A stretch of DNA of 64,000 nucleotides from an uncultured Bacteroidales bacterium. GTDB lineage: Bacteria > Bacteroidota > Bacteroidia > Bacteroidales > Paludibacteraceae. Below, in pieces: positions 1-64,000 of the stretch. Position 1 is the first letter of the stretch. Every line of letters begins with the position of its first letter. Both the position numbers and the translations under genes were made by a program. The notes below the pieces were generated by a model. It had not been told where the DNA came from. It worked only from the letters and a program-made list of their open reading frames with translations, and did no database searches. The stretch spans positions 1-64,000 of the forward strand of contig ONJT01000019.1 of the NCBI GenBank assembly GCA_900318245.1. The letters run 5' to 3'.

Positions 1-156
1 GCGGTAGAACGGCTGCACGTTGAATCCTTCCGGCGTGCGCCATACCAACTTCTTGTCGAAGTCGGCACCTTTCAGGTCAGCGATGATCTTGTCCTTCCAC
101 ACTTGCGTGGAGACCGGAGCAAAATCCGCTAACATGTTTACTTTGTTGTCTGCCAT
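1..156 (-). CDS. mutA: Methylmalonyl-CoA mutase small subunit, 5' fragment
   Basis: The minus strand encodes the first 52 residues of a protein that runs off the left edge of the window. The N-terminus, with 'DFAPVSTQVWKDKI' followed by 'DLKGADFDKKLVWRT', is the characteristic start of the small (beta) subunit of adenosylcobalamin-dependent methylmalonyl-CoA mutase. That subunit pairs with the catalytic large subunit to interconvert succinyl-CoA and methylmalonyl-CoA on the route from succinate to propionate. The start is the ATG at 154-156. A good Bacteroidota promoter lies about 70 bp upstream at 227-258. The family call rests on sequence memory of this N-terminus; the rest of the gene is not visible. 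Confidence 0.9.
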   Translation of the reverse strand, partial: MADNKVNMLADFAPVSTQVWKDKIIADLKGADFDKKLVWRTPEGFNVQPFYR

Positions 157-226
157 AAATTTGTGTTTTTTATAATGGTTTTTATTGTTTTTCCGTGTTT
201 CGCAGCCTTGCGAACCAAAAATCGCA

Positions 227-258
227 CAAAGTTACAAAGTTTTTACGATATATGCAAA
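227..258 (-). promoter_or_regulatory. Bacteroidota-type promoter of mutA
   Basis: On the minus strand, TTTG (255-258) is followed after 20 bp by TAACTTTG (227-234), matching the Bacteroidota -33 TTTG and -7 TAnnTTTG elements. It precedes mutA with a leader of roughly 65 nt. Confidence 0.75.
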
Positions 259-359
259 TATTTTTTGTTTTTTTCACAAAATACCCCTCCGAACACAAAG
301 AAAGCGTCATTTTTTAAAACCAAGACAGCCAAAATGTCCTATTTCTCTCGGGATCATCA

Positions 360-391
360 CGGGGGCATCTCGGGGGCATCTCGGGGGCAAT
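360..391. repeat. 11-bp tandem repeat, three copies
   Basis: Three near-identical 11-bp units, CGGGGGCATCT, CGGGGGCATCT and CGGGGGCAATT, lie head to tail between the mutA promoter and the next promoter. The region 259-436 otherwise contains no gene that I can support. Confidence 0.8.
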
Positions 392-436
392 TCGACATTT
401 AGAACATTTTGAGAGGTCTCTTTTTTTTACCCAACT

Positions 437-468
437 CTTGCGTATGTCAGAAAAAAGCAGTAATTTTG
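437..468 (+). promoter_or_regulatory. Bacteroidota-type promoter of the Pmp3-family gene
   Basis: CTTG (437-440), a 20-bp spacer that includes TATGTCAG and an A tract, then TAATTTTG (461-468). It lies about 20 bp upstream of the small gene at 489. Confidence 0.75.
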
Positions 469-488
469 CACGGCAAAATTGAAACAAT

Positions 489-644
489 ATGACCTGTTTA
501 CAAGTATTATTGGCTATTATCTTCCCGCCTCTGGCGGTAGTTGATCGCGGATGCGGCTCGATGACCATCGTCTTTCTCCTCACCCTCTGCGGCTGGATCC
601 CCGGTGTCATCGGCGCCCTCATCATCCTCAACAAGAACAATTGA
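489..644 (+). CDS. Pmp3/YqaE-family small hydrophobic membrane protein
   Basis: A 51-residue protein with two membrane segments (about residues 3-19 and 26-46). It has the Pmp3/UPF0057 signature: a first helix containing 'IFPPLAVVDRGCG', then a second helix containing 'LTLCGWIPGVIGAL'. Members of this family are small inner-membrane proteins linked in yeast and plants to membrane potential and cation or salt stress; the bacterial role is poorly defined. The gene has its own promoter about 20 bp upstream. The family normally has a stretch such as LKxGCG between the helices, here replaced by VDRGCG. The product is too short for most ORF callers. Confidence 0.85.
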   Translation: MTCLQVLLAIIFPPLAVVDRGCGSMTIVFLLTLCGWIPGVIGALIILNKNN

Positions 645-674
645 CATGATCACTACCCGATAAGACCTACACCG

Positions 675-2381
675 TTACCGGGCAATGCGTTGGCCGGTGA
701 TAGTGTATAGCTGATCGCCGGATAGGATATAGAGATGACCGTCGATGAGCAGTTTCCGGTTCTTGACCGGTGATGGCTCATCGGTGATCTCGTCCACTCC
801 CATACCGCCGTCGCAGGAGGTAAGATAATCGGAATAAACCGTTTGCGCACCGGAACCGTTCATGGTAACATCCACTTGCGCTATACGCCGGTGACCACTG
901 GAACCTCCTACGGAGAAGACCACCTGGTCTGCGTCACCCGTCCAGGTACTACCGCTTAGCGCACCGGTGCTGACACTTATCGCGTTATTGGAATCGCCGG
1001 AACCAAAGGTTAAGACAATCTTGGTTATTGACTCCGCGGTCACCGTCATGGTGTTACCCGGGTAACAACGCACGGCTTCGCCGGTATTATAATATTTCGG
1101 CACATTGGAGCCTGCTGTTCCTTTTCCGAACGTGAGAGTGACATCCCCTTTCTGAATGGAACTTACTGCCTGACCATTGGAAAATCCTTGCGCTTTCATG
1201 TTCACCGACTCGGTGCTCTCCACTTTTCCGTGGTCGATAGTCTCTGCGTGCGCAAAGACGGCATAGTAAGTCACATCAGCCGTTATCGGCGGGAAATCTG
1301 CCGGCTCGCGATAGAGGATTGCAGGCGCTTCACCCGCTATTCCATCAATGGGCGCGTCTGTCCATCCGACAAAGACATTACTGTTAGACGAGCACGACTC
1401 GGGTGTCTCCGGCAGGGCTTGGATCTTCTTGTTCTCTACAATAGAATCCACAGAGAGGATGACTCCGTTCACAGACCACGTCACGCCGTACTTCACCTTT
1501 CCTGCGGGGTCTTGTCCGCCTCCGTCACAGGTAGGCGTCATGGTCGAGAGGTCCACTTGCTGGTTCTTTTTCGTACCCCATATATACTCCACGAGGTCCG
1601 GATAATCGATGAACGGATTACGGTTGTTCTGCTCCCCATAGACAGCTTGGTTACGGTCAATCTCTTTCTGGGAGACAGGGTCGTTGCGATGCCATTCGAG
1701 CAGGAAAGCGAGGCTATACGGTTTCAGGTTCGTAGGGTTGGAAGAGAACATCGTTGCCCCGCCGCCGGAGTTGAGAATCTTATCGCGATAGCGCGCCACC
1801 ATATAAAAGAACGTGCGCGCGAAGTCCCCTTTATAGCGGTCGTCCGGTTCGTAGCACGTACCGGAATAACCGGAGACAGCCGATGTACCGAGTTTGCCGA
1901 GTGCATGGTGATCCGGGTCGCCGGAGATGCCTTTGTTGCTTCCCACAACACCATACGGGTAGTTCGAACGCAGGTTGTTCACGCGGGCGTCCGTCGGATA
2001 GACATTGAACAGATCCGAGACCATCGGTCCTGAACCCAGCCACGACTGGCAGCAGACATGCTCCTTGTTCCATCCGTCACACACCTGTTTCTGCGCCTTA
2101 TTGGCGTCCTCATAGACGAAATGGCACGTGGAATACATATCCCAGAGCGAATCGGCGTAGAAGTCGGTATTGAGGTAATGGGGTTCAAGACCTTTATAGG
2201 AGATCTCGTTGTAGTCGCGAGAGATACAGATCTGCAGGGCATCGAGGATAGCATCCGGTGATTTCTTGCCGGACACGCCGTCATAGTACCCCTCCGGAAT
2301 GGCGGCTACACCTTCGATGACGTTAGCCCGGACGCTAACGAAACAAAGAACACAGAATGCTAAAAACAGATGCTTTTTCAT
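675..2381 (-). CDS. Secreted endonuclease I family nuclease with C-terminal tag (copy 2)
   Basis: A 568-residue secreted protein: signal peptide (about 1-19), endonuclease I (EndA/NucM-type, PF04231-like) domain at about 25-275, a Listeria-Bacteroides-type repeat segment ('VFVGWTDAPIDG'), a C-terminal beta domain and a 26-residue tag ending in 'YTITGQRIAR'. The nuclease core shows 'WNKEHVCCQSW' followed by 'FNVYPTDARVNNLRSNYPYG', the His-Asn-containing ββα-metal motif region. Such enzymes cut extracellular DNA and RNA without sequence specificity, usually for nutrient recovery. The start codon overlaps the stop of the paralogue upstream by 4 bp (ATGA), so the two are translationally coupled. 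Cysteines follow the catalytic His here ('HVCC'), where relatives have Trp-Pro or Ile-Pro, so activity should be tested. Confidence 0.85.
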   Translation of the reverse strand: MKKHLFLAFCVLCFVSVRANVIEGVAAIPEGYYDGVSGKKSPDAILDALQICISRDYNEISYKGLEPHYLNTDFYADSLWDMYSTCHFVYEDANKAQKQVCDGWNKEHVCCQSWLGSGPMVSDLFNVYPTDARVNNLRSNYPYGVVGSNKGISGDPDHHALGKLGTSAVSGYSGTCYEPDDRYKGDFARTFFYMVARYRDKILNSGGGATMFSSNPTNLKPYSLAFLLEWHRNDPVSQKEIDRNQAVYGEQNNRNPFIDYPDLVEYIWGTKKNQQVDLSTMTPTCDGGGQDPAGKVKYGVTWSVNGVILSVDSIVENKKIQALPETPESCSSNSNVFVGWTDAPIDGIAGEAPAILYREPADFPPITADVTYYAVFAHAETIDHGKVESTESVNMKAQGFSNGQAVSSIQKGDVTLTFGKGTAGSNVPKYYNTGEAVRCYPGNTMTVTAESITKIVLTFGSGDSNNAISVSTGALSGSTWTGDADQVVFSVGGSSGHRRIAQVDVTMNGSGAQTVYSDYLTSCDGGMGVDEITDEPSPVKNRKLLIDGHLYILSGDQLYTITGQRIAR

Positions 2382-4165
2382 TTTACTCGTTGACCTTGAA
2401 GATTGAATAATTGGTTATCAAGGAGGATGTATATCTGTCCTCCGATAAGGAGTTTGCGGGCTTGTTCGCTGACTCCGACGAGTTCTACCTCCGTTGTACT
2501 CTGGCAAGAGGTGATAAACCGGTCATAGGTGACTCCTGCACCGGTAGCGTTGATTGTGACATACGAGAAACCGACACCTTTGCCGGATCCGGCATTGGAG
2601 CAGGTGAAAGTAATACGCGATTTGCCGGAGAGGGACTTGGTGTTCGTCCACTCATACTCGGTCATCGTACTACCTTCGCTCACAGTAATCGTACCAATCT
2701 GGGTGTTACCGGCAGCAAAACTGAACTGGTCATATTGAGTACCACCAAAGGTGCGGAGTTTGGCCTGGATAGAACTGAGTCCCGCGAGGTCTATCTCCGG
2801 CGAGATGAGTTCTTTTCCGCTGTCAAGGAGCCAGTACGAACCTTTGTTCGTCCCCGTATTGTTCCAACCATCGGCATGAGAGTCCGCACTGTACGTATAA
2901 ACCGCTGGCTCCGAGGTGCCTTCTCCGGCATGAGCAAAGACGGCATAGTAGGTCACATCTTCCGTGACGGCGGGGAACTGGGCTACTGCGGTATAGAGGA
3001 TAGCGGGTGCTTCATCCGCGGTACCATCGATAGGCGCGTCCGTCCAGCCCATGAAGACATCCGACTCTGCCGAACAGGATACCGGTGTCGCAGGCAAGGC
3101 GGTTAACTTCTTGTTCTCGACAACAGAGTCCACCTTCATCACTTCGCCGTTCACCGACCAGCTGACGCCGTACTTCACCACAGAGGGTCCTACCGGCGTT
3201 CCCTCGCGTGAACCGTCACTCTCGCCGGGAATAAAAGACGGGTCGGTGGATGCCATGAGTTTGGACATATCCAGCGTCTCTCCCGCATGCTCGCCCCAAA
3301 TATACTCTGCCAGATAAGGATAGTCGATAAACGGGTTACGGTTGCCTTGCGTTTCCTGGATACCATTGTTCCGGTCTATCTCTTTACGAGACACGGGGTC
3401 CTCGCGATGCCATTTCATCAACAGTACAACGGCTTTCTTCGTCAGACCGAAGTTCTGCGAAACGGTATATGTGCCGGTAAAGAAGTTATTTCCGGAGGTG
3501 AGGTTGGATTGCTGCCATTTGACGATGGTTCCCATCAAACCGCGGGCGATATCACCTTTGTACTGCGGCTTTGGTTCGAAGACCTGACCCGATCCTTTTA
3601 TTTCTTCTCCTGCTTCGGAGGCGATTGTCTTACGATCCGTAGCCCATGTACCGGCTGAGCCGAACTTGTTCCCCACCCAATTGGTACCGCCGTTCACTTC
3701 TCCGTACTCGTAGTTGGAACGGACTCCGTTGACTTTTCCGTCTGTAGGAAGTACATGGAAGATATCATTACCTATACCGCCTGTGCCGCCTCCCCACCAA
3801 CTCTGCGGGATAGAGTGCTCGCGGTTATAACAATCGCATACACCATTGTAGTTTCCGCAGGTATTACTCGGGGCAAAAACACACTCGCCGTACATATCCC
3901 ATATCTTGCCGGCTTTGCCTACCGAATCCTGAGGATAGACGTCTGTCTTCAAATAGGCATCATACAGTTTCTTGTATCCGACAGAAGAAAAACCCTTGTT
4001 AGTCTGCGCACTCACAGCTTTCCAGAGATCCGCACCGGACTTGCCGTCCACAGACTCCCAATACGCAGGTATCTCATCCGCCGGAGTAACCGAAGCTGCG
4101 AAAGCCTCCGCGGACAAAAAACAGATAACCGATACGGTTAAAGAAAATAAGAAAAAATGTTTCAT
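2378..4165 (-). CDS. Secreted endonuclease I family nuclease with C-terminal tag (copy 1)
   Basis: A 595-residue paralogue of the neighbour at 675-2381. It has a signal peptide (about 1-23), an endonuclease I domain with the canonical 'CYNREHSIPQSWW' and 'DIFHVLPTDGKVNGVRSNYEYG' motifs, and a conserved 'HREDPVSRKEIDRNNGIQ' segment near the domain's end. A Listeria-Bacteroides-type repeat segment follows, then a jelly-roll-like region and the same C-terminal tag ('KLLIGGQIYILLDNQLFNL'). The nuclease and tag regions of the two copies align over their length, which suggests an old tandem duplication. The gene overlaps the kinase-like gene upstream by 4 bp and the second nuclease downstream by 4 bp, so the three are one translationally coupled unit. 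Confidence 0.87.
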   Translation of the reverse strand: MKHFFLFSLTVSVICFLSAEAFAASVTPADEIPAYWESVDGKSGADLWKAVSAQTNKGFSSVGYKKLYDAYLKTDVYPQDSVGKAGKIWDMYGECVFAPSNTCGNYNGVCDCYNREHSIPQSWWGGGTGGIGNDIFHVLPTDGKVNGVRSNYEYGEVNGGTNWVGNKFGSAGTWATDRKTIASEAGEEIKGSGQVFEPKPQYKGDIARGLMGTIVKWQQSNLTSGNNFFTGTYTVSQNFGLTKKAVVLLMKWHREDPVSRKEIDRNNGIQETQGNRNPFIDYPYLAEYIWGEHAGETLDMSKLMASTDPSFIPGESDGSREGTPVGPSVVKYGVSWSVNGEVMKVDSVVENKKLTALPATPVSCSAESDVFMGWTDAPIDGTADEAPAILYTAVAQFPAVTEDVTYYAVFAHAGEGTSEPAVYTYSADSHADGWNNTGTNKGSYWLLDSGKELISPEIDLAGLSSIQAKLRTFGGTQYDQFSFAAGNTQIGTITVSEGSTMTEYEWTNTKSLSGKSRITFTCSNAGSGKGVGFSYVTINATGAGVTYDRFITSCQSTTEVELVGVSEQARKLLIGGQIYILLDNQLFNLQGQRVK

Positions 4166-4785
4166 GACATACTACGGATATAGGTGAGTATCAGTTCTAC
4201 TGCGGCATCCTCAGAGATGTCGTCCATGTTGATGACGAGGTGGTAGTTGCGGGCATCGTAACGGCTGGTGCCGGTGAACTCCTTGACGTAGTTCTCGCGC
4301 ATCTTATCGACTTTGTCGATGACGAGCCGCGCCTGTTCCTTGGTCATGTTCTGCTCGCGCGCCACACGCTCAATACGATTGAGCATCGATGCCTGAATGA
4401 GGATAGACAGGTGGTTCGGGTGCTCGCGGAACATATAGAACGCTGTACGACCGGCGATGACACAGGACTGGTCTTTGGCAAGGGCCTTGAGAATCTGGGT
4501 CTCTGCGCGGAAGACATCCTCGGTCTCGATATTCGTCTGGTTCAACTCGTACTCGGACTCCGAGAAAGTCATCTTACGCTTGAACTCCTCCCACCAGCCG
4601 GTCTCCTGACCTTTGAGGTGCTCAATCTGCTCTACGGAGAGGTTATAGCGCTCCTGCAGGGCGTTGATGACCGCTTTGTCGAAGTACTCGACACCTAATT
4701 TCTCGGCTAACTTGCGACCAACCGTGCGGCCGCCGCTTCCTAATTCACGATTAATCGTGATGATGAATTTACTATTCGTATTCAT
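4162..4785 (-). CDS. Cytidylate kinase-like family protein
   Basis: A 207-residue P-loop protein of the cytidylate-kinase-like family (PF13189-type). The N-terminus 'FIITINRELGSGGRTVGRKL' contains the glycine-rich nucleotide-binding loop. 'EYFDKAVINAL' follows, and 'SCVIAGRTAFYMFREHP' lies in the middle, as in relatives. These proteins resemble CMP kinase but their substrate is usually unknown. The gene follows dcuB by 3 bp and overlaps the first nuclease by 4 bp. A kinase that salvages nucleotides would fit beside two secreted nucleases, but that is inference. Confidence 0.85.
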   Translation of the reverse strand: MNTNSKFIITINRELGSGGRTVGRKLAEKLGVEYFDKAVINALQERYNLSVEQIEHLKGQETGWWEEFKRKMTFSESEYELNQTNIETEDVFRAETQILKALAKDQSCVIAGRTAFYMFREHPNHLSILIQASMLNRIERVAREQNMTKEQARLVIDKVDKMRENYVKEFTGTSRYDARNYHLVINMDDISEDAAVELILTYIRSMS

Positions 4786-4788
4786 AAT

Positions 4789-6234
4789 TTAGAATATTAA
4801 CAACGTTAAAAGATATGCGATGATGGTCGAGACAGTCACGCAGATAAGTCCCGGCATCATAAACGAGTGGTTCAACAGATACTTACCGATGACAGTTGTG
4901 CCCGAGCGGTCGAAGTTAACCGTCGCGATATCCGACGGATAGTTCGGAATGAAGAAATAGCCATATACCGACGGCAGTACACCGAGCAGTACAATACCCG
5001 AGATACCCAGTTTGTACGCCAACGGGAGCATCGCTACCACTACTGAACCTTGCGAGTTGATCAGCACTGAGACGGCAAAGAACACTAACGCAATCGACCA
5101 TGGATATTTAGTCACCACATCATCCAGCATACCTTGTATCTGCGGCATGTAGTTACCGAAATACGTATCTGCCATCCACGCAATACCGTAGATAGCTACC
5201 ACTGCCACCATACCCGATTGCCATACCGGACCGGCTACGGCTTTCTTCGGACTGGCCTTGCAGAAGATAATCATCAGCGCCGCCGCCGTGATCATAATGA
5301 TTTGGATGACGAGGTTCATCTTAAGAGTTACCATGCCCATCTCCGTGAAGTTCTCTGCTACCACACCGGCTTTTGCTAACTCTTTAGCGGTAATGGTTAC
5401 ACCGCTTGCAAGCGTGATGTCCCCTGCCCCTTTGACCGCTTTGATGACCTCAAAACTTGGCAGCAGTTGTGGGAAGATAGCGAACAGCACAATGACAGCC
5501 AGGGCGCCGAGGAAGATAAACACGCTATTCTTTGCGCTCTGCGGAATCTCGCGATCGAGCGTCGTAGCCGTATTACCATAGATATACGCGCGCTGCTCGG
5601 GATCGGCGATCTTCGCTTGGAAAACGGGGTCTTTATCGAGGTCCAAACCGCGTTTGTAGGACGCTGCTGCCGCTGCCATCAGACCGCATATACACGACGG
5701 GATGGTGATCATCAGCACTTGCGGGATCGTCACATCAAAACCATTCGCATTCGATATACTTACAAACGCTACCACCGCTGCCGCAATCGGCGAACAGGTG
5801 ATACCTACCTGCGAAGCGATAGACGCTACGCCACACGGACGCTCAGGACGGATGCCTTTCTTCAACGCGATATCGCAGATAATCGGCATCAGCGTATACA
5901 CCACGTGACCTGTACCCACCAACACCGTCAGAAAGAAAGTAGTCAGCGGTGCAAGGAACGTGATACGATCAGGATGCTTACGCAGCATCTTCTCCGCCAA
6001 CTGAATCAACCAATCCATACCGCCGGAAGCCTGCATGATACCGGCGCAGGTGACTGCGGCGATGATGATGTAGATGACGTCCGTCGGAGGAGTGCCCGGT
6101 TTCATTCCGAAGCAGAAGACGAGGATCGCAAGACCAATACCGGAGATAGCGCCAAGCGCCAAACTGCCGTAACGCGAGCCGACCCACAGAGCTCCTAAGA
6201 CAATGAGGAGCTGAAGAATCATAATCCAACTCAT
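4789..6234 (-). CDS. dcuB: Anaerobic C4-dicarboxylate transporter (DcuA/DcuB family)
   Basis: A 481-residue polytopic inner-membrane protein with about 10-12 hydrophobic segments. The sequence matches the Dcu family of anaerobic fumarate/succinate antiporters: 'GGMDWLIQLAEKMLRKHP', 'FLTVLVGTGHVVYTLMPII', 'CGVASIASQVGITCSPIAAA' and a C-terminal 'FFIPNYPSDIATVNFDRSGT' are all recognisable. In anaerobes it imports fumarate, malate or aspartate and exports succinate. Whether it is the DcuA or DcuB type cannot be decided here, so the symbol is provisional. It is the first gene of a minus-strand operon with the kinase-like gene and two nucleases. It is divergent from a porin gene, with promoters on both strands in the 140-bp gap. 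Confidence 0.88.
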   Translation of the reverse strand: MSWIMILQLLIVLGALWVGSRYGSLALGAISGIGLAILVFCFGMKPGTPPTDVIYIIIAAVTCAGIMQASGGMDWLIQLAEKMLRKHPDRITFLAPLTTFFLTVLVGTGHVVYTLMPIICDIALKKGIRPERPCGVASIASQVGITCSPIAAAVVAFVSISNANGFDVTIPQVLMITIPSCICGLMAAAAASYKRGLDLDKDPVFQAKIADPEQRAYIYGNTATTLDREIPQSAKNSVFIFLGALAVIVLFAIFPQLLPSFEVIKAVKGAGDITLASGVTITAKELAKAGVVAENFTEMGMVTLKMNLVIQIIMITAAALMIIFCKASPKKAVAGPVWQSGMVAVVAIYGIAWMADTYFGNYMPQIQGMLDDVVTKYPWSIALVFFAVSVLINSQGSVVVAMLPLAYKLGISGIVLLGVLPSVYGYFFIPNYPSDIATVNFDRSGTTVIGKYLLNHSFMMPGLICVTVSTIIAYLLTLLIF

Positions 6235-6258
6235 AGTATTAAATTTCGATTACGGGCA

Positions 6259-6290
6259 CAAAGGTACTGCTTTTTTTTCACATGTGCAAA
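6259..6290 (-). promoter_or_regulatory. Promoter of the dcuB operon
   Basis: Minus-strand TTTG (6287-6290), 20 bp, TACCTTTG (6259-6266), about 25 bp upstream of the dcuB ATG. Confidence 0.8.
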
Positions 6291-6318
6291 CAGCAAAATG
6301 ATTTTTTTGCATAAATTA

Positions 6319-6350
6319 TTTGCGTATGTAAAAAAAAAGCAGTACTTTTG
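6319..6350 (+). promoter_or_regulatory. Promoter of the porin gene
   Basis: Plus-strand TTTG (6319-6322), a 20-bp spacer containing GTATGT and an A tract, then TACTTTTG (6343-6350). It lies 27 bp before the porin ATG and is divergent from the dcuB promoter. Confidence 0.8.
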
Positions 6351-6377
6351 CGCAAAATAAATGAAAATAATACTGCC

Positions 6378-7793
6378 ATGAAAAGATATATAATCATAGC
6401 GCTTTGCTCCATGCTCCTTATTCCGGTTTCGGCGCAGGAAGTCAGCAAAGAGGCGCAGAAGGCGGAGAAGAAAGCCGCGGTGAAGAGCCATCTGAAGCAA
6501 CACTTCAAACCTTATGGTTTTATCCGTAACTACTTCACGTTCGACAGCCGCGAGTGCATCGCCGGAACAGGTGATTTATACTTCTACATGCCGAAAGACG
6601 AGGCTTGGAATCAAGCGGAAGGCGAACAGTATATCTCGGGCGTGGAGCGCCAGGATCTGAATGCCGTCAGCTCTTTCCGTTTCTTAAGTCTGACCACCCG
6701 CGTAGGACTGGATATAGTAGGCTATAAATGGCGGAATACGGAGTTCGGCGCGAAGATCGAAGCGGATTTCTATACAGGCTTGAGCACGAAAGTCTCTCAC
6801 CCCGTTTCCGGCGTGGCACAGTTCCGTCTGCGCCAGGCTTATCTAACACTCGGCTGGGACAGCCTGCCCATGCTGAACGGCAAAGACTTTGCGCGGGTAG
6901 ATCTGACGATCGGTCAGACCTGGCACCCGATGGCAGCCGACCTCTGCGACGTCATCTCGCTGAATAGCGGTGCGCCGTTTGGTCCGTTCAACCGCAGCCC
7001 ACAAGTGAAGGTGGACGCACGCCTTGGTAAATACGTGACTTTGACGGGGGCGTTGCTCTGGCAGATGCAGTATAACTCCATCGGACCGGATGGTCAATCG
7101 GCAGAGTATATCCTGTATAGCAAAACGCCGGAAGCTTACTTGGGTGTAAGTGCACAGGCGAAAGGCTTCTTGGTACGCGTCGGAGCAGATGTGCTGAGCA
7201 TCAGCCCGCGTCATATCGGCAAACTCAATGGTGTCGATGTACGCGTCAACGACCGTATCACCACCGCTTCGCCTTTCCTCTATCTGCAGTATAAGAAAGG
7301 TGAGTTCTCGATTAAGGCCAAGACCATATTCGCTGAATCCGGAGAGCACATGAACATGAACGGCGGTTATGGCGTGAGTCGTGTGAACCCCGATGGTTCG
7401 TGGAGTTACACTCCGACCCGCACTTCGAGTAGCTGGATCAGCCTCGTATATGGCGGCAAAGTGGGTGCGCAGGAAGACAAACACCCGCAGAAATTACAAG
7501 GTATCCTCTTCGCCGGTTATGTCGAGAACCTCGGCACAAAAGACCCGCTGGCTGTTGAAGGTGGCAAACTGGTCGGTTTCTACTATCCGCGCGTGAAGAA
7601 CATGCGACGCATGTGGCGCATCACGCCGACCCTACTCTACACCATAGGTAAATTCCAGGTAGGTCTGGAGTACGACATCACGTCCGTTCACTACGGCGAT
7701 GGCAAAATAAACCCCGCTAACGGATTGTCCGAGCAGGGCTTACACTGGGTGACCAACCACCGCGTGCAACTCATGACGAAGTATAATTTCTAA
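6378..7793 (+). CDS. Outer-membrane porin, DcaP-like (putative)
   Basis: A 471-residue protein with a signal peptide (about 1-19, cleavage after 'PVSAQ'), a short Lys/Ala-rich helical segment, then a beta-barrel with alternating hydrophobic residues ending in Phe ('RVQLMTKYNF'), as outer-membrane barrels do. The general pattern resembles DcaP-type porins, which pass dicarboxylates, but I am not certain of the family. The ATG at 6378 is chosen over an in-frame TTG at 6348, because that TTG lies inside the -7 promoter element and the signal peptide begins at the ATG. Its position opposite dcuB suggests a C4-dicarboxylate uptake pair across the two membranes (inference). The 3' end overlaps the convergent lpd gene by 4 bp. 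Confidence 0.75.
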   Translation: MKRYIIIALCSMLLIPVSAQEVSKEAQKAEKKAAVKSHLKQHFKPYGFIRNYFTFDSRECIAGTGDLYFYMPKDEAWNQAEGEQYISGVERQDLNAVSSFRFLSLTTRVGLDIVGYKWRNTEFGAKIEADFYTGLSTKVSHPVSGVAQFRLRQAYLTLGWDSLPMLNGKDFARVDLTIGQTWHPMAADLCDVISLNSGAPFGPFNRSPQVKVDARLGKYVTLTGALLWQMQYNSIGPDGQSAEYILYSKTPEAYLGVSAQAKGFLVRVGADVLSISPRHIGKLNGVDVRVNDRITTASPFLYLQYKKGEFSIKAKTIFAESGEHMNMNGGYGVSRVNPDGSWSYTPTRTSSSWISLVYGGKVGAQEDKHPQKLQGILFAGYVENLGTKDPLAVEGGKLVGFYYPRVKNMRRMWRITPTLLYTIGKFQVGLEYDITSVHYGDGKINPANGLSEQGLHWVTNHRVQLMTKYNF

Positions 7794-9154
7794 ATCGCTT
7801 CGTGTAAGATCTCACTGACGGTCGGGTGCGGGAAGACCACTTGTTGGAACTCCGCTGTGGTATACCCCATACGCACCGCAAACGAAGCCGCCGCGATAAA
7901 TTCCGAACACGGATTGCCGATAAGATGGACGCCAAGGATCGAATGGTTCTTGGCGTCTGTTATTACTTTACAGAGCCCCGTCTCTCCTTCGTTCTCCGCC
8001 ATGAAGCGACCGGAGAAAGTCATCGGAAGTTTATTTACTTCCACCTCAATATTCATCTCTGCCGCTTGAGTCTCGGTGATACCGACGGATGCAATCTCGG
8101 GATTGGTATAGACGACCGACGGGATAGCGTTGTAAGCAATTCGCTGTAGCGGTATGACTTTAAGCATACGACCGATAGCCACCTCGGCTTGACGACTTGC
8201 CACATGCGCCAACATGATCTTACCGGTCACATCGCCGCAGGCATAGACATTCAGCAGGTTCGTCTTGCAAAAATCGTCAATCACGATCGCACCTCTATTG
8301 AGTTCAATATCACTGAGCGCCTCAAGACCGTTGAGGTTAGCCCTACGGCCGACGCTGACAAGAATCCGCTCCGCGGAGAATGATGAATTGATGGATTGCT
8401 CCGCTTCGCTTAATGATGATACGAAGACCTCATTACCTTCTATCTTCTCGACACGGGTGGAAGTAAGGATATTGATGCCTGCTTTCTTGTATTTCTCTGC
8501 AAGCACCGCTACCACTTCCGGATCGAGGTTCGGCAGAATAGAAGGCAAGGCTTCTATAACCGTAACCGGCACACCGAGTTCGTGATAGAGCGTCGCAAAC
8601 TCCATGCCTATCACACCTCCACCAACGATGATGATCGACTTCGGCAGTTCGGCCGCAGCCAGCGCATCCGTGCTGTCCCATACGTGTTCATTCTCTTTGA
8701 TACCTGGAATAGGCGGCACAAAGTTCGTCGAACCCGTACAAATCATCAGGTTATCTGCTTCGTAGCTCTCGCCGTTGCACTCAATCGTCACGCTTTCATC
8801 CGTACGGTGCTCTACCTTCGCGAAACCATTCACCAACGTACAGTGCTCGTTATTAAGGCGCTGCTTGATACCCGCGACGAGTTTCCTAACCACGATAGTC
8901 TTACGTTTCTGCATCGCCGCAAAATCGAACGACACGTTTTCGGCACTTACTCCGTATTTCTGTGCATGCGTCGCGTTATAGAACTGCTTGGCGCCGTAGA
9001 GCAAGGACTTGGTAGGAATACAACCTACATTGAGGCACGTACCGCCGAGGGCGTTTTGCTCAAAGAGCACTACATCTTTACCGGCCTTGGAAGCTTTCTC
9101 CGCAGCTGTATAGCCCGCAGGGCCTCCACCGATGATGGCTAAAAAAAATTTCAT
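7790..9154 (-). CDS. lpdA: Dihydrolipoyl dehydrogenase
   Basis: A 454-residue FAD flavoprotein. It shows the N-terminal FAD-binding 'AIIGGGPAGYTAAEKA', the redox-active disulfide in 'GGTCLNVGCIPTK' (Cys40 and Cys45), the NAD-binding 'IIIVGGGVIGMEFATLYHE', the second FAD motif 'NVYACGDVTG' and the C-terminal catalytic 'HPTVSE' (His about 443, Glu about 448). It reoxidises the lipoyl groups of 2-oxoacid dehydrogenase or glycine cleavage complexes. Length is normal. It follows cysE by 5 bp, so cysK-cysE-lpd is probably one transcript; no lipoyl-dependent partner genes are nearby. Confidence 0.93.
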   Translation of the reverse strand: MKFFLAIIGGGPAGYTAAEKASKAGKDVVLFEQNALGGTCLNVGCIPTKSLLYGAKQFYNATHAQKYGVSAENVSFDFAAMQKRKTIVVRKLVAGIKQRLNNEHCTLVNGFAKVEHRTDESVTIECNGESYEADNLMICTGSTNFVPPIPGIKENEHVWDSTDALAAAELPKSIIIVGGGVIGMEFATLYHELGVPVTVIEALPSILPNLDPEVVAVLAEKYKKAGINILTSTRVEKIEGNEVFVSSLSEAEQSINSSFSAERILVSVGRRANLNGLEALSDIELNRGAIVIDDFCKTNLLNVYACGDVTGKIMLAHVASRQAEVAIGRMLKVIPLQRIAYNAIPSVVYTNPEIASVGITETQAAEMNIEVEVNKLPMTFSGRFMAENEGETGLCKVITDAKNHSILGVHLIGNPCSEFIAAASFAVRMGYTTAEFQQVVFPHPTVSEILHEAI

Positions 9155-9159
9155 GGTAT

Positions 9160-9846
9160 TTATGCTTTATTCTTTATACGTATTTCGGGTGTACTTTGTA
9201 ATACTATCGAGTTCGCTGGGACATCCTGGGTGAGCCATATGTTACCGCCTACAACAGTGTCATGACCTATACGTACACGGCCAAGAATGGAAGTATTGGA
9301 ATAGACGGTGACATGGTCCTCCAAAATCGGGTGACGCGGGACATCTTTCGGACGTCCTTGCTCATCGTACGTGAAATTCTTCGCACCGAGCGTCACTCCC
9401 TGATAGAGCACTACATGCGAGCCGATGATAGCAGTCTCTCCAATGACGACACCGGTGCCGTGATCGATACAGAAATACTCGCCGATTTGTGCAGCAGGAT
9501 GGATGTCTATTCCTGTCCGGCTGTGCGCCAATTCCGTCAGCATACGCGGGATACGAGGCACGCCGAGTTGGTAGAGTACGTGCGCCGCGCGGTAATGAAT
9601 CATCGCATACTGGAGCGGATAACTGAGAATCACTTCGCCGCGATCCGTCACGGCTGGGTCATTATGCAGCACGGCATCCACATCCGTATTGATGAGACGC
9701 TTGATCTCGGGTATCTGTGCCCAGAACGCATCTGGCAGGCACAGATCCTTCGGACGCTCTACAGACGGGTAATACTCAGGAAACACCTCGCCTTGCAGGT
9801 GCAAAACAAGTTGCTTTAAATGCGCTATGTTAATGAGTCCTGTCAC
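9160..9846 (-). CDS. cysE: Serine O-acetyltransferase
   Basis: A 228-residue protein with the CysE/EpsC architecture: an N-terminal helical domain (about 1-110) and a C-terminal left-handed beta-helix of hexapeptide repeats (about 115-215). 'GIDIHPAAQIG' and 'IDHGTGVVIGETAIIG' are visible and contain the catalytic Asp-His pair. It acetylates serine with acetyl-CoA to make O-acetylserine, the substrate of the cysteine synthase encoded immediately upstream at 9887-10774. It lacks the usual long regulatory tail and ends in 'RIKNKA'. The 40 bp between cysK and cysE hold a C/T-rich mini-repeat. Confidence 0.9.
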   Translation of the reverse strand: MTGLINIAHLKQLVLHLQGEVFPEYYPSVERPKDLCLPDAFWAQIPEIKRLINTDVDAVLHNDPAVTDRGEVILSYPLQYAMIHYRAAHVLYQLGVPRIPRMLTELAHSRTGIDIHPAAQIGEYFCIDHGTGVVIGETAIIGSHVVLYQGVTLGAKNFTYDEQGRPKDVPRHPILEDHVTVYSNTSILGRVRIGHDTVVGGNIWLTQDVPANSIVLQSTPEIRIKNKA

Positions 9847-9886
9847 CTTTCAATTTCCTTTCATCTTTCACCTTTCACCTTTTACT
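9847..9886. repeat. CTTTCACCTTT-type mini-repeat between cysK and cysE
   Basis: The 40-bp gap holds several imperfect copies of a CTTTCA(C/T)CTTT word (TTTCATCTTTCACC, then TTTCACCTTTTAC). It belongs to the wider class of mini-repeats described in the findings. Confidence 0.6.
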
Positions 9887-10774
9887 TTACAACACCGACA
9901 GGTATCTTTCGCCGGTGTCTGGCAAAAGGACAACAATATTTTTGCCTTGATACTCAGGTTGTTGAGCCAGTTGCAGCGCAGCGGCATAGGCAGCGCCCGA
10001 AGAGATGCCAACGAGCAAACCGTGGTCTTTGGCTAACAAACGAGACGCAGCAAAAGCCTCTTCATCGGAAATAGTGAGTACACGGTCGATATACCCGGCT
10101 TGGTAGGTCTCCGGAACAAAATTCGCCCCGATGCCTTGTATCTTATGCGGGCCGGCCTCGCCGCCGGACAAAACGGGTGACGAAGCGGGTTCGACAGCGA
10201 TGATCTCAACGAGCATGTTCTTCTCCTTCAACGCACGCCCTACTCCGCTGACGGTTCCTCCTGTACCTACGCCGGCAATGAACACATCCACTTGTCCGTT
10301 CGTGTCTTCCCATATCTCCTGACCCGTCGTCGCATAGTGAATGGCGGGATTGGCAGGATTCACAAACTGTCCCAAAATGACGGCATCCTTCGTAGTGTCA
10401 CGCAGTTCCTCCGCCTTACGTATCGCGCCTTTCATGCCCTCGCTGCCGGGCGTAAGAACAAGTTCCGCTCCATAGGCAGCCAGCAGATTACGCCGCTCCA
10501 CGGACATGGTCTCAGGCATCGTCAAAACAACCCGGTAGCCTTTGAGCCGGCCTATCCACGCCAGCCCTACACCGGTGTTACCGCTAGTGGGTTCAATAAT
10601 CGTTGCGTCCGGTTGCAATATACCGCGTTTCTCAGCGTCCTCAATCATCGCCAAAGCCGTACGGTCTTTTACCGAACCGCCGGGGTTGAAACGCTCTAAC
10701 TTAAGCAGTAATCCCTTTTGAATTTCCAGCATCGGCGTATGGCCGATTAGGTCTAAAAGATTTTGTACTATCAT
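9887..10774 (-). CDS. cysK: Cysteine synthase A
   Basis: A 295-residue fold-type II PLP enzyme. The PLP-binding lysine is Lys36 in 'PGGSVKDR', the substrate loop is 'EPTSGNTGVGLAW', and the phosphate-binding glycine loop is 'GVGTGGTVSGVGRAL'. 'GISSGAAYAAALQLA' lies near the C-terminus. It makes cysteine from O-acetylserine and sulfide and forms the assimilatory pair with the downstream cysE. It is slightly shorter than E. coli CysK (about 323) but complete in all motifs. A tandem repeat, and no clear promoter, lies in the 60-bp gap before it, so it may be co-transcribed with the small redox gene upstream. Confidence 0.92.
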   Translation of the reverse strand: MIVQNLLDLIGHTPMLEIQKGLLLKLERFNPGGSVKDRTALAMIEDAEKRGILQPDATIIEPTSGNTGVGLAWIGRLKGYRVVLTMPETMSVERRNLLAAYGAELVLTPGSEGMKGAIRKAEELRDTTKDAVILGQFVNPANPAIHYATTGQEIWEDTNGQVDVFIAGVGTGGTVSGVGRALKEKNMLVEIIAVEPASSPVLSGGEAGPHKIQGIGANFVPETYQAGYIDRVLTISDEEAFAASRLLAKDHGLLVGISSGAAYAAALQLAQQPEYQGKNIVVLLPDTGERYLSVL

Positions 10775-10784
10775 CTTGGTCTTA

Positions 10785-10817
10785 TCAGGGGTATCTCAGG
10801 GGTATATTAGGGGTATA
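10785..10817. repeat. 11-bp tandem repeat upstream of cysK, three copies
   Basis: Three 11-bp units TCAGGGGTATC, TCAGGGGTATA and TTAGGGGTATA stand head to tail in the 60-bp gap before cysK. The unit resembles the 11-bp unit at 360-391 (TCGGGGGCATC when read in the same phase), differing by two transitions. Confidence 0.8.
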
Positions 10818-10834
10818 TCGTATCCTACCCATAC

Positions 10835-11332
10835 CTATAATATACTATGTATATTATCCCGTGATTTTGAATTTATGCTTCTCAAATACAATCTCACAGC
10901 CTCCGCAATCATCTCGGGGCAGGGACGTTTCTCGTAATACTCAGGTGTTCTCGGCGCGGGTCGCGGGTCAACAGAGCCTTTCGGCGCCAGACCTAACAAC
11001 TCCGCACAAATGAGCGAGCCGTATTTGGCTTTGAATTCTCCTGCCAGTTGCTGTACAAAGGCGTAGTTCGCCATCTTACCCTCGCTGTCATGAGGCGTGG
11101 CGGAGCCGTTCTGCAATCCTGCGAGCATGAACATTCCGCTCGCGGCGCCGCATACAAGCCTCATCCGTCCCATCCCACCGCCAAAAGAGGCGGAGAGACG
11201 CAATGCCAAATCCAGGTCCGTGACACCATAGAGATCGGCGCAGGAAGCAAACACTGCCTGAGCGCAGTTAAAGCCTTGCTTGAAAAGCTCTTGCGCGCGA
11301 AGGGCGCGACTTTCTATCTCGTCGTTTGTCAT
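10835..11332 (-). CDS. C_GCAxxG_C_C family redox protein
   Basis: A 165-residue cytoplasmic protein with the spaced cysteine pattern of the C_GCAxxG_C_C family: 'GFNCAQAVFASC', 'GGGMGRMRLVCGAASG', 'SLICAELLG' and 'RPCPEMI'. The family is thought to be redox-active or metal-binding, and its function is unknown. The start is the ATG at 11330-11332. The longer ORF upstream runs through the promoter at 11354-11385 and is rejected. The last codons coincide with a short AT-rich dyad (10838-10858). Confidence 0.83.
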   Translation of the reverse strand: MTNDEIESRALRAQELFKQGFNCAQAVFASCADLYGVTDLDLALRLSASFGGGMGRMRLVCGAASGMFMLAGLQNGSATPHDSEGKMANYAFVQQLAGEFKAKYGSLICAELLGLAPKGSVDPRPAPRTPEYYEKRPCPEMIAEAVRLYLRSINSKSRDNIHSIL

Positions 11333-11353
11333 ACCGGAATAACTTTTGCGCTG

Positions 11354-11385
11354 CAAAAGTACAAAAATATTCTGACATATGCAAA
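11354..11385 (-). promoter_or_regulatory. Promoter of the C_GCAxxG_C_C gene
   Basis: Minus-strand TTTG (11382-11385), a 20-bp spacer beginning CATATGTCAG, TACTTTTG (11354-11361), 22 bp before the ATG. Confidence 0.8.
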
Positions 11386-11420
11386 TTTTTGTGCCTTTTT
11401 GTACTGCAATACGTACAGAA

Positions 11421-12557
11421 CTATTCCGGTAAAGGACGCGAAGTACGGAATAAAGCTGATTTACGGAGATAAAACAGCCCACAAGCCAAAAGCATATACC
11501 CACCTGCCAAAATCCACAAAGCGGTATATTCCATGCTCGTTTGCGCCAATGTAGCGCCCATGGAGTTGATATGAATGAAAGCGTGGGCGCCCCATGTATA
11601 AGGGATAAAATACGACAGATAGCGCCAAGCGGAAGGTATCATTTCTTTCGGCCAGGAGATACCCGCCATGAAAAGGAAAATCAAAGAAGTGGAAATCAGC
11701 AACACCAACCCTGATTCACGATTGCGGATAAAAACCGACACGCATAGCGAGAAGAAGATGACCGCCAGCAAATAAGGCGCTATCAGCAGGTCGAAAAGTC
11801 TCGGAAAGAAACCCAGAAGGATGGCGGCAAGACCATAATATATCAGGAAACAGGCACCTGCCCGCCCGATAAGCGAAGAAAAAGAATAACTCTCTTCGTT
11901 CTCTTCACGGGCTGTTCCTCCGAGCATACAGATTCCGAATAGAAGGGTCTGATGAAGAATCAGCACGAGTACCGCGGGGATGAGGAACGAACCGTAACCG
12001 CCGGTTGGGGTAAAAAGAGCCGTTTCCGTATAAGGAGCGTCCTGAACCAGCGCCCAGGCAAACTCTTTATCCATTCCCATCTGCTCGTAGCGGTCTATCT
12101 GAATATTGCGCATGGACTCCAACATAACCTGGTTGCAGGATAGGTAGATGGCTTTCATATAAAGGAAAGAGGACATGTCGCAATAAAGCGATATGTGCGC
12201 TTTACCAAGCGGATCTGCCAACTGCCGTGCGAAATCATGCGGAAAATAGATGATACCATGTACTTTCTGCTCCCGCAGCAGCTGTTCCGCTTCGGCCATG
12301 GATGTACAACTGTAGGTCAGACGGATATCCGGCGAGGCATTCCAACGGTGAAGAAAAGTACGGCTCTCCGGAGAATTGCTCAAATCGACTACTGCTACCG
12401 GGACGTCGCATATTTGTTCATTCCAATAGAGCGCTTTATAAATCAACGGATAAGCCAGTGTTGCAACGATAAAGATGACCATCACACCGGGGTCACGGAA
12501 GATGCGCTGCAGTTCTGAAACAAAGGATTTAACTATCTTATATTTGTATTCTGACAT
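11421..12557 (-). CDS. ABC-2 type transporter permease
   Basis: A 378-residue inner-membrane protein of the ABC-2 permease family (YhhJ-like). It has one N-terminal membrane helix (about 25-45), a large periplasmic domain (about 50-190), then five membrane helices. 'AGISWPKEMIPSAWRYLSYF' and 'IPYTWGAHAFIHINSMG' near the C-terminus are typical of the family. It is the last gene of the tolC-hlyD-permease-permease unit, 21 bp after its paralogue. No ATP-binding protein gene is present in the unit, so the energising subunit must be encoded elsewhere or the permeases act differently. The substrate is unknown. Confidence 0.85.
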   Translation of the reverse strand: MSEYKYKIVKSFVSELQRIFRDPGVMVIFIVATLAYPLIYKALYWNEQICDVPVAVVDLSNSPESRTFLHRWNASPDIRLTYSCTSMAEAEQLLREQKVHGIIYFPHDFARQLADPLGKAHISLYCDMSSFLYMKAIYLSCNQVMLESMRNIQIDRYEQMGMDKEFAWALVQDAPYTETALFTPTGGYGSFLIPAVLVLILHQTLLFGICMLGGTAREENEESYSFSSLIGRAGACFLIYYGLAAILLGFFPRLFDLLIAPYLLAVIFFSLCVSVFIRNRESGLVLLISTSLIFLFMAGISWPKEMIPSAWRYLSYFIPYTWGAHAFIHINSMGATLAQTSMEYTALWILAGGYMLLACGLFYLRKSALFRTSRPLPE

Positions 12558-12578
12558 AGGACAGGAGTCGTTGGGGAC

Positions 12579-13754
12579 TTATTTCAAAGGATAATTCCAA
12601 TACACTAACGCACGGTGGAGCCGCGGCGCGACACATAGTGACGCAACCATGAATAATGTGAGAGCCAGCATATAAGGGATGCTGTTTTCCACGGGAGCAG
12701 CCATGAGCGCCTCGTTGACATATATGAGGTAATAATGTCTGAGCGGTTCCATATATGAGAGCGCCTTGACCGGAGGCAACATCGCCATCTGCGGATACGT
12801 GAAACCGGACAAAGAGAACCCCAGCATCGAATAAAGCGCACCTATTGACAGGGCGTCACGAAGCGTCGGCAGAAGACCTATCATCGTTATGCCCAATGCT
12901 TCCATAGCCAGGATAAACAGCAGCAGACCGAACATCAGACGCCATGTACTGCCATAGACCGGAAAACCGACAAAACGGTATAGAATCAGATGGCAGCCGA
13001 CACCCAGAATAAGATAGATCAGCGTATAAGGAATCAGTTTGCCGATCATGGCTATCGTATAGTTGCCGCCAGCGGCGCGAAGCCAGGCATGAGACGTACG
13101 CGCTTTGAGTTCAAAACCGATGGCAAAGATAGTCAGCATGATACAGACAAGACCCAATATGCCCGGCAATATTGTGCTGACCAGATAGATGGAATAATTG
13201 CCCCAGGGATTGGCTACCATATGTCCCTCTATGGCGATCGGCTGAATGCGGTGCATAATCACATCGTCCGTCATTCCTTTTTTGCGGAGCACCTCGCGTT
13301 GGAACGCACCGGATACGAGATTCGCCATCGTCAGCATCTGCTTGTACGCCGTATTGCCTCCTACCGTATAAGCGTTCGTCACATAGAAATCGATCTGAGG
13401 ACGTTTGAACGATACCAAATCGCGGTAAAAGCCTTCGCGGATAACAAAAATGCCGTAAATCTTGCCTTTCTGCATCGCATCGCGGGCTTCGGAATAGGAA
13501 TTGGTAATCAGTTGTATATCCACGGACGGAGTAGCCTGCATCTCATGAATCAGCCGGCGGGAGATGGTAGTTTGGTCCTGATCGACCACTGCCATCGGCA
13601 TCTTCTCGGCCGCCCCGCCTTTCATCAGGGTCAGGAAGAAAAAGGTGGATAGCAACATTACCCCCACTGACGCAAACAGATAGAGCGGCCGGGCAAACAT
13701 CATCCTCAGTTCGCGAACCAGCACACGCCATATGTTTTGAAGAATGATTCGCAT
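12579..13754 (-). CDS. ABC-2 type transporter permease (paralogue)
   Basis: A 391-residue inner-membrane protein with the same layout as its downstream neighbour: an N-terminal helix, a periplasmic domain ('PMAVVDQDQTTISRRLIHEM'), then a bundle of five helices with 'SGFTYPQMAMLPPVKALSYM'. The ATG at 13752-13754 is preferred to an in-frame TTG at 13778. The short gap to hlyD (13755-13779) consists of an AATCTCA mini-repeat. Two half-permeases with an HlyD adaptor and TolC suggest a tripartite exporter of the YhiI/YhhJ type. The fused ATPase (RbbA-like) known from enterobacteria is missing. Confidence 0.85.
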   Translation of the reverse strand: MRIILQNIWRVLVRELRMMFARPLYLFASVGVMLLSTFFFLTLMKGGAAEKMPMAVVDQDQTTISRRLIHEMQATPSVDIQLITNSYSEARDAMQKGKIYGIFVIREGFYRDLVSFKRPQIDFYVTNAYTVGGNTAYKQMLTMANLVSGAFQREVLRKKGMTDDVIMHRIQPIAIEGHMVANPWGNYSIYLVSTILPGILGLVCIMLTIFAIGFELKARTSHAWLRAAGGNYTIAMIGKLIPYTLIYLILGVGCHLILYRFVGFPVYGSTWRLMFGLLLFILAMEALGITMIGLLPTLRDALSIGALYSMLGFSLSGFTYPQMAMLPPVKALSYMEPLRHYYLIYVNEALMAAPVENSIPYMLALTLFMVASLCVAPRLHRALVYWNYPLK

Positions 13755-13779
13755 CAATTCTAAAATCTCAAATCTCAAA

Positions 13780-14772
13780 TCAATTCTCCATAACCAGCGC
13801 TGTCATGCCCGGACGCAGATTAGGGATGGTGGCCGTCGGACGGCATTTGACGTCAAACGTGCGGACATCGTATCCACCGTTTTGCTTGGTGGAACGCCAG
13901 GTGGCGTACGTCCCCATCGCCTTGATATGAGTGACCGTAAGCGGATATTTGACGTTGTTGCCAAGCGCAGGAAGCACAACCTCTACCACGCTGCCCAACG
14001 GAAAACGGGACAACATGTCCTCGCGAACGGCGAAGGTGAACCATACATCGTTCAAATCGACGATGGACATCACCGGAGAGCCCTGACCTACCAGTTCACC
14101 CACTTTGGGGAAGAGCTCCGAAACCTCTCCGTCGCATGGTGACAGCAGGTATTTCTCCGCCTCTGCCGCAGCCACTTCTTGCAAGATACCATCTACTCTA
14201 GCCACCTGTGCTTCTGCTGCCGCTTTGTCCTCTTCGCGAGCGCCGGAGAGTGCCATCTGGTATTGGCTGCGGGCGGCTTTGACTGTGGCCTGCGCGGCCT
14301 TGTATTCCGCTTCCACCTCATCGCGTTTCTGCGCGCTGACCACTCCTTTGTCATAGAGCCGCTGTACGCGCTCGTAAGACTTGCGGTAAATCTCCTCGCC
14401 CGCTTTGGCTTTCTGGTATAGTTCGTACGCGCCTTGTATCTGCTCGTTGCGGGCGCCGTTCTTGGCTTTCTGGTTCACCGCCTCGGCCATCTCTCTGGCT
14501 GCAAGCGCCTGCGCTTTCTTGGCTTCCACTTCCGGCGAATAAATCACGACAAGCGTGTCGCCTTTTTTAACCTGCTCGCCCTCTTCGTACAGGTACATCT
14601 CTATACGACCGGGCACTTTCCCCGACACGCGGTATTCCGCAGCTTCGGCTTCCCCTTGGATAAGCGTCTTCTCCGGACGCAGAGCCAGTACACCTACCAG
14701 CGCAACAATAACGACTACTGTGAGGAGTGCAATCAGACCTAACAGCAGACTTCCTTCTTTCTGATGTTTCAT
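13780..14772 (-). CDS. HlyD-family periplasmic adaptor protein
   Basis: A 330-residue membrane-fusion protein: an N-terminal membrane anchor (about 8-28), a first lipoyl half ('YEEGEQVKKGDTLVVIYSPE'), a long alpha-helical hairpin (about 85-205) rich in Ala, Lys and Glu, the second lipoyl half ('LLSPCDGEVSELFPKVGELV') and a beta-barrel domain ending 'LRPGMTALV'. It links the inner-membrane permeases to the TolC-type channel. The ATG at 14770-14772 is used; an upstream in-frame extension of 31 residues overlaps tolC and is out of keeping with the family. It starts 2 bp after the tolC stop. Confidence 0.88.
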   Translation of the reverse strand: MKHQKEGSLLLGLIALLTVVVIVALVGVLALRPEKTLIQGEAEAAEYRVSGKVPGRIEMYLYEEGEQVKKGDTLVVIYSPEVEAKKAQALAAREMAEAVNQKAKNGARNEQIQGAYELYQKAKAGEEIYRKSYERVQRLYDKGVVSAQKRDEVEAEYKAAQATVKAARSQYQMALSGAREEDKAAAEAQVARVDGILQEVAAAEAEKYLLSPCDGEVSELFPKVGELVGQGSPVMSIVDLNDVWFTFAVREDMLSRFPLGSVVEVVLPALGNNVKYPLTVTHIKAMGTYATWRSTKQNGGYDVRTFDVKCRPTATIPNLRPGMTALVMEN

Positions 14773-14774
14773 AA

Positions 14775-16256
14775 CTATAGTTTTCCTAAATATTTGCGAA
14801 GTTGTGTTTCCGTGGTTTTGGCTTCCGCCTCGGCATCCACGAGATCTGTAGCGGCGGCAAGCCATGCCGTCTGAGCCTGCATCAGTTCGGACGCGGTGAT
14901 CATTCCTGCTTCATAAGATGCCTCGGCCATACGAAGCACCTCGGCTGCGTTATTCTCCGTCAGGCGCGCCACTGCAATCTTCTGCTGTGCTTCTGCCAGT
15001 TTCTGGTTGGCTTGTGTTGTCTGCAAGGTCAGCAGTTCACGAGTCTCTTCTGTCTTGAGTGCTACGGCATTGGCGGCATGTTTGGCAGCTTTGTAACGCA
15101 GGATATCGTCCGCGTGGGCGATTGGAACATTGACCACGACGCCGGCCGTAAAGAATCCCTTGCCGTTCCATCGATTGCTGAAGCCGTTATCGACATTCGG
15201 GTTGGAGTACACATACCCCGCCGAAGCGACGATATTCGGCTGCAAGCCTGCTGCCGCCAATTTTGCATTGGACTTGGCTATTTTCTCCGCCTGGTGAAGC
15301 AACTGAATCTCTGAACGTCCGACTACAGCGGCATCAGCGTCCGTTGAATCGACGGGAAGAGAAATTTCGTTCAGACCGCTCTCATCCAGACGGAAAGCGG
15401 TTCCAAGAGGCAAACCGCATACTTGCGCTAACGCCATATTCGAAAGCGTCAGACCATTCTCCGCCTGCAGTTTCTTCACCTCTGCCTCACCGCGCTTGGT
15501 GGTCACTTTCAACAGATCCGCTTGAGTTACCAAACCTTCGTCCATAGCCTCACGTACGTCCGTCTCCAACTGGCATAGGAGTTTGAAATACTGCTCTGCC
15601 AATTCTTTCTTTTTCGACACGGACACGACACGCCAGTACGCCTCGTCCACTCCGTATATAATATCATCGTGCTTGGCCTGCGACTGGATAATTGCCATTT
15701 CCTCTGAGGCTTTGGCTATCTTGTATAACTGAATCAGACGTCCTCCCACGTATATCGGCTGCGTCACACCGACGTGCGCGACAAAGATCTGACTCATATC
15801 CGGCGACAACTTGTCGTAGAGCAACTTATAGCCATCCGCCAGTTCCTGTCCGGCCTTGTCGGCCAAACCTGTCACCGCCTCTTCGAACGTCGTACCCTTT
15901 GCGGCCTCTTCGATCTGTCCTACTACGCTCTCGTCGCTCCATACGAAATTCGCCGTTCCGTCGGGATTGACGGTTGCGGTTCCGGACTTGAAGGTCGAGG
16001 AGTTCTCCAAGAGGTGTACGTTAGCGTTATTCCACATATACGAAGCGTTCGCTGTGATACGCGGGAACATCGCCGCCAGCGCTGCCTGCCGATTGTACTT
16101 TGCCGATAAAAGCAACTCATGCTGAGATTGCGAAGAAGCTCCCTTCGATACCGCCAGTTCACGGCATTGGGACAGCGTATAATACGTTGTGTCCGCTGCC
16201 GACAAAAGCGAACTATAAAGAGCCAATAATACAATGTATGCTATTTTTCGTGACAT
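14775..16256 (-). CDS. TolC-family outer-membrane efflux protein
   Basis: A 493-residue outer-membrane factor with a signal peptide (about 1-20) and the internally duplicated helical architecture of TolC. 'LSQCRELAVSKGAS' opens the first half. 'VGVTQPIYVGGRLIQLYKIA' and 'VVVNVPIAHADDILRYKAAK' mark the equivalent strands in the two halves. An insert (about 95-165) is unusual relative to short relatives. It is the first gene of the exporter unit with hlyD and two permeases. No canonical promoter was seen in the 68-bp gap upstream, which mostly holds a TCATTCCATCAT mini-repeat. Confidence 0.87.
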   Translation of the reverse strand: MSRKIAYIVLLALYSSLLSAADTTYYTLSQCRELAVSKGASSQSQHELLLSAKYNRQAALAAMFPRITANASYMWNNANVHLLENSSTFKSGTATVNPDGTANFVWSDESVVGQIEEAAKGTTFEEAVTGLADKAGQELADGYKLLYDKLSPDMSQIFVAHVGVTQPIYVGGRLIQLYKIAKASEEMAIIQSQAKHDDIIYGVDEAYWRVVSVSKKKELAEQYFKLLCQLETDVREAMDEGLVTQADLLKVTTKRGEAEVKKLQAENGLTLSNMALAQVCGLPLGTAFRLDESGLNEISLPVDSTDADAAVVGRSEIQLLHQAEKIAKSNAKLAAAGLQPNIVASAGYVYSNPNVDNGFSNRWNGKGFFTAGVVVNVPIAHADDILRYKAAKHAANAVALKTEETRELLTLQTTQANQKLAEAQQKIAVARLTENNAAEVLRMAEASYEAGMITASELMQAQTAWLAAATDLVDAEAEAKTTETQLRKYLGKL

Positions 16257-16309
16257 GATTTTAGTTTATTTATATTTTTTTGTTACTACAAAAATCGTGC
16301 CGTAGGCAT

Positions 16310-16345
16310 CAATTCATCATTCCATCATTTCATCATTCCATCATA
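16310..16345. repeat. TCAT/CCATCATT mini-repeat at the plsC 3' end
   Basis: Imperfect repetition of ATTCATCATTCCATCATTTC-like words spans the intergenic gap and the last plsC codons, which encode the terminal 'YDGMMK' from the repeat. Confidence 0.6.
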
Positions 16346-16975
16346 CCAGTTCTCGAGTTGTTCATTAAAGGCTCTTCGGTCGAGCGTCTGTGCCCAGTTG
16401 CGCACATCGTCGGTATGGTCCTCAAAAACCATGGTCACCGTGCGGCGCCATTTCCACTGTTTGGGTTTGAGTTTGGACCATCGGCTGGTCTCCAATCCGC
16501 GCATTCTACAAAGGATTACGCGCACACCCGCGGGCAACTCTTTGCATACTTCGTAGGCCATCCGCCGGTTACCAATCACTTCCCTGTCCACCGTCTTCAC
16601 GTGACCCGAAGGATAGAAACAGAGTTGTTTCCCTTTGGCCAGGCTGTCTATTGCTATTCTGCTCAGCGCGCTTGCAGCCGCAACTCCTTCCTCACGCGAC
16701 ATAGCGCTCTTGTTCAGATCCGGCACCTCGATAGCATCCGCTTTGTTCAGGATATGCCGGTAGAAACGCTTGCGCATGAATAACTCGTCCACCATCGGAC
16801 TAATGGGCAGCCACCACATCTCACTGAACAATAACAACGGATCAATATAAGCCGTATGATTAGGCAGTACCAGGTGTACCGACCCGTCACGAAGCGTCTC
16901 TTCACCTGTCACCCGGATGTCATAGTGCCAGTGAAAGAAAAATTTACATATCTTACCCAGAGTATAGCGATTCAT
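16325..16975 (-). CDS. plsC: 1-acyl-sn-glycerol-3-phosphate acyltransferase family protein
   Basis: A 216-residue PlsC/LPLAT-family acyltransferase with the catalytic HX4D motif in 'LPNHTAYIDPLLLF' (His40 and Asp45) and a 'FYPSGHV' block where the family has FPEGTRS, so the second motif is unusual. It probably acylates a lysophosphatidic-acid-like substrate at the inner membrane, but the divergent motif leaves a lipid-A or ornithine-lipid role open. The ATG at 16973-16975 is used because the promoter at 16996-17027 lies within the longer ORF. The last codons lie in a mini-repeat. Confidence 0.8.
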   Translation of the reverse strand: MNRYTLGKICKFFFHWHYDIRVTGEETLRDGSVHLVLPNHTAYIDPLLLFSEMWWLPISPMVDELFMRKRFYRHILNKADAIEVPDLNKSAMSREEGVAAASALSRIAIDSLAKGKQLCFYPSGHVKTVDREVIGNRRMAYEVCKELPAGVRVILCRMRGLETSRWSKLKPKQWKWRRTVTMVFEDHTDDVRNWAQTLDRRAFNEQLENWYDGMMK

Positions 16976-16995
16976 AATCAAAACCTTTGCCGCTG

Positions 16996-17027
16996 CAAAG
17001 GTACTGCAAAAAAATGAAACATGCAAA
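16996..17027 (-). promoter_or_regulatory. Promoter of plsC
   Basis: Minus-strand TTTG (17024-17027), 20 bp, TACCTTTG (16996-17003), 20 bp before the ATG. Confidence 0.8.
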
Positions 17028-17170
17028 TAAATGGCAGCAAAAATGCACATTACTGCCATTTTGTCAGTCTGAAGGGGTTTGGAACATAGTTTGTACATCG
17101 TTTAGTGACAAACTGATTACGGAATCACGGAATCACATAATTACGAATATTAACTAAAATCACAATAACT

Positions 17171-19237
17171 ATGAATGCAACGACTCAGAACAATCAAAAC
17201 GAAAACCTCAAGAAGTTCGCTATCAACCTCTGTGAGCGGGCTCGGGAAGGCAAATTAGACCCTGTAATCGGCAGGGATGACGAGATCAGACGTGTGCTGC
17301 AGATCCTCTCGCGGCGTACGAAAAACAACCCTATTCTGATCGGCGAACCGGGTGTGGGTAAGACTGCTATCGCAGAAGGTCTCGCCCATCGTATTGTGCG
17401 CGGCGATGTGCCGGAGAACCTGAAGAAGAAACAGATCTACTCGCTCGATATGGGTGCACTTATTGCAGGTGCGAAGTACCAGGGTGAGTTTGAGGAACGA
17501 CTCAAAGGCGTCGTCAACGAAGTGGTGGCCGCCGCAGGCGAGATCATCCTCTTCATCGATGAGATACACACCCTCGTAGGAGCCGGTAAATCCAGCGGTG
17601 CAATGGATGCCGCAAACATATTAAAACCTGCGCTGGCGCGTGGTGACCTGCGCGCTATCGGTGCCACGACTCTCGATGAGTACCAGAAGTATTTCGAAAC
17701 CGATAAAGCCCTCGAGCGTCGATTCCAGAAAGTCATGGTGGATGAACCGGACGAGGCGGCGACTATCTCTATCCTCCGTGGTCTGAAAGAGCGGTATGAG
17801 ACCCATCATAAGGTGCGTATCAAAGACGATGCGATTATCTCGGCTGTCACGCTCTCTGCGCGCTACATCACCGACCGGTTCCTGCCGGATAAGGCCATCG
17901 ACCTGATTGATGAGGCAGCTGCCAAACTGCGTCTGGAGGTAGATTCCAAACCTGAAGAAATCGATACGCTCGACCGCCAAATCAAGCAACTCGAGATAGA
18001 GCGCGAAGCGATCAAGCGCGATAAGGATGAAGCAAAACTCAAAACCATCGAGACGCAACTCGCGGACCTCAAGAAGCAATCCGACGAACTCAACGCGCGT
18101 TGGAACAAAGAGAAAGGCTATGTGGCTACTATCCAGAACGAGAAAGCACGTATCGAGACTCTCAAGCATCAGGCCGAAGTGGCTGAGCGCGAAGGCGATT
18201 ACGGCAAGGTAGCGGAGATACGTTACAGCCAGATTCCTGCCGCGGAAGCGAACATCAAAGCCGCTCAGGAATCCTTGCACGCCATTAGCGACCAAGCCCT
18301 CATCAAAGAGGAAGTCGATGAAGACGATATTGCCGAGGTAGTAGCGCGCTGGACGGGTATCCCCGTAGCAAAGATGATGCAATCAGAGCGCGACAAACTG
18401 CTGCACCTCGAGGAAGAACTGCACAAGCGTATCATCGGCCAGGACGAAGCCATCGCCGCCGTCTCTGATGCCATCCGTCGGAGCCGTGCCGGCCTGCAAG
18501 ACCCCAAACGGCCTATCGGATCCTTCATTTTCCTAGGTACCACCGGTGTGGGTAAGACCGAGTTGGCGAAAGCCCTTGCGGACTACCTCTTCGACGATGA
18601 GAACATGATCACGCGTATCGACATGTCCGAATACCAAGAGAAGTTCAGCGCCACGCGTCTGATCGGTGCACCTCCGGGCTATGTAGGCTATGACGAAGGT
18701 GGTCAATTGACCGAAGCCATCCGTAGAAAACCCTACTCCGTAGTGCTCTTCGATGAGATAGAGAAAGCCCACCCGGATGTGTTCAACGTACTGCTGCAAG
18801 TACTTGATGACGGCCGTCTGACGGATAACAAAGGTCGTGTGGTCAACTTCAAGAACACCCTCATCATTATGACCTCCAACCTCACGGAAGAACAACTCCG
18901 TGCACAGGTTCGACCGGAGTTCATCAACCGTATCGACGATATCATCCACTTCAGCGAACTGACCGAAGACAATATCCGCGACGTCGTCGGACTCCAAGTG
19001 AAACGCATCCACAAGATGCTTGCCGACCAAGGCTTCGACCTCCGTGTCACCGACGATGCAATACGCTACATCGCCAAAGAAGGCTATGACCCGCAATTCG
19101 GTGCACGACCTGTCAAGAGAGCGCTCCAACGCCTCGTGCTCAACGAGCTGTCCAAAGCCATCATCGGCGGTAAGGTCACCCAAGACAAACCCATCATCGT
19201 CGAACTCAAAGACGGCGAACTCCACTTCCGTAATTAA
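17171..19237 (+). CDS. clpB: ClpB-type AAA+ disaggregase lacking the N-terminal domain
   Basis: A 688-residue protein; ClpB is normally about 860. It begins at the linker just before the first ATPase domain. It has NBD1 with Walker A 'GEPGVGKT' and Walker B '[10 protein letters not shown]', a complete coiled-coil middle domain (about 250-370), and NBD2 with 'GTTGVGKT', '[14 protein letters not shown]', sensor 1 'IIMTSN', Arg-finger region 'RPEFINRID' and sensor 2 'FGARPVKR'. The substrate-binding N-domain is absent, and about 20 residues usually found between sensor 1 and the Arg finger are missing in frame. It unfolds aggregated proteins with DnaK. The start ATG at 17171 follows an imperfect ACGGAATC mini-repeat and no Shine-Dalgarno sequence. 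The gene ends in a strong terminator. Confidence 0.88.
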
Positions 19238-19240
19238 AGA

Positions 19241-19268
19241 AAAGAGCGTTTCGGCGCTCTTTTTTTTT
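19241..19268 (+). terminator. Rho-independent terminator of clpB
   Basis: An AAAGAGCG/CGCTCTTT stem with a 6-nt loop, followed by a T run to 19268. The T run overlaps the TTTG -33 element of the next promoter (19266-19269). Confidence 0.88.
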
Positions 19269-19297
19269 GCGTATATCAAAAAAAAGCAGTACCTTTG
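19266..19297 (+). promoter_or_regulatory. Promoter of the FecCD permease-panB operon
   Basis: TTTG (19266-19269), a 20-bp spacer beginning CGTATATCA with an A tract, TACCTTTG (19290-19297), 18 bp before the ATG. Confidence 0.82.
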
Positions 19298-19315
19298 CAT
19301 CGTTTTTTGAAAACG

Positions 19316-20278
19316 ATGAAGCGAAACGCAATCATATTTATCGGATTGAGTGCCCTGCTGGCTGTCCTTTTCTGCCTCGATGTATGCAGCGGCAGCCTTT
19401 GGCTGTGGCCCTTTGGCGAACTCAATCCGATGGAGCAAAACATCATGCACGCTATCCGCTTGCCGAAGGCCATCACGGCGATCTTAGCCGGTGCCGCTCT
19501 ATCCGTTTCGGGTCTGATCATGCAGACGCTTTTCCGCAACCCCTTAGCCGGTCCTTATACGCTTGGCGTCAGTTCCGGCGCCAGCCTGGGAGTCGCGTTG
19601 CTCACGATGCTGGGAGCGTTCATTCCTTCATTCCTTCATTCCTTCAGCCTTCCTACGGCGGCCTGCATCGGCGCAATCGCTGTGTTGCTGCTCGTGTTGG
19701 CGGTCAGTCGGCGGGTGACCAATAACGTCAGTCTGTTGATAGTCGGTTTGATGTTCGGCTCTATCGCCGGTGCGTTGGTGAGCCTGTTGCAGAACTTCGC
19801 CAACCCCGATGCGCTCAAGCTGTTCATCGTCTGGACACTCGGTAGTCTCAGCAGCGTCGGTTGGGGCGATATGCAGATGCTGGCACCTATCCTCTTGCTC
19901 GGCACCCTCTTTGTGCTCCTCACGGTCAAACCGCTGAACGGATTGCTCTTAGGCGAAGACTACGCGCGTGGATTAGGCATCCATGTCTCACGCACACGTT
20001 TATATATTGTGTTGGCGACAGGACTCTTGGCGGGTGGTGTCACCGCTTTCTGCGGACCTATCGCCTTTATCGGTGTCGCGGTGCCGCATATCGCTCGAGG
20101 TCTTTTTAACACCTCCAACCATCGTATCACCCTTCCGGCATCGGCGCTGATAGGCGCGTGCCTGCTGTTGGTATGCGACGTCCTCTGCTCGCTCTTCATC
20201 TACCCGCTGCCTATCAGTACGGTCAGTGCGTTGTTCGGAGCGCCGATTATTATCTGGATCATTCTAAAAAACAAATAA
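19316..20278 (+). CDS. FecCD-family ABC transporter permease (iron siderophore/cobalamin type)
   Basis: A 320-residue inner-membrane permease of the BtuC/FecCD family with about nine or ten helices. Family landmarks are 'RLPKAITAILAGAALSVSG', 'TLFRNPLAGPYTLGVSSGAS', 'GLGIHVSRTRLY' and 'FCGPIAFIGVAVPHIAR'. Its partners, a BtuF/FepB-type binding protein and a BtuD-type ATPase, are not adjacent, so it is an orphan permease here. The ATG at 19316 is used, not an in-frame ATG at 19295 that overlaps the -7 promoter element. The segment at about residues 101-113 is encoded by a CATTCCTT mini-repeat. panB follows after 3 bp. Confidence 0.88.
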   Translation: MKRNAIIFIGLSALLAVLFCLDVCSGSLWLWPFGELNPMEQNIMHAIRLPKAITAILAGAALSVSGLIMQTLFRNPLAGPYTLGVSSGASLGVALLTMLGAFIPSFLHSFSLPTAACIGAIAVLLLVLAVSRRVTNNVSLLIVGLMFGSIAGALVSLLQNFANPDALKLFIVWTLGSLSSVGWGDMQMLAPILLLGTLFVLLTVKPLNGLLLGEDYARGLGIHVSRTRLYIVLATGLLAGGVTAFCGPIAFIGVAVPHIARGLFNTSNHRITLPASALIGACLLLVCDVLCSLFIYPLPISTVSALFGAPIIIWIILKNK

Positions 20279-20281
20279 ACA

Positions 20282-21097
20282 ATGTCTGTACATGTACAAA
20301 ATAGCCGAATGACGACCTCCAAACTGCGTCAGATGAAAGCCAACGGCGAGAAGATCGCCATGTTGACCAGTTATGATTTCACCCTTGCTTCCCTCGTGGA
20401 CGAAGCCGGCATCGACATGTTGCTTGTCGGCGACAGTGCCAGCAACGTCGTTTGCGGAAACAATTATACCCTGCCTATCACGGTGGATGAGATGATCTTC
20501 CTCACCAAAGGTGTCGTACGTGCGGCGCAACATGCCCTCGTGGTTTGCGACATGCCCTTTGGCAGTTACCAAGTGAGCGAAGAGGACGCGGTGCGCAATG
20601 CCATCAAGATCCTCAAAGAATCTGGTTGCGATGCGGTCAAACTCGAAGGTGGTGAAGAGATCCTGCCCGCCATTCGCCATATGATTCAGGCCGGCATACC
20701 CGTAATGGGCCACCTCGGACTCACGCCGCAATCTGTCAACCAATTCGGAGGATACGGGCTGCGTGCCAAAGAAGAGAAAGAAGCGGACAAACTGCTGCAC
20801 GACGCCAAACTGTTGGACGAAGCCGGTTGTTTCTCTATCGTGCTCGAGAAGATTCCTGCGGCGCTTGCCGCCAAAGTCACCAAAGCCGTCTCTTGCCCCG
20901 TAATCGGCATCGGTGCGGGAAACCAATGCGACGGACAAGTACTCGTATTGCACGATATGTTAGGTCTCAACCAAGGCTTCAAGCCGAAGTTCCTGCGCCA
21001 CTTCGCGCACCTGGCCGACGAAGTCAAATCCGCCGTAAGCGAATATATCTCCGGCGTCAAAGACAGTACTTTCCCAAATGCGGAAGAGAGTTATTAA
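20282..21097 (+). CDS. panB: 3-methyl-2-oxobutanoate hydroxymethyltransferase
   Basis: A 271-residue protein with the PanB TIM-barrel motifs 'MLTSYDFTLASLVDEAGID', 'LLVGDSASNVVCG', 'GCDAVKLEGGEE', 'PVMGHLGLTPQSVNQFGGY' and 'CPVIGIGAGNQCDGQVLV'. It transfers a hydroxymethyl group from 5,10-methylene-THF to 2-oxoisovalerate, the first step to pantothenate and CoA. Length is normal. It is probably co-transcribed with the permease upstream (3-bp gap) and overlaps the deacetylase downstream by 20 bp. Confidence 0.94.
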   Translation: MSVHVQNSRMTTSKLRQMKANGEKIAMLTSYDFTLASLVDEAGIDMLLVGDSASNVVCGNNYTLPITVDEMIFLTKGVVRAAQHALVVCDMPFGSYQVSEEDAVRNAIKILKESGCDAVKLEGGEEILPAIRHMIQAGIPVMGHLGLTPQSVNQFGGYGLRAKEEKEADKLLHDAKLLDEAGCFSIVLEKIPAALAAKVTKAVSCPVIGIGAGNQCDGQVLVLHDMLGLNQGFKPKFLRHFAHLADEVKSAVSEYISGVKDSTFPNAEESY

Positions 21098-21677
21098 ATC
21101 GATATTCCAAGCGCTCTATCCGTACGGAGTCTTCTGTGCGGATAAACGCGCTGTGTACCTCACTTTCGACGATGGTCCAATCCCTGAAGTGACGCCGAGA
21201 GTGCTCGCGATATTAGCGAAGTACAAGGTCAAAGCAACCTTCTTCATGGTGGGTGAGAATATCGACAAACATCCCGAGGTCTACGAGCAAGTCGTGCAAG
21301 CCGGACATTCCATCGGCAACCATTCCTACAACCACCTCAAGGGTTGGCGCACTTCTTTCAAAACCTATATGGAGAATGTGAACAAGTGGCCGAAAAAGAC
21401 TACCCTTTTCCGTCCTCCTTACGGCAAAGCCACCCTCCGTCAACGCATCGCCTTGCATAAGATGGGCTATACCCTCATCTATTGGGATATTCTCACGCGC
21501 GACTATGATGCTTCTGTAACGCCGGAACAGATGTTACGTCTCATTCAGCGTGATACGCGACCGGGGTCCATCATCAATTTCCATGACTCGCTCAAGTCGA
21601 ACGAGCGAATGCTTACCGTCCTTCCGCAAGCTATCGAATGGCTACAAAAAGAGGGCTACGTTCTCGCAGCCCTCTAA
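21078..21677 (+). CDS. Polysaccharide deacetylase family protein
   Basis: A 199-residue NodB-homology (CE4) domain protein. It shows motif 1 'LTFDDGP' (Asp31 and Asp32), motif 2 'HSIGNHSYNH' with the metal-binding His pair, motif 3 'FRPPYG', 'YWDILTRDYD' and the late 'INFHDS'. Such enzymes remove N-acetyl groups from cell-surface glycans such as peptidoglycan or poly-GlcNAc. No convincing signal peptide is visible, only a short hydrophobic patch at 10-20, so its location is uncertain. It overlaps the end of panB by 20 bp and is convergent with the ROK kinase. Confidence 0.88.
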   Translation: MRKRVIKSIFQALYPYGVFCADKRAVYLTFDDGPIPEVTPRVLAILAKYKVKATFFMVGENIDKHPEVYEQVVQAGHSIGNHSYNHLKGWRTSFKTYMENVNKWPKKTTLFRPPYGKATLRQRIALHKMGYTLIYWDILTRDYDASVTPEQMLRLIQRDTRPGSIINFHDSLKSNERMLTVLPQAIEWLQKEGYVLAAL

Positions 21678-21694
21678 TCTCTAATCTCTTAGTT

Positions 21695-22651
21695 TTACCA
21701 AGCCAAACTCGATGCGCCGAGAATCGCCGCGTCGCTGTCTTTGAGTACAGAGATCGAAACAGGGATCTTACCCTTCCAGATCGGCATCAGGTTCGCATCC
21801 AGTGCCTCACGAATCGGATCCATGATCCAGTGACCCGACTTAGTCAAACCGCCAAAGAGGATGATAGCCTCCGGGCTGGAGAAATGAACGAAGTCCGCCA
21901 GTTTCTCACCGAGCAGACGACCCGTATAATCGAAGATCTGTTTTGCTACCAAGTCTCCCTTCTCCGCTGCATCAAACACGTCCTTACTCGTGATATGATC
22001 GATGTCGGCTACCTCGCGCAGGATCGTCGGCTGCGTCGTACTGGTCACAATCTCCTTCGCAGTGCGTGCCACACCTGTCGCCGAAGCATATGCTTCAATA
22101 CATCCCTTCTGACCACAACCACAGAGACGACCATTGCCACTATGGTCGATTTTGCAGTGACCTAACTCACCCGCAAAACCGTCATGACCGTACAGCAACT
22201 TACCGTCAATCACAATACCCGAACCAACACCCGTACCAAGGGTAATCACGATGAAGTTCTTCATGCCGCGAGCACTACCGTAGATCATCTCGCCTTGTGC
22301 GGCTGCATTGGCGTCGTTGGTAATCGTGCACTTCACGCCCATACGCTCGCTGATCAACTTAGCAAACGGCACAACACCCTTCCAAGGCAGATTCGGAGCC
22401 TGCTCGATGCAACCCGAATAGAAATTTGCGTTCGGCGCACCGCAACCTACACCGACTACGTCAGCCATCGTGATACCTTCGTCTGCCACGAGCTGTTTCA
22501 GACCCGCGCAGAGCACATCGCAGTACTCGTCGATATCCGGATACTGCTGGGTAGGGATAGAATTACTGCGAAGAACTTTACCTTCTTCATTTACCAGACC
22601 GAACTTGGTACCTGTTCCTCCCAAGTCGATTCCTAAAGCATACTTTTTCAT
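21695..22651 (-). CDS. glk: ROK-family sugar kinase (glucokinase-like)
   Basis: A 318-residue ROK protein: ATP phosphate loop 'GIDLGGTGTKFGLV', catalytic region 'ITNDANAAAQGEMIYG', 'TLGTGVGSGIV', and the zinc-binding ROK signature with His of 'GELGHCKI' and the cysteines of 'CGCGQKGCIEAYAS'. There is no DNA-binding N-terminal domain, so it is a kinase and not a repressor. It probably phosphorylates glucose or a related hexose. It starts 2 bp after the peptidase stop and would be the last gene of the long surface operon. Confidence 0.9.
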   Translation of the reverse strand: MKKYALGIDLGGTGTKFGLVNEEGKVLRSNSIPTQQYPDIDEYCDVLCAGLKQLVADEGITMADVVGVGCGAPNANFYSGCIEQAPNLPWKGVVPFAKLISERMGVKCTITNDANAAAQGEMIYGSARGMKNFIVITLGTGVGSGIVIDGKLLYGHDGFAGELGHCKIDHSGNGRLCGCGQKGCIEAYASATGVARTAKEIVTSTTQPTILREVADIDHITSKDVFDAAEKGDLVAKQIFDYTGRLLGEKLADFVHFSSPEAIILFGGLTKSGHWIMDPIREALDANLMPIWKGKIPVSISVLKDSDAAILGASSLAW

Positions 22652-22653
22652 GT

Positions 22654-24636
22654 TTATAGATTGTTTTGTAAAAACTTCAAAATCCTATTATGCATATGCG
22701 CTGCTGTATTGCCTTTACGCAGATGATGATTATCATCCGTGTATATCTGCATCTCAAACTGCTTATCGGCTTGCACCAACGCGTCGATATACTGCCATGT
22801 ATGTTGGGCATGAACATTATCATCCGCCGTACCATGAATGATCAGCACATTGCCCGACAAATCCTTGGCGCGCGGCAGTAGCGAAGCCTGCTCGTATCCG
22901 CGTGCATTTACCTGCGGGCGGCGCATATATCGCTCCGTATAAGCCGAGTCGTAAAGTCTCCAATCGGTCACAGGCGCAATTGCCACACCGGCCTTGAACG
23001 GATGCCCCTGCTGACTCATCGTCATCAGCGTCTGATAACCGCCGTAACTCCACCCCATAATCGCCATGCGTTCTCCGTCGATATCCGGTCGTTTAGCTAT
23101 CTCCTTCGCCGCAGCAATCAGGTCCTCCGCCTCTTTCACACCCAGATTCATATACGTCTCATTACGCCAAGCTCTACCTTTGCAATCGCTACCCCGCGGA
23201 TCAACGATCAGCACCGCATAACCGGCTTCCACCAATGCGTACTCAAATTTCTTACGCCACCGGTTCAGCACCCGCTGACTCTGCGGACCGCTATAATGCA
23301 TCACGACCAAAGGACATTTATCTGCATTCGGCATCATTAACATGGCCTCCAGGTTATTGATGCGTATCAATTCCGGCTCCGGTAGCTCATTCACCTGCCA
23401 TGCTTCCTTCACCTCCGCATTATCCTCGATCGTCCTTTCTACCTTACACTTTACACCATCCACCTTACACAAACTATACGTATTCGGCGTCTCAAAACTC
23501 TGGTAGCAGAACACCGCTTTCGTCGCTTCTTTATCAAATCGCGCAGACCACATGCCTTCTTTATCCGTGAGTTGCGAAACCGCTCCTTTCTTCAGACTGA
23601 CCGCGTAGATCTGTCGTGTACTCGGCGTAGCCGCAGCCTGGTAATACAGCGTTTGTGTCTTTTCGTTCACCCCATAGATTGCCGTGACATCCATACCCTC
23701 CGGCGTCAACGCACGCACTCTCACACCATCGCTGCCGTACAGATACGCTCTTCGCCAACCTTCCTGTTCACTCACTACGATGATCTTACCGTCGCTCAAC
23801 CACAACCACTGATCGAACAGGCTGTAGTCCACGAAGTATTTCTTGCTCTCTTCGCGGTACCATGGAGCCGAAACGGTCGATTTGGCATTGCAATCAAACA
23901 CCTCCATCTTCGTCTGGTCGCGGTTCACACGAAGCACAAACAAACGGTCCTCTTTATACCATCTCAGCCGCGGGAAATACACGTCACTCTCTCGCTCATT
24001 CACTAATTCCTTCAACGTTAGTATCCCTTTCGTCGCCACGTCATAGATGCACACACTCGCCTTTGCGTTAGCACAACCTGCCTTCGGATAACGCAAACTC
24101 TCCAACCGCGGGTATTGGGTGTCGGAATATACGTCCCAACTGAATGTCGGCACTTCCGTCTCATCCAACTTCACGAACGCCAGGCTCTTCGAATCGGGAC
24201 TCCATGCGAACAGAGCCGTCGTAGCAAACTCCTCTTCGTACAACCAATCCGCCACTCCGTTGATGATATCCGTATTCTCGTCTTTCGTCACCGCCACTTC
24301 GGTGCCGAAATCCAACTTGTGTACATACAGGTTATTGCCTTTCGCAAACGCCACATAGCGCCCGTTCGGACTCATCACCGCATCCCTCACTCGCTCATCC
24401 TCTAATCCACTAACCCCTAACTGTTTCCGCGTCTTGCGCAGCGTATCTACAATATACCAATCCGCCACTTCCGAATGACGGAAGATCTTCTGCGCGTTCT
24501 CTTTCTCCAGGCGATAACGACCGGTTACCTCTACACCTAAAATAGAGTCCTGCTCCGCCACACTCAGCGTCTTCGCGTTATACTCTCCGCCCAAAATCCC
24601 GGTCAACACCGATAATATAATCAATAATCCTTTCAT
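22654..24636 (-). CDS. Dipeptidyl-peptidase IV-like S9 serine peptidase
   Basis: A 660-residue secreted peptidase: a short signal peptide (about 1-16), an eight-bladed beta-propeller (about 40-400) with the DPP-IV glutamate motif 'VADWLYEEEF', and a C-terminal alpha/beta-hydrolase domain. The catalytic Ser lies in 'MGWSYGGYQTLM', the Asp in 'HGTADDNVH' and the His in 'TDDNHHL'. It removes X-Pro or X-Ala dipeptides from peptide N-termini in the periplasm. It overlaps the upstream tagged protein by 4 bp (ATGA). It is somewhat shorter than typical Bacteroidales DPP-IV (about 710-740). Confidence 0.9.
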   Translation of the reverse strand: MKGLLIILSVLTGILGGEYNAKTLSVAEQDSILGVEVTGRYRLEKENAQKIFRHSEVADWYIVDTLRKTRKQLGVSGLEDERVRDAVMSPNGRYVAFAKGNNLYVHKLDFGTEVAVTKDENTDIINGVADWLYEEEFATTALFAWSPDSKSLAFVKLDETEVPTFSWDVYSDTQYPRLESLRYPKAGCANAKASVCIYDVATKGILTLKELVNERESDVYFPRLRWYKEDRLFVLRVNRDQTKMEVFDCNAKSTVSAPWYREESKKYFVDYSLFDQWLWLSDGKIIVVSEQEGWRRAYLYGSDGVRVRALTPEGMDVTAIYGVNEKTQTLYYQAAATPSTRQIYAVSLKKGAVSQLTDKEGMWSARFDKEATKAVFCYQSFETPNTYSLCKVDGVKCKVERTIEDNAEVKEAWQVNELPEPELIRINNLEAMLMMPNADKCPLVVMHYSGPQSQRVLNRWRKKFEYALVEAGYAVLIVDPRGSDCKGRAWRNETYMNLGVKEAEDLIAAAKEIAKRPDIDGERMAIMGWSYGGYQTLMTMSQQGHPFKAGVAIAPVTDWRLYDSAYTERYMRRPQVNARGYEQASLLPRAKDLSGNVLIIHGTADDNVHAQHTWQYIDALVQADKQFEMQIYTDDNHHLRKGNTAAHMHNRILKFLQNNL

Positions 24637-25889
24637 TCTTTCACTCTTTCAACTTTAACTCCCGTTAATGTATATGTCTCTCCTTGTCGGAGAATGAGCA
24701 CTTGCCCATTATGCAGTATCTTCTGATAACTGGTTTCTGAATCCTGAACACTCTCAATCCCCACCATCGCCTCAGGGTGACAAGTGAACGCAAACAGCTC
24801 TGTCGGCATCATCGTCCCCAGCAGTCCCATCGGCGAATTGCCCGGATCGGCTTGGAACAAACCCGCATACAGATCCTCGTAGTTTCCTGCATGAGCGATA
24901 TCCAGCCACAGCACATAGTTCTTTCCCGCTATCGTCGTCCAAAACAGTGTCTGGTCACCTTCGTGATATACCTTCCAAGGCGAAGCCTTTGCTGTCACCT
25001 GCGTCCCACTATATCCTATCGGCGTACCTGTCGGCACATGCGTGAGATAAGCCGTGTCTGTACCCACAAACGTGATCTGATAGTGCTGATTATCGTCGTA
25101 CACATTCGCTTCTGCGCGCCCCATCTTGCCATTCACCGGCACACCCGTCAAAGCTATATTCGTCGCGCGATTGACGTACATATACACGCCCGAAGTACCC
25201 GCCTCTTCAAACGCCCTCTCGCTCGTATTCACCTCTTCCCATTGATACACCGCCCATAGCGTGTCATTCGCGGGGTTGTAACGTTTGTTCGCACGGTGGT
25301 ATGCCGGTTCCTCATAGATCGTCCAAAACGCCGTATTACTCCATCCTCGGAACCGCCAGTGGTCTTCGTCCTCCAACCATGGCAGCATCACGCCGCTCAT
25401 CCCCTCTTCTTCCATCAGCGTATCTATCGGTGTGTCGCCGCGCATCAGCACCACGCTCATCGGCGCGTGCGGGGTATACTCGATCGTGAACGCATCGATG
25501 TATACAGAACTCTGCACACCCGTCACTTTAATCTCCAGTTTGTCCACGTCATGCTGCTGCCCGCGAAACACCTCCACGTCTTCGCTCACGCTCTGCCAAC
25601 TCACGCTTTTTTCCGCCAACTGCGTATTGTTGCACGCCACTTCTATCGTCCCTGCCCCGCTCTTCGCATTAGCCCGCATCGCCAGCGACACGCGCTCTAC
25701 GGTAATTCCACCCATATTACTCAGCGTCAACACAGCCTCATCGCCCGCACGCACTTGGCCCTTGTTATACGTATTCGCATAACTGACCTCGATGTCGTTC
25801 GGCTTCGTCCCGCCTTCTGCTAACGTCACCGTGTTCTTGCTCTCCACGGTCCACGTCATCACGCTCAGTATAATGACCAACAACTTCAT
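24633..25889 (-). CDS. Secreted protein of unknown function with C-terminal tag
   Basis: A 418-residue protein with a signal peptide (about 1-17). A beta-rich domain (about 20-140) follows, then a Listeria-Bacteroides-like segment ('HWRFRGWSNTAFWTIYEEPA'), a further beta domain and a C-terminal tag 'KILHNGQVLILRQGETYTL'. The tag matches those of the two nucleases and the amylase in this window. No catalytic motif is recognised. It follows the adhesin at 25892 by 2 bp and overlaps the peptidase downstream by 4 bp. Confidence 0.75.
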   Translation of the reverse strand: MKLLVIILSVMTWTVESKNTVTLAEGGTKPNDIEVSYANTYNKGQVRAGDEAVLTLSNMGGITVERVSLAMRANAKSGAGTIEVACNNTQLAEKSVSWQSVSEDVEVFRGQQHDVDKLEIKVTGVQSSVYIDAFTIEYTPHAPMSVVLMRGDTPIDTLMEEEGMSGVMLPWLEDEDHWRFRGWSNTAFWTIYEEPAYHRANKRYNPANDTLWAVYQWEEVNTSERAFEEAGTSGVYMYVNRATNIALTGVPVNGKMGRAEANVYDDNQHYQITFVGTDTAYLTHVPTGTPIGYSGTQVTAKASPWKVYHEGDQTLFWTTIAGKNYVLWLDIAHAGNYEDLYAGLFQADPGNSPMGLLGTMMPTELFAFTCHPEAMVGIESVQDSETSYQKILHNGQVLILRQGETYTLTGVKVERVKE

Positions 25890-25891
25890 GC

Positions 25892-28800
25892 TTACAGCAC
25901 AAACTTAGAACTGCTCACTTTGTTTCCGTCTGTGAAGACGATGATATACAATCCGCTTTGCGAGATAGTATAAGGGATCGTGTTAGCTCCTATTGTGTCG
26001 ATAGACCCGCTTTGCATCACATGTCCGTTGGCGTCCAAAATCGTGTAAGAAACGGGCTGCTGCACAGCTACGGTCAGATATCTGCTTACCCTGTTGATGG
26101 CGATAACCACCGGTTCCTCGGATTTATACGAGTTAGACATGTCGGTTATCACGATCGGGCATGTGCATACTGCATAATCATCCTCCGGGCGCGTCAACTG
26201 AGCATATACCATATCGCCGCTACGCAGGTAGTTCGGCATATAGAGATACGACTTGGAGTTATGCTGTTGTTCTTGGTTGTTCACAAACCAGTCAAACTGC
26301 TTGAATTCATAACCTCCGTTGTAATTCTCGTTCAGCACAGCTACAACGTCATTCCAGTTCTGTTCAATGATCCACGACGGATACTTAACCATAAACGCGA
26401 GATCGAAGGCCGATTTCGAAGGATCACACGTACCGTTGTTCAGTTCCACACGCACGTGGTAGATATCCGGCCGCAGGTAGGAAGTTTTTCCTACGAACTG
26501 CGGGATATTATCGTATATCTCGCCTGTGAACGGAGCATCATATACGTTATTGAATCCCATCCTCCGCGCGTACTTGTCGTAATACAAGCTATAGCTGATC
26601 GGGGCAGAACCGGTATATTGATAGTTGATATGATATACCGTGCTGTCCGCGCAAGCATCATCCACTTGTGCATGGGAGATAACGGTGCTCGCTACGGTCT
26701 TCAGCAGCAGCGTATGGATCTCGCACCCGTTGCCTTGGGGCTCGGACAAGGTATCCCTGTAGAGTCCGTCTTCGTAGATCGGGGTGCCTTCGAACATATA
26801 GTAATCACCTAAGCATATCGAGGTGCTGACCGAATCCCGGATAGTACGCCGTGTACGCAGGTAAACGGTATACACACTGTCGCATCCATGGATCGTAGGT
26901 ATCGTGTCGCTGTATATGCCCGATTGGGTCAACAGTTTTCCGCGGAAGTTATATGGTTCGTAATCGCACGATGTTACCGTCTCTTGATAACTGTAACTCG
27001 GATGTACCGTCAGGTTCAATTGGTAGATACTGTCGCAACCGCATGTGGTGGTAAGGCTATCCGTGTAAATACCTGTCCGGTTATATATCTTGTCGCGGTA
27101 GGAATACGGGTGGTTGTCACAGGTCGTCTCTACCGTCGGGAAGTAATACCGGGGATATACAAACAGGTCTAACTTATAGATACTGTCACATCCGGCTTTC
27201 GTCTTCAGACTGTCGTAGTACACGCCGGTATGATCCAAGATACGTCCTCGGAAATCGTATTGGTTAGAGCAGGTCTTCACCTCTTTCTCCATCAGATACT
27301 TGCGATTAACTACCAGGTGCAGGTGAATCACGCTATCGCAACCGTCCACCGTGTGCAAGGTGTCAAAATAGTTACCTGTCGTCGATAACTCCTTGCCGGC
27401 GAACTGGAAGGTCTCGCCTTGACAGATATGCGCCTCTTGGTCAATCATGTATGACTTATATTCCGTCAATTCCAATTCCATGATACTGTCGCATGCTCCG
27501 GTCGCTGTCTTCAGTTTACGCGTATACGTACCGCCCTTCGTCAACTTCTCCCCATGCCATGTATAGGTCTCTCCGCTACAGATGCTGGCGCTCTCTTTGA
27601 CGTATTTGGGGCTGTCTATGATCAACTTGATTGTCTTCACGCTGGATTCAACGGCACACGTAGATGTGGTCGAACTCACCTCGGTATAGATACCCGGCTC
27701 GGTCAAGAACTGACCGTTGAAATAGTATGACTCGCCTTCGCATATATAGACGGGTTCTACATCCGTCACTATCTGCGAAATGACTTGTCGGATATAGCCG
27801 GTGGACGCACCTTTCCATATACCGGACATACGTAATACGTCTGTATGCACTTTGGCCGGCAAGTTCTGCTTGGCAGGTACGATGATATAGAATACATCGC
27901 CTTTCTTCAAAGTCTTCGGAGCCGAGATAAGGGTGGTACTGTCCGGTCCGAAGAATCTCGGGCTGTTGAACGGTGTCGACTCGCCGGAGGCAAGGTCATA
28001 AACCACGTTGGTCATCGGGTTCGGATCGTCATACGTCACCTTCACGACGGAAGCTGCTTTCTGCGCCTCGCTACTCGTATAGCCCGTCTCCAGCATCTTC
28101 GATTCGCTCAAGCTGACACCGATCTTCGTCTCTAACAGCGGGAACTCTACGCTTCCTCCGTTGGGCATCTTTTGGGTGATAGGCACATAGGGGTTACCCG
28201 CCGTTGCTTCATTCGTACTGGATGCATCCGTAAAGAACGTCGTCGGATTGGTAAGCGAACCGGTAGTGGTAAACACGCCGCTCGCATCCGTTTGCCCCAG
28301 AAGCACGTTGTTCACGTTGAGGATCGACGAACTGATAGTCGAGGTGATCACTCGGTTGATATCCGGATCCTGACTCAAGTCGAAATAGATATTCGCATTC
28401 GGCAGGTGGTCTACTGTTCTCACGCGGATAGCCGGTTTATCCGGGTCACCAATATAGATACGCACGTTCGTGCCTGCTAATCCTAACTCAGGGAATAGAT
28501 CATAACCCACACCTCCGGTGGCTGACTTTCCGGCGCCCTTCGCCGAGATAACAGCAGGGGGAAGTACTACGATCGCCGAAGTGGGAGCATGCTCCTCTAC
28601 CAAACCTGTTCCAAGGGGACAACCGCTACCTATACCTGCGGCATCAAAGATCGCCGTAGCATTCACGATACCGCCGTAGATGACGATCATACCGTCATAG
28701 AACGTACGGAAACCGCCTCCGATGCCGGCGCCATGACCGCCTTTAGTAGTGATAGTACCGCTGGAAATAACGACATTTCCTCCTGCGGTGGTTCCTGAAT

Positions 28801-29341
28801 ACCCATCACTCAATATGGCCGTTGAGGTCGTTTCTTCTGAGTTCCTTCTATGATTGAGCGAACCTATTCCGGCACCGCCTTCATCATTCGCTTGTGTCAC
28901 CGTTAATGTACCGCTGGTGTTGTCGCAGGGTTCAATGGCGCTGATGTTGATCTGCGCACCTTGATCCACCTGGATACCTGCACGACCATAGCCGTCATTG
29001 TAGATGGTGTTCGTTCCGTCCAATACCAGGTTCACGTTCGTGCGGCTCGGATCGGTGTTCGACAACCCGTTCTTACCTACGATACGGATAGGAGATTCCG
29101 AACCGTAAGAGGTGAATCGGAAACTGCAGTTCTTCAACGTGATAGTACCCTTGTAGCCGAATTCAGCGCGGATATAATAGCCGGTACTGCTTCCGGTAAC
29201 CACATAGTCGTTTTTCGACGTACCGGGAATGATCAGGTTGCCGCTGCTGATATCGTGATTGATAACCGCTGCCGATGCAGAACCGGCAGACAACCACGCA
29301 AGGATAACTATAATGCTTAAGAGGCTTGCTATTCTTTTCAT
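25892..29341 (-). CDS. Giant T9SS surface protein with Cys-pair repeat modules (copy 2)
   Basis: A 1149-residue secreted protein with a signal peptide (about 1-24). The N-terminal region (about 25-330) is a beta-helix-like Gly-rich domain with repeats such as 'ISSGTITTKGGHGAGIGGG'. A beta-sandwich region follows. Seven modules of about 51 residues (roughly 535-890) come next, most with the pattern C-x-G-E-x-[YF], G-x-Y-x-D-[ST]-L and 'GCDS'. The protein ends with a C-terminal domain and 'SGLYIIVFTDGNKVSSSKFVL'-like strands typical of type A T9SS sorting domains. The Cys pair in each module may form a disulfide. It is probably an adhesin or surface-layer component. It is a paralogue of 29354-32788, 12 bp away. 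Confidence 0.8.
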   Translation of the reverse strand: MKRIASLLSIIVILAWLSAGSASAAVINHDISSGNLIIPGTSKNDYVVTGSSTGYYIRAEFGYKGTITLKNCSFRFTSYGSESPIRIVGKNGLSNTDPSRTNVNLVLDGTNTIYNDGYGRAGIQVDQGAQINISAIEPCDNTSGTLTVTQANDEGGAGIGSLNHRRNSEETTSTAILSDGYSGTTAGGNVVISSGTITTKGGHGAGIGGGFRTFYDGMIVIYGGIVNATAIFDAAGIGSGCPLGTGLVEEHAPTSAIVVLPPAVISAKGAGKSATGGVGYDLFPELGLAGTNVRIYIGDPDKPAIRVRTVDHLPNANIYFDLSQDPDINRVITSTISSSILNVNNVLLGQTDASGVFTTTGSLTNPTTFFTDASSTNEATAGNPYVPITQKMPNGGSVEFPLLETKIGVSLSESKMLETGYTSSEAQKAASVVKVTYDDPNPMTNVVYDLASGESTPFNSPRFFGPDSTTLISAPKTLKKGDVFYIIVPAKQNLPAKVHTDVLRMSGIWKGASTGYIRQVISQIVTDVEPVYICEGESYYFNGQFLTEPGIYTEVSSTTSTCAVESSVKTIKLIIDSPKYVKESASICSGETYTWHGEKLTKGGTYTRKLKTATGACDSIMELELTEYKSYMIDQEAHICQGETFQFAGKELSTTGNYFDTLHTVDGCDSVIHLHLVVNRKYLMEKEVKTCSNQYDFRGRILDHTGVYYDSLKTKAGCDSIYKLDLFVYPRYYFPTVETTCDNHPYSYRDKIYNRTGIYTDSLTTTCGCDSIYQLNLTVHPSYSYQETVTSCDYEPYNFRGKLLTQSGIYSDTIPTIHGCDSVYTVYLRTRRTIRDSVSTSICLGDYYMFEGTPIYEDGLYRDTLSEPQGNGCEIHTLLLKTVASTVISHAQVDDACADSTVYHINYQYTGSAPISYSLYYDKYARRMGFNNVYDAPFTGEIYDNIPQFVGKTSYLRPDIYHVRVELNNGTCDPSKSAFDLAFMVKYPSWIIEQNWNDVVAVLNENYNGGYEFKQFDWFVNNQEQQHNSKSYLYMPNYLRSGDMVYAQLTRPEDDYAVCTCPIVITDMSNSYKSEEPVVIAINRVSRYLTVAVQQPVSYTILDANGHVMQSGSIDTIGANTIPYTISQSGLYIIVFTDGNKVSSSKFVL

Positions 29342-29353
29342 ATGCCCGATATA

Positions 29354-32300
29354 TTACAACGTAAACTTATAACTTCTCACCGTGTTCCCCTCTGTGAAGA
29401 CAATGACATATAGTCCGCTTGGCAGGGAATAAGGAATGGTGGTGGTGCCTGCTGTCTCGATAGATCCGCTTTGCATTACGATTCCGCTTGCGCTCAGGAT
29501 CATGTATGACATCGGCTTCTGCACCGCTACGGTCAGCATCTTACTCATGTTATTGACTGCTACCAGCACCGGCTCATCGGATGCATACGAGTTCGACTTG
29601 TCTCGTATCATGAGCGGACAGGTGCATATAGCGTAGTCATCTTCCGAACGCGTCAACTGAGCATATACCAAATCGCCGGTATGCAGATAATGCGGCGTAT
29701 AAATGTACGATTTCGCATCGTGCTCATGCTCGCGGTTGTTCACGTACCAGTCAAACTGCTTGAATTTATAACCTCCGTTGTAGTTCTCATTCAGCACAGC
29801 TACCACATCGTTCCAGTTCTGCTCGAGAATCCAGGACGGATACTTGATCATAAATGCAAGATCGAATGCCGACTCTCCGGGGTTACAAACGCCGTTGTTG
29901 AATTCGAGGCGCACATGATAGATGTCCGGCTTCAGGTACTCTTTGCCCGGGAATTGCGGGATGTTGCCGTAGATATATCCCGTGAACGGAGCATCCAGTA
30001 CGTCCTCGAAGCCCATCTCCTTCGCGTAATCATCGTAATACAGACTGTAGCTAATCGGCGCAGGTCCGTTATAGTGATATTTGATTTGATACCTCGTGCT
30101 GTCCGCACAAGCATCATCTACTCGCGCTCTGGAGATGATCGTGCTCGCTACGGTCCTCAGCCGCAGCGTATGGATCTCGCACCTGTTCTCTTGCGGGTCG
30201 GTTAACGTGTCTCGATACACGCCGTCTTCATAGATCTTGTTTCCGCCAAACAGATAGTAATCATCCAAGCAAATCGATACGTTGATCGAGTCCTTCTTCG
30301 TCGGTGTGGCCTGCAGGTGCAAGGTATACACACTGTCGCAACCATGTACGGTCGGGATCGTGTCTACATACACTCCCGTCTTGTTCAGCAATCGCCCTTG
30401 GAACTTGTATTTCTCGTAATCGCATATCGTCGCCGATTCTTCGAAGCTGTAACTCGGATATACCGTCAGATCCAGTCGGTATATACTGTCGCATCCGAAA
30501 GCGGTGGTCAGGCTGTCGTAGTACACGCCCGTCTCGTTATACACCTTGCCGCGATAGGTATACGGATGGTTGTCGCAGGTCGTCTCGACTGTCGGGAAGA
30601 AATACGTCGGATGAACAACCAGGTTGAGTTTGTATATACTGTCGCATCCGGCTTTCGTCTTCAGGCTGTCGAAATAGGTACCTGTCTGATAGAGTTTCTT
30701 GCCGCGGAACGTAAATACCTCGTCGTCGCATATCTCCGCATCGTCTTCGAACAGATAGGTCGGGTTGACCGTCAGTACCAACTTGGTCACACTGTCGCAT
30801 CCGTTAATCGTCTGAAGCGAATCGTAATAAGTTCCGCTCGTCGTTAACTCCCTGCCGGCGAAGTAGTATTTCTCGCCTTGACAGACACTCGCCTTCTGGG
30901 TGTTCAGATACGTCTTGTATTCTATCAGTTCCAACTCCAGAATACTGTCGCAAGCACCGGTGGCTGTCTTCAGATTTCTCGTATACGTACCGCCCTTCGT
31001 CAGTTTCTCTCCATACCATGTATAACTCTCGCCGCTACATATACGGGCGGTCTCTTTGATGTATTTGGGGCTGTCGATGATCAACTTGATCGTCGTCACG
31101 TTGGACTCCACTGCGCAAGTGGACGAACTGGAGCTCACCTCGGTATAGATACCTTCTTCGGTCAGATACTCGCCGTTGAAATAGTACGACTCACCTTCGC
31201 ATATATAGACCGGTTGCACATCCGTAACCACCTGAGAGATGACTTGTCGGATATAACCGGTGTCCGAACCCTTCCATATACCGGACATACGTAATACGTC
31301 CGAATGCACTTTGGCCTCCAAGCCCAACTTAGCCGGCACTATCACGTAGAACACATCCCCTTGGTTCAAAGTCTTCGGAGCAGGGATAACCGTAGCGCTG
31401 TCTGCACCTAAGAAGATCAGGTCGCCGAACGGTGTAGTCTCGCCGGATGCAAGGTCAAACGTCACGCTCGTCATCGGGCTCGGATCGTTATAGACTACCT
31501 TCACGATAGCAGCCGCTTTCTGTGCGTCGCGGTTGGTATAGCCCGTCTCCAGCATCTTCGATTCTTTCAGACTGATTCCGATCTTCGTCTCCAACAACGG
31601 GAACTCTACTGTACCTCCGTTAGGCATGCGTTGGGTGATAGGTACATAGGGGTTACCTGCTGTCGCCTCATAGGTGCTGGATGCATCGGTAAAGAACGTC
31701 GTCGGGTTGGTAAGTGAACCGGTGGTGGCAAACACGCCGCTCGCATCAGTCTGACCTAACAACACGTTGTTCACGTTGAGGATCGACGAACTGATGGTCG
31801 TGGTAATCACGCGGTTGATATCCGGATCCTGACTCAGATCGAAATAGATGTTCGCATTGGGAAGGTGATCCACCGTGCTCACGCGAATGGCCGGTTTCTC
31901 CGGGTCGCCGATATACACACGCACGTTCGTTCCCGCCAGTCCTAACGAAGACAACTGTTGCGTTCCGCCACTTCCTCCGGCACCCGTAGCGGAAATAGCG
32001 GCAGGCGGCAGAACGACCACAGCCGAATTAGGCGTATATTCTTCTACCACACCATATCCGGTCGGACAACCACTACCAATACCTGCTGCATGGCGCAGCG
32101 CAGAAGCTTTTACCACACCTCCGTAGATCACGATCATACCGTCGTAATACGTCGTATAACCGCCGCCTATTCCGGCGCCGTGTCCTCCTTGAGCGGTGAT
32201 CGTACCGCTGGAGATAACGATATTACCTCCTGCGGTGGTTCCCGTTCCGCCGATACTCAACGAAGCCGTTGCGGAGGTCTCGTTACTGCTATAATCATGG

Positions 32301-32788
32301 TTAAGTGAACCAATTCCGGCACCGCCGGCGGCAGTGGCCTGCGTGATAGTTAAAGTACCGCTGGTGTTATCGCACGGTTCAATGGCGCTGATGTTGATCT
32401 GCGCTCCTTGATCCACTTGAATGCCGGCACGACCGTAACCGTAATTGTAGATGGTGTTCGTTCCGTCCAATATCAGGTTCACGTTCGTACGACTCGGATC
32501 CGTGTTCGACAAATTGTTCTTACCCACAATACGGATAGGAGAGTTCGAACCGGAAGAGGTGAATCGGAAACTGCAGTTCTTCAACGTGATAGTACCCTTG
32601 TAGCCGAATTCCGCGCGGATATAATAGCCGGTACTGTTTCCGGTCACCACATAATCATCGGTCGACGTTCCGGGAATCACCAGACTTCCGCTGCTGATAT
32701 TGTGATTGACAACCGCTGCCGATGCAGAACCGGCAGACAAGCACGCGAGTATGACTATAACGCTAAAAAGAGTCGATGTTCTTTTCAT
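29354..32788 (-). CDS. Giant T9SS surface protein with Cys-pair repeat modules (copy 1)
   Basis: A 1144-residue paralogue of the next gene with the same order: signal peptide, Gly-rich beta-helix-like domain, central region, about seven ~51-residue Cys-pair modules with 'GCDSIYKLNL', 'GCDSIYRLDL' and similar endings, then a T9SS type A sorting domain ending 'GNTVRSYKFTL'. N-terminal halves are close to identical in long stretches of DNA, while modules 3-7 differ more, so the pair looks like a tandem duplication under partial gene conversion. The ATG at 32786-32788 is used; an in-frame TTG at 32797 is not. Confidence 0.8.
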   Translation of the reverse strand: MKRTSTLFSVIVILACLSAGSASAAVVNHNISSGSLVIPGTSTDDYVVTGNSTGYYIRAEFGYKGTITLKNCSFRFTSSGSNSPIRIVGKNNLSNTDPSRTNVNLILDGTNTIYNYGYGRAGIQVDQGAQINISAIEPCDNTSGTLTITQATAAGGAGIGSLNHDYSSNETSATASLSIGGTGTTAGGNIVISSGTITAQGGHGAGIGGGYTTYYDGMIVIYGGVVKASALRHAAGIGSGCPTGYGVVEEYTPNSAVVVLPPAAISATGAGGSGGTQQLSSLGLAGTNVRVYIGDPEKPAIRVSTVDHLPNANIYFDLSQDPDINRVITTTISSSILNVNNVLLGQTDASGVFATTGSLTNPTTFFTDASSTYEATAGNPYVPITQRMPNGGTVEFPLLETKIGISLKESKMLETGYTNRDAQKAAAIVKVVYNDPSPMTSVTFDLASGETTPFGDLIFLGADSATVIPAPKTLNQGDVFYVIVPAKLGLEAKVHSDVLRMSGIWKGSDTGYIRQVISQVVTDVQPVYICEGESYYFNGEYLTEEGIYTEVSSSSSTCAVESNVTTIKLIIDSPKYIKETARICSGESYTWYGEKLTKGGTYTRNLKTATGACDSILELELIEYKTYLNTQKASVCQGEKYYFAGRELTTSGTYYDSLQTINGCDSVTKLVLTVNPTYLFEDDAEICDDEVFTFRGKKLYQTGTYFDSLKTKAGCDSIYKLNLVVHPTYFFPTVETTCDNHPYTYRGKVYNETGVYYDSLTTAFGCDSIYRLDLTVYPSYSFEESATICDYEKYKFQGRLLNKTGVYVDTIPTVHGCDSVYTLHLQATPTKKDSINVSICLDDYYLFGGNKIYEDGVYRDTLTDPQENRCEIHTLRLRTVASTIISRARVDDACADSTRYQIKYHYNGPAPISYSLYYDDYAKEMGFEDVLDAPFTGYIYGNIPQFPGKEYLKPDIYHVRLEFNNGVCNPGESAFDLAFMIKYPSWILEQNWNDVVAVLNENYNGGYKFKQFDWYVNNREHEHDAKSYIYTPHYLHTGDLVYAQLTRSEDDYAICTCPLMIRDKSNSYASDEPVLVAVNNMSKMLTVAVQKPMSYMILSASGIVMQSGSIETAGTTTIPYSLPSGLYVIVFTEGNTVRSYKFTL

Positions 32789-32806
32789 ACGCTCCAATAG
32801 ATTCTT

Positions 32807-33715
32807 CTAGAATGGTTTACAATTACAGTTCTTCGTCGGGATACGCAGCATCCACGTCAATTTGATACCTACGCTCAAAGGCACCACTCGGTGTGTCGTT
32901 GTTGCCTTTTTCGTATAATAGGACCATATGTCCAGTTGAATCGGATGCTCCGGATTGGGATCAAACAGCGATCCGTCCTCTTTATTGTTGAACGCATTGG
33001 TTAAGCCGTATTCTACATACGCGCCGATCTTCAGCACCTGGTCGCGGCTGTAACTGCTGTAGCTGTAGTTAGCCAGCACGTCATACCCTATCTCGCCAAT
33101 CAGGTTCACCGGGATATTCATGCGCAGATGTTCCGTTTTGGTTGCTACGTAGTTCGTGTAGAAATGGTTCGGCATATTGGTAAAATCCTCGAAGTACTGA
33201 TCGTACGTTGCGCAACCTCTATAGGCTCGGGTAGCATGGTTCTCCGACAGGATATGATACCCTACGTTCGCACCCACACCGAAATAAAAACCGTTCACGG
33301 TCATACCGATTATGAGAGGAATACGGGCGGTCAAACCGAACGAATGTTCCCTACTCGGATCCAGGTCATAGTGATACGTCATCAGCTTACCCTGGGTGTC
33401 ATACATCGCGCGGTCAAAACGCCAAGCCTGGGTCGTCGCGTTAGAGAGCCAGAAGGCAAAATCCACACCCGCAGAGAAGTAGAACATACCATAGCGCAAC
33501 TCATATCCGCCGCTCAGGCTCACTTGTCCGCCGCCTTGCGTCGTGATATCATCAAACTGCTCCAACAAGGTGAAATAGCCTCCGCCTAACGAAAGCCAAC
33601 CGTAGTGTTTGTCCAGCACCGTGTTGTCAATAATCTTCTGCTCCGCGCGAGCGCTCATCCCGAGCAGCAGAACCACCATCAATAGTACGAATCGAGATTG
33701 GTTGTTGCGTATCAT
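32807..33715 (-). CDS. Outer-membrane beta-barrel protein heading the surface operon
   Basis: A 302-residue protein with a signal peptide (about 1-24, 'LLLGMSARAEQ') and an amphipathic beta-strand pattern ('WLSLGGGYFTL', 'GGYELRYGMFYFSAGVDFAF', 'IPLIIGMTVNGFYFGVGANV'). It ends in 'KNCNCKPF'. It looks like a porin-type or PorV/OmpA-barrel-like protein of unknown role; no family was recognised with certainty. It has its own promoter and is 18 bp upstream of the adhesin pair, so it may help export or anchor the two T9SS proteins (inference). Confidence 0.7.
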   Translation of the reverse strand: MIRNNQSRFVLLMVVLLLGMSARAEQKIIDNTVLDKHYGWLSLGGGYFTLLEQFDDITTQGGGQVSLSGGYELRYGMFYFSAGVDFAFWLSNATTQAWRFDRAMYDTQGKLMTYHYDLDPSREHSFGLTARIPLIIGMTVNGFYFGVGANVGYHILSENHATRAYRGCATYDQYFEDFTNMPNHFYTNYVATKTEHLRMNIPVNLIGEIGYDVLANYSYSSYSRDQVLKIGAYVEYGLTNAFNNKEDGSLFDPNPEHPIQLDIWSYYTKKATTTHRVVPLSVGIKLTWMLRIPTKNCNCKPF

Positions 33716-33774
33716 AGCCTTTTATATTATTATCGCGTCATTGTGTGTATCTATATATATAAATAAAACGGCCG

Positions 33775-33806
33775 CAAAATTACACATAAAAATTGACTTA
33801 TGCAAA
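33775..33806 (-). promoter_or_regulatory. Promoter of the surface operon (32807 leftward)
   Basis: Minus-strand TTTG (33803-33806), a 20-bp spacer beginning CATAAGTCAA, TAATTTTG (33775-33782); the ATG is 60 bp downstream. The remaining sequence to 33910 is AT-rich and holds no gene I can support. Confidence 0.75.
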
Positions 33807-33910
33807 TTTCTTTATTAACAATTGTTATTTTTTTAGTAAAAAAATCACATTTTTAGCCTTTTTTCTCTTAAATATTTGCATGATAGCGAACAACTTCGAA
33901 GGCATATTTT

Positions 33911-34540
33911 TTAGGCAAAGTTTTCTGCGAAATCGCCGAGAGAGGCAAAAGTGGTCCAATGGACGAAAGTCTCCGCGGCGCGGCGGTTAGTCTCGATATC
34001 GTCAATGAAGCACACTTTTGTTTCTGCATTCGAACGGATTGCCGCATCCACAGCGCGGAAGATCGCTTCTTCGGGCTTGGCCATGTGCATCTTCTGCGAG
34101 AGGAACATCCCGTCGAAATGTGCATCCAAGCCATAGGTACGGTTGATGAACTCGAAATGCAGATCGTTTCCATTGGACAGCAGATAGACCTTGTATCCTT
34201 TCGCGCGAAGCGCGTCTACGAACGCCAAGCGCTCGGCAGGTAACTCATCCAGCATCGCCATCCACGCCTCTACTATCGCTTCTTTGTTAGTCCCGGGGCG
34301 ACAGAAAGCCTGCACTTCCCTGAGGAAGTCCTCCGTACTGATCGTTCCGCGCTCGAAATCCGCCATGAGTTGCTTCGTAGCTATACTCACGGCTTTGACA
34401 CCTTCGCCGCGCACATCCATGCCGAGTACCGCACGCATATTCGCTTCACCCATCAGTACCTCGAAAGCACGCATACACCGGCCCACATTGAGGTTTATCA
34501 GCACCCCGCCTAAATCAAAAACAACTATTTCCCGTTTCAT
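33911..34540 (-). CDS. HAD-superfamily hydrolase
   Basis: A 209-residue HAD phosphatase of the HAD-IA type: motif I 'VVFDLGGVLIN' (DxxGVxx type), motif II 'VYLLSNGNDLH', Lys in 'MHMAKPEEAIF' and motif IV 'VCFIDDIETN'. It resembles YihX/alpha-D-glucose-1-phosphate phosphatase-like proteins, but the substrate is unknown. The start is the ATG at 34538-34540; another ATG two codons upstream (34546) is equally possible. The gene has its own promoter 25 bp upstream and is divergent from rhuM. Confidence 0.85.
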   Translation of the reverse strand: MKREIVVFDLGGVLINLNVGRCMRAFEVLMGEANMRAVLGMDVRGEGVKAVSIATKQLMADFERGTISTEDFLREVQAFCRPGTNKEAIVEAWMAMLDELPAERLAFVDALRAKGYKVYLLSNGNDLHFEFINRTYGLDAHFDGMFLSQKMHMAKPEEAIFRAVDAAIRSNAETKVCFIDDIETNRRAAETFVHWTTFASLGDFAENFA

Positions 34541-34564
34541 AAGCATATCGCCCAAAATCCGCTG

Positions 34565-34596
34565 CAAAGGTACAACAAAATGCGCAATTATGCAAA
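34565..34596 (-). promoter_or_regulatory. Promoter of the HAD hydrolase gene
   Basis: Minus-strand TTTG (34593-34596), 20 bp, TACCTTTG (34565-34572). Divergent from the rhuM promoter, with 24 bp between the two -33 elements. Confidence 0.78.
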
Positions 34597-34620
34597 TAAT
34601 TAAGTCAAAAAATAGAATTG

Positions 34621-34652
34621 TTTGCATATATGAAAAAAAAGTAGTAATTTTG
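34621..34652 (+). promoter_or_regulatory. Promoter of rhuM
   Basis: TTTG (34621-34624), a 20-bp spacer beginning CATATATGA with an A tract, TAATTTTG (34645-34652), 20 bp before the rhuM ATG. Confidence 0.78.
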
Positions 34653-34672
34653 CCCCGCAAAATTGAAGCGAC

Positions 34673-35698
34673 ATGTCCAAACAACTGCAAATACGCAACT
34701 CAACTGCGGAGTTCCTGATCTTCCAGGCCGAAGACAAAGCCGAAGGTATACAAGTCTTCTACAAAGACGAGTCTATATGGGCCACACAAAAAGCTATGGC
34801 GATGCTTTTTGACTGTTCTACGGATAATATTGGCTTGCACTTGAAGAACATTTTCGAGAGCGGAGAATTGCTGCGCGAGTCAGTTACCGAGAAAATCTCG
34901 GCTACTGCTACGGACGGCAAGAATTACCTTACGCAATTCTACAAATTAGACGCCATTATTTCCGTCGGGTATCGCGTCAATTCGCGTCGTGCCACCCAGT
35001 TCCGCCAGTGGTGTACAGCTGTCTTGCGTCAGTTTGCTATCCGCGGCTATGTCATCGACAAGAAACGCATGGAGAACGGAGCGTTTATCAGCGAGGATTA
35101 TTTCGAGCACCTCCTGGCTGAGATCCGCGAGATCCGCCTCTCCGAGCGCCGATTCTATCAGAAACTCACGGACATCTACGCAACCGCTATCGACTACAAC
35201 CGCGACGCTCCGACTACGCGCGAGTTCTTCGCTAAAGTGCAGAACAAGATGCACTACGCCGTTCATGGACAAACGGCGGCCGAACTCATTATCTCTCGAG
35301 CCAGCGCGGAGAAAGAGCACATGGGATTGACCACATGGGAGAACGCACCACACGGAAAGATTGTCAAGCCCGATGTCTGCATAGCGAAGAACTACCTCAA
35401 CGAAGCCGAGTTGGAGGACATGGGACAACTTGTCAACTCCGTCTTGGATGCTGCGGAGCGTATGGCGAAACGGCACATCCCGATGACGATGGAAGACTGG
35501 GCAAAGCGTATCGACATCATCCTGGAAGCTACGGATGATCGGATTTTAACGGACGCAGGTTCTGTCTCACACGAGTTCGCACAATCGTTTGCCGAAACGG
35601 AGTTTGAGAAATACCGCGTTATTCAAGATCGTCTTTTCGAATCTGACTTCGACCGCTTCGAACTCCCCTCTCTCCCCTTCGACGATCAAGCAGAATAA
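34673..35698 (+). CDS. rhuM: RhuM family protein
   Basis: A 341-residue protein of the RhuM (virulence protein) family. It is recognised by 'ESIWATQKAMAMLFDCS', 'NIGLHLKNIFESGEL', 'YKLDAIISVGYRVNSRRATQF' and 'FAKVQNKMHYAVHGQTAAEL', and has a winged-helix-like N-terminal half. The family was named from a Salmonella pathogenicity island, and homologues are very often embedded in type I restriction-modification loci. Its molecular function is not established. It opens the accessory island, with a remnant of hsdS 1.4 kb downstream. Confidence 0.88.
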   Translation: MSKQLQIRNSTAEFLIFQAEDKAEGIQVFYKDESIWATQKAMAMLFDCSTDNIGLHLKNIFESGELLRESVTEKISATATDGKNYLTQFYKLDAIISVGYRVNSRRATQFRQWCTAVLRQFAIRGYVIDKKRMENGAFISEDYFEHLLAEIREIRLSERRFYQKLTDIYATAIDYNRDAPTTREFFAKVQNKMHYAVHGQTAAELIISRASAEKEHMGLTTWENAPHGKIVKPDVCIAKNYLNEAELEDMGQLVNSVLDAAERMAKRHIPMTMEDWAKRIDIILEATDDRILTDAGSVSHEFAQSFAETEFEKYRVIQDRLFESDFDRFELPSLPFDDQAE

Positions 35699-35716
35699 AT
35701 ACCAAACAAAAGATAT
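35698..35716 (+). repeat. 19-bp direct repeat, left copy
   Basis: AATACCAAACAAAAGATAT, which overlaps the end of rhuM and lies just before the lipoprotein ATG. An exact copy is at 36836-36854. Confidence 0.85.
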
Positions 35717-35719
35717 ATC

Positions 35720-36799
35720 ATGAGAAAGATTTTTGTTCTCTGTATTGCGGCGATGATGTTCGTATCATGCGCGCAAGTGTACAAGTACGTGCAAGTATTC
35801 GATGCACAACCTTCGGCTAATTCAAATATCAGAACCGAACGTGGTGGTATGTTGTATGAAGACGACCAATGCATCCTCTTCTACTCGTTCTGGGCTGATG
35901 GCGGAGATGCCAGTTTTGCCATCTTCAACAAGACAGATAAGGTGATGTATGTGGATTTGAGCAAGTCGTTCTTCATCCGCAATGGTATTGCTAACGATTA
36001 CTACAAAGACCGTGCATGGAGTACGTCGAGTTCCAATCTTGTCGGTGTACAAGCATCATCATCCGAAACGCTATTCCGCAATAGCACGTTAACGACAGGA
36101 GTCGGCGCCACTTATCTGGGCAATCTCGGTTCCCTACCCCTCACATCCGCGGATCCAATCCTTACATCAGTGAATAGTCAAGCAACTGACACTTATGGCA
36201 TGTTACGCTCCACTGCTTATGCTAATGTGTATGCGACAGGGACTTCTTCGTCTTTAGCCGTCAAAGAGCAGAAGATTTTGGCTATTCCTCCGCACGCTTC
36301 TAAGATTGTTGCAGAGTATGCCATTAACACCAGTATATGGCTCTATTGCGACTTAGCTCGTTTCCCGAAAGAGGAAGCCTCAATCACGTTTGAGGAGAGT
36401 GAGAGTCCATTACGTTTCTCTAACTACATTACGTATCGCTTGAGCGATACTGAGACAGAACGTGTAGTAGAGAATGACTTCTATATCTCGAAGGTCACCA
36501 ATTATGCACAACCGTCCGTTTATAAGTTTGTTGAGCGCAAAAGCAAACCCTGCCAAAATATGACTACTGATTTGAGTGAGAAATACGATGATAAGTATCC
36601 GGTAAAGGTGTATGACAAAGTATATACATTTGACCGCTCGAATCGCTTCTATTTAGAGTATAAGATTACGACTAAACGCAAACTATACAAGGGCGGACAG
36701 GAGTTCTACTATGACCCGTTGTATGATGGCTATACGACAGGAGGTGGTGATGAGCAATCCGAGTACAGGAAACGATTATTGGATCCTTTCGCTAAATAA
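35720..36799 (+). CDS. Lipoprotein of unknown function
   Basis: A 359-residue lipoprotein with signal peptide and lipobox 'FVSCAQ' (Cys about 17). The body is beta-rich with 'YADGG'-like and 'FFIRNGIANDYYKDRAW' segments and a central region consistent with an Ig-like fold; no family was recognised. Codon use and base composition are more AT-rich than in the core genes. It is flanked by an exact 19-bp direct repeat, which suggests that it was inserted or duplicated as a unit with its upstream sequence. Confidence 0.75.
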   Translation: MRKIFVLCIAAMMFVSCAQVYKYVQVFDAQPSANSNIRTERGGMLYEDDQCILFYSFWADGGDASFAIFNKTDKVMYVDLSKSFFIRNGIANDYYKDRAWSTSSSNLVGVQASSSETLFRNSTLTTGVGATYLGNLGSLPLTSADPILTSVNSQATDTYGMLRSTAYANVYATGTSSSLAVKEQKILAIPPHASKIVAEYAINTSIWLYCDLARFPKEEASITFEESESPLRFSNYITYRLSDTETERVVENDFYISKVTNYAQPSVYKFVERKSKPCQNMTTDLSEKYDDKYPVKVYDKVYTFDRSNRFYLEYKITTKRKLYKGGQEFYYDPLYDGYTTGGGDEQSEYRKRLLDPFAK

Positions 36800-36835
36800 A
36801 TTTGCACGCCTTTAGTGTGTAAAGGAACAAAAGAT

Positions 36836-36854
36836 AATACCAAACAAAAGATAT
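36836..36854 (+). repeat. 19-bp direct repeat, right copy
   Basis: Exact copy of the sequence at 35698-35716, here preceded by a further partial copy (AACAAAAGATA at 36827-36837). It lies just before the truncated helicase gene. Confidence 0.85.
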
Positions 36855-36863
36855 GGCAACATC

Positions 36864-37115
36864 ATGATAGCACGGTATTTCTATCAAGAAGACATAGCGA
36901 GATTTATTGCGGAGGATAGCGAGGCCATCTTCGGCAAGATAGCACATGCCGATGAAATGGATACAGTTTCTACGCAGAAATTTGCTTGGGAGCAAGAGAT
37001 TGCTATCATGAAATCTGTGCTCCTACCCTACGTCTATGAGCCAGGGCGGATTATCTTCGAATATACCATCCCTCGTATGGGCAAGCGAATTGATGTGGTC
37101 GTACTATTACGCGAG
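36864..37115 (+). pseudogene. DUF2075-type DNA/RNA helicase, N-terminal remnant
   Basis: The first about 84 residues match the N-terminus of Bacteroidales DUF2075 helicases: 'ARYFYQEDIARFIAEDSEAI' at the start, then 'PGRIIFEYTIPRMGKRIDVV' and 'VLL'. The frame then runs into unrelated sequence and stops at 37197-37199. The rest of the helicase (several hundred residues) is gone, and its place is taken by the end of hsdS. The open frame could still make a 111-residue protein, but a functional helicase is excluded. Confidence 0.75.
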
Positions 37116-37242
37116 CGGATATGCACGCCATTTCTCGTTATTAAAAGCCATACCGGTTCCGTTACCCTCACCGGAAGAGCAGCAACGAATCGTTGCTAAA
37201 ATAGAAGAACTATTCGAACAGATTGATAAGATAAGGAAATGA
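37110..37242 (+). pseudogene. hsdS: hsdS (type I restriction specificity subunit), C-terminal remnant
   Basis: In another frame than the helicase remnant, about 30 codons up to the TGA at 37240-37242 encode 'LKAIPVPLPSPEEQQRIVAK' followed by 'IEELFEQIDKIRK'. This is the classic end of an HsdS target-recognition subunit. Everything upstream of it (both target-recognition domains) is missing. The fusion point with the helicase fragment is near 37105-37140. The next gene overlaps its stop by 4 bp, so translation coupling to the old hsdS has been preserved. Confidence 0.78.
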
Positions 37243-37688
37243 GCACAGAAGTAATGTGTGACATACAATTTTGGGCAACAGTTGCAAGTCCGATAATCGG
37301 AGCGGTAGCGATCATTGTGGCACTGATTATTTCGTACCGCTCTTCTCGACGAGCAAAAGATGCATTAAGAGATATTGTTGCACATCAAGCCGATATAGAT
37401 TGGGGACATTTGCAGCATTATTTCATGACGAATGAGTTTGAAATGACAGAAGAAGAGAATCGGCTTGGGTTTATACAAAAGAAGATTGCCGAATATGAGA
37501 AAGATAGTACTCATGCAAGACACGAGATGGATGATTTAAAGATGCAAGAACAATTACTGTCCACTCGCATTAAGAACCGTAAGATACTGCGGAATAATTA
37601 CGTGAAGATTCTAGGTCATCTCGACCAATCTACGAAGTCTATATTGTTTGAGAAAACTAGTTTTGGAGAGAACAAAAAGAAGGAATAA
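37239..37688 (+). CDS. Small single-pass membrane protein with coiled coil, unknown function
   Basis: A 149-residue protein with one membrane helix (about 12-32, 'ATVASPIIGAVAIIVALIIS') and then a long charged helical segment (about 70-125) with heptad-like spacing. It is predicted to be a membrane-anchored coiled coil. The ATG overlaps the TGA of the hsdS remnant. Genes like this sit next to type I restriction loci, but no family was recognised. It is clearly AT-rich. Confidence 0.6.
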   Translation: MSTEVMCDIQFWATVASPIIGAVAIIVALIISYRSSRRAKDALRDIVAHQADIDWGHLQHYFMTNEFEMTEEENRLGFIQKKIAEYEKDSTHARHEMDDLKMQEQLLSTRIKNRKILRNNYVKILGHLDQSTKSILFEKTSFGENKKKE

Positions 37689-37691
37689 AGG

Positions 37692-38396
37692 ATGTATACC
37701 CTCACAATGAAATATGAGGAGATCCTCCGTGAGTTCAGCAAGGATGAAGCAGATTTGCGTGCGTTGTCAAGAACGATGTTCGAGGGGAAGCTCTGTAAAG
37801 ATGCTCGCAAGGGTAAGGTAAAATATCCTTGCCACATTTTTGCTAAACGTACTACGGAGCAGCATAATACATATATTATCCATTACGAATTCAGAAGCAA
37901 GGAGGATTTTTTAGGAGGTCCAACATTCTTTGCACTTATCGATAGTGGTCGTGGCATATTTGTTATGCAAATCTCAATGGCATATGGACTTAAAAAAGTG
38001 GTTAATTTGTATTCCCCTCATCTTTTCAAACGATATCAGGAAAGAATGGGACTCAGCATAACTGGTATAGACCTCATCAAAGAATTTTTCAAACGCAATG
38101 TAACCTCTCATCGGAATAGTGATTTTAAACGCAAAGATGGAGATGAGAACGATGTGATGGATTTATGTTATGATGGTGCTATATATGGTCAAAGCACTTC
38201 GGAGGGACATATTACCTATCATACATTTATCGATAAAGATCATATGTCTGATTACCGCAAGGCGCTCAATGAAGAATATAATGATCTTATTGAGGAAGCA
38301 CGATTATTTTCTTCCTTCTATGGAGGCTTGCCTGCAATGCTATCACTACCCATTTTAAAAGAAAGAGAGAATAAAACAAATACAACCTCAATATGA
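37692..38396 (+). CDS. Protein of unknown function
   Basis: A 234-residue soluble protein without signal peptide or membrane helix. It contains 'NTYIIHYEFRSKEDF', 'LYSPHLFKRYQERM' and 'VMDLCYDGAIYGQ', which I cannot place in a family. The last residues 'ENKTNTTSI' are low complexity. AT-rich base composition unlike the core genes suggests acquisition. It starts 3 bp after the previous gene (a second ATG at 37707 is possible) and overlaps the next lipoprotein gene by 4 bp, so the four genes form one transcription unit. Confidence 0.65.
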   Translation: MYTLTMKYEEILREFSKDEADLRALSRTMFEGKLCKDARKGKVKYPCHIFAKRTTEQHNTYIIHYEFRSKEDFLGGPTFFALIDSGRGIFVMQISMAYGLKKVVNLYSPHLFKRYQERMGLSITGIDLIKEFFKRNVTSHRNSDFKRKDGDENDVMDLCYDGAIYGQSTSEGHITYHTFIDKDHMSDYRKALNEEYNDLIEEARLFSSFYGGLPAMLSLPILKERENKTNTTSI

Positions 38397-39037
38397 AAAA
38401 AATATTTACGGTTATCTTGTTGGGATTCATGCTGAATAGTTGTGGATATTATTGTTATGTATCTTCAATAGGCAGCACTCCTCAAAGTAAATCCTATTAT
38501 ATCTTGCCCACTAATCCCAACCTCGAAGGCGATTTGGAATTTGAACAATATGCAAACATGTTGGTTACTGCGTTGAATAGAGTTGGTTACAAAAACACGT
38601 CCAAGGAACAAGCAGGTACTATTATATATTTTGATTGGCAAATCGAGAATCTGTCCACAGAGACCAGTTCTGTTCCTTATACGTATAATACGTATTCCTC
38701 ATCTACATCAACACATTGGGTGTCTACGCCTTATGGATCATATCCACAAATGACAACAACCACAACTACTACCCCTCATACGAGTTACATGTCATTCAGT
38801 GAAGACTATGCTCCGGTTGCTGTCCATGTTATAGCCGTTGATAAACAGACACGCAAACAAATCTGGAAAACTACCATTAATGATAAACTGGAATACAGCA
38901 AAACTACGATGAAACGGTTGATACCGATTATGCTTTATGCAGGCAGCCAGTACTTTGGTGCTACAGCAGAAGGGCGTGTAACATTGTTCCCGTCTGAAGT
39001 ATCTAATCAAGGCATTACTTGGCCGTATTACTATTAA
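38393..39037 (+). CDS. Lipoprotein, DUF4136-like
   Basis: A 214-residue lipoprotein with a signal peptide and lipobox 'LNSCGYY' (Cys about 17). It is followed by 'GTIIYFDWQIEN' and a Thr/Ser-rich loop ('TTTTTTTPHTSYMSFSEDY'), then 'DKQTRKQIWKTTIND'. The overall pattern resembles DUF4136 lipoproteins of Bacteroidetes, with moderate certainty. Function unknown; probably periplasmic or outer-membrane associated. Its ATG overlaps the stop of the preceding gene. Confidence 0.65.
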   Translation: MKKIFTVILLGFMLNSCGYYCYVSSIGSTPQSKSYYILPTNPNLEGDLEFEQYANMLVTALNRVGYKNTSKEQAGTIIYFDWQIENLSTETSSVPYTYNTYSSSTSTHWVSTPYGSYPQMTTTTTTTPHTSYMSFSEDYAPVAVHVIAVDKQTRKQIWKTTINDKLEYSKTTMKRLIPIMLYAGSQYFGATAEGRVTLFPSEVSNQGITWPYYY

Positions 39038-39050
39038 CACAAATACAACC

Positions 39051-39518
39051 ATGAAACGATTACTCCTTATTCTTGTTGCCGGCATGACATTGATTGCCTG
39101 CACATCGAACGAAAAGGCCGTCAACACCAAAGAGTTGCAAGGACGGTATGACGTCGACTTCTCTGCGCTTATGTCCGATCTCGACAGCGGAGACAAGTTA
39201 ACCAACGCACTCGCGGCGATGTTCCTGTCCTCCATGAAGATGACCATGCAGTTCGAGGAGAGCCAACTGCTCATCGACGCCTCCGGCGCAGCCATCAGCC
39301 TCGTCAACGCGTTCTCCAAAGACGGACTGGAGATGCCTATCGCCGTAGCGTATAAGATCGTCGACGACTCTATCCTGTACACCCAATCCGATGGAGAGAA
39401 ATTCCACGAAGTGGGCGTGATACGTAAGGTCGGCGACTCGTACGACAACCTCCAGCTGGTTACGACCGAGGACAATGGCTCCCGCACTATCCTCAAACTC
39501 ACCAAGCAGACAGAGTAA
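39051..39518 (+). CDS. Small lipoprotein of unknown function
   Basis: A 155-residue lipoprotein with lipobox 'LIACTS' (Cys about 17), then 'KELQGRYDVDFSALMSDLDS', the arrangement of small Bacteroidales lipoproteins with a lipocalin-like beta domain. No defined family. It follows the previous gene by 13 bp. Codon use is closer to the core genome than that of its upstream neighbours, so the boundary of the AT-rich insertion may lie between them. Confidence 0.7.
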   Translation: MKRLLLILVAGMTLIACTSNEKAVNTKELQGRYDVDFSALMSDLDSGDKLTNALAAMFLSSMKMTMQFEESQLLIDASGAAISLVNAFSKDGLEMPIAVAYKIVDDSILYTQSDGEKFHEVGVIRKVGDSYDNLQLVTTEDNGSRTILKLTKQTE

Positions 39519-39696
39519 TAAATACAAGGTCAATATAGCTCAGGAACACGACATATGGCAATGGCAGAAGCCCGTCGGCTTGCGAGGGACAGAACGGGAG
39601 AAGTAAAATATTCGGCGGAATAGCGCCGAAAAGGGAACAGCAAGGAGGAGGCTAGATGTATACAAGCGGGAGCGCAGATGCGCCCCCGCTCTTGTT
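39519..39696. other. Structured intergenic region with two hairpins
   Basis: This 178-bp gap between convergent genes holds no supported ORF. It contains a 7-bp stem TTCGGCG/CGCCGAA (39611-39630) and the larger hairpin listed separately at 39663-39694, and is purine-rich between them. It may carry a small RNA or serve only as a bidirectional terminator. Confidence 0.4.
39663..39694 (-). terminator. Long hairpin at the end of the DUF5675 gene
   Basis: A stem pairing CAAG-CGGGAGCGCA with TGCGCCCCCGCT-CTTG (one 2-nt bulge, one mismatch) ends 2 bp from the DUF5675 stop codon. No proper T tract follows on the minus strand, so termination is uncertain. Confidence 0.4.
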
Positions 39697-40017
39697 TCAG
39701 CCTCTAATGGTGAGGCGTATTGTGTGTCCGCGTTGGAAGGCTTTCTTGAGCCGTTCGTACAGACGTTGATAGGTCTCTGCCGATTGGATAACCATACCCG
39801 GCAAAGCATTCTTGCCTACGATGATCTCACCATGTATGCTGGCCAACGCCCCGTCGCCATGACGAAATGGATTCGAGTCCAACTCCAAGATATATTCACC
39901 TTGCGGCTTGCAGCACCTCGGGTGCTCTACCGTGTCGCACACACGCTGCCGGTTGATATACAGATGACCGTCTATCCCCCACGGCTTGTGCTCCTGTCTT
40001 ACTATTAGAATTTCCAT
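39697..40017 (-). CDS. DUF5675 family protein
   Basis: A 106-residue protein with the DUF5675 pattern: 'GHLYINRQRVCDTVEHP' at the start, 'GEYILELDSNPF' in the middle and 'GEIIVGKNALPGMVIQSAET' before the C-terminal beta strand. The family occurs in bacteriophage and prophage-like clusters, often at the place where lysis-type enzymes sit, and its function is unknown. It starts 4 bp after the primase gene, so it is in the same operon. The primase stop region is an AAAGGTAAAAAGTTAAAAGT mini-repeat. Confidence 0.75.
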   Translation of the reverse strand: MEILIVRQEHKPWGIDGHLYINRQRVCDTVEHPRCCKPQGEYILELDSNPFRHGDGALASIHGEIIVGKNALPGMVIQSAETYQRLYERLKKAFQRGHTIRLTIRG

Positions 40018-40037
40018 ACTTTTAACTTTTTACCTTT
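40012..40037. repeat. 26-bp repeat, left copy
   Basis: The sequence from TTCCATACTTTTAACTT to TTACCTTT (40012-40037) recurs exactly at 45028-45053 in the same orientation. It spans the DUF5675 start codon and the end of the primase gene. Confidence 0.8.
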
Positions 40038-40948
40038 AACCTTTTTGCATAAAAATCACCAAAATCCTTACAGTCACTCGGCAACTGATGCCGCACCAAC
40101 TGAGGCAGACGCTCCCGTAACTCGAGAAACAGTTTCTCTCCGGGCTTGTCCTGATCCGGAAACATATGGAGGTTCAAACCTCGCAGAGGCTCGATATCCT
40201 TCTCCTTGAGAAGCGTAGCGCTCGGTATCGCAATCGCCTTGCGACCGGATGATAACATCGCCCAGCAGTCCGAGCAACCTTCGGTTATCCATAGCTCCTC
40301 GTTCGGGCGCAAGAACCGCAAGATCTGCAATCCGTAGATATGGCAGTTACTGCCGCGAGGGAACTTAAATCGAGGCTTGTCCTCTTTGCCCAGGTACCGG
40401 CTCTGAACGCTCACCAGCCGACCTTCGATATCGTAATACGGTATCAGCAGACTCGGAGCGTCGTAGAACGGTTTCCCGTAGCGCCAGCACGGACTCGGCC
40501 ATGAGACGCTACTCAGTCCGCACCAATCCACTATCCGCTCGTCCAACTTCCGCTCCTCAAAGAGAAAACGCTTGGCCGCCAGATTTAGCACACGCGGTTG
40601 AACCAAAGTCGAGAGCCATTCGAGGTCCGGCTTGATCTCGCGCTTTTTGCTCTTAGGCGGTAACGGTAACGGGCGTATGGTAGTGAACATAGACGAGCCA
40701 CCCAACCACTCGCACGCTTCGCGAAAGCCGCAGCCACGCACATTCCGTACCAGATCAATCACGCCTCCGTGTGCGTCGCAGACATAACAACGGTACCGGT
40801 TGGTGAGCGTGTTGAACGTCAAACTCGGATGACGGTCGTCATGGAACGGACACAAGGCCTTGTGATGACTCACTTGAAGCCCCAGGCGCTCAGCCACGTC
40901 CTCTATGGGCGTGGCCTCGAGCCGAGCTATCTGATGTTGCTCGATCAT
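40022..40948 (-). CDS. DNA primase-like protein (CHC2 zinc finger and Toprim)
   Basis: A 308-residue protein. Its N-terminal zinc finger has the CHC2 pattern 'CPFHDDRHPSLTF' and 'YRCYVCDAHGG', as in DnaG. The C-terminal half has a Toprim-like domain with the glutamate in 'LWITEGCSDCWAML' and the Asp pair in 'MFPDQDKPG'. It lacks the DnaB-binding C-terminal domain of cellular DnaG. Such short primases are typical of phages and integrative elements. It overlaps the upstream helicase-like gene by 4 bp. The last codons ('RLKVKS') are written by a GTTAAA-type mini-repeat. Confidence 0.85.
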   Translation of the reverse strand: MIEQHQIARLEATPIEDVAERLGLQVSHHKALCPFHDDRHPSLTFNTLTNRYRCYVCDAHGGVIDLVRNVRGCGFREACEWLGGSSMFTTIRPLPLPPKSKKREIKPDLEWLSTLVQPRVLNLAAKRFLFEERKLDERIVDWCGLSSVSWPSPCWRYGKPFYDAPSLLIPYYDIEGRLVSVQSRYLGKEDKPRFKFPRGSNCHIYGLQILRFLRPNEELWITEGCSDCWAMLSSGRKAIAIPSATLLKEKDIEPLRGLNLHMFPDQDKPGEKLFLELRERLPQLVRHQLPSDCKDFGDFYAKRLKVKS

Positions 40949-42300
40949 GATGCGCCTCCTTTCTTCGTCTTGCGGAAGGTGTTCTTGTCCACCACCTCAA
41001 TAACGCGTAACTTCTTCCAGCGGCTCAGGAACACCTTATCCGGAGTCACTTTCCCTTGCTTCTCAATCAGCAAGTTCAGCTGCTCGCGAGTGAACGTGTC
41101 GGTCAACTGGTCAAAGAGATTCTCTTTCGGACCCGCCTTCATGCTCTGTTCGCGCTTCTGGTTGAACTCCTCAAACTTGCGTCCCCAGCGCTCCAGCATA
41201 CCCTTTAGGATATACTCCGCCATAAAGAGATAGATCTGCTTCACGCGTTTCTGGAGTACTTCTGTGCTGATAGGATCCTTCTCCATTTGATACAGATACT
41301 GGCATAGTGCTGCTATTCGGAAAGCAGAAACGGAGGAACGTTTGCGGAAAACATCCAACGCGTAGCTACCACTCAAACTAGCCTCTTTTCCTTTCTCACG
41401 TACCCATTTGCAGACGGTCTTATCGAGCCAAACCATGTCGAGGTCAACCGTAGGTTGTAATCCCCCATCACCATCGTATGTGGCGTCGAGCAACTTCTTT
41501 AGCATACGGTCAATCTGGGTCCGTTGTTCACTCGTGTACGGCACAAAGAGCGCTCCTTCTTCACCCAGGTCGTCCTCTATCTTACAGAGAATAGTACGGG
41601 TGATGTTTCCGCCCTCGATAGCCTTCTTGTCGAAGTACTCATCCAAGGCCGCCGGAGTGGCGCAGAACATCGAGCAGATGTTGATGTCCACAATAGCTGA
41701 ATACGAGTTGTCTGACGCGAAGTCGATACCGAAGAGCGAGCCGAGATCATAACTCGTACGCATGATCGTTCGGAGGTTAGAATAGCCGTTCTTGCCGGCA
41801 TCGGTCACCTGGGCTAACTCCTCGGCAAACATCCAGAACGTCAACGTGTCGCCAAACACGCGTTCGTACATGTCTGCACGCTTGGTGAGGACAGTCTTGG
41901 AGATAGTCGGCGGCACCACGCGGATGGTCGTCTCCGGCTCCTCTTCCAGTTTCTCATTCGCCTTACGGCGTTTCTTCTTGTCGCGGTACTCCTGTTCCAA
42001 CCGACGCATGGCTTTGTCACGCTCCTTAAGCGTCTTGTCCATAATCAGACTCTCGATGTCCGCAGCAAACGACTTACCGCTCGACTGAGCACCCTCAATC
42101 AGCACCTGCAGCAGTAATGCACTTGGGCGCGAATCATAATAATAATGAAGTCGCACACGTGGGCACATAGCGCAGAGCGGACTGAGACTTGCTACAAAAG
42201 CCGGTAACTTACGATTCTGAGGAGCGTTGGTCACGATCTGCCGAATTACAGGAGGTAACTCCTGATCTTTTGGAAGCGAATAACTTACTCTTGGTTTCAT
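40945..42300 (-). CDS. Primase-associated P-loop ATPase (DUF3987-like)
   Basis: A 451-residue protein with a Walker A motif 'EGAQSSGKS' (about 69-77), a Lys/Glu-rich helical insertion (about 90-125), 'FWMFAEELAQVTDAGK' (Walker B/ arginine-finger-like region) and 'NICSMFCATPAAL'. The layout resembles the DUF3987-type helicase found beside primases in Bacteroidales elements. I expect a replicative helicase-like ATPase. It overlaps the primase by 4 bp and the small gene upstream by 4 bp. Confidence 0.72.
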   Translation of the reverse strand: MKPRVSYSLPKDQELPPVIRQIVTNAPQNRKLPAFVASLSPLCAMCPRVRLHYYYDSRPSALLLQVLIEGAQSSGKSFAADIESLIMDKTLKERDKAMRRLEQEYRDKKKRRKANEKLEEEPETTIRVVPPTISKTVLTKRADMYERVFGDTLTFWMFAEELAQVTDAGKNGYSNLRTIMRTSYDLGSLFGIDFASDNSYSAIVDINICSMFCATPAALDEYFDKKAIEGGNITRTILCKIEDDLGEEGALFVPYTSEQRTQIDRMLKKLLDATYDGDGGLQPTVDLDMVWLDKTVCKWVREKGKEASLSGSYALDVFRKRSSVSAFRIAALCQYLYQMEKDPISTEVLQKRVKQIYLFMAEYILKGMLERWGRKFEEFNQKREQSMKAGPKENLFDQLTDTFTREQLNLLIEKQGKVTPDKVFLSRWKKLRVIEVVDKNTFRKTKKGGAS

Positions 42301-42626
42301 AAGCCTAATACCTTTTTAGCGGTTTCTAACTCCGTGTAGATAGCTTTCGCTACGCGAGCGGGATTGAACCGGCGGTTCATCACCATCTTGCGGAAGTTTA
42401 CCTGATAGCATCCTTGCTTGTCGCGATGCACATTCAGATAGTTCCCGCGCCACATAAGCGGATTACGCGTGTAGCGGTCACCTACGGTCTCTTCGAACGA
42501 GAAACGCTCACGGTCCTCAACCATCGTTAATACACCTTTTCTTGTTTCACCCATACGGATGTCATGATCTTGCATGCGTGTGTCCAAGTCCACGCACAAA
42601 TACTTTTGTTTTTTTACTCGTGTCAT
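42297..42626 (-). CDS. Small protein of unknown function, first gene of the primase cassette
   Basis: A 109-residue basic protein beginning 'MTRVKKQKYLCVDLDTRMQD', with 'NYLNVHRDKQGCYQVNFRKM' in the middle. No family recognised; it could be a DNA-binding or replication-accessory protein. Its start codon sits inside one arm of a perfect 10-bp inverted repeat (42621-42664), which could occlude translation or serve as an operator. Confidence 0.65.
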   Translation of the reverse strand: MTRVKKQKYLCVDLDTRMQDHDIRMGETRKGVLTMVEDRERFSFEETVGDRYTRNPLMWRGNYLNVHRDKQGCYQVNFRKMVMNRRFNPARVAKAIYTELETAKKVLGL

Positions 42627-42664
42627 AATCTTGACATTAAAAAATTATTAACTGGATTATGACA
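42621..42664. promoter_or_regulatory. 10-bp perfect dyad over the start codon of the primase cassette
   Basis: TGTCATAATC (42621-42630) and GATTATGACA (42655-42664) are exact inverted repeats with 24 bp between them. On the mRNA the second arm contains the initiating ATG, so the element can act either as a protein-binding dyad or as a translation-controlling hairpin. Confidence 0.65.
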
Positions 42665-42767
42665 TCAGGCCTGAGTCACCCGATTCTTCTTTGCACCATC
42701 ACTCGGTCGCCTTCCGAACCGCACTTTTGAATCCGGCGTTAGCTACTCGTTTTCATCAAAAGCGCTG

Positions 42768-42798
42768 CAAAGGTAGAGGATTTTTTTTAATTATGAAA
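42768..42798 (-). promoter_or_regulatory. Promoter of the primase cassette
   Basis: Minus-strand TACCTTTG (42768-42775) with a weak -33 TTTC (42795-42798) at a 19-bp spacing. A leader of about 135 nt separates it from the start at 42626. The stretch between 42665 and 42760 holds no gene. Confidence 0.55.
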
Positions 42799-42854
42799 AT
42801 ATTGTCAAGGAAATAACTTGCTCAAAATCAGCAATTTACAAAAGATTTTTAAGA

Positions 42855-42912
42855 TTGACAAAATGGTTGACAGAATGCAGAAGTTAGGTTGACAGAATGA
42901 TTGACAGAATGA
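42855..42912. repeat. TTGACAGAATGA-type tandem repeat
   Basis: Imperfect copies of TTGACA(G/A)AATG(A/G) (GATTGACAAAATGG, GTTGACAGAATGC, GGTTGACAGAATGA, TTGACAGAATGATTA) lie between the terminator at 42926 and the promoter at 42768. Confidence 0.65.
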
Positions 42913-42925
42913 TTAACACATAGAC

Positions 42926-42959
42926 AAAACTAACCTACAGCATTTCTGCCATAGGTTAG
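42926..42959 (-). terminator. Terminator of the 42984-44826 gene pair
   Basis: Minus-strand CTAACCTA/TAGGTTAG stem (8 bp, with an inner GCA/TGC helix and a GAAA loop) directly followed by a TTTT tract; it lies 25 bp after the stop at 42984. Confidence 0.7.
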
Positions 42960-42983
42960 AAGATAAATAGTTGCGGATCGTTA

Positions 42984-43904
42984 CTAGCCGCGGTATATAT
43001 TAGATAACTTTTGTGTGTATTCCGCGATGAACTTTGCCGTAGCTAAAATACTTGGCTTACGTGAATCCAATTGCCCTAGGGTATCCAAGAAACATATATC
43101 CGAACCCATTTCCGCATTTTTACGAGAATAAACACTTAACGCCGGGCGATACTCAGCTTCTATCTCTGCCAATTCTGCATCCATCATGAATTGAGTATAT
43201 GAATTGAGCGGATACCAACCTTGCTCTGCCAGGACGCGGTATACATAGAAAAGGGAGGTCTTATTTAGCTTGATATTCGGGTTTTGCTTTGCCACGCTCC
43301 ATACTCCTCGTATAATGCCAACCCTAATATCTCCCTCACTTGCCGTTCGAGGAGGTAAATGCAGAGCGGGCATCGATGGCGATAGAAATTCTTGTCGTAA
43401 CTTAGCGCTAATACTATCATCTGAATTATAGTACTCGATCCATTCTTGAACTGCAGAATTTATTATATGATGATGTCGAACAGATGTAGCAAACAATTCC
43501 GTCAACTCATCAAGGTAACCAGCTTTAGCAACGGGTTCTACCATAGTATAAAGTCTACGGGAGGGGCGACCTCCCTCGTATAAGAGAATTAGTGACGCCG
43601 CCGAATAAGTGACAAGACTAGCACATAGTCTGCTGTTGGGAGAGTCAGTCCCTTCTAAATCTCTATAAGCAAGGCATAAATCCCCCCATATTTTTTTTGC
43701 ATAGTCTAACTCATCCGTTTCGTCCAATCGGATATGATCAACAATACGTATAGTCTCATAGAACACCTCTTCCGGCGATAGAGAGAAGGGGTGGCATTTT
43801 AATGCTATCTCTTGCGCCGGCTCAGCCAGCAATTTGTACACGTGCCAACTAGCATAGTTAGTGCGTACTTTTTCTCTTTCGTCTGCGCTTAGTAACCTTG
43901 TCAT
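42984..43904 (-). CDS. Protein of unknown function, second gene of an overlapping pair
   Basis: A 306-residue soluble, mainly alpha-helical protein with segments 'WHVYKLLAEPAQEIAL', 'TIRIVDHIRLDETDELDYAK', 'VRHHHIINSAVQEWI' and 'GDIRVGIIRGVWSVA'. No domain, signal peptide or membrane helix recognised. It overlaps the upstream gene by 47 bp in another frame, so the two are probably translated together. Base composition is AT-rich. Possible roles include a defence or regulatory module, but nothing in the sequence decides it. Confidence 0.6.
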   Translation of the reverse strand: MTRLLSADEREKVRTNYASWHVYKLLAEPAQEIALKCHPFSLSPEEVFYETIRIVDHIRLDETDELDYAKKIWGDLCLAYRDLEGTDSPNSRLCASLVTYSAASLILLYEGGRPSRRLYTMVEPVAKAGYLDELTELFATSVRHHHIINSAVQEWIEYYNSDDSISAKLRQEFLSPSMPALHLPPRTASEGDIRVGIIRGVWSVAKQNPNIKLNKTSLFYVYRVLAEQGWYPLNSYTQFMMDAELAEIEAEYRPALSVYSRKNAEMGSDICFLDTLGQLDSRKPSILATAKFIAEYTQKLSNIYRG

Positions 43905-44826
43905 GTCCGTACTTATTAGTAAACTGTATTAAGTCATCGAGCCAATGAATGAGGGCAAATTCTTGGGCGCCATCTTCACCAATCTCAGACTCTCCTTTCA
44001 CATAGTGCTCTAATGTAAGAGGCGGCATTTCTTGAATTAGTCTTCCTTCATCACCATATCGGAAGAGTCCATACTTGCGGAAATTGACTTGTAAATCGTA
44101 GCCGTTCTCACAACAAAGCATCACCATGTTTGCCATATCTTCTTGGGTTTGATCAAGATTTAAGGAAGAGTCCTTGTCTGCAACATAGGTGAGTACTCCG
44201 CTTAATGCATTCATAGCTTTTCCCATCTTTTCTAATTGTATCAGTCCTTCTGTCAACTCCTGTGAAGGAGAGGCTACAGGTGTTACCTCCTTCGGATTAG
44301 GGAACATGAATTTGACTGACTTAACGGGATCGTTTAAGCGGATATTCTCATTCACGATATCCCAGAACTCACCCACGCGCATCTTCGCTCGGATCTCTAT
44401 ATCTAATTTATAATCCTCAAGTGCTGCTTGCAGCCAGAGTTCCAGTAGATCACGAACCTTATCTGTATGTTTGCCAAAGGATTCAGAACATTGTTCGATT
44501 ACGATTTGTCCCACGCCATCTCGGTTGTCTATGATGACATGACATGTCGGAAAGGTTGTCAAACCATAATCCTCTTGGTTTACATCTACTAACTGCTTCC
44601 ATTTGGGATTACTCAAACGCATAATGACAATATCGTTATCATTACGCAGAATGGACATGGAATAAGGTTCCGACGACCCGTTTTGCATAATCTTACGCAA
44701 ATTGAAAGGTTGCTTCATCGCTTCTCTTAATTTAGCCTGTGCTGTCTTGAGAGAAGAATCATTAGGTGTAAATAAATTACCTAAGTTGTTTTTTAATAAA
44801 AACTTGTAAATTGCAAATGTTGCCAT
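43858..44826 (-). CDS. Protein of unknown function, first gene of an overlapping pair
   Basis: A 322-residue soluble protein with 'FAIYKFLLKNNLGNLF' at the N-terminus, 'TFPTCHVIIDNRDGVGQIVI' (beta-rich), 'HTDKVRDLLELWLQAAL' and a very basic C-terminus 'KVTKRRRKRKSTH'. The C-terminal tail could bind nucleic acid. No family recognised. It has its own strong promoter and overlaps the partner by 47 bp. Absence of a mobile-element gene nearby leaves its origin open; AT-richness suggests acquisition. Confidence 0.6.
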   Translation of the reverse strand: MATFAIYKFLLKNNLGNLFTPNDSSLKTAQAKLREAMKQPFNLRKIMQNGSSEPYSMSILRNDNDIVIMRLSNPKWKQLVDVNQEDYGLTTFPTCHVIIDNRDGVGQIVIEQCSESFGKHTDKVRDLLELWLQAALEDYKLDIEIRAKMRVGEFWDIVNENIRLNDPVKSVKFMFPNPKEVTPVASPSQELTEGLIQLEKMGKAMNALSGVLTYVADKDSSLNLDQTQEDMANMVMLCCENGYDLQVNFRKYGLFRYGDEGRLIQEMPPLTLEHYVKGESEIGEDGAQEFALIHWLDDLIQFTNKYGHDKVTKRRRKRKSTH

Positions 44827-44861
44827 ACTCTTGTGTTTTCCTAATTTTTAATAACCGTTTG

Positions 44862-44893
44862 CAAAATTACTACTTATTTCTGACATGAACAAA
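44862..44893 (-). promoter_or_regulatory. Promoter of the unknown gene pair
   Basis: Minus-strand TTTG (44890-44893), a 20-bp spacer beginning TTCATGTCAG, TAATTTTG (44862-44869), 36 bp before the ATG. Confidence 0.78.
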
Positions 44894-45027
44894 TTATGCA
44901 CAAGAATTTTCACAATTTCTCGTATTTAGTCCCGAGAAAGGGTTAAAAGTTAAACCTATGCGATTTCACTTTTACACCTCCATTCCCCATCCTCGCGTAT
45001 GCACATCTGCGCGATAAGCTCTTACAA

Positions 45028-45053
45028 TTCCATACTTTTAACTTTTTACCTTT
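45028..45053. repeat. 26-bp repeat, right copy
   Basis: Exact copy of 40012-40037. Read on the minus strand it is followed by ATGGAATTG then TAA, which looks like a broken copy of the start of the DUF5675 gene. Confidence 0.8.
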
Positions 45054-45114
45054 TACTATTTTAATACTACATTCACAACTCTCGGGACAAATGGAGTGAA
45101 CTCGGGGACAAACT

Positions 45115-45146
45115 ATTGTGTATGTCGGGGAAAAGCAGTACCTTTG
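45115..45146 (+). promoter_or_regulatory. Promoter of the small-gene operon (45207 onward)
   Basis: ATTG (45115-45118), a 20-bp spacer beginning TGTATGTC, TACCTTTG (45139-45146). The region 44894-45114 has no supported gene. Confidence 0.75.
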
Positions 45147-45206
45147 CACCAGAATTGAGAGAAAGGAAGAAACCAGCATAATACCAGCATAAAGACCCGT
45201 TCACAC

Positions 45207-45383
45207 ATGGCAAAAATAATACTCAAACCCAACGAGAAAATAGAGGATGTAGCCCAACAGTTAGCCCATGTGGGAATAACCGTTGATACCCACCCGCTCG
45301 GCAACAATAGCTATCGGGCCTACGTGCGAAAAGAAAATATGGAACGATTTCGCGAGTTTATTAACCAACAAACAGAAAACTAA
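45207..45383 (+). CDS. Small protein of unknown function (58 residues)
   Basis: A 58-residue protein, 'MAKIILKPNEKIEDVAQQLA' at the start and 'YRAYVRKENMERFREFI' near the end; probably a small helix-beta domain. It is the first gene after a good promoter and is followed 21 bp later by the smalltalk-like lipoprotein. It is below the usual length cutoff, but its promoter, its position, and its compact charged sequence argue that it is real. Confidence 0.6.
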   Translation: MAKIILKPNEKIEDVAQQLAHVGITVDTHPLGNNSYRAYVRKENMERFREFINQQTEN

Positions 45384-45404
45384 CAACTAAATACACACCT
45401 AACT

Positions 45405-45602
45405 ATGACACGCAAGAAAATCATCAAAATCGTCATCTCGGTACTGATCGCAGCACTCACTGCCCTTGGAGCCGCAATGGGACTCACGTCCTGCAACGTC
45501 GTTCGTACCATCACGAACAAGTCGGAATTCTATCAGCGCGGCGACACCTCGGTCATGATCCAAACGAAAACCACCGAGTCTTACGATGCGTCGAAGAAGT
45601 AA
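45405..45602 (+). CDS. Small smalltalk-like lipoprotein
   Basis: A 65-residue protein: basic start 'MTRKKIIKIVISVLIAALTA', a hydrophobic helix and lipobox-like 'GLTSCN', then 'YQRGDTSVMIQTKTTES' and a Lys-rich end. The N-terminal half matches the tiny Bacteroidales 'smalltalk' proteins; the RGDTS/KTTESYD tail is characteristic of a related set of small Bacteroidales lipoproteins. Function unknown. In other Bacteroidales, smalltalk genes accompany phage-like replication or amidase genes, as here with the primase cassette on the other strand. Confidence 0.65.
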   Translation: MTRKKIIKIVISVLIAALTALGAAMGLTSCNVVRTITNKSEFYQRGDTSVMIQTKTTESYDASKK

Positions 45603-45605
45603 AGC

Positions 45606-45625
45606 GCGCTCAAAAATGAGCGCGA
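45606..45625 (+). other. Hairpin after the smalltalk-like gene
   Basis: A perfect CGCGCTC/GAGCGCG stem with a 6-nt loop immediately follows the stop codon, without a T tract. Probably an mRNA-stabilising or weak terminating hairpin. Confidence 0.5.
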
Positions 45626-45697
45626 AATGCACAACAACATTATTAACAAACCTAAACCCCTCTACGTCGGTCGGAGGCGAAAGATGACCGACAGAAA

Positions 45698-46189
45698 ATG
45701 GCAATTGTAAAATGGGCACCGGGTATCGACTCGGTTTCGGGCCTCTTGAGCAAGCGTCCCAAAGCAGGCACCGCGCACAGCAGCCACCAGAGTGCGTTGT
45801 TGGCAACGCACCGCACCGCGGCGACGACCAACACCGACTGTACCCGCATCTACATGGTAGGTGAGTACAAACGCTCGACGGTACCGCAGGCGAAAGAGCT
45901 CGCAGCACGTGCTCGCTTCGCATCGGTAGCAGCAGCTGTCAAAGCGCGTAGCAAGGACCTGATGCAGCAGGCGACCGACATCACCAACTTCCTCGCACAG
46001 AAGGACACCGCCGGTGGTAAGAAAACCATACGACGCAGCTCTCAACGGCTAAGCGCTCGTATGCATGGCAGGAAGAGATCTCTTCGGAGGTCTCTTTTTT
46101 TGTATAAAAATATACAAACGCTTGCGTATGTCATTTTTTTTTTGTACTTTTGCACCCGCTTTTATCGGGTGTACGGGATAACGGGATAA
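45698..46189 (+). CDS. Small basic protein of a recurring Bacteroidales family, C-terminus frameshifted
   Basis: The 163-residue ORF starts 'MAIVKWAPGIDSVSGLLSKR' and contains 'HRTAATTNTDCTRIYMV' and 'ARARFASVAAAVKARSKDLM', the pattern of a small Bacteroidales protein family found beside smalltalk-type genes. Family members end soon after the 'QKDTAGGKKT'-like motif. Here the frame instead runs through a terminator (46073-46101) and a promoter to 46189. In the +1 frame after the GKKT codons, sequence encoding 'YDAALNG' ends with TAA at 46050-46052, just before the terminator. I infer a short deletion near 46020-46030. Confidence 0.55.
   Translation: MAIVKWAPGIDSVSGLLSKRPKAGTAHSSHQSALLATHRTAATTNTDCTRIYMVGEYKRSTVPQAKELAARARFASVAAAVKARSKDLMQQATDITNFLAQKDTAGGKKTIRRSSQRLSARMHGRKRSLRRSLFLYKNIQTLAYVIFFLYFCTRFYRVYGITG
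46073..46101 (+). terminator. Terminator of the small-gene operon
   Basis: A 10-bp stem (46073-46082 with 46087-46096, one G-T pair) with a TTCG tetraloop and a T run. It lies just before the nqr promoter. Confidence 0.85.
46121..46152 (+). promoter_or_regulatory. Promoter of the nqr operon
   Basis: CTTG (46121-46124), a 20-bp spacer beginning CGTATGTCA with a T tract, TACTTTTG (46145-46152). A CACCCG/CGGGTG hairpin (46153-46171) sits at the expected transcript start, and an ACGGGATA mini-repeat follows. Confidence 0.82.
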
Positions 46190-46205
46190 CGAGATACCGG
46201 GATCC
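46172..46205. repeat. ACGGGATA-type mini-repeat in the nqr leader
   Basis: Four imperfect 8-bp units (ACGGGATA, ACGGGATA, ACGAGATA, CCGGGATC) lie in the leader between promoter and nqrA. Confidence 0.65.
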
Positions 46206-46250
46206 GAAAGAAAAAGACACAAATCAAACAAAATCAAAATAATTAACAAC

Positions 46251-47646
46251 ATGCAAACAATCAAACTGAAACGTGGATTGGACATTCCGTTTGAGGGACA
46301 GGCGGCTGAGACGCTGGGTAGCGTACGGAGGCCGGAGGTCTTTCACGTAGTGCCCGACCAGTTCGCCGGCATCACACCCAAGCTGGATGTCAAAGTCGGC
46401 GATCGCGTGAAAGCGCGTGAAAGCGGGTAGCCCGCTGTTTCACGACAAGGCGTTTGAGGAGATGCTGTTCACGGCTCCGGTTTCCGGTGAGGTAAAGGAG
46501 ATTGTTCGAGGGGATCGTAGAAAAATCCTTTCGATCGATATTCTCGCCGACACGAAAATCGAGTACTTGAGCTTTGATAAGGAGCTTAAGGAGCTTAAGG
46601 ACAGTAAGGACTCTAAGGAGGCCATCAAAGCTCTCCTCTTAAAGAGTGGTTTGTGGGCATTGATGAAGCAACGTCCGTACGATTGCATCGCGATGCCGAA
46701 CAAGACTCCTCGCGCTATTTTTATTTCGAGTTTTGACAGTGCGCCTTGTGCCCCGAACTACGAGTGGGTGCTGAAAGGTCAGTTGCCGACATTGCAGGCA
46801 GCCGTTACGGCTCTCGGCAAGTTGGCTCCGGTGTTCATCGGTATCCAGGGCGGCGCACGTGCCACGGAGTTCCGTGAGTTGAAGGATTGCACCTTGTATG
46901 AGGTGTTTGGTCCGCACCCTGCCGGCAATGTCGGTGTGCAGCTGAACAACCTCGCGCCGCTGGCGAAAGGTGAGACGGTCTTCACGCTCAACATCCAGGA
47001 CCTCGCGCTTATCGGCCGGCTCTTCCAGAAGGGCATCGTCGATATGCAGAAGAAGGTGGCACTGACCGGTCCGCTCGCTTACGGACGTCAGTATTACAAC
47101 GTGCTGCCGGGTATGCCGGTGAGCGCTGTGCTGACGAGCAACGTACACACGGAAGTGCCCTGCCGTTACATCGCAGGTAACGTGCTGAGTGGCCGTCAGA
47201 TCACGCTCGATGACATGATTAGCATTTACGACAACCAACTGACCGTGCTCGACGAGGGCAGCGAGAACCATGAGTTCATGGGCTGGCTGTTGCCGCGGTT
47301 CAAGGCTTTCAACGCAGGTTGCACAGACCCCGCGAAGATGTTCGACAACGGGTTCACGCGTCGGTTGTTCGGACCGAAGAAGTACCAATGGGATGCCCGT
47401 CTGAAAGGTGGTCGCCGTGCGATCATCGTCAGCAACGAGTACGACCGCGTCTTCCCGATGGATATCTACCCCGAGTACCTGATCAAGGCTATGATCGCGG
47501 GTAATATCGATCGGATGGAGGCACTCGGCGCGTACGAGGTGGCACCCGAAGATTTTGCGCTGTGCGAGTATGTCTGCACGTCGAAAATGCCGCTGCAGGC
47601 CATCGTACGCGAGGCGTTGGACAATTTAAAGAAGGAGATTGAGTAA
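46251..47646 (+). CDS. nqrA: Na+-translocating NADH-quinone reductase subunit A, frameshifted
   Basis: The start is ATG at 46251. The reading frame opens with 'MQTIKLKRGLDIPFEGQA' and 'PDQFAGITPKLDVKVGDRVK', the NqrA N-terminus, but stops at 46428-46430. The rest of NqrA ('KAGSPLFHDKAFEEMLFTA', 'VLPGMPVSAVLTSNVHTEVP', 'MDIYPEYLIKAMIAGN') is in another frame from about 46417. The cause is an exact 10-bp tandem duplication (46404-46423); deleting one copy restores a 461-residue protein. A second oddity is a 9-bp-repeat segment ('KELKELKDSKDSK', about 46579-46620). NqrA is the cytoplasmic, quinone-binding subunit. A downstream GTG-initiated fragment (46417-47646) is open but lacks the N-terminus. 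Confidence 0.85.
46404..46423 (+). repeat. 10-bp tandem duplication in nqrA
   Basis: CGCGTGAAAG occurs twice in direct tandem (46404-46413 and 46414-46423) and shifts the nqrA frame by one. Removing either copy recreates the family-typical sequence 'VGDRVKAGSPLF'. Confidence 0.9.
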
Positions 47647-48841
47647 TGGAAAAGCTTTATCAGATATGGAAGAAGTTCGGTCGTTCTATGACGCTTTTGA
47701 CACCTTCCTGTTTACGCCGCAGACGACCGCTAAACGCAACGGTACGCATATCCACGACGGCAGCGACAGCAAACGCACGATGATCCTCGTGGTCATGGCG
47801 CTTGTTCCGGCGATGCTGTTTGGTATGTTCAACGTCGGCTACCAGCACCTGTTGGCTACCGGTCAGTTGGCAGCAGGCATGACCTGTGCCCTCTGGTGGA
47901 AAGCCTTTGGCTTCGGTCTGCTGGCTGTGCTGCCGTATATCATCGTTGCTTATGCAGTAGGTCTGGGAATTGAGTTCATCGTAGCGCAGATCAAGCACGA
48001 AGAGGTAGCGGAAGGCTTCCTCGTAACGGGATTCATCATTCCGCTGATCGTGCCGATCAACACGCCGCTGTGGCAAGTAGCTATCGCCGTGGCTTTCGCG
48101 GTTGTCTTCGCGAAGGAAGTGTTCGGCGGTACGGGTTATAACATCTTCAACGTAGCGCTTATCACGCGTGCGTTCCTGTTCTTTGCGTACCCGAGTTCGA
48201 TGACCGGTGACAAGCCGTTCATCCGCACGGAAGGCACATGGGGCTGGGATGGCGGTCATGCGCTCGTCGATGGTTTCTCGGGTGCTACGCCTCTCACGCA
48301 GCTGGCTACCGGTACTCCTGTGACCGAATCGTTCTGGGACATGGTCAACGGCCTTGTACCGGGATCGGTGGGTGAGACCTGCATCTGGGCTATCGCGCTC
48401 GGCGCTATCCTGCTGATCGCTACGGGCGTAGCAAGTTGGAAGACGATGCTGGCGATCTTCGTCGGCGGTGGTCTGACCGCTTGGCTCTTTAACATCGGCG
48501 GCAACGAGGCGAACCTCGCAGCGCAGTATCCGTGGTACATGCACCTCGTATCGGGCGGTTTCGCTTTCGGTGCGGTGTTCATGGCAACCGACCCGGTGAC
48601 CTCGGCTCGTACCGAGTGCGGCAAGTGGATCTACGGCTTCCTGATCGGTCTCGTGGCAGTGCTGGTGCGCGTTCTCAACCCGGGTTATCCGGAGGGAATG
48701 ATGCTGGCTATCCTGCTGATGAACGCCTTCGCGCCGCTCATCGACTGGTGCGTTGTGAACGCGAACATTCGCAAACGCGAACGTCGCGTTAAGGTACAAA
48801 GTGACAAAGTACAAAGTACAAAGGAAGGAGGCGCCCAATGA
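47646..48841 (+). CDS. nqrB: Na+-translocating NADH-quinone reductase subunit B, frameshifted near the 5' end
   Basis: The ATG at 47646 (overlapping the nqrA stop, with AAGGAG at 47632-47637) begins the expected 'MEKLYQIWKKF', but the frame then fails. From about 47682 the protein continues in another frame with 'FYDAFDTFLF' and 'SDSKRTMILVVMALVPAML' to 48841. The Nqr signature 'GFSGATPL' (FMN-linked Thr) and 'NPGYPEGMMLAILLMNAF' are present. About 12 residues normally between the two parts are missing, so a short deletion is likely. Subunit B is the large membrane subunit that carries FMN and translocates Na+. The last codons (48790-48830) are built from ACAAAGT units ('KVQSDKVQSTKEGG'). Confidence 0.85.
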
Positions 48842-49488
48842 AACTGAATACGAATTCGAATGTGTACACCTTCGTCTATATGACGATTGTGGTAATTATC
48901 GTAGCGGTCCTGCTGGCGCTCGCTAATCAGGCGCTCAAGCCGCGTCAGGACGCTAACATCCTGCTCGACAAGCAGAAACAGATCCTCGGTGCACTCAAGG
49001 TGGACTTCTCGCAGGCTGATCCCGCAGAGGTGTATTACACCCTCGTGAATGATACCTTGCGTTATGGTGACGCCGAAGTATATGTAGCTAACCTCAACGG
49101 CGCAATCAAGTATGTGCTGCCGCTCGAAGGTAAAGGTCTTTGGGGCGGTATCGGCGGCTATCTCGCTCTCGACGAGGACAAGAACACCATTTATGGTGTT
49201 AACTTCAACCACGAGTCCGAGACACCGGGTCTGGGCGCTAAGATCGTGGACATGCCTTTCCGCGCTCAGTTCGAGGGCAAGCATATCCGCAACGCCGAAG
49301 GACAAGTCGTTTCCGTGGCGGTGCTGAAAGCCGGTACACGTGCTGAAGGTCAGGAGCAGGTAGATGCCATCTCCGGCGCTACCATCACCTCGACCGGCGT
49401 CAGCACGATGCTCAACGAGGAACTCGTGAATAACTATGTTGAATTCTTAAACGAAAAGGAGGAAGACCATGTTGAGTCAGAAGACTAA
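48838..49488 (+). CDS. nqrC: Na+-translocating NADH-quinone reductase subunit C
   Basis: A 216-residue protein: one N-terminal membrane helix (about 10-30) and a periplasmic domain with the FMN attachment motif 'DAISGATITSTGVSTML' (FMN on the second Thr of SGAT-x-T). 'GLWGGIGGYLALDEDKNTIY' is typical. The start has a strong Shine-Dalgarno AAGGAGG (48825-48831) and overlaps the nqrB stop by 4 bp. It is intact, unlike its neighbours, and slightly shorter than Bacteroides NqrC (about 235). Confidence 0.93.
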   Translation: MKLNTNSNVYTFVYMTIVVIIVAVLLALANQALKPRQDANILLDKQKQILGALKVDFSQADPAEVYYTLVNDTLRYGDAEVYVANLNGAIKYVLPLEGKGLWGGIGGYLALDEDKNTIYGVNFNHESETPGLGAKIVDMPFRAQFEGKHIRNAEGQVVSVAVLKAGTRAEGQEQVDAISGATITSTGVSTMLNEELVNNYVEFLNEKEEDHVESED

Positions 49489-50089
49489 GGACACATTGTT
49501 AGGTCCTCTTAACGCCAATAACCCTGTCGTTGTGCAGATCCTCGGTATCTGTTCGGCACTCGCCGTAACGGTACAGCTGAAGCCTGCCCTCGTCATGGGT
49601 ATCGCTGTGACGATCATCGTAGCGATGTCAAACGTCATCGTGTCACTCATCCGCAACACTATCCCGATGCGTGTACGTATCATCGTGCAACTCGTGGTGG
49701 TAGCGGCGCTTGTGACGCTGGTCAGCGAAGTGCTCAAAGCGTTTGCTTATGATGTAGCGATGCAGCTGAGCGTTTACCTCGGTCTGATCATCACCAACTG
49801 TATTCTCATGGGTCGCCTCGAGGCGTTCGCCATGACTAATAACGCGTGGGATTCGCTCCTCGACGGTCTGGGCAACGGTCTGGGCTATGCCATCATCCTC
49901 GTCATCGTAGCCTTCGTGCGTGAGCTCCTCGGCTCGGGTCAACTGCTGGGCTTCCAGATCATCCCCGAATCGTTCTATGCGGCCGGCTACGAAAACTGCG
50001 GTATGATGCTCATGCCTGCCATGGCCCTCATCCTCGTCGGCTGTGTCATCTGGGTACATCGTTCAATTAATGATAAGGAGGCTAAGTAA
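49469..50089 (+). CDS. nqrD: Na+-translocating NADH-quinone reductase subunit D
   Basis: A 206-residue membrane protein with about six helices. '[20 protein letters not shown]', '[18 protein letters not shown]', '[20 protein letters not shown]' and '[20 protein letters not shown]' identify NqrD. It forms a membrane pair with NqrE in the Na+ path. The ATG overlaps nqrC by 20 bp, with AAGGAGG at 49456-49462. The reading frame is intact. Confidence 0.94.
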
Positions 50090-50665
50090 TGGAACACGCT
50101 TTAAGTTTATTTGTCCGCTCGATGCGTACTTCTTGGGAATGTGCTCATACCTCGCCGTTTCGAAGAACGTGAAGACCTCAGCCGGTCTGGGCGTAGCCGT
50201 TACTTTCGTGCTCGTCGTTACCCTGCCGGTTAACTACCTGCTGCAGACGCTCGTTCTGGAGCCCCTGCATCTGGAATACCTGTCGTTCATCCTCTTCATC
50301 GCCGTCATTGCCGCGATTGTGCAACTGGTGGAGATGGTTGTGGAGAAATACAGCCCGTCGCTCTACGCGAGCCTCGGTATCTTCCTGCCGCTGATTGCGG
50401 TGAACTGCGCCATCATGGGTGGTTCGCTCTTCATGCAGCAGCGTATCGGCCTGCCCGCAGTGGATGCCAAGGCCATCACCAGCCTGCTCGACGCGTTCTC
50501 GGTTCGGGTCTGGGATGGTTCTTAGCCATCGTCTGCCTCGCAGGTATTCGTGAGAAAATGGAGTATAACGATGTACCGAAGCCATTACAAGGTTTAGGAA
50601 TCACATTTATTACCGTAGGTCTGATGGCTATGGCATTTATGTGCTTCAGCGGCTTAGAAATCTAA
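50089..50665 (+). CDS. nqrE: Na+-translocating NADH-quinone reductase subunit E, two frameshifts
   Basis: The ATG at 50089 (AAGGAGG at 50075-50081, overlapping the nqrD stop) gives '[11 protein letters not shown]', the NqrE start. The next part, '[20 protein letters not shown]', is in another frame from about 50120, and about 8 family residues between them are missing. A second break near 50494-50500 (after 'SLLDAF') shifts to a third frame that reads '[19 protein letters not shown]' and '[19 protein letters not shown]', ending at TAA 50663-50665. A deletion of about 10 bp explains the second break. NqrE is the membrane partner of NqrD. Confidence 0.85.
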
Positions 50666-50680
50666 TAGGAGGAACGCAAT

Positions 50681-51964
50681 ATGAATATAACAGCTATTAT
50701 TTATGCAGTTGCAGTATTCTTAGTAGTAATACTCCTGTTAGTGGCTATCCTGCTCATCGCCAAACGATACCTCGTTTCGTCCGGTAAAGTCAAAGTGACC
50801 ATCAACGGCGACAAAGTCTATGACGTGGCAGCAGGTGGCTCGCTCCTCAACCAACTCGGCGAAGCCGGCGTTCACCTCCCCTCTGCCTGTGGCGGTAAGG
50901 GCTCGTGCGGTCAGTGTAAGTGCCAAGTCCTCAGTGGCGGCGGCGAGATCCTGCCTACCGAGACCGTACATTTCTCCCGCAAACAGCAGAAAGAAGGCTG
51001 GCGTCTGGGTTGCCAGGTCAAAGTCAAAGAAGACATCACCATGAAGGTCGATGAGGCTGTTCTGGGTGTCAAGGAATGGGAATGCGAGGTTATCTCCAAC
51101 AAGAACGTCGCTACCTTTATCAAGGAGTTCAAAGTGCAGCTGCCTCAGGGCGAGCACATGCACTTCGAGCCGGGTTCGTACGCTCAGATCATCATCCCTG
51201 AGTACGATATCGACTACGACCGCGACATGGATAAATCGCTCATCGGTGACCTCTACCTGCCCGCTTGGCAGAAGTTCGGCCTGTTCAAACTCAAACAGAA
51301 GAACACCCAGGCTACGGTACGTGCGTACTCCATGGCTAACTACCCCGACGAGGGCGACATCATCACCCTTACCGTCCGTATCGCTACCCCGCCGTTCAAA
51401 CCCAAAGATCAGTGCCCCAACGGACCGGAGTTCATGGATGTGCCCTGCGGTATCGCTTCTACCTATATCTTCTCGCTCAAACCGGGCGACAAAGTGCGCA
51501 TGAGCGGTCCTTACGGTGAGTTCCGTCCTGTTTACGACAGCAAGAAGGAGATGATCTGGGTCGGTGGTGGTGCAGGTATGGCTCCGCTGCGTGCACAGAT
51601 CATGCACATGTTGAAGACCCGCAACTGCCGTGACCGTGAGATGCACTATTTCTACGGTGCACGTGCTATCGACGAAGTCTTCTTCCTCGACGATTTCCTC
51701 GCTCTGGAGAAGGAGTACCCCAACTTCCATTTCCACTTGGCGCTGGACCGTCCGGACCCGAAGGCGGACCAATTGGGCATCAAGTACACCCCGGGCTTCA
51801 TCGCTCCTGTCATGGGCGACACCTACCTCAAGCAGCATGACGCTCCCGAGGATGTCGAGTACTACCTCTGCGGTCCTCCTATGATGGCCAAGACGGTATT
51901 GGATCTGCTCCACTCGCTCGGCGTAGACGATGCAGATATCCGTTTCGATAACTTCGGAGGTTAA
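50681..51964 (+). CDS. nqrF: Na+-translocating NADH-quinone reductase subunit F
   Basis: A 427-residue, full-length subunit: an N-terminal membrane helix (about 5-27), a [2Fe-2S] domain with '[20 protein letters not shown]' plus a fourth Cys in 'RLGCQ', the FAD-binding 'RAYSMANYP' and the NADH-binding '[17 protein letters not shown]' and '[15 protein letters not shown]'. It accepts electrons from NADH and passes them into the Nqr complex. Shine-Dalgarno AGGAGG at 50667-50672. The gene is intact. Confidence 0.96.
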
Positions 51965-51965
51965 T

Positions 51966-52442
51966 ATGCGTACAGAGCAAGAACTGCAAGGAGTGACTCT
52001 CTTAGGAAACCAGCACGTGCAATACTCGGATCAGTACAATCCGGGCGTGCTGGAGACCTTCGAGAACAAACACCCCGAAAACGAATACTTAGTGACGTTC
52101 GATTGTCCGGAATTCACGACCTTGTGTCCGAAAACCGGACAACCGGACTTCGGTCACCTGTTCATCAGTTACATCCCGCGCGAGCGCATGGTGGAGAGTA
52201 AGAGCCTCAAACTGTACCTCTTCTCGTTCCGCAACCACGGCGATTTTCATGAGGATTGCGTGAACATCATCATGAAAGACCTGGTGAAGCTGATGGATCC
52301 GAAGTACCTGGAGGTGACCGGTTGGTTCATGCCCCGCGGCGGCATCAGTATCTATCCGTTTGCGAACTATGCGGATAAGGAGCATGAAGCGTTGAAGGAA
52401 CAGCGTCTGCGCGAGCAATTCAGTAAAGTGTATGAAAGATAG
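51966..52442 (+). CDS. queF: preQ0 reductase (NADPH-dependent 7-cyano-7-deazaguanine reductase)
   Basis: A 158-residue unimodular QueF with the active-site Cys in '[14 protein letters not shown]' and the substrate-binding '[16 protein letters not shown]' and '[19 protein letters not shown]'. It reduces preQ0 to preQ1 in queuosine biosynthesis. The ATG at 51966 (1 bp after the nqrF stop) has GGAGG at 51956-51960; an in-frame upstream ATG inside nqrF is rejected. Confidence 0.93.
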
Positions 52443-53076
52443 TCTCATTGTACTCTCCGGTGGACTCGATTCCACAACGATGTTGTACGAGTATCAGTTT
52501 CGTATCGGCATGGCGCTGTCGTTTCACTATGGCAGCAACCATAACGACAAGGAGTTGGAGTTCGCCAAACTGCATTGCGAGCGGCTCGGCATCCCACATA
52601 TGGTGATCCGGCTGCCGTTCATCAAGCAGTTTTTTAAGTCTTCGCTCTTATCCGGCGCGGATGCGATTCCTGAAGGCAACTACGACGACGAGAACATGAA
52701 ATCGACCGTGGTGCCGTTTCGAAATGGTATCATGCTATCCATCGCGGCGGGAATTGCGGAGAACAACAAACTGCAATACGTGATGCTGGCGAACCATTCC
52801 GGCGACCATACGATCTATCCCGACTGCCGGCCGGAGTTCGTGGAAGCGATGAATAACGCGATCTGTTTTGGTACGTGGAACGGCGTGCAACTGCTGACAC
52901 CTTACACGCATCTCACGAAAGCGGAGATCGTGCGGCATGGCATGAAGTTGGGCATCAACTACGACGAGACATGGAGTTGCTACAAAGGTGGCGACAAGCC
53001 ATGCGGCGTATGCGGAACGTGCAGAGAGCGGGAAGAAGCGCTGCGGGACGCCGGCTACTATGATCAAAATCCCTGA
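52432..53076 (+). CDS. queC: 7-cyano-7-deazaguanine synthase
   Basis: A 214-residue PP-loop ATPase: '[14 protein letters not shown]' (ATP pyrophosphate loop), '[18 protein letters not shown]', '[16 protein letters not shown]' and the Zn-binding cysteines in '[16 protein letters not shown]'. It converts CDG to preQ0. It overlaps queF by 11 bp. A TACTGATT mini-repeat (53077-53104) separates it from queD. Confidence 0.95.
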
Positions 53077-53105
53077 ATACTGATTACTGATTACTGAATA
53101 CTTTC

Positions 53106-53438
53106 ATGTACTACGTACAAAAGACGATAGAGATCTCGGCGGCGCATAACCTGATGCTGTCGTACGAGAGTAAATGTGAGCACCTGCACGGTCATAACTG
53201 GATCATCGTGGTCTATTGCCGCGCGAAAGAGTTGAACCAGGACGGCATGGTGACGGACTTCACGCATATCAAACGCGTCGTGAAGGACACCTTTGACCAC
53301 AAGTATATCAACGAGATCCTCGACGTTAATCCGTCGGCGGAGAATATCGCCCGCTGGATCTGCGACCATGTGGAGAACTGCTACAAGGTGAGCGTGCAGG
53401 AGAGCGAAGGGAATGTCGCGATTTATGAGAGGGACTAG
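53106..53438 (+). CDS. queD: 6-carboxy-5,6,7,8-tetrahydropterin synthase
   Basis: A 110-residue PTPS-fold enzyme: zinc histidines in 'ISAAHNL' and 'HLHGHNW', the catalytic Cys in 'SKCEHLHGH', and the conserved 'MVTDFTHIKRVVKDTFDHKY' and 'NPSAENIARWI'. It makes CPH4 from dihydroneopterin triphosphate. The folE-type GTP cyclohydrolase that supplies its substrate is not in the window. Confidence 0.94.
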   Translation: MYYVQKTIEISAAHNLMLSYESKCEHLHGHNWIIVVYCRAKELNQDGMVTDFTHIKRVVKDTFDHKYINEILDVNPSAENIARWICDHVENCYKVSVQESEGNVAIYERD

Positions 53439-53466
53439 GACAACCTAAGTCTACATAGGACTACCT

Positions 53467-54123
53467 ATGGCTTATAAGGTTAACGAAATATTCTACACGT
53501 TGCAAGGCGAGGGTGCGCATATGGGTATCCCCGCTGTTTTTGTTCGGTTTAGCGGTTGTAACCTTCGTTGCCCGTGGTGCGACACGGAGTTTTCGGAGTC
53601 GACGCCGATGAGTGCCGAAGAGATCGTAGCCGAAGTACAAGACCTGTATGACATCCCCAACGAGCGCCGTAAGATGGTGGTGCTCACCGGCGGCGAACCG
53701 AGTCTGCAAGTAGACAAAACGCTTCTGGATGCGCTTCACGCCGCAGGATTCTATATCTGCATCGAGACGAATGGCACGCGTTCCCTACCCGATGGCATCG
53801 ATTGGATCACCTGTAGTCCGAAAGCCGGAGAGTCTCCGGAGACGCTTAGCCATGCGGTTGAGCGGCTCGCGCTGAAGAAAGTGAATGAAGTGAAGGTGGT
53901 GTTCACGGGCACGTATGATCCGGAGGTATGGCGCGGGCAGTTGGAAGCCGAGCATTGGATGCTGCAACCGCTGCGGTATAACGGCGAATGGTTGATGCAG
54001 AGCGGGATTGACGAATGGGAAGACGACCGAAACGACAACTTGCCGGAGACCGTGCGATATATACTATCGCATCCGTTCTGGCGACTCAGCGTTCAGATAC
54101 ATAAAATAGCGGGGCTACGATAG
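53467..54123 (+). CDS. queE: 7-carboxy-7-deazaguanine synthase (radical SAM)
   Basis: A 218-residue radical-SAM enzyme with the cluster motif CX3CX2C in 'SGCNLRCPWCDTEFSES', the N-terminal 'EIFYTLQGEGAHMG' and 'MVVLTGGEPSLQVDKTLL'. It rearranges CPH4 to CDG. With queF, queC and queD it completes the preQ1 set except for GTP cyclohydrolase. The stop codon (54121-54123) lies inside the terminator hairpin that separates the operon from nadC. Confidence 0.94.
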   Translation: MAYKVNEIFYTLQGEGAHMGIPAVFVRFSGCNLRCPWCDTEFSESTPMSAEEIVAEVQDLYDIPNERRKMVVLTGGEPSLQVDKTLLDALHAAGFYICIETNGTRSLPDGIDWITCSPKAGESPETLSHAVERLALKKVNEVKVVFTGTYDPEVWRGQLEAEHWMLQPLRYNGEWLMQSGIDEWEDDRNDNLPETVRYILSHPFWRLSVQIHKIAGLR

Positions 54124-54135
54124 CTCCGCTATTTT
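54103..54135. terminator. Bidirectional terminator between queE and nadC
   Basis: AAAATAGCGG pairs with CCGCTATTTT, extended by an inner GCTA/TAGC. A/T tracts on both ends let it work for queE (plus) and nadC (minus). It contains the queE stop codon. Confidence 0.9.
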
Positions 54136-54162
54136 GGTGTATGGTGTATAGTGTACAGTGTA
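54136..54162. repeat. GTGTATG-type mini-repeat at the nadC 3' end
   Basis: GGTGTATGGTGTATAGTGT and ACAGTGTATT form about four imperfect copies of GTGTA(T/C)(G/A) between the terminator and the nadC stop. Confidence 0.6.
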
Positions 54163-55029
54163 TTACTTCACGGCCTTAAAGGACATGTCGAGGCTCTTGT
54201 AACTGTGTGTCAGCGCTCCGACGGAGACGAAGTCCACGCCTTGCAGCGCATAGTCGCGGATGGTATCAATGGTGATGCCACCGGAGGACTCAATCTCCAT
54301 ATGACGACCGGCTTTCTTCTCCCATGCACGAATGAGATCCACCGCCTCTTTCGTCTTCGCGGGCGTGAAGTTATCGAGCATGATACGATCGGGGATATTG
54401 GTTGCGAGCGCCTCGTTGATCTCATCGAAATTGCGCACCTCGATCTCGATCTTCAGGTTCTTTCCCTTTTCCTTACAATAATCGCGTGCACGCGTGAGCG
54501 CGTTAGTGATGCCTCCGGCGAAGTCCACATGGTTGTCCTTGAGCAGGATCATATCGAACAGACCGATACGGTGGTTCATACCGCCTCCGAGCGCTACGGC
54601 TTCTTTCTCCAGATAACGGAGTCCCGGCGTAGTCTTACGCGTATCAAGCACATGACAACCCGTGTCAGAAATCAGGCGCTGGTACTTGTCGGCAGTGGTC
54701 GCTACACCCGACATACGCTGCATGATATTAAGCATCGTGCGCTCGATCTGCAACAAGCTTAACTCTTTGCCATAGACCTTGAACGCGATGTCTCCCGGTT
54801 TCACGTGGTCACCGTCATGCAGGAACTGCTCAAAGCGACACTCGGGATCGAAATAGTTGATGATCTCTTTCGCCACCTCGACACCGGCGAGCACACCCGT
54901 GTCCTTGATGATGAGTTGCTGACAACCCATCTGCGTAGGCGGAATACAACTGAGCGAGGTATGGTCGCCATCGCGAATATCCTCTTCAAACCAGATAGCA
55001 ATAAGCTTGCGAAGTTCTTGTTTTTCCAT
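54163..55029 (-). CDS. nadC: Nicotinate-nucleotide pyrophosphorylase (carboxylating)
   Basis: A 288-residue quinolinate phosphoribosyltransferase: 'EEDIRDGDHTSLSC' near the start, 'ERTMLNIMQRMSGVATTA', 'DTRKTTPGLRYLEKEAVALGG', 'MNHRIGLFDMILLKDNH' and 'ESSGGITIDTIRDYALQGVD'. It turns quinolinate plus PRPP into nicotinate mononucleotide in NAD synthesis. The promoter at 55050-55081 is 20 bp upstream, divergent from the gene at 55102. Confidence 0.94.
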   Translation of the reverse strand: MEKQELRKLIAIWFEEDIRDGDHTSLSCIPPTQMGCQQLIIKDTGVLAGVEVAKEIINYFDPECRFEQFLHDGDHVKPGDIAFKVYGKELSLLQIERTMLNIMQRMSGVATTADKYQRLISDTGCHVLDTRKTTPGLRYLEKEAVALGGGMNHRIGLFDMILLKDNHVDFAGGITNALTRARDYCKEKGKNLKIEIEVRNFDEINEALATNIPDRIMLDNFTPAKTKEAVDLIRAWEKKAGRHMEIESSGGITIDTIRDYALQGVDFVSVGALTHSYKSLDMSFKAVK

Positions 55030-55049
55030 AATTTTTAAGTTTTACGCTG

Positions 55050-55081
55050 CAAAAGTAGTAAAAAATTTGCATATATGCAAA
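55050..55081 (-). promoter_or_regulatory. Promoter of nadC, overlapping the divergent promoter
   Basis: Minus-strand TTTG (55078-55081), 20 bp, TACTTTTG (55050-55057). Its -33 region is shared with the plus-strand promoter. Confidence 0.85.
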
Positions 55082-55097
55082 AAAAAGTATAAATTTG
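55066..55097 (+). promoter_or_regulatory. Promoter of the outer-membrane protein gene, overlapping the nadC promoter
   Basis: TTTG (55066-55069), 20 bp, TAAATTTG (55090-55097). Positions 55066-55081 form a perfect 16-bp palindrome, TTTGCATATATGCAAA, carrying both -33 elements. Confidence 0.85.
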
Positions 55098-55101
55098 CAG
55101 C

Positions 55102-55758
55102 GTGAAAGCAAAGTTTTTCGTCATAGGGTTGCTGTGTCTGTGCTCGTTGAGCCTGTTCGCGGAGGACAAATATGCCTATATGACGCAGCATAACGAGTTG
55201 CGCGTCGGATGGGGCGACCAGCTGTTCGAGAGCCTCGTTTGGCACAACCCGACGGCTATCACGACGACGATGCCGGAGAGTTATCGGCAGACCTATCACG
55301 AGAACTACCACCACGACCAACACGTGTGGATCGAGTACCAATGGCGCTTCAAGCACTGGTTCTCCTTCGGCGCGATGGTCGATTGGAGCGATGTGCGTTG
55401 GGACAATGTGACGCGCAACGGCCGCGGTGTGGAAGTGGCCCGTGAAGGCGGACATTGGTTCTATAACCTCGTGTTCATGCCTACTATCCGCTTCACCTAT
55501 CTCCATCATCCGAACGTGAACCTCTACTCGGGTCTGGGTCTCGGAATGGATATCAACGGCGGTTCAGAGATGGACGGCTGGGGACGAAAGACGGTCGTTG
55601 GTGCGGCCGTTCAGTTCACGGTCATCGGTCTGAGCGCCAACTACGAGCGCTGGTTCTGGTTCGCCGACTTCGGCGGCCTGTACGCCCTGCGCAACGGTAA
55701 CACGATTTTTATGACTTCATCCAAAATAATCAGTGCAGGATTCGGTGCAAGGTTCTAG
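55102..55758 (+). CDS. Outer-membrane beta-barrel protein of unknown function
   Basis: A 218-residue protein with a signal peptide (about 1-20, 'LCLCSLSLFAEDKYAYM'). Alternating beta strands follow ('QHVWIEYQWRFKHWFSFGAM', 'GHWFYNLVFMPTIRF', 'NLYSGLGLGMDING') and the protein ends in 'GFGARF', as outer-membrane barrels do. The start is GTG at 55102, because the signal peptide begins there and no ATG is in frame before residue 27. The GTG lies only 4 bp after the -7 element, so the transcript is probably leaderless or nearly so. Confidence 0.78.
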   Translation: MKAKFFVIGLLCLCSLSLFAEDKYAYMTQHNELRVGWGDQLFESLVWHNPTAITTTMPESYRQTYHENYHHDQHVWIEYQWRFKHWFSFGAMVDWSDVRWDNVTRNGRGVEVAREGGHWFYNLVFMPTIRFTYLHHPNVNLYSGLGLGMDINGGSEMDGWGRKTVVGAAVQFTVIGLSANYERWFWFADFGGLYALRNGNTIFMTSSKIISAGFGARF

Positions 55759-55782
55759 GTGCTTCGCACGTTAAACAGTTAA

Positions 55783-57156
55783 ATGGTTAAAGGGTTAAAA
55801 ATAGGATTTCTAATCGCCGCTTTGGCTTTGACGGCTTGTCAGTTTCGGCCGGATGAAAGTGTGGATTTCAGCGACCTGCAAGGCGCGCCGGATCTCGCTT
55901 TCCGCGTGATCGGGCAACATGAGGTGAACCTCAACGACGGAGTTCCGATGAACTGCTACCTGCCCGGCGGCGAACGAGTGGTGGATTTCGTAGCAGAGGA
56001 GTCGGAGTATTCGGAGGAATCCGAGTATTCGGAAGATTCGGAGGGTTCGAAGAATCCAAACAAGGCGCCGAAGACGACCAGCACGACGGCCGCCGATATC
56101 ATGCAGTCGCTACTCAAATACCACGACCAGAACAAAGTGATTGAAGTCGTAGGTACCTACCCGAGCATCAACACCAAGTGGGATACCGTCACCCTGAGCG
56201 GAAAGGTCATCCTGCCTCGCGGACGCAGGCCCAAACGCCTCATCCTCGTGAGCCATTATACCGTTTGCTCGAACTCCGAAGCACCGAGTAACTGCTTCTC
56301 GCTCGAAGGTATGCTGGCGCCGATGGGTTATGGTCTGATCATCCCCGATTATATGGGTTATGGTGTGACCGTCAATGAGGTTCATCCCTACCTCGTCATG
56401 GACCTCACCGCGCGTAATGTACTTGATATGTACCATGCCGTTAAACCATGGCTGGAGGCCGTAGGCATGAGTCCCGAAGAGCCCGAAATTATCCTCATGG
56501 GATATAGTCAAGGGGGCGCGAATACTATGGCAGTAGAGCGACTCATTGAGACGGAGTATTACGCAGACGAGAACCCGAAGCAGGTAAAAATTCACCGTGT
56601 CTTTGCGGGTGGTGGTCCGTATGACGTGAAAGCCACCTATGAGCAGTTTGTCAACACCGACTTGGCTAACTATCCTGTCGGCGTACCCCTTGTCGTACAG
56701 GGTATGATTCTCGGCAACAGTCTCAATATCAAAATGGAAGATCTGGTGAGACCGCGTATCAGCGACCATATTGACGAGTGGATCAACAGCAAGAAATATA
56801 CGACCTCGCAGATCAATCAGTTCATCGGCACGAAAGTGACGCATGAAATTCTTACCGAAGAAGCGATGGATCAGCGTTCATGGAAAGTATCGGAACTTCA
56901 GAAAGCCATGATCGAGAACTCCATCGTCTCGTTCTCTTGGATGCCGGAAGCCTCCGTATATATCGCCCACTCCATGGATGACGAGACGGTATCCTTCCAG
57001 AATGCCGTCAACGCGAAAGCCCGGTGGGCAGCGTCCAATATCACCTATAACTTCGGCCATTACGGCGGACATGTGATGACTTGCCTGCGCTTCATCTATT
57101 CCGTACAATCCCTCTTGGAACAAGAGGAAAAAGAAAGGAGAGAGTATGAGGAATAA
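55783..57156 (+). CDS. Lipoprotein with alpha/beta-hydrolase (secretory lipase-like) domain
   Basis: A 457-residue lipoprotein (lipobox 'LTACQF', Cys about 19) with a lipase-like alpha/beta hydrolase fold: 'LILVSHYTVCSNSEAPSNCF', 'YGLIIPDYMGYG', nucleophile 'ILMGYSQGGANTM', a late Asp in 'HSMDDETVSF' and His in 'GHYGGHVMTC'. It resembles secretory lipases or feruloyl/acyl esterases. A repeat region (about residues 70-95, 'EESEYSEESEYSEDSEG') and the start 'MVKGLKIGF' are encoded by GTTAAA- and GGAGTATTC-type repeats. It overlaps the next gene by 11 bp. Confidence 0.78.
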   Translation: MVKGLKIGFLIAALALTACQFRPDESVDFSDLQGAPDLAFRVIGQHEVNLNDGVPMNCYLPGGERVVDFVAEESEYSEESEYSEDSEGSKNPNKAPKTTSTTAADIMQSLLKYHDQNKVIEVVGTYPSINTKWDTVTLSGKVILPRGRRPKRLILVSHYTVCSNSEAPSNCFSLEGMLAPMGYGLIIPDYMGYGVTVNEVHPYLVMDLTARNVLDMYHAVKPWLEAVGMSPEEPEIILMGYSQGGANTMAVERLIETEYYADENPKQVKIHRVFAGGGPYDVKATYEQFVNTDLANYPVGVPLVVQGMILGNSLNIKMEDLVRPRISDHIDEWINSKKYTTSQINQFIGTKVTHEILTEEAMDQRSWKVSELQKAMIENSIVSFSWMPEASVYIAHSMDDETVSFQNAVNAKARWAASNITYNFGHYGGHVMTCLRFIYSVQSLLEQEEKERREYEE

Positions 57157-58069
57157 AGGCGAAAGGTTAAAGGTGAAAGGCGAAAGGATTTTGCTCTTCC
57201 TTTCAATTTTCATTTTTCAATTTTCAATTTCTTCCTGTAACCCCGAAGCACCGTGGGTGGTTGACGATGTGACGATAGAGATGAGTGCACAGAACGTCTC
57301 CGCGGGATTCATCGAGTATAATTTCCATCCGAACAAAGATGCGTATTACCTCATCTCTTGTATGCCGGCAAACGAACTGGTCGATCCTTTCAACCATTCC
57401 AAGCAATTCATGATTCTGGCACTCGACTCCGCCAACACCGCCTATATCCAATGGAGGAACGGGCTACTCAGAGAGGGTGAGTTTAATATCGCGCCCTTCG
57501 CGAGCCATTGCCTCCAATACGGTCCTATCACGCATTTCTTTACGAACCTGACGCCCGACACCGACTACTGGGTCTTTGCCTTTGTGGTCAATCCCGAGAC
57601 ACTCAAACCCGTCGGAAAACTGTTCATCGAAACCGTGAAGACCACCGCCGAGAGTATCATGGACGTGCATTTCGATTACCGCGTACGCGGCATATGGGAT
57701 TACATATATCCGCTTGATCCGGACGATAAGATCAACAGCAAACTGCCCTACCTCGCCTCTACAGTGGACAGTCTCAACCTCGCAGAAATATGGGGTGGCA
57801 TCACACCCGAAGACTATTTCAATGACCTCTTCACCACCATCTCCGTAAGCCCTGACGAGTCCATTCACTATGGCGTCACGGTGGTCAAGAACGACGGTAG
57901 CGGAACGAGTATACCCTTCGAAGTCAATCATACCTACTACACCGCCATCGTCAGCTATGACGGTTTCATGGGCAATAATGTCATCTATAAGTTCACCTGG
58001 ACGGGAGACAACTACGAGGCCTATTTCACGGATGAAGATAACATTGCTATTTACAGGGAAGACGAGTGA
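57146..58069 (+). CDS. Lipoprotein of unknown function
   Basis: A 307-residue lipoprotein: a long basic N-region written by a GGCGAAAGG/TTAAAGG mini-repeat ('MRNKGERLKVKGERILLF'), a hydrophobic core ('FIFQFSISSC') and lipobox Cys at about 31, then a fibronectin/Ig-like fold with 'LTPDTDYWVFAFVVNPET' and 'DVHFDYRVRGIWDYI'. No family recognised. It overlaps the lipase-like gene by 11 bp and rlmH by 38 bp. Confidence 0.7.
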   Translation: MRNKGERLKVKGERILLFLSIFIFQFSISSCNPEAPWVVDDVTIEMSAQNVSAGFIEYNFHPNKDAYYLISCMPANELVDPFNHSKQFMILALDSANTAYIQWRNGLLREGEFNIAPFASHCLQYGPITHFFTNLTPDTDYWVFAFVVNPETLKPVGKLFIETVKTTAESIMDVHFDYRVRGIWDYIYPLDPDDKINSKLPYLASTVDSLNLAEIWGGITPEDYFNDLFTTISVSPDESIHYGVTVVKNDGSGTSIPFEVNHTYYTAIVSYDGFMGNNVIYKFTWTGDNYEAYFTDEDNIAIYREDE

Positions 58070-58502
58070 CGCGCGTCTGAGTTCCCTCATCGATGAATAC
58101 CAACAGCGCTTGCGGCACTATGTGCCGTTTGAACTCGTCGTGCTGCCGGATCTTAAGAACGCCAAGTCCCTGACCGAGGACCAGATAAAAACCGCCGAAG
58201 GCAACCTCATTCTGCAAGCCCTCACGCCCGCCATGGATGTCATTCTGCTGGACGAACACGGCCGCGAGTTCCGCTCGATTGAGTTCGCCGATTACCTCCA
58301 GAAGAAGATGTCGTCGGGCAAAGACATGATGCTCGTCATCGGCGGCCCCTACGGTTTCAGCGACGCCGTCTATCAGCGCGCCAACGGCAAACTGTCTTTC
58401 TCCCAAATGACTTTCTCCCACCAGATGATACGAATAATGGCCATCGAGCAGATCTACCGCGCAATGACCATTCTCCGGGGTGAACCCTATCACCATGAGT
58501 GA
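58032..58502 (+). CDS. rlmH: 23S rRNA (pseudouridine1915-N3)-methyltransferase
   Basis: A 156-residue SPOUT methyltransferase with 'VILLDEHGREFRS', the SAM-binding trefoil-knot loop 'LVIGGPYGFSDAVYQRAN', and the RlmH C-terminal signature 'TFSHQMIRIMAIEQIYRAMT' followed by 'GEPYHHE'. It methylates pseudouridine 1915 in helix 69 of 23S rRNA. The ATG at 58032 lies inside the previous gene; longer upstream extensions are rejected. The convergent peptidase stop follows with no gap. Confidence 0.93.
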   Translation: MKITLLFTGKTSDARLSSLIDEYQQRLRHYVPFELVVLPDLKNAKSLTEDQIKTAEGNLILQALTPAMDVILLDEHGREFRSIEFADYLQKKMSSGKDMMLVIGGPYGFSDAVYQRANGKLSFSQMTFSHQMIRIMAIEQIYRAMTILRGEPYHHE

Positions 58503-59501
58503 TTACCTCACTCGTATCTTCTGTCCTATTCGGATCACAGAACTCTCCCTGATCTTATTGAGTTGGCATAGTTTCTTCACGGTCGTGCCGTATTTCTTCG
58601 CGATACCGCTCAGCGTGTCGCCGCTGCGCACGGTATGGTACTTCCTCGCCGCGGCCGCTGCACGCGCCTGCTTCATGGCTTTGATGCCGATTACGTACTC
58701 ATCCGGGTACTTCAACTGACCCGTACCGAAATTGATCACGCCCGCCGGATCCATCGCTTCGCCTAAATAACGAATCTCGAAATGCAGGTGACTACCGGTC
58801 GAACGACCTGTGTTGCCGCCCAAGCCCAGCACATATCCGCTCGGAACCATCTCATATTCATCCACCATCGGACGACTCAAGTGACCATAAACGGTCTCCA
58901 AACCGTTGGGGTGACGAACGACCACGAAATATCCGTATCCGCGCGGATCCCATCCGACGATACGCACCTGTCCCGGCCAAGCCGAACGAATCGAATCGCC
59001 CACCTGTACTTTCAGGTCCGTACCCTTGTGCATGCGGTTGCGACGCCAACCATACGGGCTGGTGATGTAACCCGGATGCGGCAGCGTAAAGCCCGCCATC
59101 GACACGCGCACATCGTCCTTCAGGCTATCGAACATCGTCCCATACGGGTTCACGCGCTCGTCCGTCCATATAAAACGATAAACCGTGTCAGCCGGGTGAT
59201 GGTTAATAAGGTTCGTATCCAACATGAACTGCGGCGCCAAACGATAGACTACATCTCCGTCCTTCGTACGAACGATGATCTTCTGCGGCAGCAACTCCAT
59301 CTCACAACCCAGAATCAAGGTATCGTGCGAGAACAAGCCCGCCAGACATTCCGGCAACTCACTAGATCGTACGTCCAACGAATCCAGATCCTCTAACTCC
59401 GCACCTTCGCTATCCACGAAAGCCGTGTCAACAGGCTCCTGCGCGCTTAATGGAAGCACAAGCAGTGCCAGCAGAAGCCACACAGATGTAATACGAGACA
59501 T
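58503..59501 (-). CDS. M23-family metallopeptidase with LysM domain
   Basis: A 332-residue secreted peptidase: a signal peptide (about 1-20, '[12 protein letters not shown]'), an N-terminal linker, an M23 (lysostaphin-type) domain with '[13 protein letters not shown]' and '[10 protein letters not shown]' carrying the zinc His/Asp and His-x-His, and a C-terminal LysM ('[19 protein letters not shown]'). It cuts peptidoglycan cross-bridges in the periplasm, often in division or envelope remodelling. The ATG at 59499-59501 is used; it overlaps the EF-hand gene by 55 bp. Confidence 0.9.
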
Positions 59502-61087
59502 ACGATTCCTAAGATTACAGCAATAACACATAACGCTATCAACCATTTCGCCCATGGTTTCAAGCCTTTCTTCTTGATCTTGATGATCGGGAATGCCACC
59601 TGCTCGGTCAGCGTGCGGCCAAACGGCACAGAGATGATTGCATCGGCGTTCACCGCCCAACCGTTGGCGTTCAGCACCGGCGCCAGGTTACGGCGACGCA
59701 ACTTCATATACGCCATGATCATACTCGGACCGCTGATGACGAGCAATATACATACAAACACGATCACATATTGCCACCAGAGGAAACCGCTCATGCCTTT
59801 GGCTACTGCTGCCAGCGCGGTGCCGATCATGCCTAAAGCCATACCGATGGCGGCGAATATACCGGCGAACTTCGCGATATCGAACGCCTGTTTCTTCTCC
59901 GCCAATAATGGATCGGTAGAAACGCCTTCCGTCTTCTCCTTCATGTCCTCGAATGCCTTCGCGTCTTTCTCCGCCGCCGACTTGTTGATCTTCTCTTCGA
60001 TCCAGTTCGCCAACTTGCGGTACGGGGTCCAGAACGCCTGACGAATAGATATTGGGTTGTCGATGATCTTCGTCACCGTAGCGTCGTAATCCAGACCGTC
60101 GTTATCGTAGAAGACCGCGTTCTTACCGATCGACAGGTTCTTGATCTCGCCCTGCGTCATCGCCGCCACGATCTGCAGCGTCTTACCCGTTTTCTTGTTG
60201 ATGCAGTTGCAGTACAGCAGATACATACCGCTCAGCGGCGCCTGGGCGTCATGCTTGCTCATGTCGTGCACGCGGATACACAAGTGGCACGCGCGCTGGT
60301 CAATAATCAAGGTACCCGCCTGGAAGGAAGCAATCGTGGCCTCGTCTTGGTCATAGAAATCCTCGAGGGTCACGAAGTTACGCAGCAAGCGGTAGAAATC
60401 GCGATGCAGCAACAGCAACTTACGCAAGGGCTCAAAGACCGCCTTCGCTGCAGCCAATGCCTCGGCGTTCGCACTCTCAGCCGCAGCTTTCGCAGCTTCC
60501 CATTCGGCGATCTGCGCACCCATCTCCGCGAATTTCTTCTCTGTCATACCCGGCTTCACTGCGTCCTCTGGAATAACCGCCAAACCGAGTTTCTGCAACT
60601 TCTCCTGCTCGAAATACGCGGCGTAATCGGCACTCTTCTCCTTATAAGCCGCGATGACATCCGCCTCGAGCGGAGCTGCCGGAACAGCTTGCTCCTCGAT
60701 GGTAACAGCCGCGATGGCTGCGTCCACATCGGCGAGACTTACCTTGCCGTCCTTTGCCAATGGCTCAGCAACAGCCTTTATCGCTTCGTCGGCGATATTG
60801 TCCAGCGCAAGTTCGTCTTTCTGCTCGAACAGACTCTGCGGGTCTTTGAGGGCTGCACACAGGTAATCGGCTGTCGCCACTACCTCTTTCACACGCAACT
60901 GACCGTCGCCGTCAAGGTCAATCAGACGCAACGACTCTTCGCTGATCTCCAGACCGGTGGTCGGACAACTGAGCACGGTCCACATCTTTTTGTCTAATTC
61001 ACCCAAGTGACGAATGTCCTCGGCATCATGAATGCGCACGCGGGTCACACCTCCCACATTCGCAAAACTCCATTTGTAATTAGCCAT
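59447..61087 (-). CDS. Membrane protein with EF-hand-like motif, unknown function
   Basis: A 546-residue protein beginning '[20 protein letters not shown]'. It has an EF-hand-like loop '[12 protein letters not shown]' (about 55-66), an Ala/Glu-rich helical section (about 165-225), then two membrane helices (about 395-450) and a third at the C-terminus followed by a Cys/His-rich end ('[12 protein letters not shown]'). The sequence '[20 protein letters not shown]' marks the first helix pair. No family name is recognised, though homologues seem common in Bacteroidales. The ATG at 61085-61087 fits the promoter at 61128-61159. Confidence 0.75.
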
Positions 61088-61127
61088 AGTATAATTGATT
61101 TTTAATTTGCTCTTACCTTTGCGGGTG

Positions 61128-61159
61128 CAAAGGTACAAAAAAAAAATGACATACACAAG
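61128..61159 (-). promoter_or_regulatory. Promoter of the EF-hand protein gene, inside the rpsA terminator
   Basis: Minus-strand CTTG (61156-61159), a 20-bp spacer beginning TGTATGTCA, TACCTTTG (61128-61135). The -33 element lies within the rpsA terminator stem. Confidence 0.78.
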
Positions 61160-61172
61160 TGTGCATGCCATT
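61145..61172 (-). terminator. Terminator of rpsA
   Basis: A long stem (about 13 bp with two G-T pairs) around CACA/TGTG followed on the minus strand by a 10-nt T run (61135-61144); a T run also follows on the plus strand. Confidence 0.8.
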
Positions 61173-61196
61173 TTTTTTACAAAAGCTTCGCCGAAA

Positions 61197-62989
61197 TTAC
61201 TCAGCGTCTTTCTTGGTTGCCTTCTTAGCCGGCTTCTCTTCTGCGGGCTCCTCTGCCTTAGCGGCTTTCTTTGCAGGCTTAGCCTCTGCCTCGAGGGATG
61301 CCTTCAGTTCTGCGAGCGCAGAGAGATCACCAAGGGTGGTCTTCTCTACCTTCGGCAGGTCGAGAGCGGGTTCTTCAGCCTTAGCGGCTTTCTTAGCTGC
61401 CTTCGGAGCTGCCTCCTTGCGCTCCTCCCAAGTGCGGAGGTGCGAAACGAGGATACGCTTAGCGTCGCGGTTGAACTCAATCACCTTGAAGCTCAGGGTG
61501 TCACCAACAGCAACCGGGCTCTTGTCTTCCTTCTGGAGGTGGCGGGTCGTGCAGAATGCCTCAACGCCGTCCTCGAGCGAAACAACTGCGCCCTTGTCGG
61601 TCAGTTCAACAACCTTACCATCAACGATGGTATCTACGCCGAACTTAGCTTCGAGCTCTTCCCACGGGTTCTCCTCGAGTTGTTTGTGACCGAGGGAGAG
61701 ACGGCGGTTAGCTACGTCGATGTCGAGAACAACAACTTCGATCTGTGCGCCGATCTGGGTGAACTCATTCGGGTGTTTGATCTTCTTGGTCCAGCTCAGG
61801 TCGCTGATGTGGATGAGTCCGTCAACGCCTTCCTCGATCTCTACAAAGACACCGAAGTTGGTGAAGTTACGAACCTTAGCCCAGTGGCGTGTGCCAACTG
61901 CGTACTTGGTCTCCACGTTAGCCCACGGATCAGCCTTGAGTTGCTTGATACCGAGACTCATCTTACGCTCAGCGCGGTCGAGAGTCAGGATAACTGCATC
62001 TACCTCGTCGCCGACTTTCAGGAAGTCATTAGCGCTGCGGAGGTGCTGGCTCCAGCTCATCTCACTTACGTGAACGAGACCTTCTACACCTTCAGCGATC
62101 TCAACGAATGCGCCGTAATCAGCCATCACAACCACCTTACCGTGAACCTTGTCACCTACCTTGAGGTTTGGATCAAGAGCATCCCACGGATGCGGAGTCA
62201 ACTGCTTGAGACCGAGCGCGATACGCTTCTTCTCCTCATCGAAGTCGAGGATAACGACGTTGATCTTCTGGTCGAGTTGCAGCAGCTCGTGCGGGTCATT
62301 AACGCGGCCCCAGCTGAGGTCAGTGATGTGGATAAGACCATCCACGCCGCCCAGGTCGATGAACACACCGTAGTTGGTGATGTTCTTAACCGTACCTTCG
62401 AGTACCTGGCCCTTCTCGAGTTTGCCAACGATCTCAGCCTTTTGAGCCTCGAGTTCAGCCTCGATAAGCGCTTTGTGGGAAACAACGACGTTGCGGAATT
62501 CCGGATTGAGTTTCACGATCTTGAACTCCATCGTCTTACCAACGAGGATGTCATAGTCGCGAACCGGCTTCACGTCGATCTGGCTACCGGGGAGGAATGC
62601 TTCCATGCCGAGTACGTCCACGATCATGCCGCCTTTCGAACGCCATTTGATGTAACCGGTAACGATCTCACCTGCGTTGTAAGCCTCGTTAACGCGGTCC
62701 CAAGCGCGAGCGGTGCGTGCCTCCTTGTGAGACAGAACGAGCTGGCCCTTCTTGTCCTCCTGGCTCTGGATGTAGACTTCTACTTTGTCGCCTACCTTCA
62801 GCTCAGGATTGTAACGGAACTCAGCAGCCGGAACGATACCGTCCGACTTGTAACCTACGTTTACAACGACTTCGCGTTTGTTGATACTGATGACGGTACC
62901 CTCAACGACTTCGTTGTCCTTGATGTGCCTTGCTTTTGTGCTTCATAGGCATCCCAGTCGAAGTTCTGGAGAGAAAGATTTTCTGCCAT
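61197..62989 (-). CDS. rpsA: 30S ribosomal protein S1, frameshifted near the 5' end
   Basis: S1-type protein with six S1 (OB-fold) repeats, e.g. 'GGMIVDVLGMEAFLPGSQID', 'ITNYGVFIDLGGVDGLIHIT', 'VMADYGAFVEIAEGVEGLVH' and 'FTNFGVFVEIEEGVDGLIHI', plus a Lys/Ala-rich C-terminus. The start ATG at 62987-62989 gives 'MAENLSLQNFDWDAYEAQK', the Bacteroidales S1 N-terminus. Then the frame breaks near 62925-62940; the following S1 repeat ('HIKDNEVVEGTVISINKREV' and onward) is in another frame with no start codon before 62627. About 20 residues normally between these parts are missing. S1 recruits mRNA to ribosomes and is normally essential, so this break is either an assembly error or requires explanation. 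Confidence 0.9.
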
Positions 62990-63013
62990 AATTGGTAGAT
63001 AAATTGGGTGGGA

Positions 63014-63056
63014 ACTAGGGTACTAGGATTCTAGGAAACTAGGACACTAGGATTCC
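63014..63056. repeat. ACTAGGAT-type mini-repeat in the rpsA leader
   Basis: Six imperfect copies of (A)CTAGG(A/G)(T/A)(T) occur in a row (CTAGGGTACTAGGATT, CTAGGAAACTAGGACA, CTAGGATT). They lie between the rpsA promoter and start codon. The tetramer CTAG is usually rare in bacterial genomes, so six in 40 bp is conspicuous. Confidence 0.7.
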
Positions 63057-63085
63057 CGTTAAAGGGTTAAACATGTTAGCCTCTC

Positions 63086-63101
63086 TCGGCTTCTCAGCCG
63101 A
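63086..63101 (-). promoter_or_regulatory. Hairpin in the rpsA leader
   Basis: TCGGCT/AGCCGA stem with a GAGA loop on the transcript, about 10-25 nt after the expected start site. It could contribute to the autoregulation of S1 known in other bacteria (inference). Confidence 0.45.
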
Positions 63102-63110
63102 AAAAGCGTG

Positions 63111-63142
63111 CAAAAGTACGACTTTTTTCTGACATACGCAAA
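63111..63142 (-). promoter_or_regulatory. Promoter of rpsA
   Basis: Minus-strand TTTG (63139-63142), a 20-bp spacer beginning CGTATGTCAG, TACTTTTG (63111-63118). Confidence 0.82.
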
Positions 63143-63150
63143 TTTTAAAG

Positions 63151-63180
63151 AAAAAAAATGCACTTCTCAGTGCACTTTTT
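63151..63180. terminator. Bidirectional terminator between the amylase and rpsA
   Basis: A TGCACT/AGTGCA stem with a TCTC loop is flanked by A and T tracts; it terminates the amylase transcript just before the rpsA promoter. Confidence 0.8.
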
Positions 63181-63221
63181 CCTTTGTTATCACCGCTTGA
63201 CGCGGGAATACTATGAACGAG

Positions 63222-64000
63222 TTATTTCGTAGGCTGACCTTGTACTGTGAAGACTTGGTCGTCACGCTGGATATATACCACCCCTTCTTTGAGCACTTTC
63301 GTGCCCTGAGCGCCGTCCTGCGTGCTCTCTATGCTCGTCGGTGTGTCGTCATCCACGGTGTACCATACACCGGCATGGTCTCTGTTCGCCCAAGCGCATA
63401 CCCATTTCTTGCCTTCCGGCGCAGCCACCATCGGCGCATCCGTCGGGTTGCAGTCGTAACCGAGCTTGAGGAACAGTTGTCCGTTCGTGCCTTGGATCAA
63501 GGCGGTGTAGTAGTTATCGCCTTCAGCGCCGCTGCCGGCCCAGTCTTCAACTGTCGATTCGCTATGTACGCCTACTGCGCGGCGTGCCTTAATGAACGCC
63601 TGGCACTCGGTCTTATAGTTATGCCAATACGGGTACAGCACGCACGGCACTCCGGGCATCGAGAGCAGGTAAGCCAGTGCCTGATGCGCCTGACGGTCGT
63701 CAATAGTGTTAGCGTGGTAGTTCAGGCTCTTACCTTCCTCATGGAAGGAATCGTGGTTGTCGCAGAACGTCACAGCGTATTTCTTGTATGGACCATAGAT
63801 GAGCGTGTTGCTGTTGTTCTTCAGGTTCTGCAGCTTGTACTCGCGGATAGCCGCATCGTAGATGTTGAACTTACCCGGGAAGTCGAACACATAGGTGCGA
63901 TAGTTGGCATCCTGCAGGTAGCCCAACTGCTTGTCGATATCGCCGTCGAACAGCTCTGCTACCGAGAAATACGGAGCACTGGCGCAGTTGTAGTCATAGA
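63222..64000 (-). CDS. Alpha-amylase (GH13) C-terminal part, with C-terminal tag; 5' end outside the window
   Basis: At least 259 residues of a glycoside hydrolase family 13 enzyme that enters from the right edge. It contains 'CASAPYFSVAELFDGD' (with the catalytic Glu region) and 'YAVTFCDNHDSFHEEGKSLN' (conserved region with the transition-state Asp), then the end of the barrel and a C-terminal beta domain ('GYDCNPTDAPMVAAPEGKKW'). The tail 'KVLKEGVVYIQRDDQVFTV' matches the C-terminal tag of the nucleases and the 24633 protein, so it is almost certainly secreted. It hydrolyses alpha-1,4-glucan (starch or glycogen). The first annotated start candidate inside the window (TTG at 63926) is not real; the frame is open to the edge. 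Confidence 0.87.
   Translation of the reverse strand, partial: YDYNCASAPYFSVAELFDGDIDKQLGYLQDANYRTYVFDFPGKFNIYDAAIREYKLQNLKNNSNTLIYGPYKKYAVTFCDNHDSFHEEGKSLNYHANTIDDRQAHQALAYLLSMPGVPCVLYPYWHNYKTECQAFIKARRAVGVHSESTVEDWAGSGAEGDNYYTALIQGTNGQLFLKLGYDCNPTDAPMVAAPEGKKWVCAWANRDHAGVWYTVDDDTPTSIESTQDGAQGTKVLKEGVVYIQRDDQVFTVQGQPTK

Follow-up and report, generated by a model that had tools for sequence, protein, structure and literature searches.

Frame lesions in the nqr operon of an uncultured Bacteroidales bacterium point to assembly errors at sequences shared between species

The window analyzed here is a 64,000-nucleotide stretch of contig ONJT01000019.1 from an uncultured Bacteroidales bacterium. 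On its forward strand, positions 46251-51964 are occupied by nqrA to nqrF in that order, with NCBIfam matches for all six subunits, and further along, on the minus strand, lies rpsA. Continuous frames are present for only some of these genes, nqrA, nqrB, nqrE and rpsA being broken as assembled:

46251-47646, plus strand: nqrA, with a 10-bp tandem duplication at 46404-46425 (NCBIfam nqrA match to both pieces, alignment, tandem repeat finder, tblastn frames)
47646-48841, plus strand: nqrB, missing 40 bp at codon 12, between 47680 and 47681 (NCBIfam nqrB match to the 3' piece, alignments, frames)
48838-49488, plus strand: nqrC, intact
49469-50089, plus strand: nqrD, intact
50089-50665, plus strand: nqrE, with two deletions, of 22 bp at 50123 and of 10 bp at 50498
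50681-51964, plus strand: nqrF, intact; a contig of G111, the relative nearest by RnfB, ends inside it (window position 51659)
61200-62989, minus strand: rpsA, ribosomal protein S1, missing 46 bp after codon 22, at 62925; that G111 contig has its other end here, at window position 62490

The nqr lesions were sized by alignment to 12 congeneric loci and by blastn against loci of other genomes. Both bear out the first-pass annotation, which had described four lesions, namely a 10-bp duplication in nqrA, a break near codon 12 of nqrB and two breaks in nqrE, and had called nqrC, nqrD and nqrF intact, as their open frames confirm. The nqrA frame is split into a 5' piece at 46251-46415 and a 3' piece from 46414, about 13 conserved codons are missing from nqrB, and about 7 and 3 are missing at the two nqrE sites. 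Every nqr lesion has a frame-breaking length. That annotation overlooked a fifth, similar frame lesion in this window, the deletion in rpsA, a gene that is probably essential and for which a second copy was looked for and not found.

Other indels are present in this region. In nqrA there is an insertion of 33 bp (near 46580-46615), and the 3' end of nqrB has another (near 48790-48825) that measures 24-42 bp depending on the relative. Both are tandem repeats with lengths that are multiples of three; we rejected them as a cause, since they preserve the reading frame and map at a distance from the lesions. The remaining non-triplet indels found by blastn are mostly of 1-5 bp and often form cancelling pairs; near 41261, two of four loci have indels of 13 bp and 19 bp. 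At the protein level, no frame change was seen at these indels. The end of a small gene at 45698-46048 also looked broken. That all five lesion lengths (10, 40, 22, 10 and 46) equal 1 modulo 3 was considered as a sign of mechanism and set aside, given lesions of 44 and 23 bp in other loci and of 44 bp on contig C11.

To ask whether the broken genes are decaying, we compared the share of differences that fall at third codon positions relative to four relatives. This share is 65-84% for nqrA, nqrB and nqrE and 58-88% for the intact nqrC, nqrD and nqrF. For nqrA it lies below all intact genes against two of the four relatives (G032 and G035), a low value that stems partly from a strongly divergent stretch. 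The codon pattern thus gives no clear sign of relaxed selection on the broken genes, although a recent loss would look alike.

The first-pass annotation had raised fresh inactivation of the operon by small indels as one possibility. The undecayed sequence around the breaks would suit it, as would the frame-breaking length of every lesion. It would also suit a lineage that lives on Rnf: the same genome has an Rnf operon on contig C20 with open rnfC, rnfD, rnfG, rnfE and rnfA, so a cell without Nqr could be viable. Against this stand the need for four independent indels in a single operon in which other decay is not clear, and the siting of the lesions, described below, at flanks identical across species and in two genes where a relative's contig also ends. 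Because rpsA is equally hit and the lesion sites track cross-species identity, we consider a real and recent inactivation quite unlikely. A side finding is that about half of the genus has an RnfB from which the ferredoxin-accepting domain is missing. Still more doubtful is the compound proposal that Nqr was lost only very recently in this lineage, which would rely on Rnf with an RnfB of this type; were it true, ion pumping by Rnf would have to be fed in another way.

The first-pass annotation had suggested a search for the same indels in related genomes. Words of 16 and 20 bp spanning the junctions are absent from 248 loci taken from other genomes, only part of which cover the sites; the 16-bp word immediately to the left of an nqr junction is found in 15-49 of these loci and that to the right in 17-25. 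Among these loci, no other genome of the lineage therefore shares a lesion, whereas a pseudogenised operon would be expected to share its lesions with at least one; the nearest relative by RnfB (G111) is not comparable at the lesions, since its assembly lacks nqrA-E. These results bear equally on the proposal that such frames are tolerated or corrected, through programmed frameshifting or transcript correction that yields full proteins. Apart from the conserved frames downstream of each break, we found nothing in its favor: the codons missing from nqrB and nqrE are conserved ones, none of the examined loci shows such a site, and no recurring motif was seen by eye at the nqr junctions. We regard this explanation as scarcely credible.

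What distinguishes the lesions is their position relative to sequence common to several species. Every one of them adjoins, on at least one side, 60-160 bp identical to the assemblies of other species. Exact matches extend 120-160 bp to the left and 40-90 bp to the right of the four nqr junctions, and 63 and 64 bp on the two sides of the rpsA junction; next to a sixth lesion, a 44-bp deletion on contig C11, the exact match reaches 150 bp or more on one flank. Compared with virtual indels of the same sizes placed elsewhere in the operon, the flank sums of the four nqr lesions give a P of ~7.5e-5. This comparison replaced one of junctions with single positions (5e-6 for the mean; all four reached in 0 of 200,000 draws), which was too generous. 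In a 747-kb sample of the genome, an exact match of at least 60 bp adjoins 1.7% of positions as against 6 of 6 lesions, a figure that is inflated because lesions are visible only where relatives exist (202 of the 747 kb) and because several of the relatives' contigs were picked for holding nqr. Gap-free lesions at other loci do not show this association clearly, cross-species identity there being not clearly above background (fractions 0.61, 0.02, 0.27 and 0.10).

Identity to each relative is mosaic, with tracts of 100% next to tracts of 66-85%; the best relative switches at the 22-bp site, and identity drops soon after the nqrA and 10-bp sites. Such a pattern could reflect recombination between species at identical tracts that left imprecise joints, making the lesions real. 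However, mosaicism is equally expected of an assembly from a mixed sample, rpsA carries a lesion as well, and homologous recombination within identical tracts is not expected to yield frame-breaking joints. We hold this to be very improbable.

Other assemblies falter at the same genes. A 10,881-bp contig of G111, whose RnfB is 98% identical, matches window positions 51659-62490 end to end at 94% identity, and its two ends fall inside nqrF and inside rpsA; for nqrA-E, that assembly yielded no match beyond dispersed repeats of short length and 125 bp resembling rnf. Runs of N occur in 7 of 13 UBA loci compared with 0 of 67 others, and that of UBA2800 starts exactly at the 22-bp nqrE site of the window. 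Moreover, the sequence of 25 of 80 loci stops 500-2500 bp past the start of nqrD. Gap-free deletions similar in size to those of the window, but at other places in the nqr genes, were found in 4 of these 80 loci of other genomes, of 40 bp in nqrB, 44 bp in nqrE, and 23 and 19 bp in nqrF, a lower bound, as the tblastn survey is insensitive near gene ends and left the window's own nqrB lesion unreported. All four are among 26 loci titled as RUG or related rumen studies, with none among the 54 others (Fisher 0.009, for a grouping made post hoc). The RUG and related reports describe assembly with IDBA-UD and MEGAHIT (PMC6785717, PMC7820578, PMC5830445), and another large study, RGIG, likewise names MEGAHIT and IDBA-UD (PMC8199421). 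The RGIG loci showed no gap-free indel in the tblastn survey, so the split between pipelines is not a clean split between assemblers.

Taken together, the sequence comparisons lead us to conclude, with high confidence, that the lesions are probably errors of short-read metagenome assembly and not mutations of the organism. Presumably a mixed sample was sequenced in short reads to give this genome, and those reads would be expected to restore the frames. The nqr operon and rpsA form islands where stretches of 60-160 bp are letter-identical with congeneric species, so that in a sample with several congeners the assembler would meet a fork at each. The step at fault may be the use of read pairs to join flanking pieces across a misjudged gap or overlap. 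A misjoin would cleanly remove some tens of bases, as in nqrB, twice in nqrE and in rpsA, and an unmerged overlap would leave a short tandem duplication, as in nqrA. The first-pass annotation had also proposed that the assembly collapsed or duplicated short repeats. Its appeal to assembly error is supported; the repeats behind the errors, however, seem to lie between species and not inside this genome. Collapse within the genome was rejected when an Nqr/Rnf family search returned two places, nqrB of the window and rnfD on C20; a DNA search of the same genome gave three matches, among which those listed are the window itself and one of 109 bp on C20.

In draft genomes recovered from communities where close relatives live together, conserved central genes may thus appear inactivated through conservation itself, and inferring loss of Nqr or rpsA from such genomes would mislead. 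Two tests need no reads: whether exact cross-species identity runs up to the junctions, and whether relatives' contigs end within the genes concerned.

Small local misassemblies occur in short-read metagenome-assembled genomes. PMC5242441 mentions one larger insertion. The lesions described here resemble the small kind, with short deletions free of gaps and, in nqrA, what may be an unmerged overlap lying beside sequence common to several species. They differ from its usual form in that four fall in one operon and rpsA, on the same contig, carries a fifth. Compared with the operon nqrABCDEF for the Na+-translocating NADH:quinone oxidoreductase of Bacteroidota, the window has the same six genes in the same order and shares 79-91% identity with the 12 congeneric loci that were aligned, but its nqrA, nqrB and nqrE frames are interrupted where those of no other examined locus are.

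The genome to which the window belongs is a 2.26-Mb draft in 56 contigs, and the named loci most similar to its nqrD come from metagenome-assembled genomes whose labels read Paludibacteraceae or Bacteroidales and whose titles in many cases indicate ruminants. Two coding regions of the window carry frame-breaking lesions:
46251-51964, nqrA to nqrF, in consecutive order
61200-62989, minus strand, rpsA (ribosomal protein S1), with a 46-bp frame-breaking deletion like the lesions in nqr

The first-pass annotation had placed four frame lesions in nqrA, nqrB and nqrE with nqrC, nqrD and nqrF intact, and this is borne out by alignment with 12 congeneric loci (best pieces 79-91% identical), by which the lesions were sized. 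A 10-bp tandem duplication breaks the frame of nqrA, a 40-bp deletion that of nqrB, and deletions of 22 bp and 10 bp that of nqrE; both flanks of each are conserved, and nqrC, nqrD and nqrF have open frames. These lesions are present in the sequence record and most probably absent from the organism.

Lesions of this kind extend beyond the operon. Comparison of the window with relatives' loci, covering 29.3 kb, revealed the rpsA deletion, long and well supported, which follows codon 22 (position 62925) and changes the frame. Ribosomal protein S1 is essential in Escherichia coli. A search of the same genome with the 3' piece of the protein found no second rpsA copy, the only other match being weak (34% over 85 residues, on contig C10). 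In a 747-kb sample of the genome, with 202 kb of coding sequence comparable, ten clusters were listed and six accepted: the four nqr lesions (each from 32-78 queries), the rpsA deletion (5 queries) and one on contig C11 (2 queries; L203:7061), a 44-bp frame-breaking deletion close to the end of a 935-aa frame in a long protein. Dropped were two nqrF clusters and one rpsA cluster, each resting on one query that shifts likewise in other genomes, as well as a two-query cluster at 48820 seemingly running over nqrB into nqrC. The same comparison shows similar lesions in other genomes, for example G034 (-23 bp in nqrF and -32 bp) and, from single queries only, G002 (-64 bp) and G030 (-28 bp).

None of the window's nqr lesions recurs in the other loci examined. 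They are absent from the 80 named loci of a tblastn survey that also included the window (nqrA in 77, nqrB in 79, nqrC, nqrD and nqrE in 81 each, nqrF in 72), and the junction words occur in 0 of 248 loci of other genomes. Five further genomes were searched, and in each of the four that align over nqrA-E the four lesions appear as gaps of matching length, the exceptions being G104 at the nqrA site (9) and G093 at the nqrB site (37); the comparison listed gaps of 4 bp or more and addressed gap length rather than reading frame. The fifth genome is G111.

What sets the sites apart is identity across species. Window 21-mers common with the loci then fetched fall almost solely within the nqr operon, a pattern largely by construction, as nqr was the criterion for choosing the loci. 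Up to every nqr junction, sequence is shared exactly with other species (160+40, 160+90, 140+60 and 120+70 bp, with lengths tested in grid steps); when indels of those sizes are placed virtually at other positions of the operon, 1-4% of places for each attain sums like these, for a joint probability of ~7.5e-5. The rpsA junction has exact matches of 63 and 64 bp, and the C11 lesion is flanked on one side by 150 bp or more shared identically with G035. A match of at least 60 bp adjoins 1.7% of positions in the sampled genome versus 6/6 lesions, the true enrichment being smaller because only comparable sequence can reveal lesions and because several relatives' contigs were picked for holding nqr. 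The making step would be joins with a misjudged gap or overlap.

Contig ends point to the same places. G111, the nearest relative by RnfB (98% identical) and listed as 80% complete, has a 10,881-bp contig that matches window positions 51659-62490 end to end at 94%, with one end inside nqrF and the other inside rpsA. Its assembly thus stops in exactly the two islands bearing our genome's lesions. nqrA-E are missing from that assembly, where nothing matches beyond short dispersed repeats and a 125-bp piece resembling rnf. Among the named loci, 25 of 80 end 500-2500 bp past the nqrD start, mostly in nqrE-nqrF.

The window also holds repeated sequence:
45698-46048, small gene, no Pfam match
34553-34668, 46106-46159, 55040-55102, 57155-57230, 61115-61179 and 63101-63165, short stretches matching dispersed places

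Paralogues of the small gene (L202:5-356, L209:13-189) sit at the very starts of C10 and C18, contigs of the same genome, which suggests that this multicopy gene breaks assembly. The six short stretches have many dispersed matches of ~40-110 bp in relatives; that at 57155-57230 contains tandem repeats of 7 bp, and the one upstream of nqrA may, at a guess, be a promoter-like repeat. Within nqrA, a tandem repeat of a 9-bp unit (46578-46620) makes a 33-bp in-frame insertion relative to the four relatives compared. The 3' end of nqrB (48788-48829) has a short repeat of ~35 bp with a 7-bp unit, in frame with the gene; copies 83-97% identical are scattered over many of the genus's contigs.

Breaks in nqr genes also occur in other assemblies. 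Gap-free deletions occur in 4 of the 80 loci:
RUG10750, nqrB, 40-bp gap-free deletion
RUG11936, nqrE, 44-bp gap-free deletion
Sheep_1_mag_28, nqrF, 23-bp gap-free deletion
RUG324, nqrF, 19-bp gap-free deletion

As evidence against the reading from cross-species identity, at three of the four the match to other species, taken by the measure used for the window, does not clearly exceed that of their own surroundings. RUG10750 (L040) has a second nqr contig, L036, among the 80; in at least this one bin, two distinct nqr operons are therefore present, one of them with the 40-bp deletion in nqrB. All four belong to 26 loci with titles indicating one set of rumen studies, against 0 of 54 others (Fisher 0.009), a grouping by record title made after the four were seen and in which we infer the link from title to study. 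The available portions of papers from that set describe IDBA-UD for assembling samples singly and MEGAHIT for co-assembly (PMC6785717, PMC7820578, PMC5830445). The RGIG study likewise used MEGAHIT and IDBA-UD, according to the part available (PMC8199421), and its loci show no gap-free indel in the survey. In UBA assemblies, N runs account for five other nqr breaks (loci with N runs: 7/13 UBA versus 0/67 others); one N run of UBA2800 starts exactly at the window's 22-bp nqrE site. One locus, L076, has a stop in nqrC.

The broken genes appear, from codon positions, to be without clear decay: relative to four relatives, the third-position share of differences is 65-84% in broken genes and 58-88% in intact ones. 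For nqrA the share is towards the bottom of this range (65-71%), below all intact genes in comparison with G032 and G035, and a strongly divergent stretch follows the duplication. This codon figure, together with the pipeline split, slightly lowered our confidence in assembly error. A real loss of Nqr has a low probability, though Nqr might be dispensable given the Rnf operon on contig C20, whose rnfC, D, G, E and A are open. Subunits of both complexes were detected in Prevotella proteomes, according to the accessible text of one study (PMC6560451). Loss would leave unexplained, however, the rpsA lesion, the siting of the lesions and the contig ends, all of which fit assembly error.

A side observation concerns the RnfB encoded with this Rnf operon:
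L211:6240-6659 = G000:C20:26240-26659, RnfB, with rnfC, D, G, E and A open behind

This RnfB has 140 residues and a Pfam match to the N-terminal Fe-S domain only. RnfB matches were found in 93 of 101 genus genomes searched; by our count from the search listing, 43 of the 93 have a short form, a frame of 139-180 residues whose alignment extends nearly to the short protein's end; a long form of 223-364 residues is present in 46, and four are unclassified. In an alignment of 11, eight short proteins lack, in frame, a block of ~160-190 residues holding the ferredoxin clusters, and their tail is common to the long RnfB of G017. Being present in dozens of genomes, the short form can hardly be an assembly error, and it merits separate study. 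A literature search on this point yielded only a review (PMC12174285), the available portion of which describes no RnfB of this form. According to that review, the C-terminal domain of RnfB is the acceptor of electrons from ferredoxin; judged by its sequence, a complex with the short RnfB may draw electrons perhaps not from ferredoxin in the usual way.
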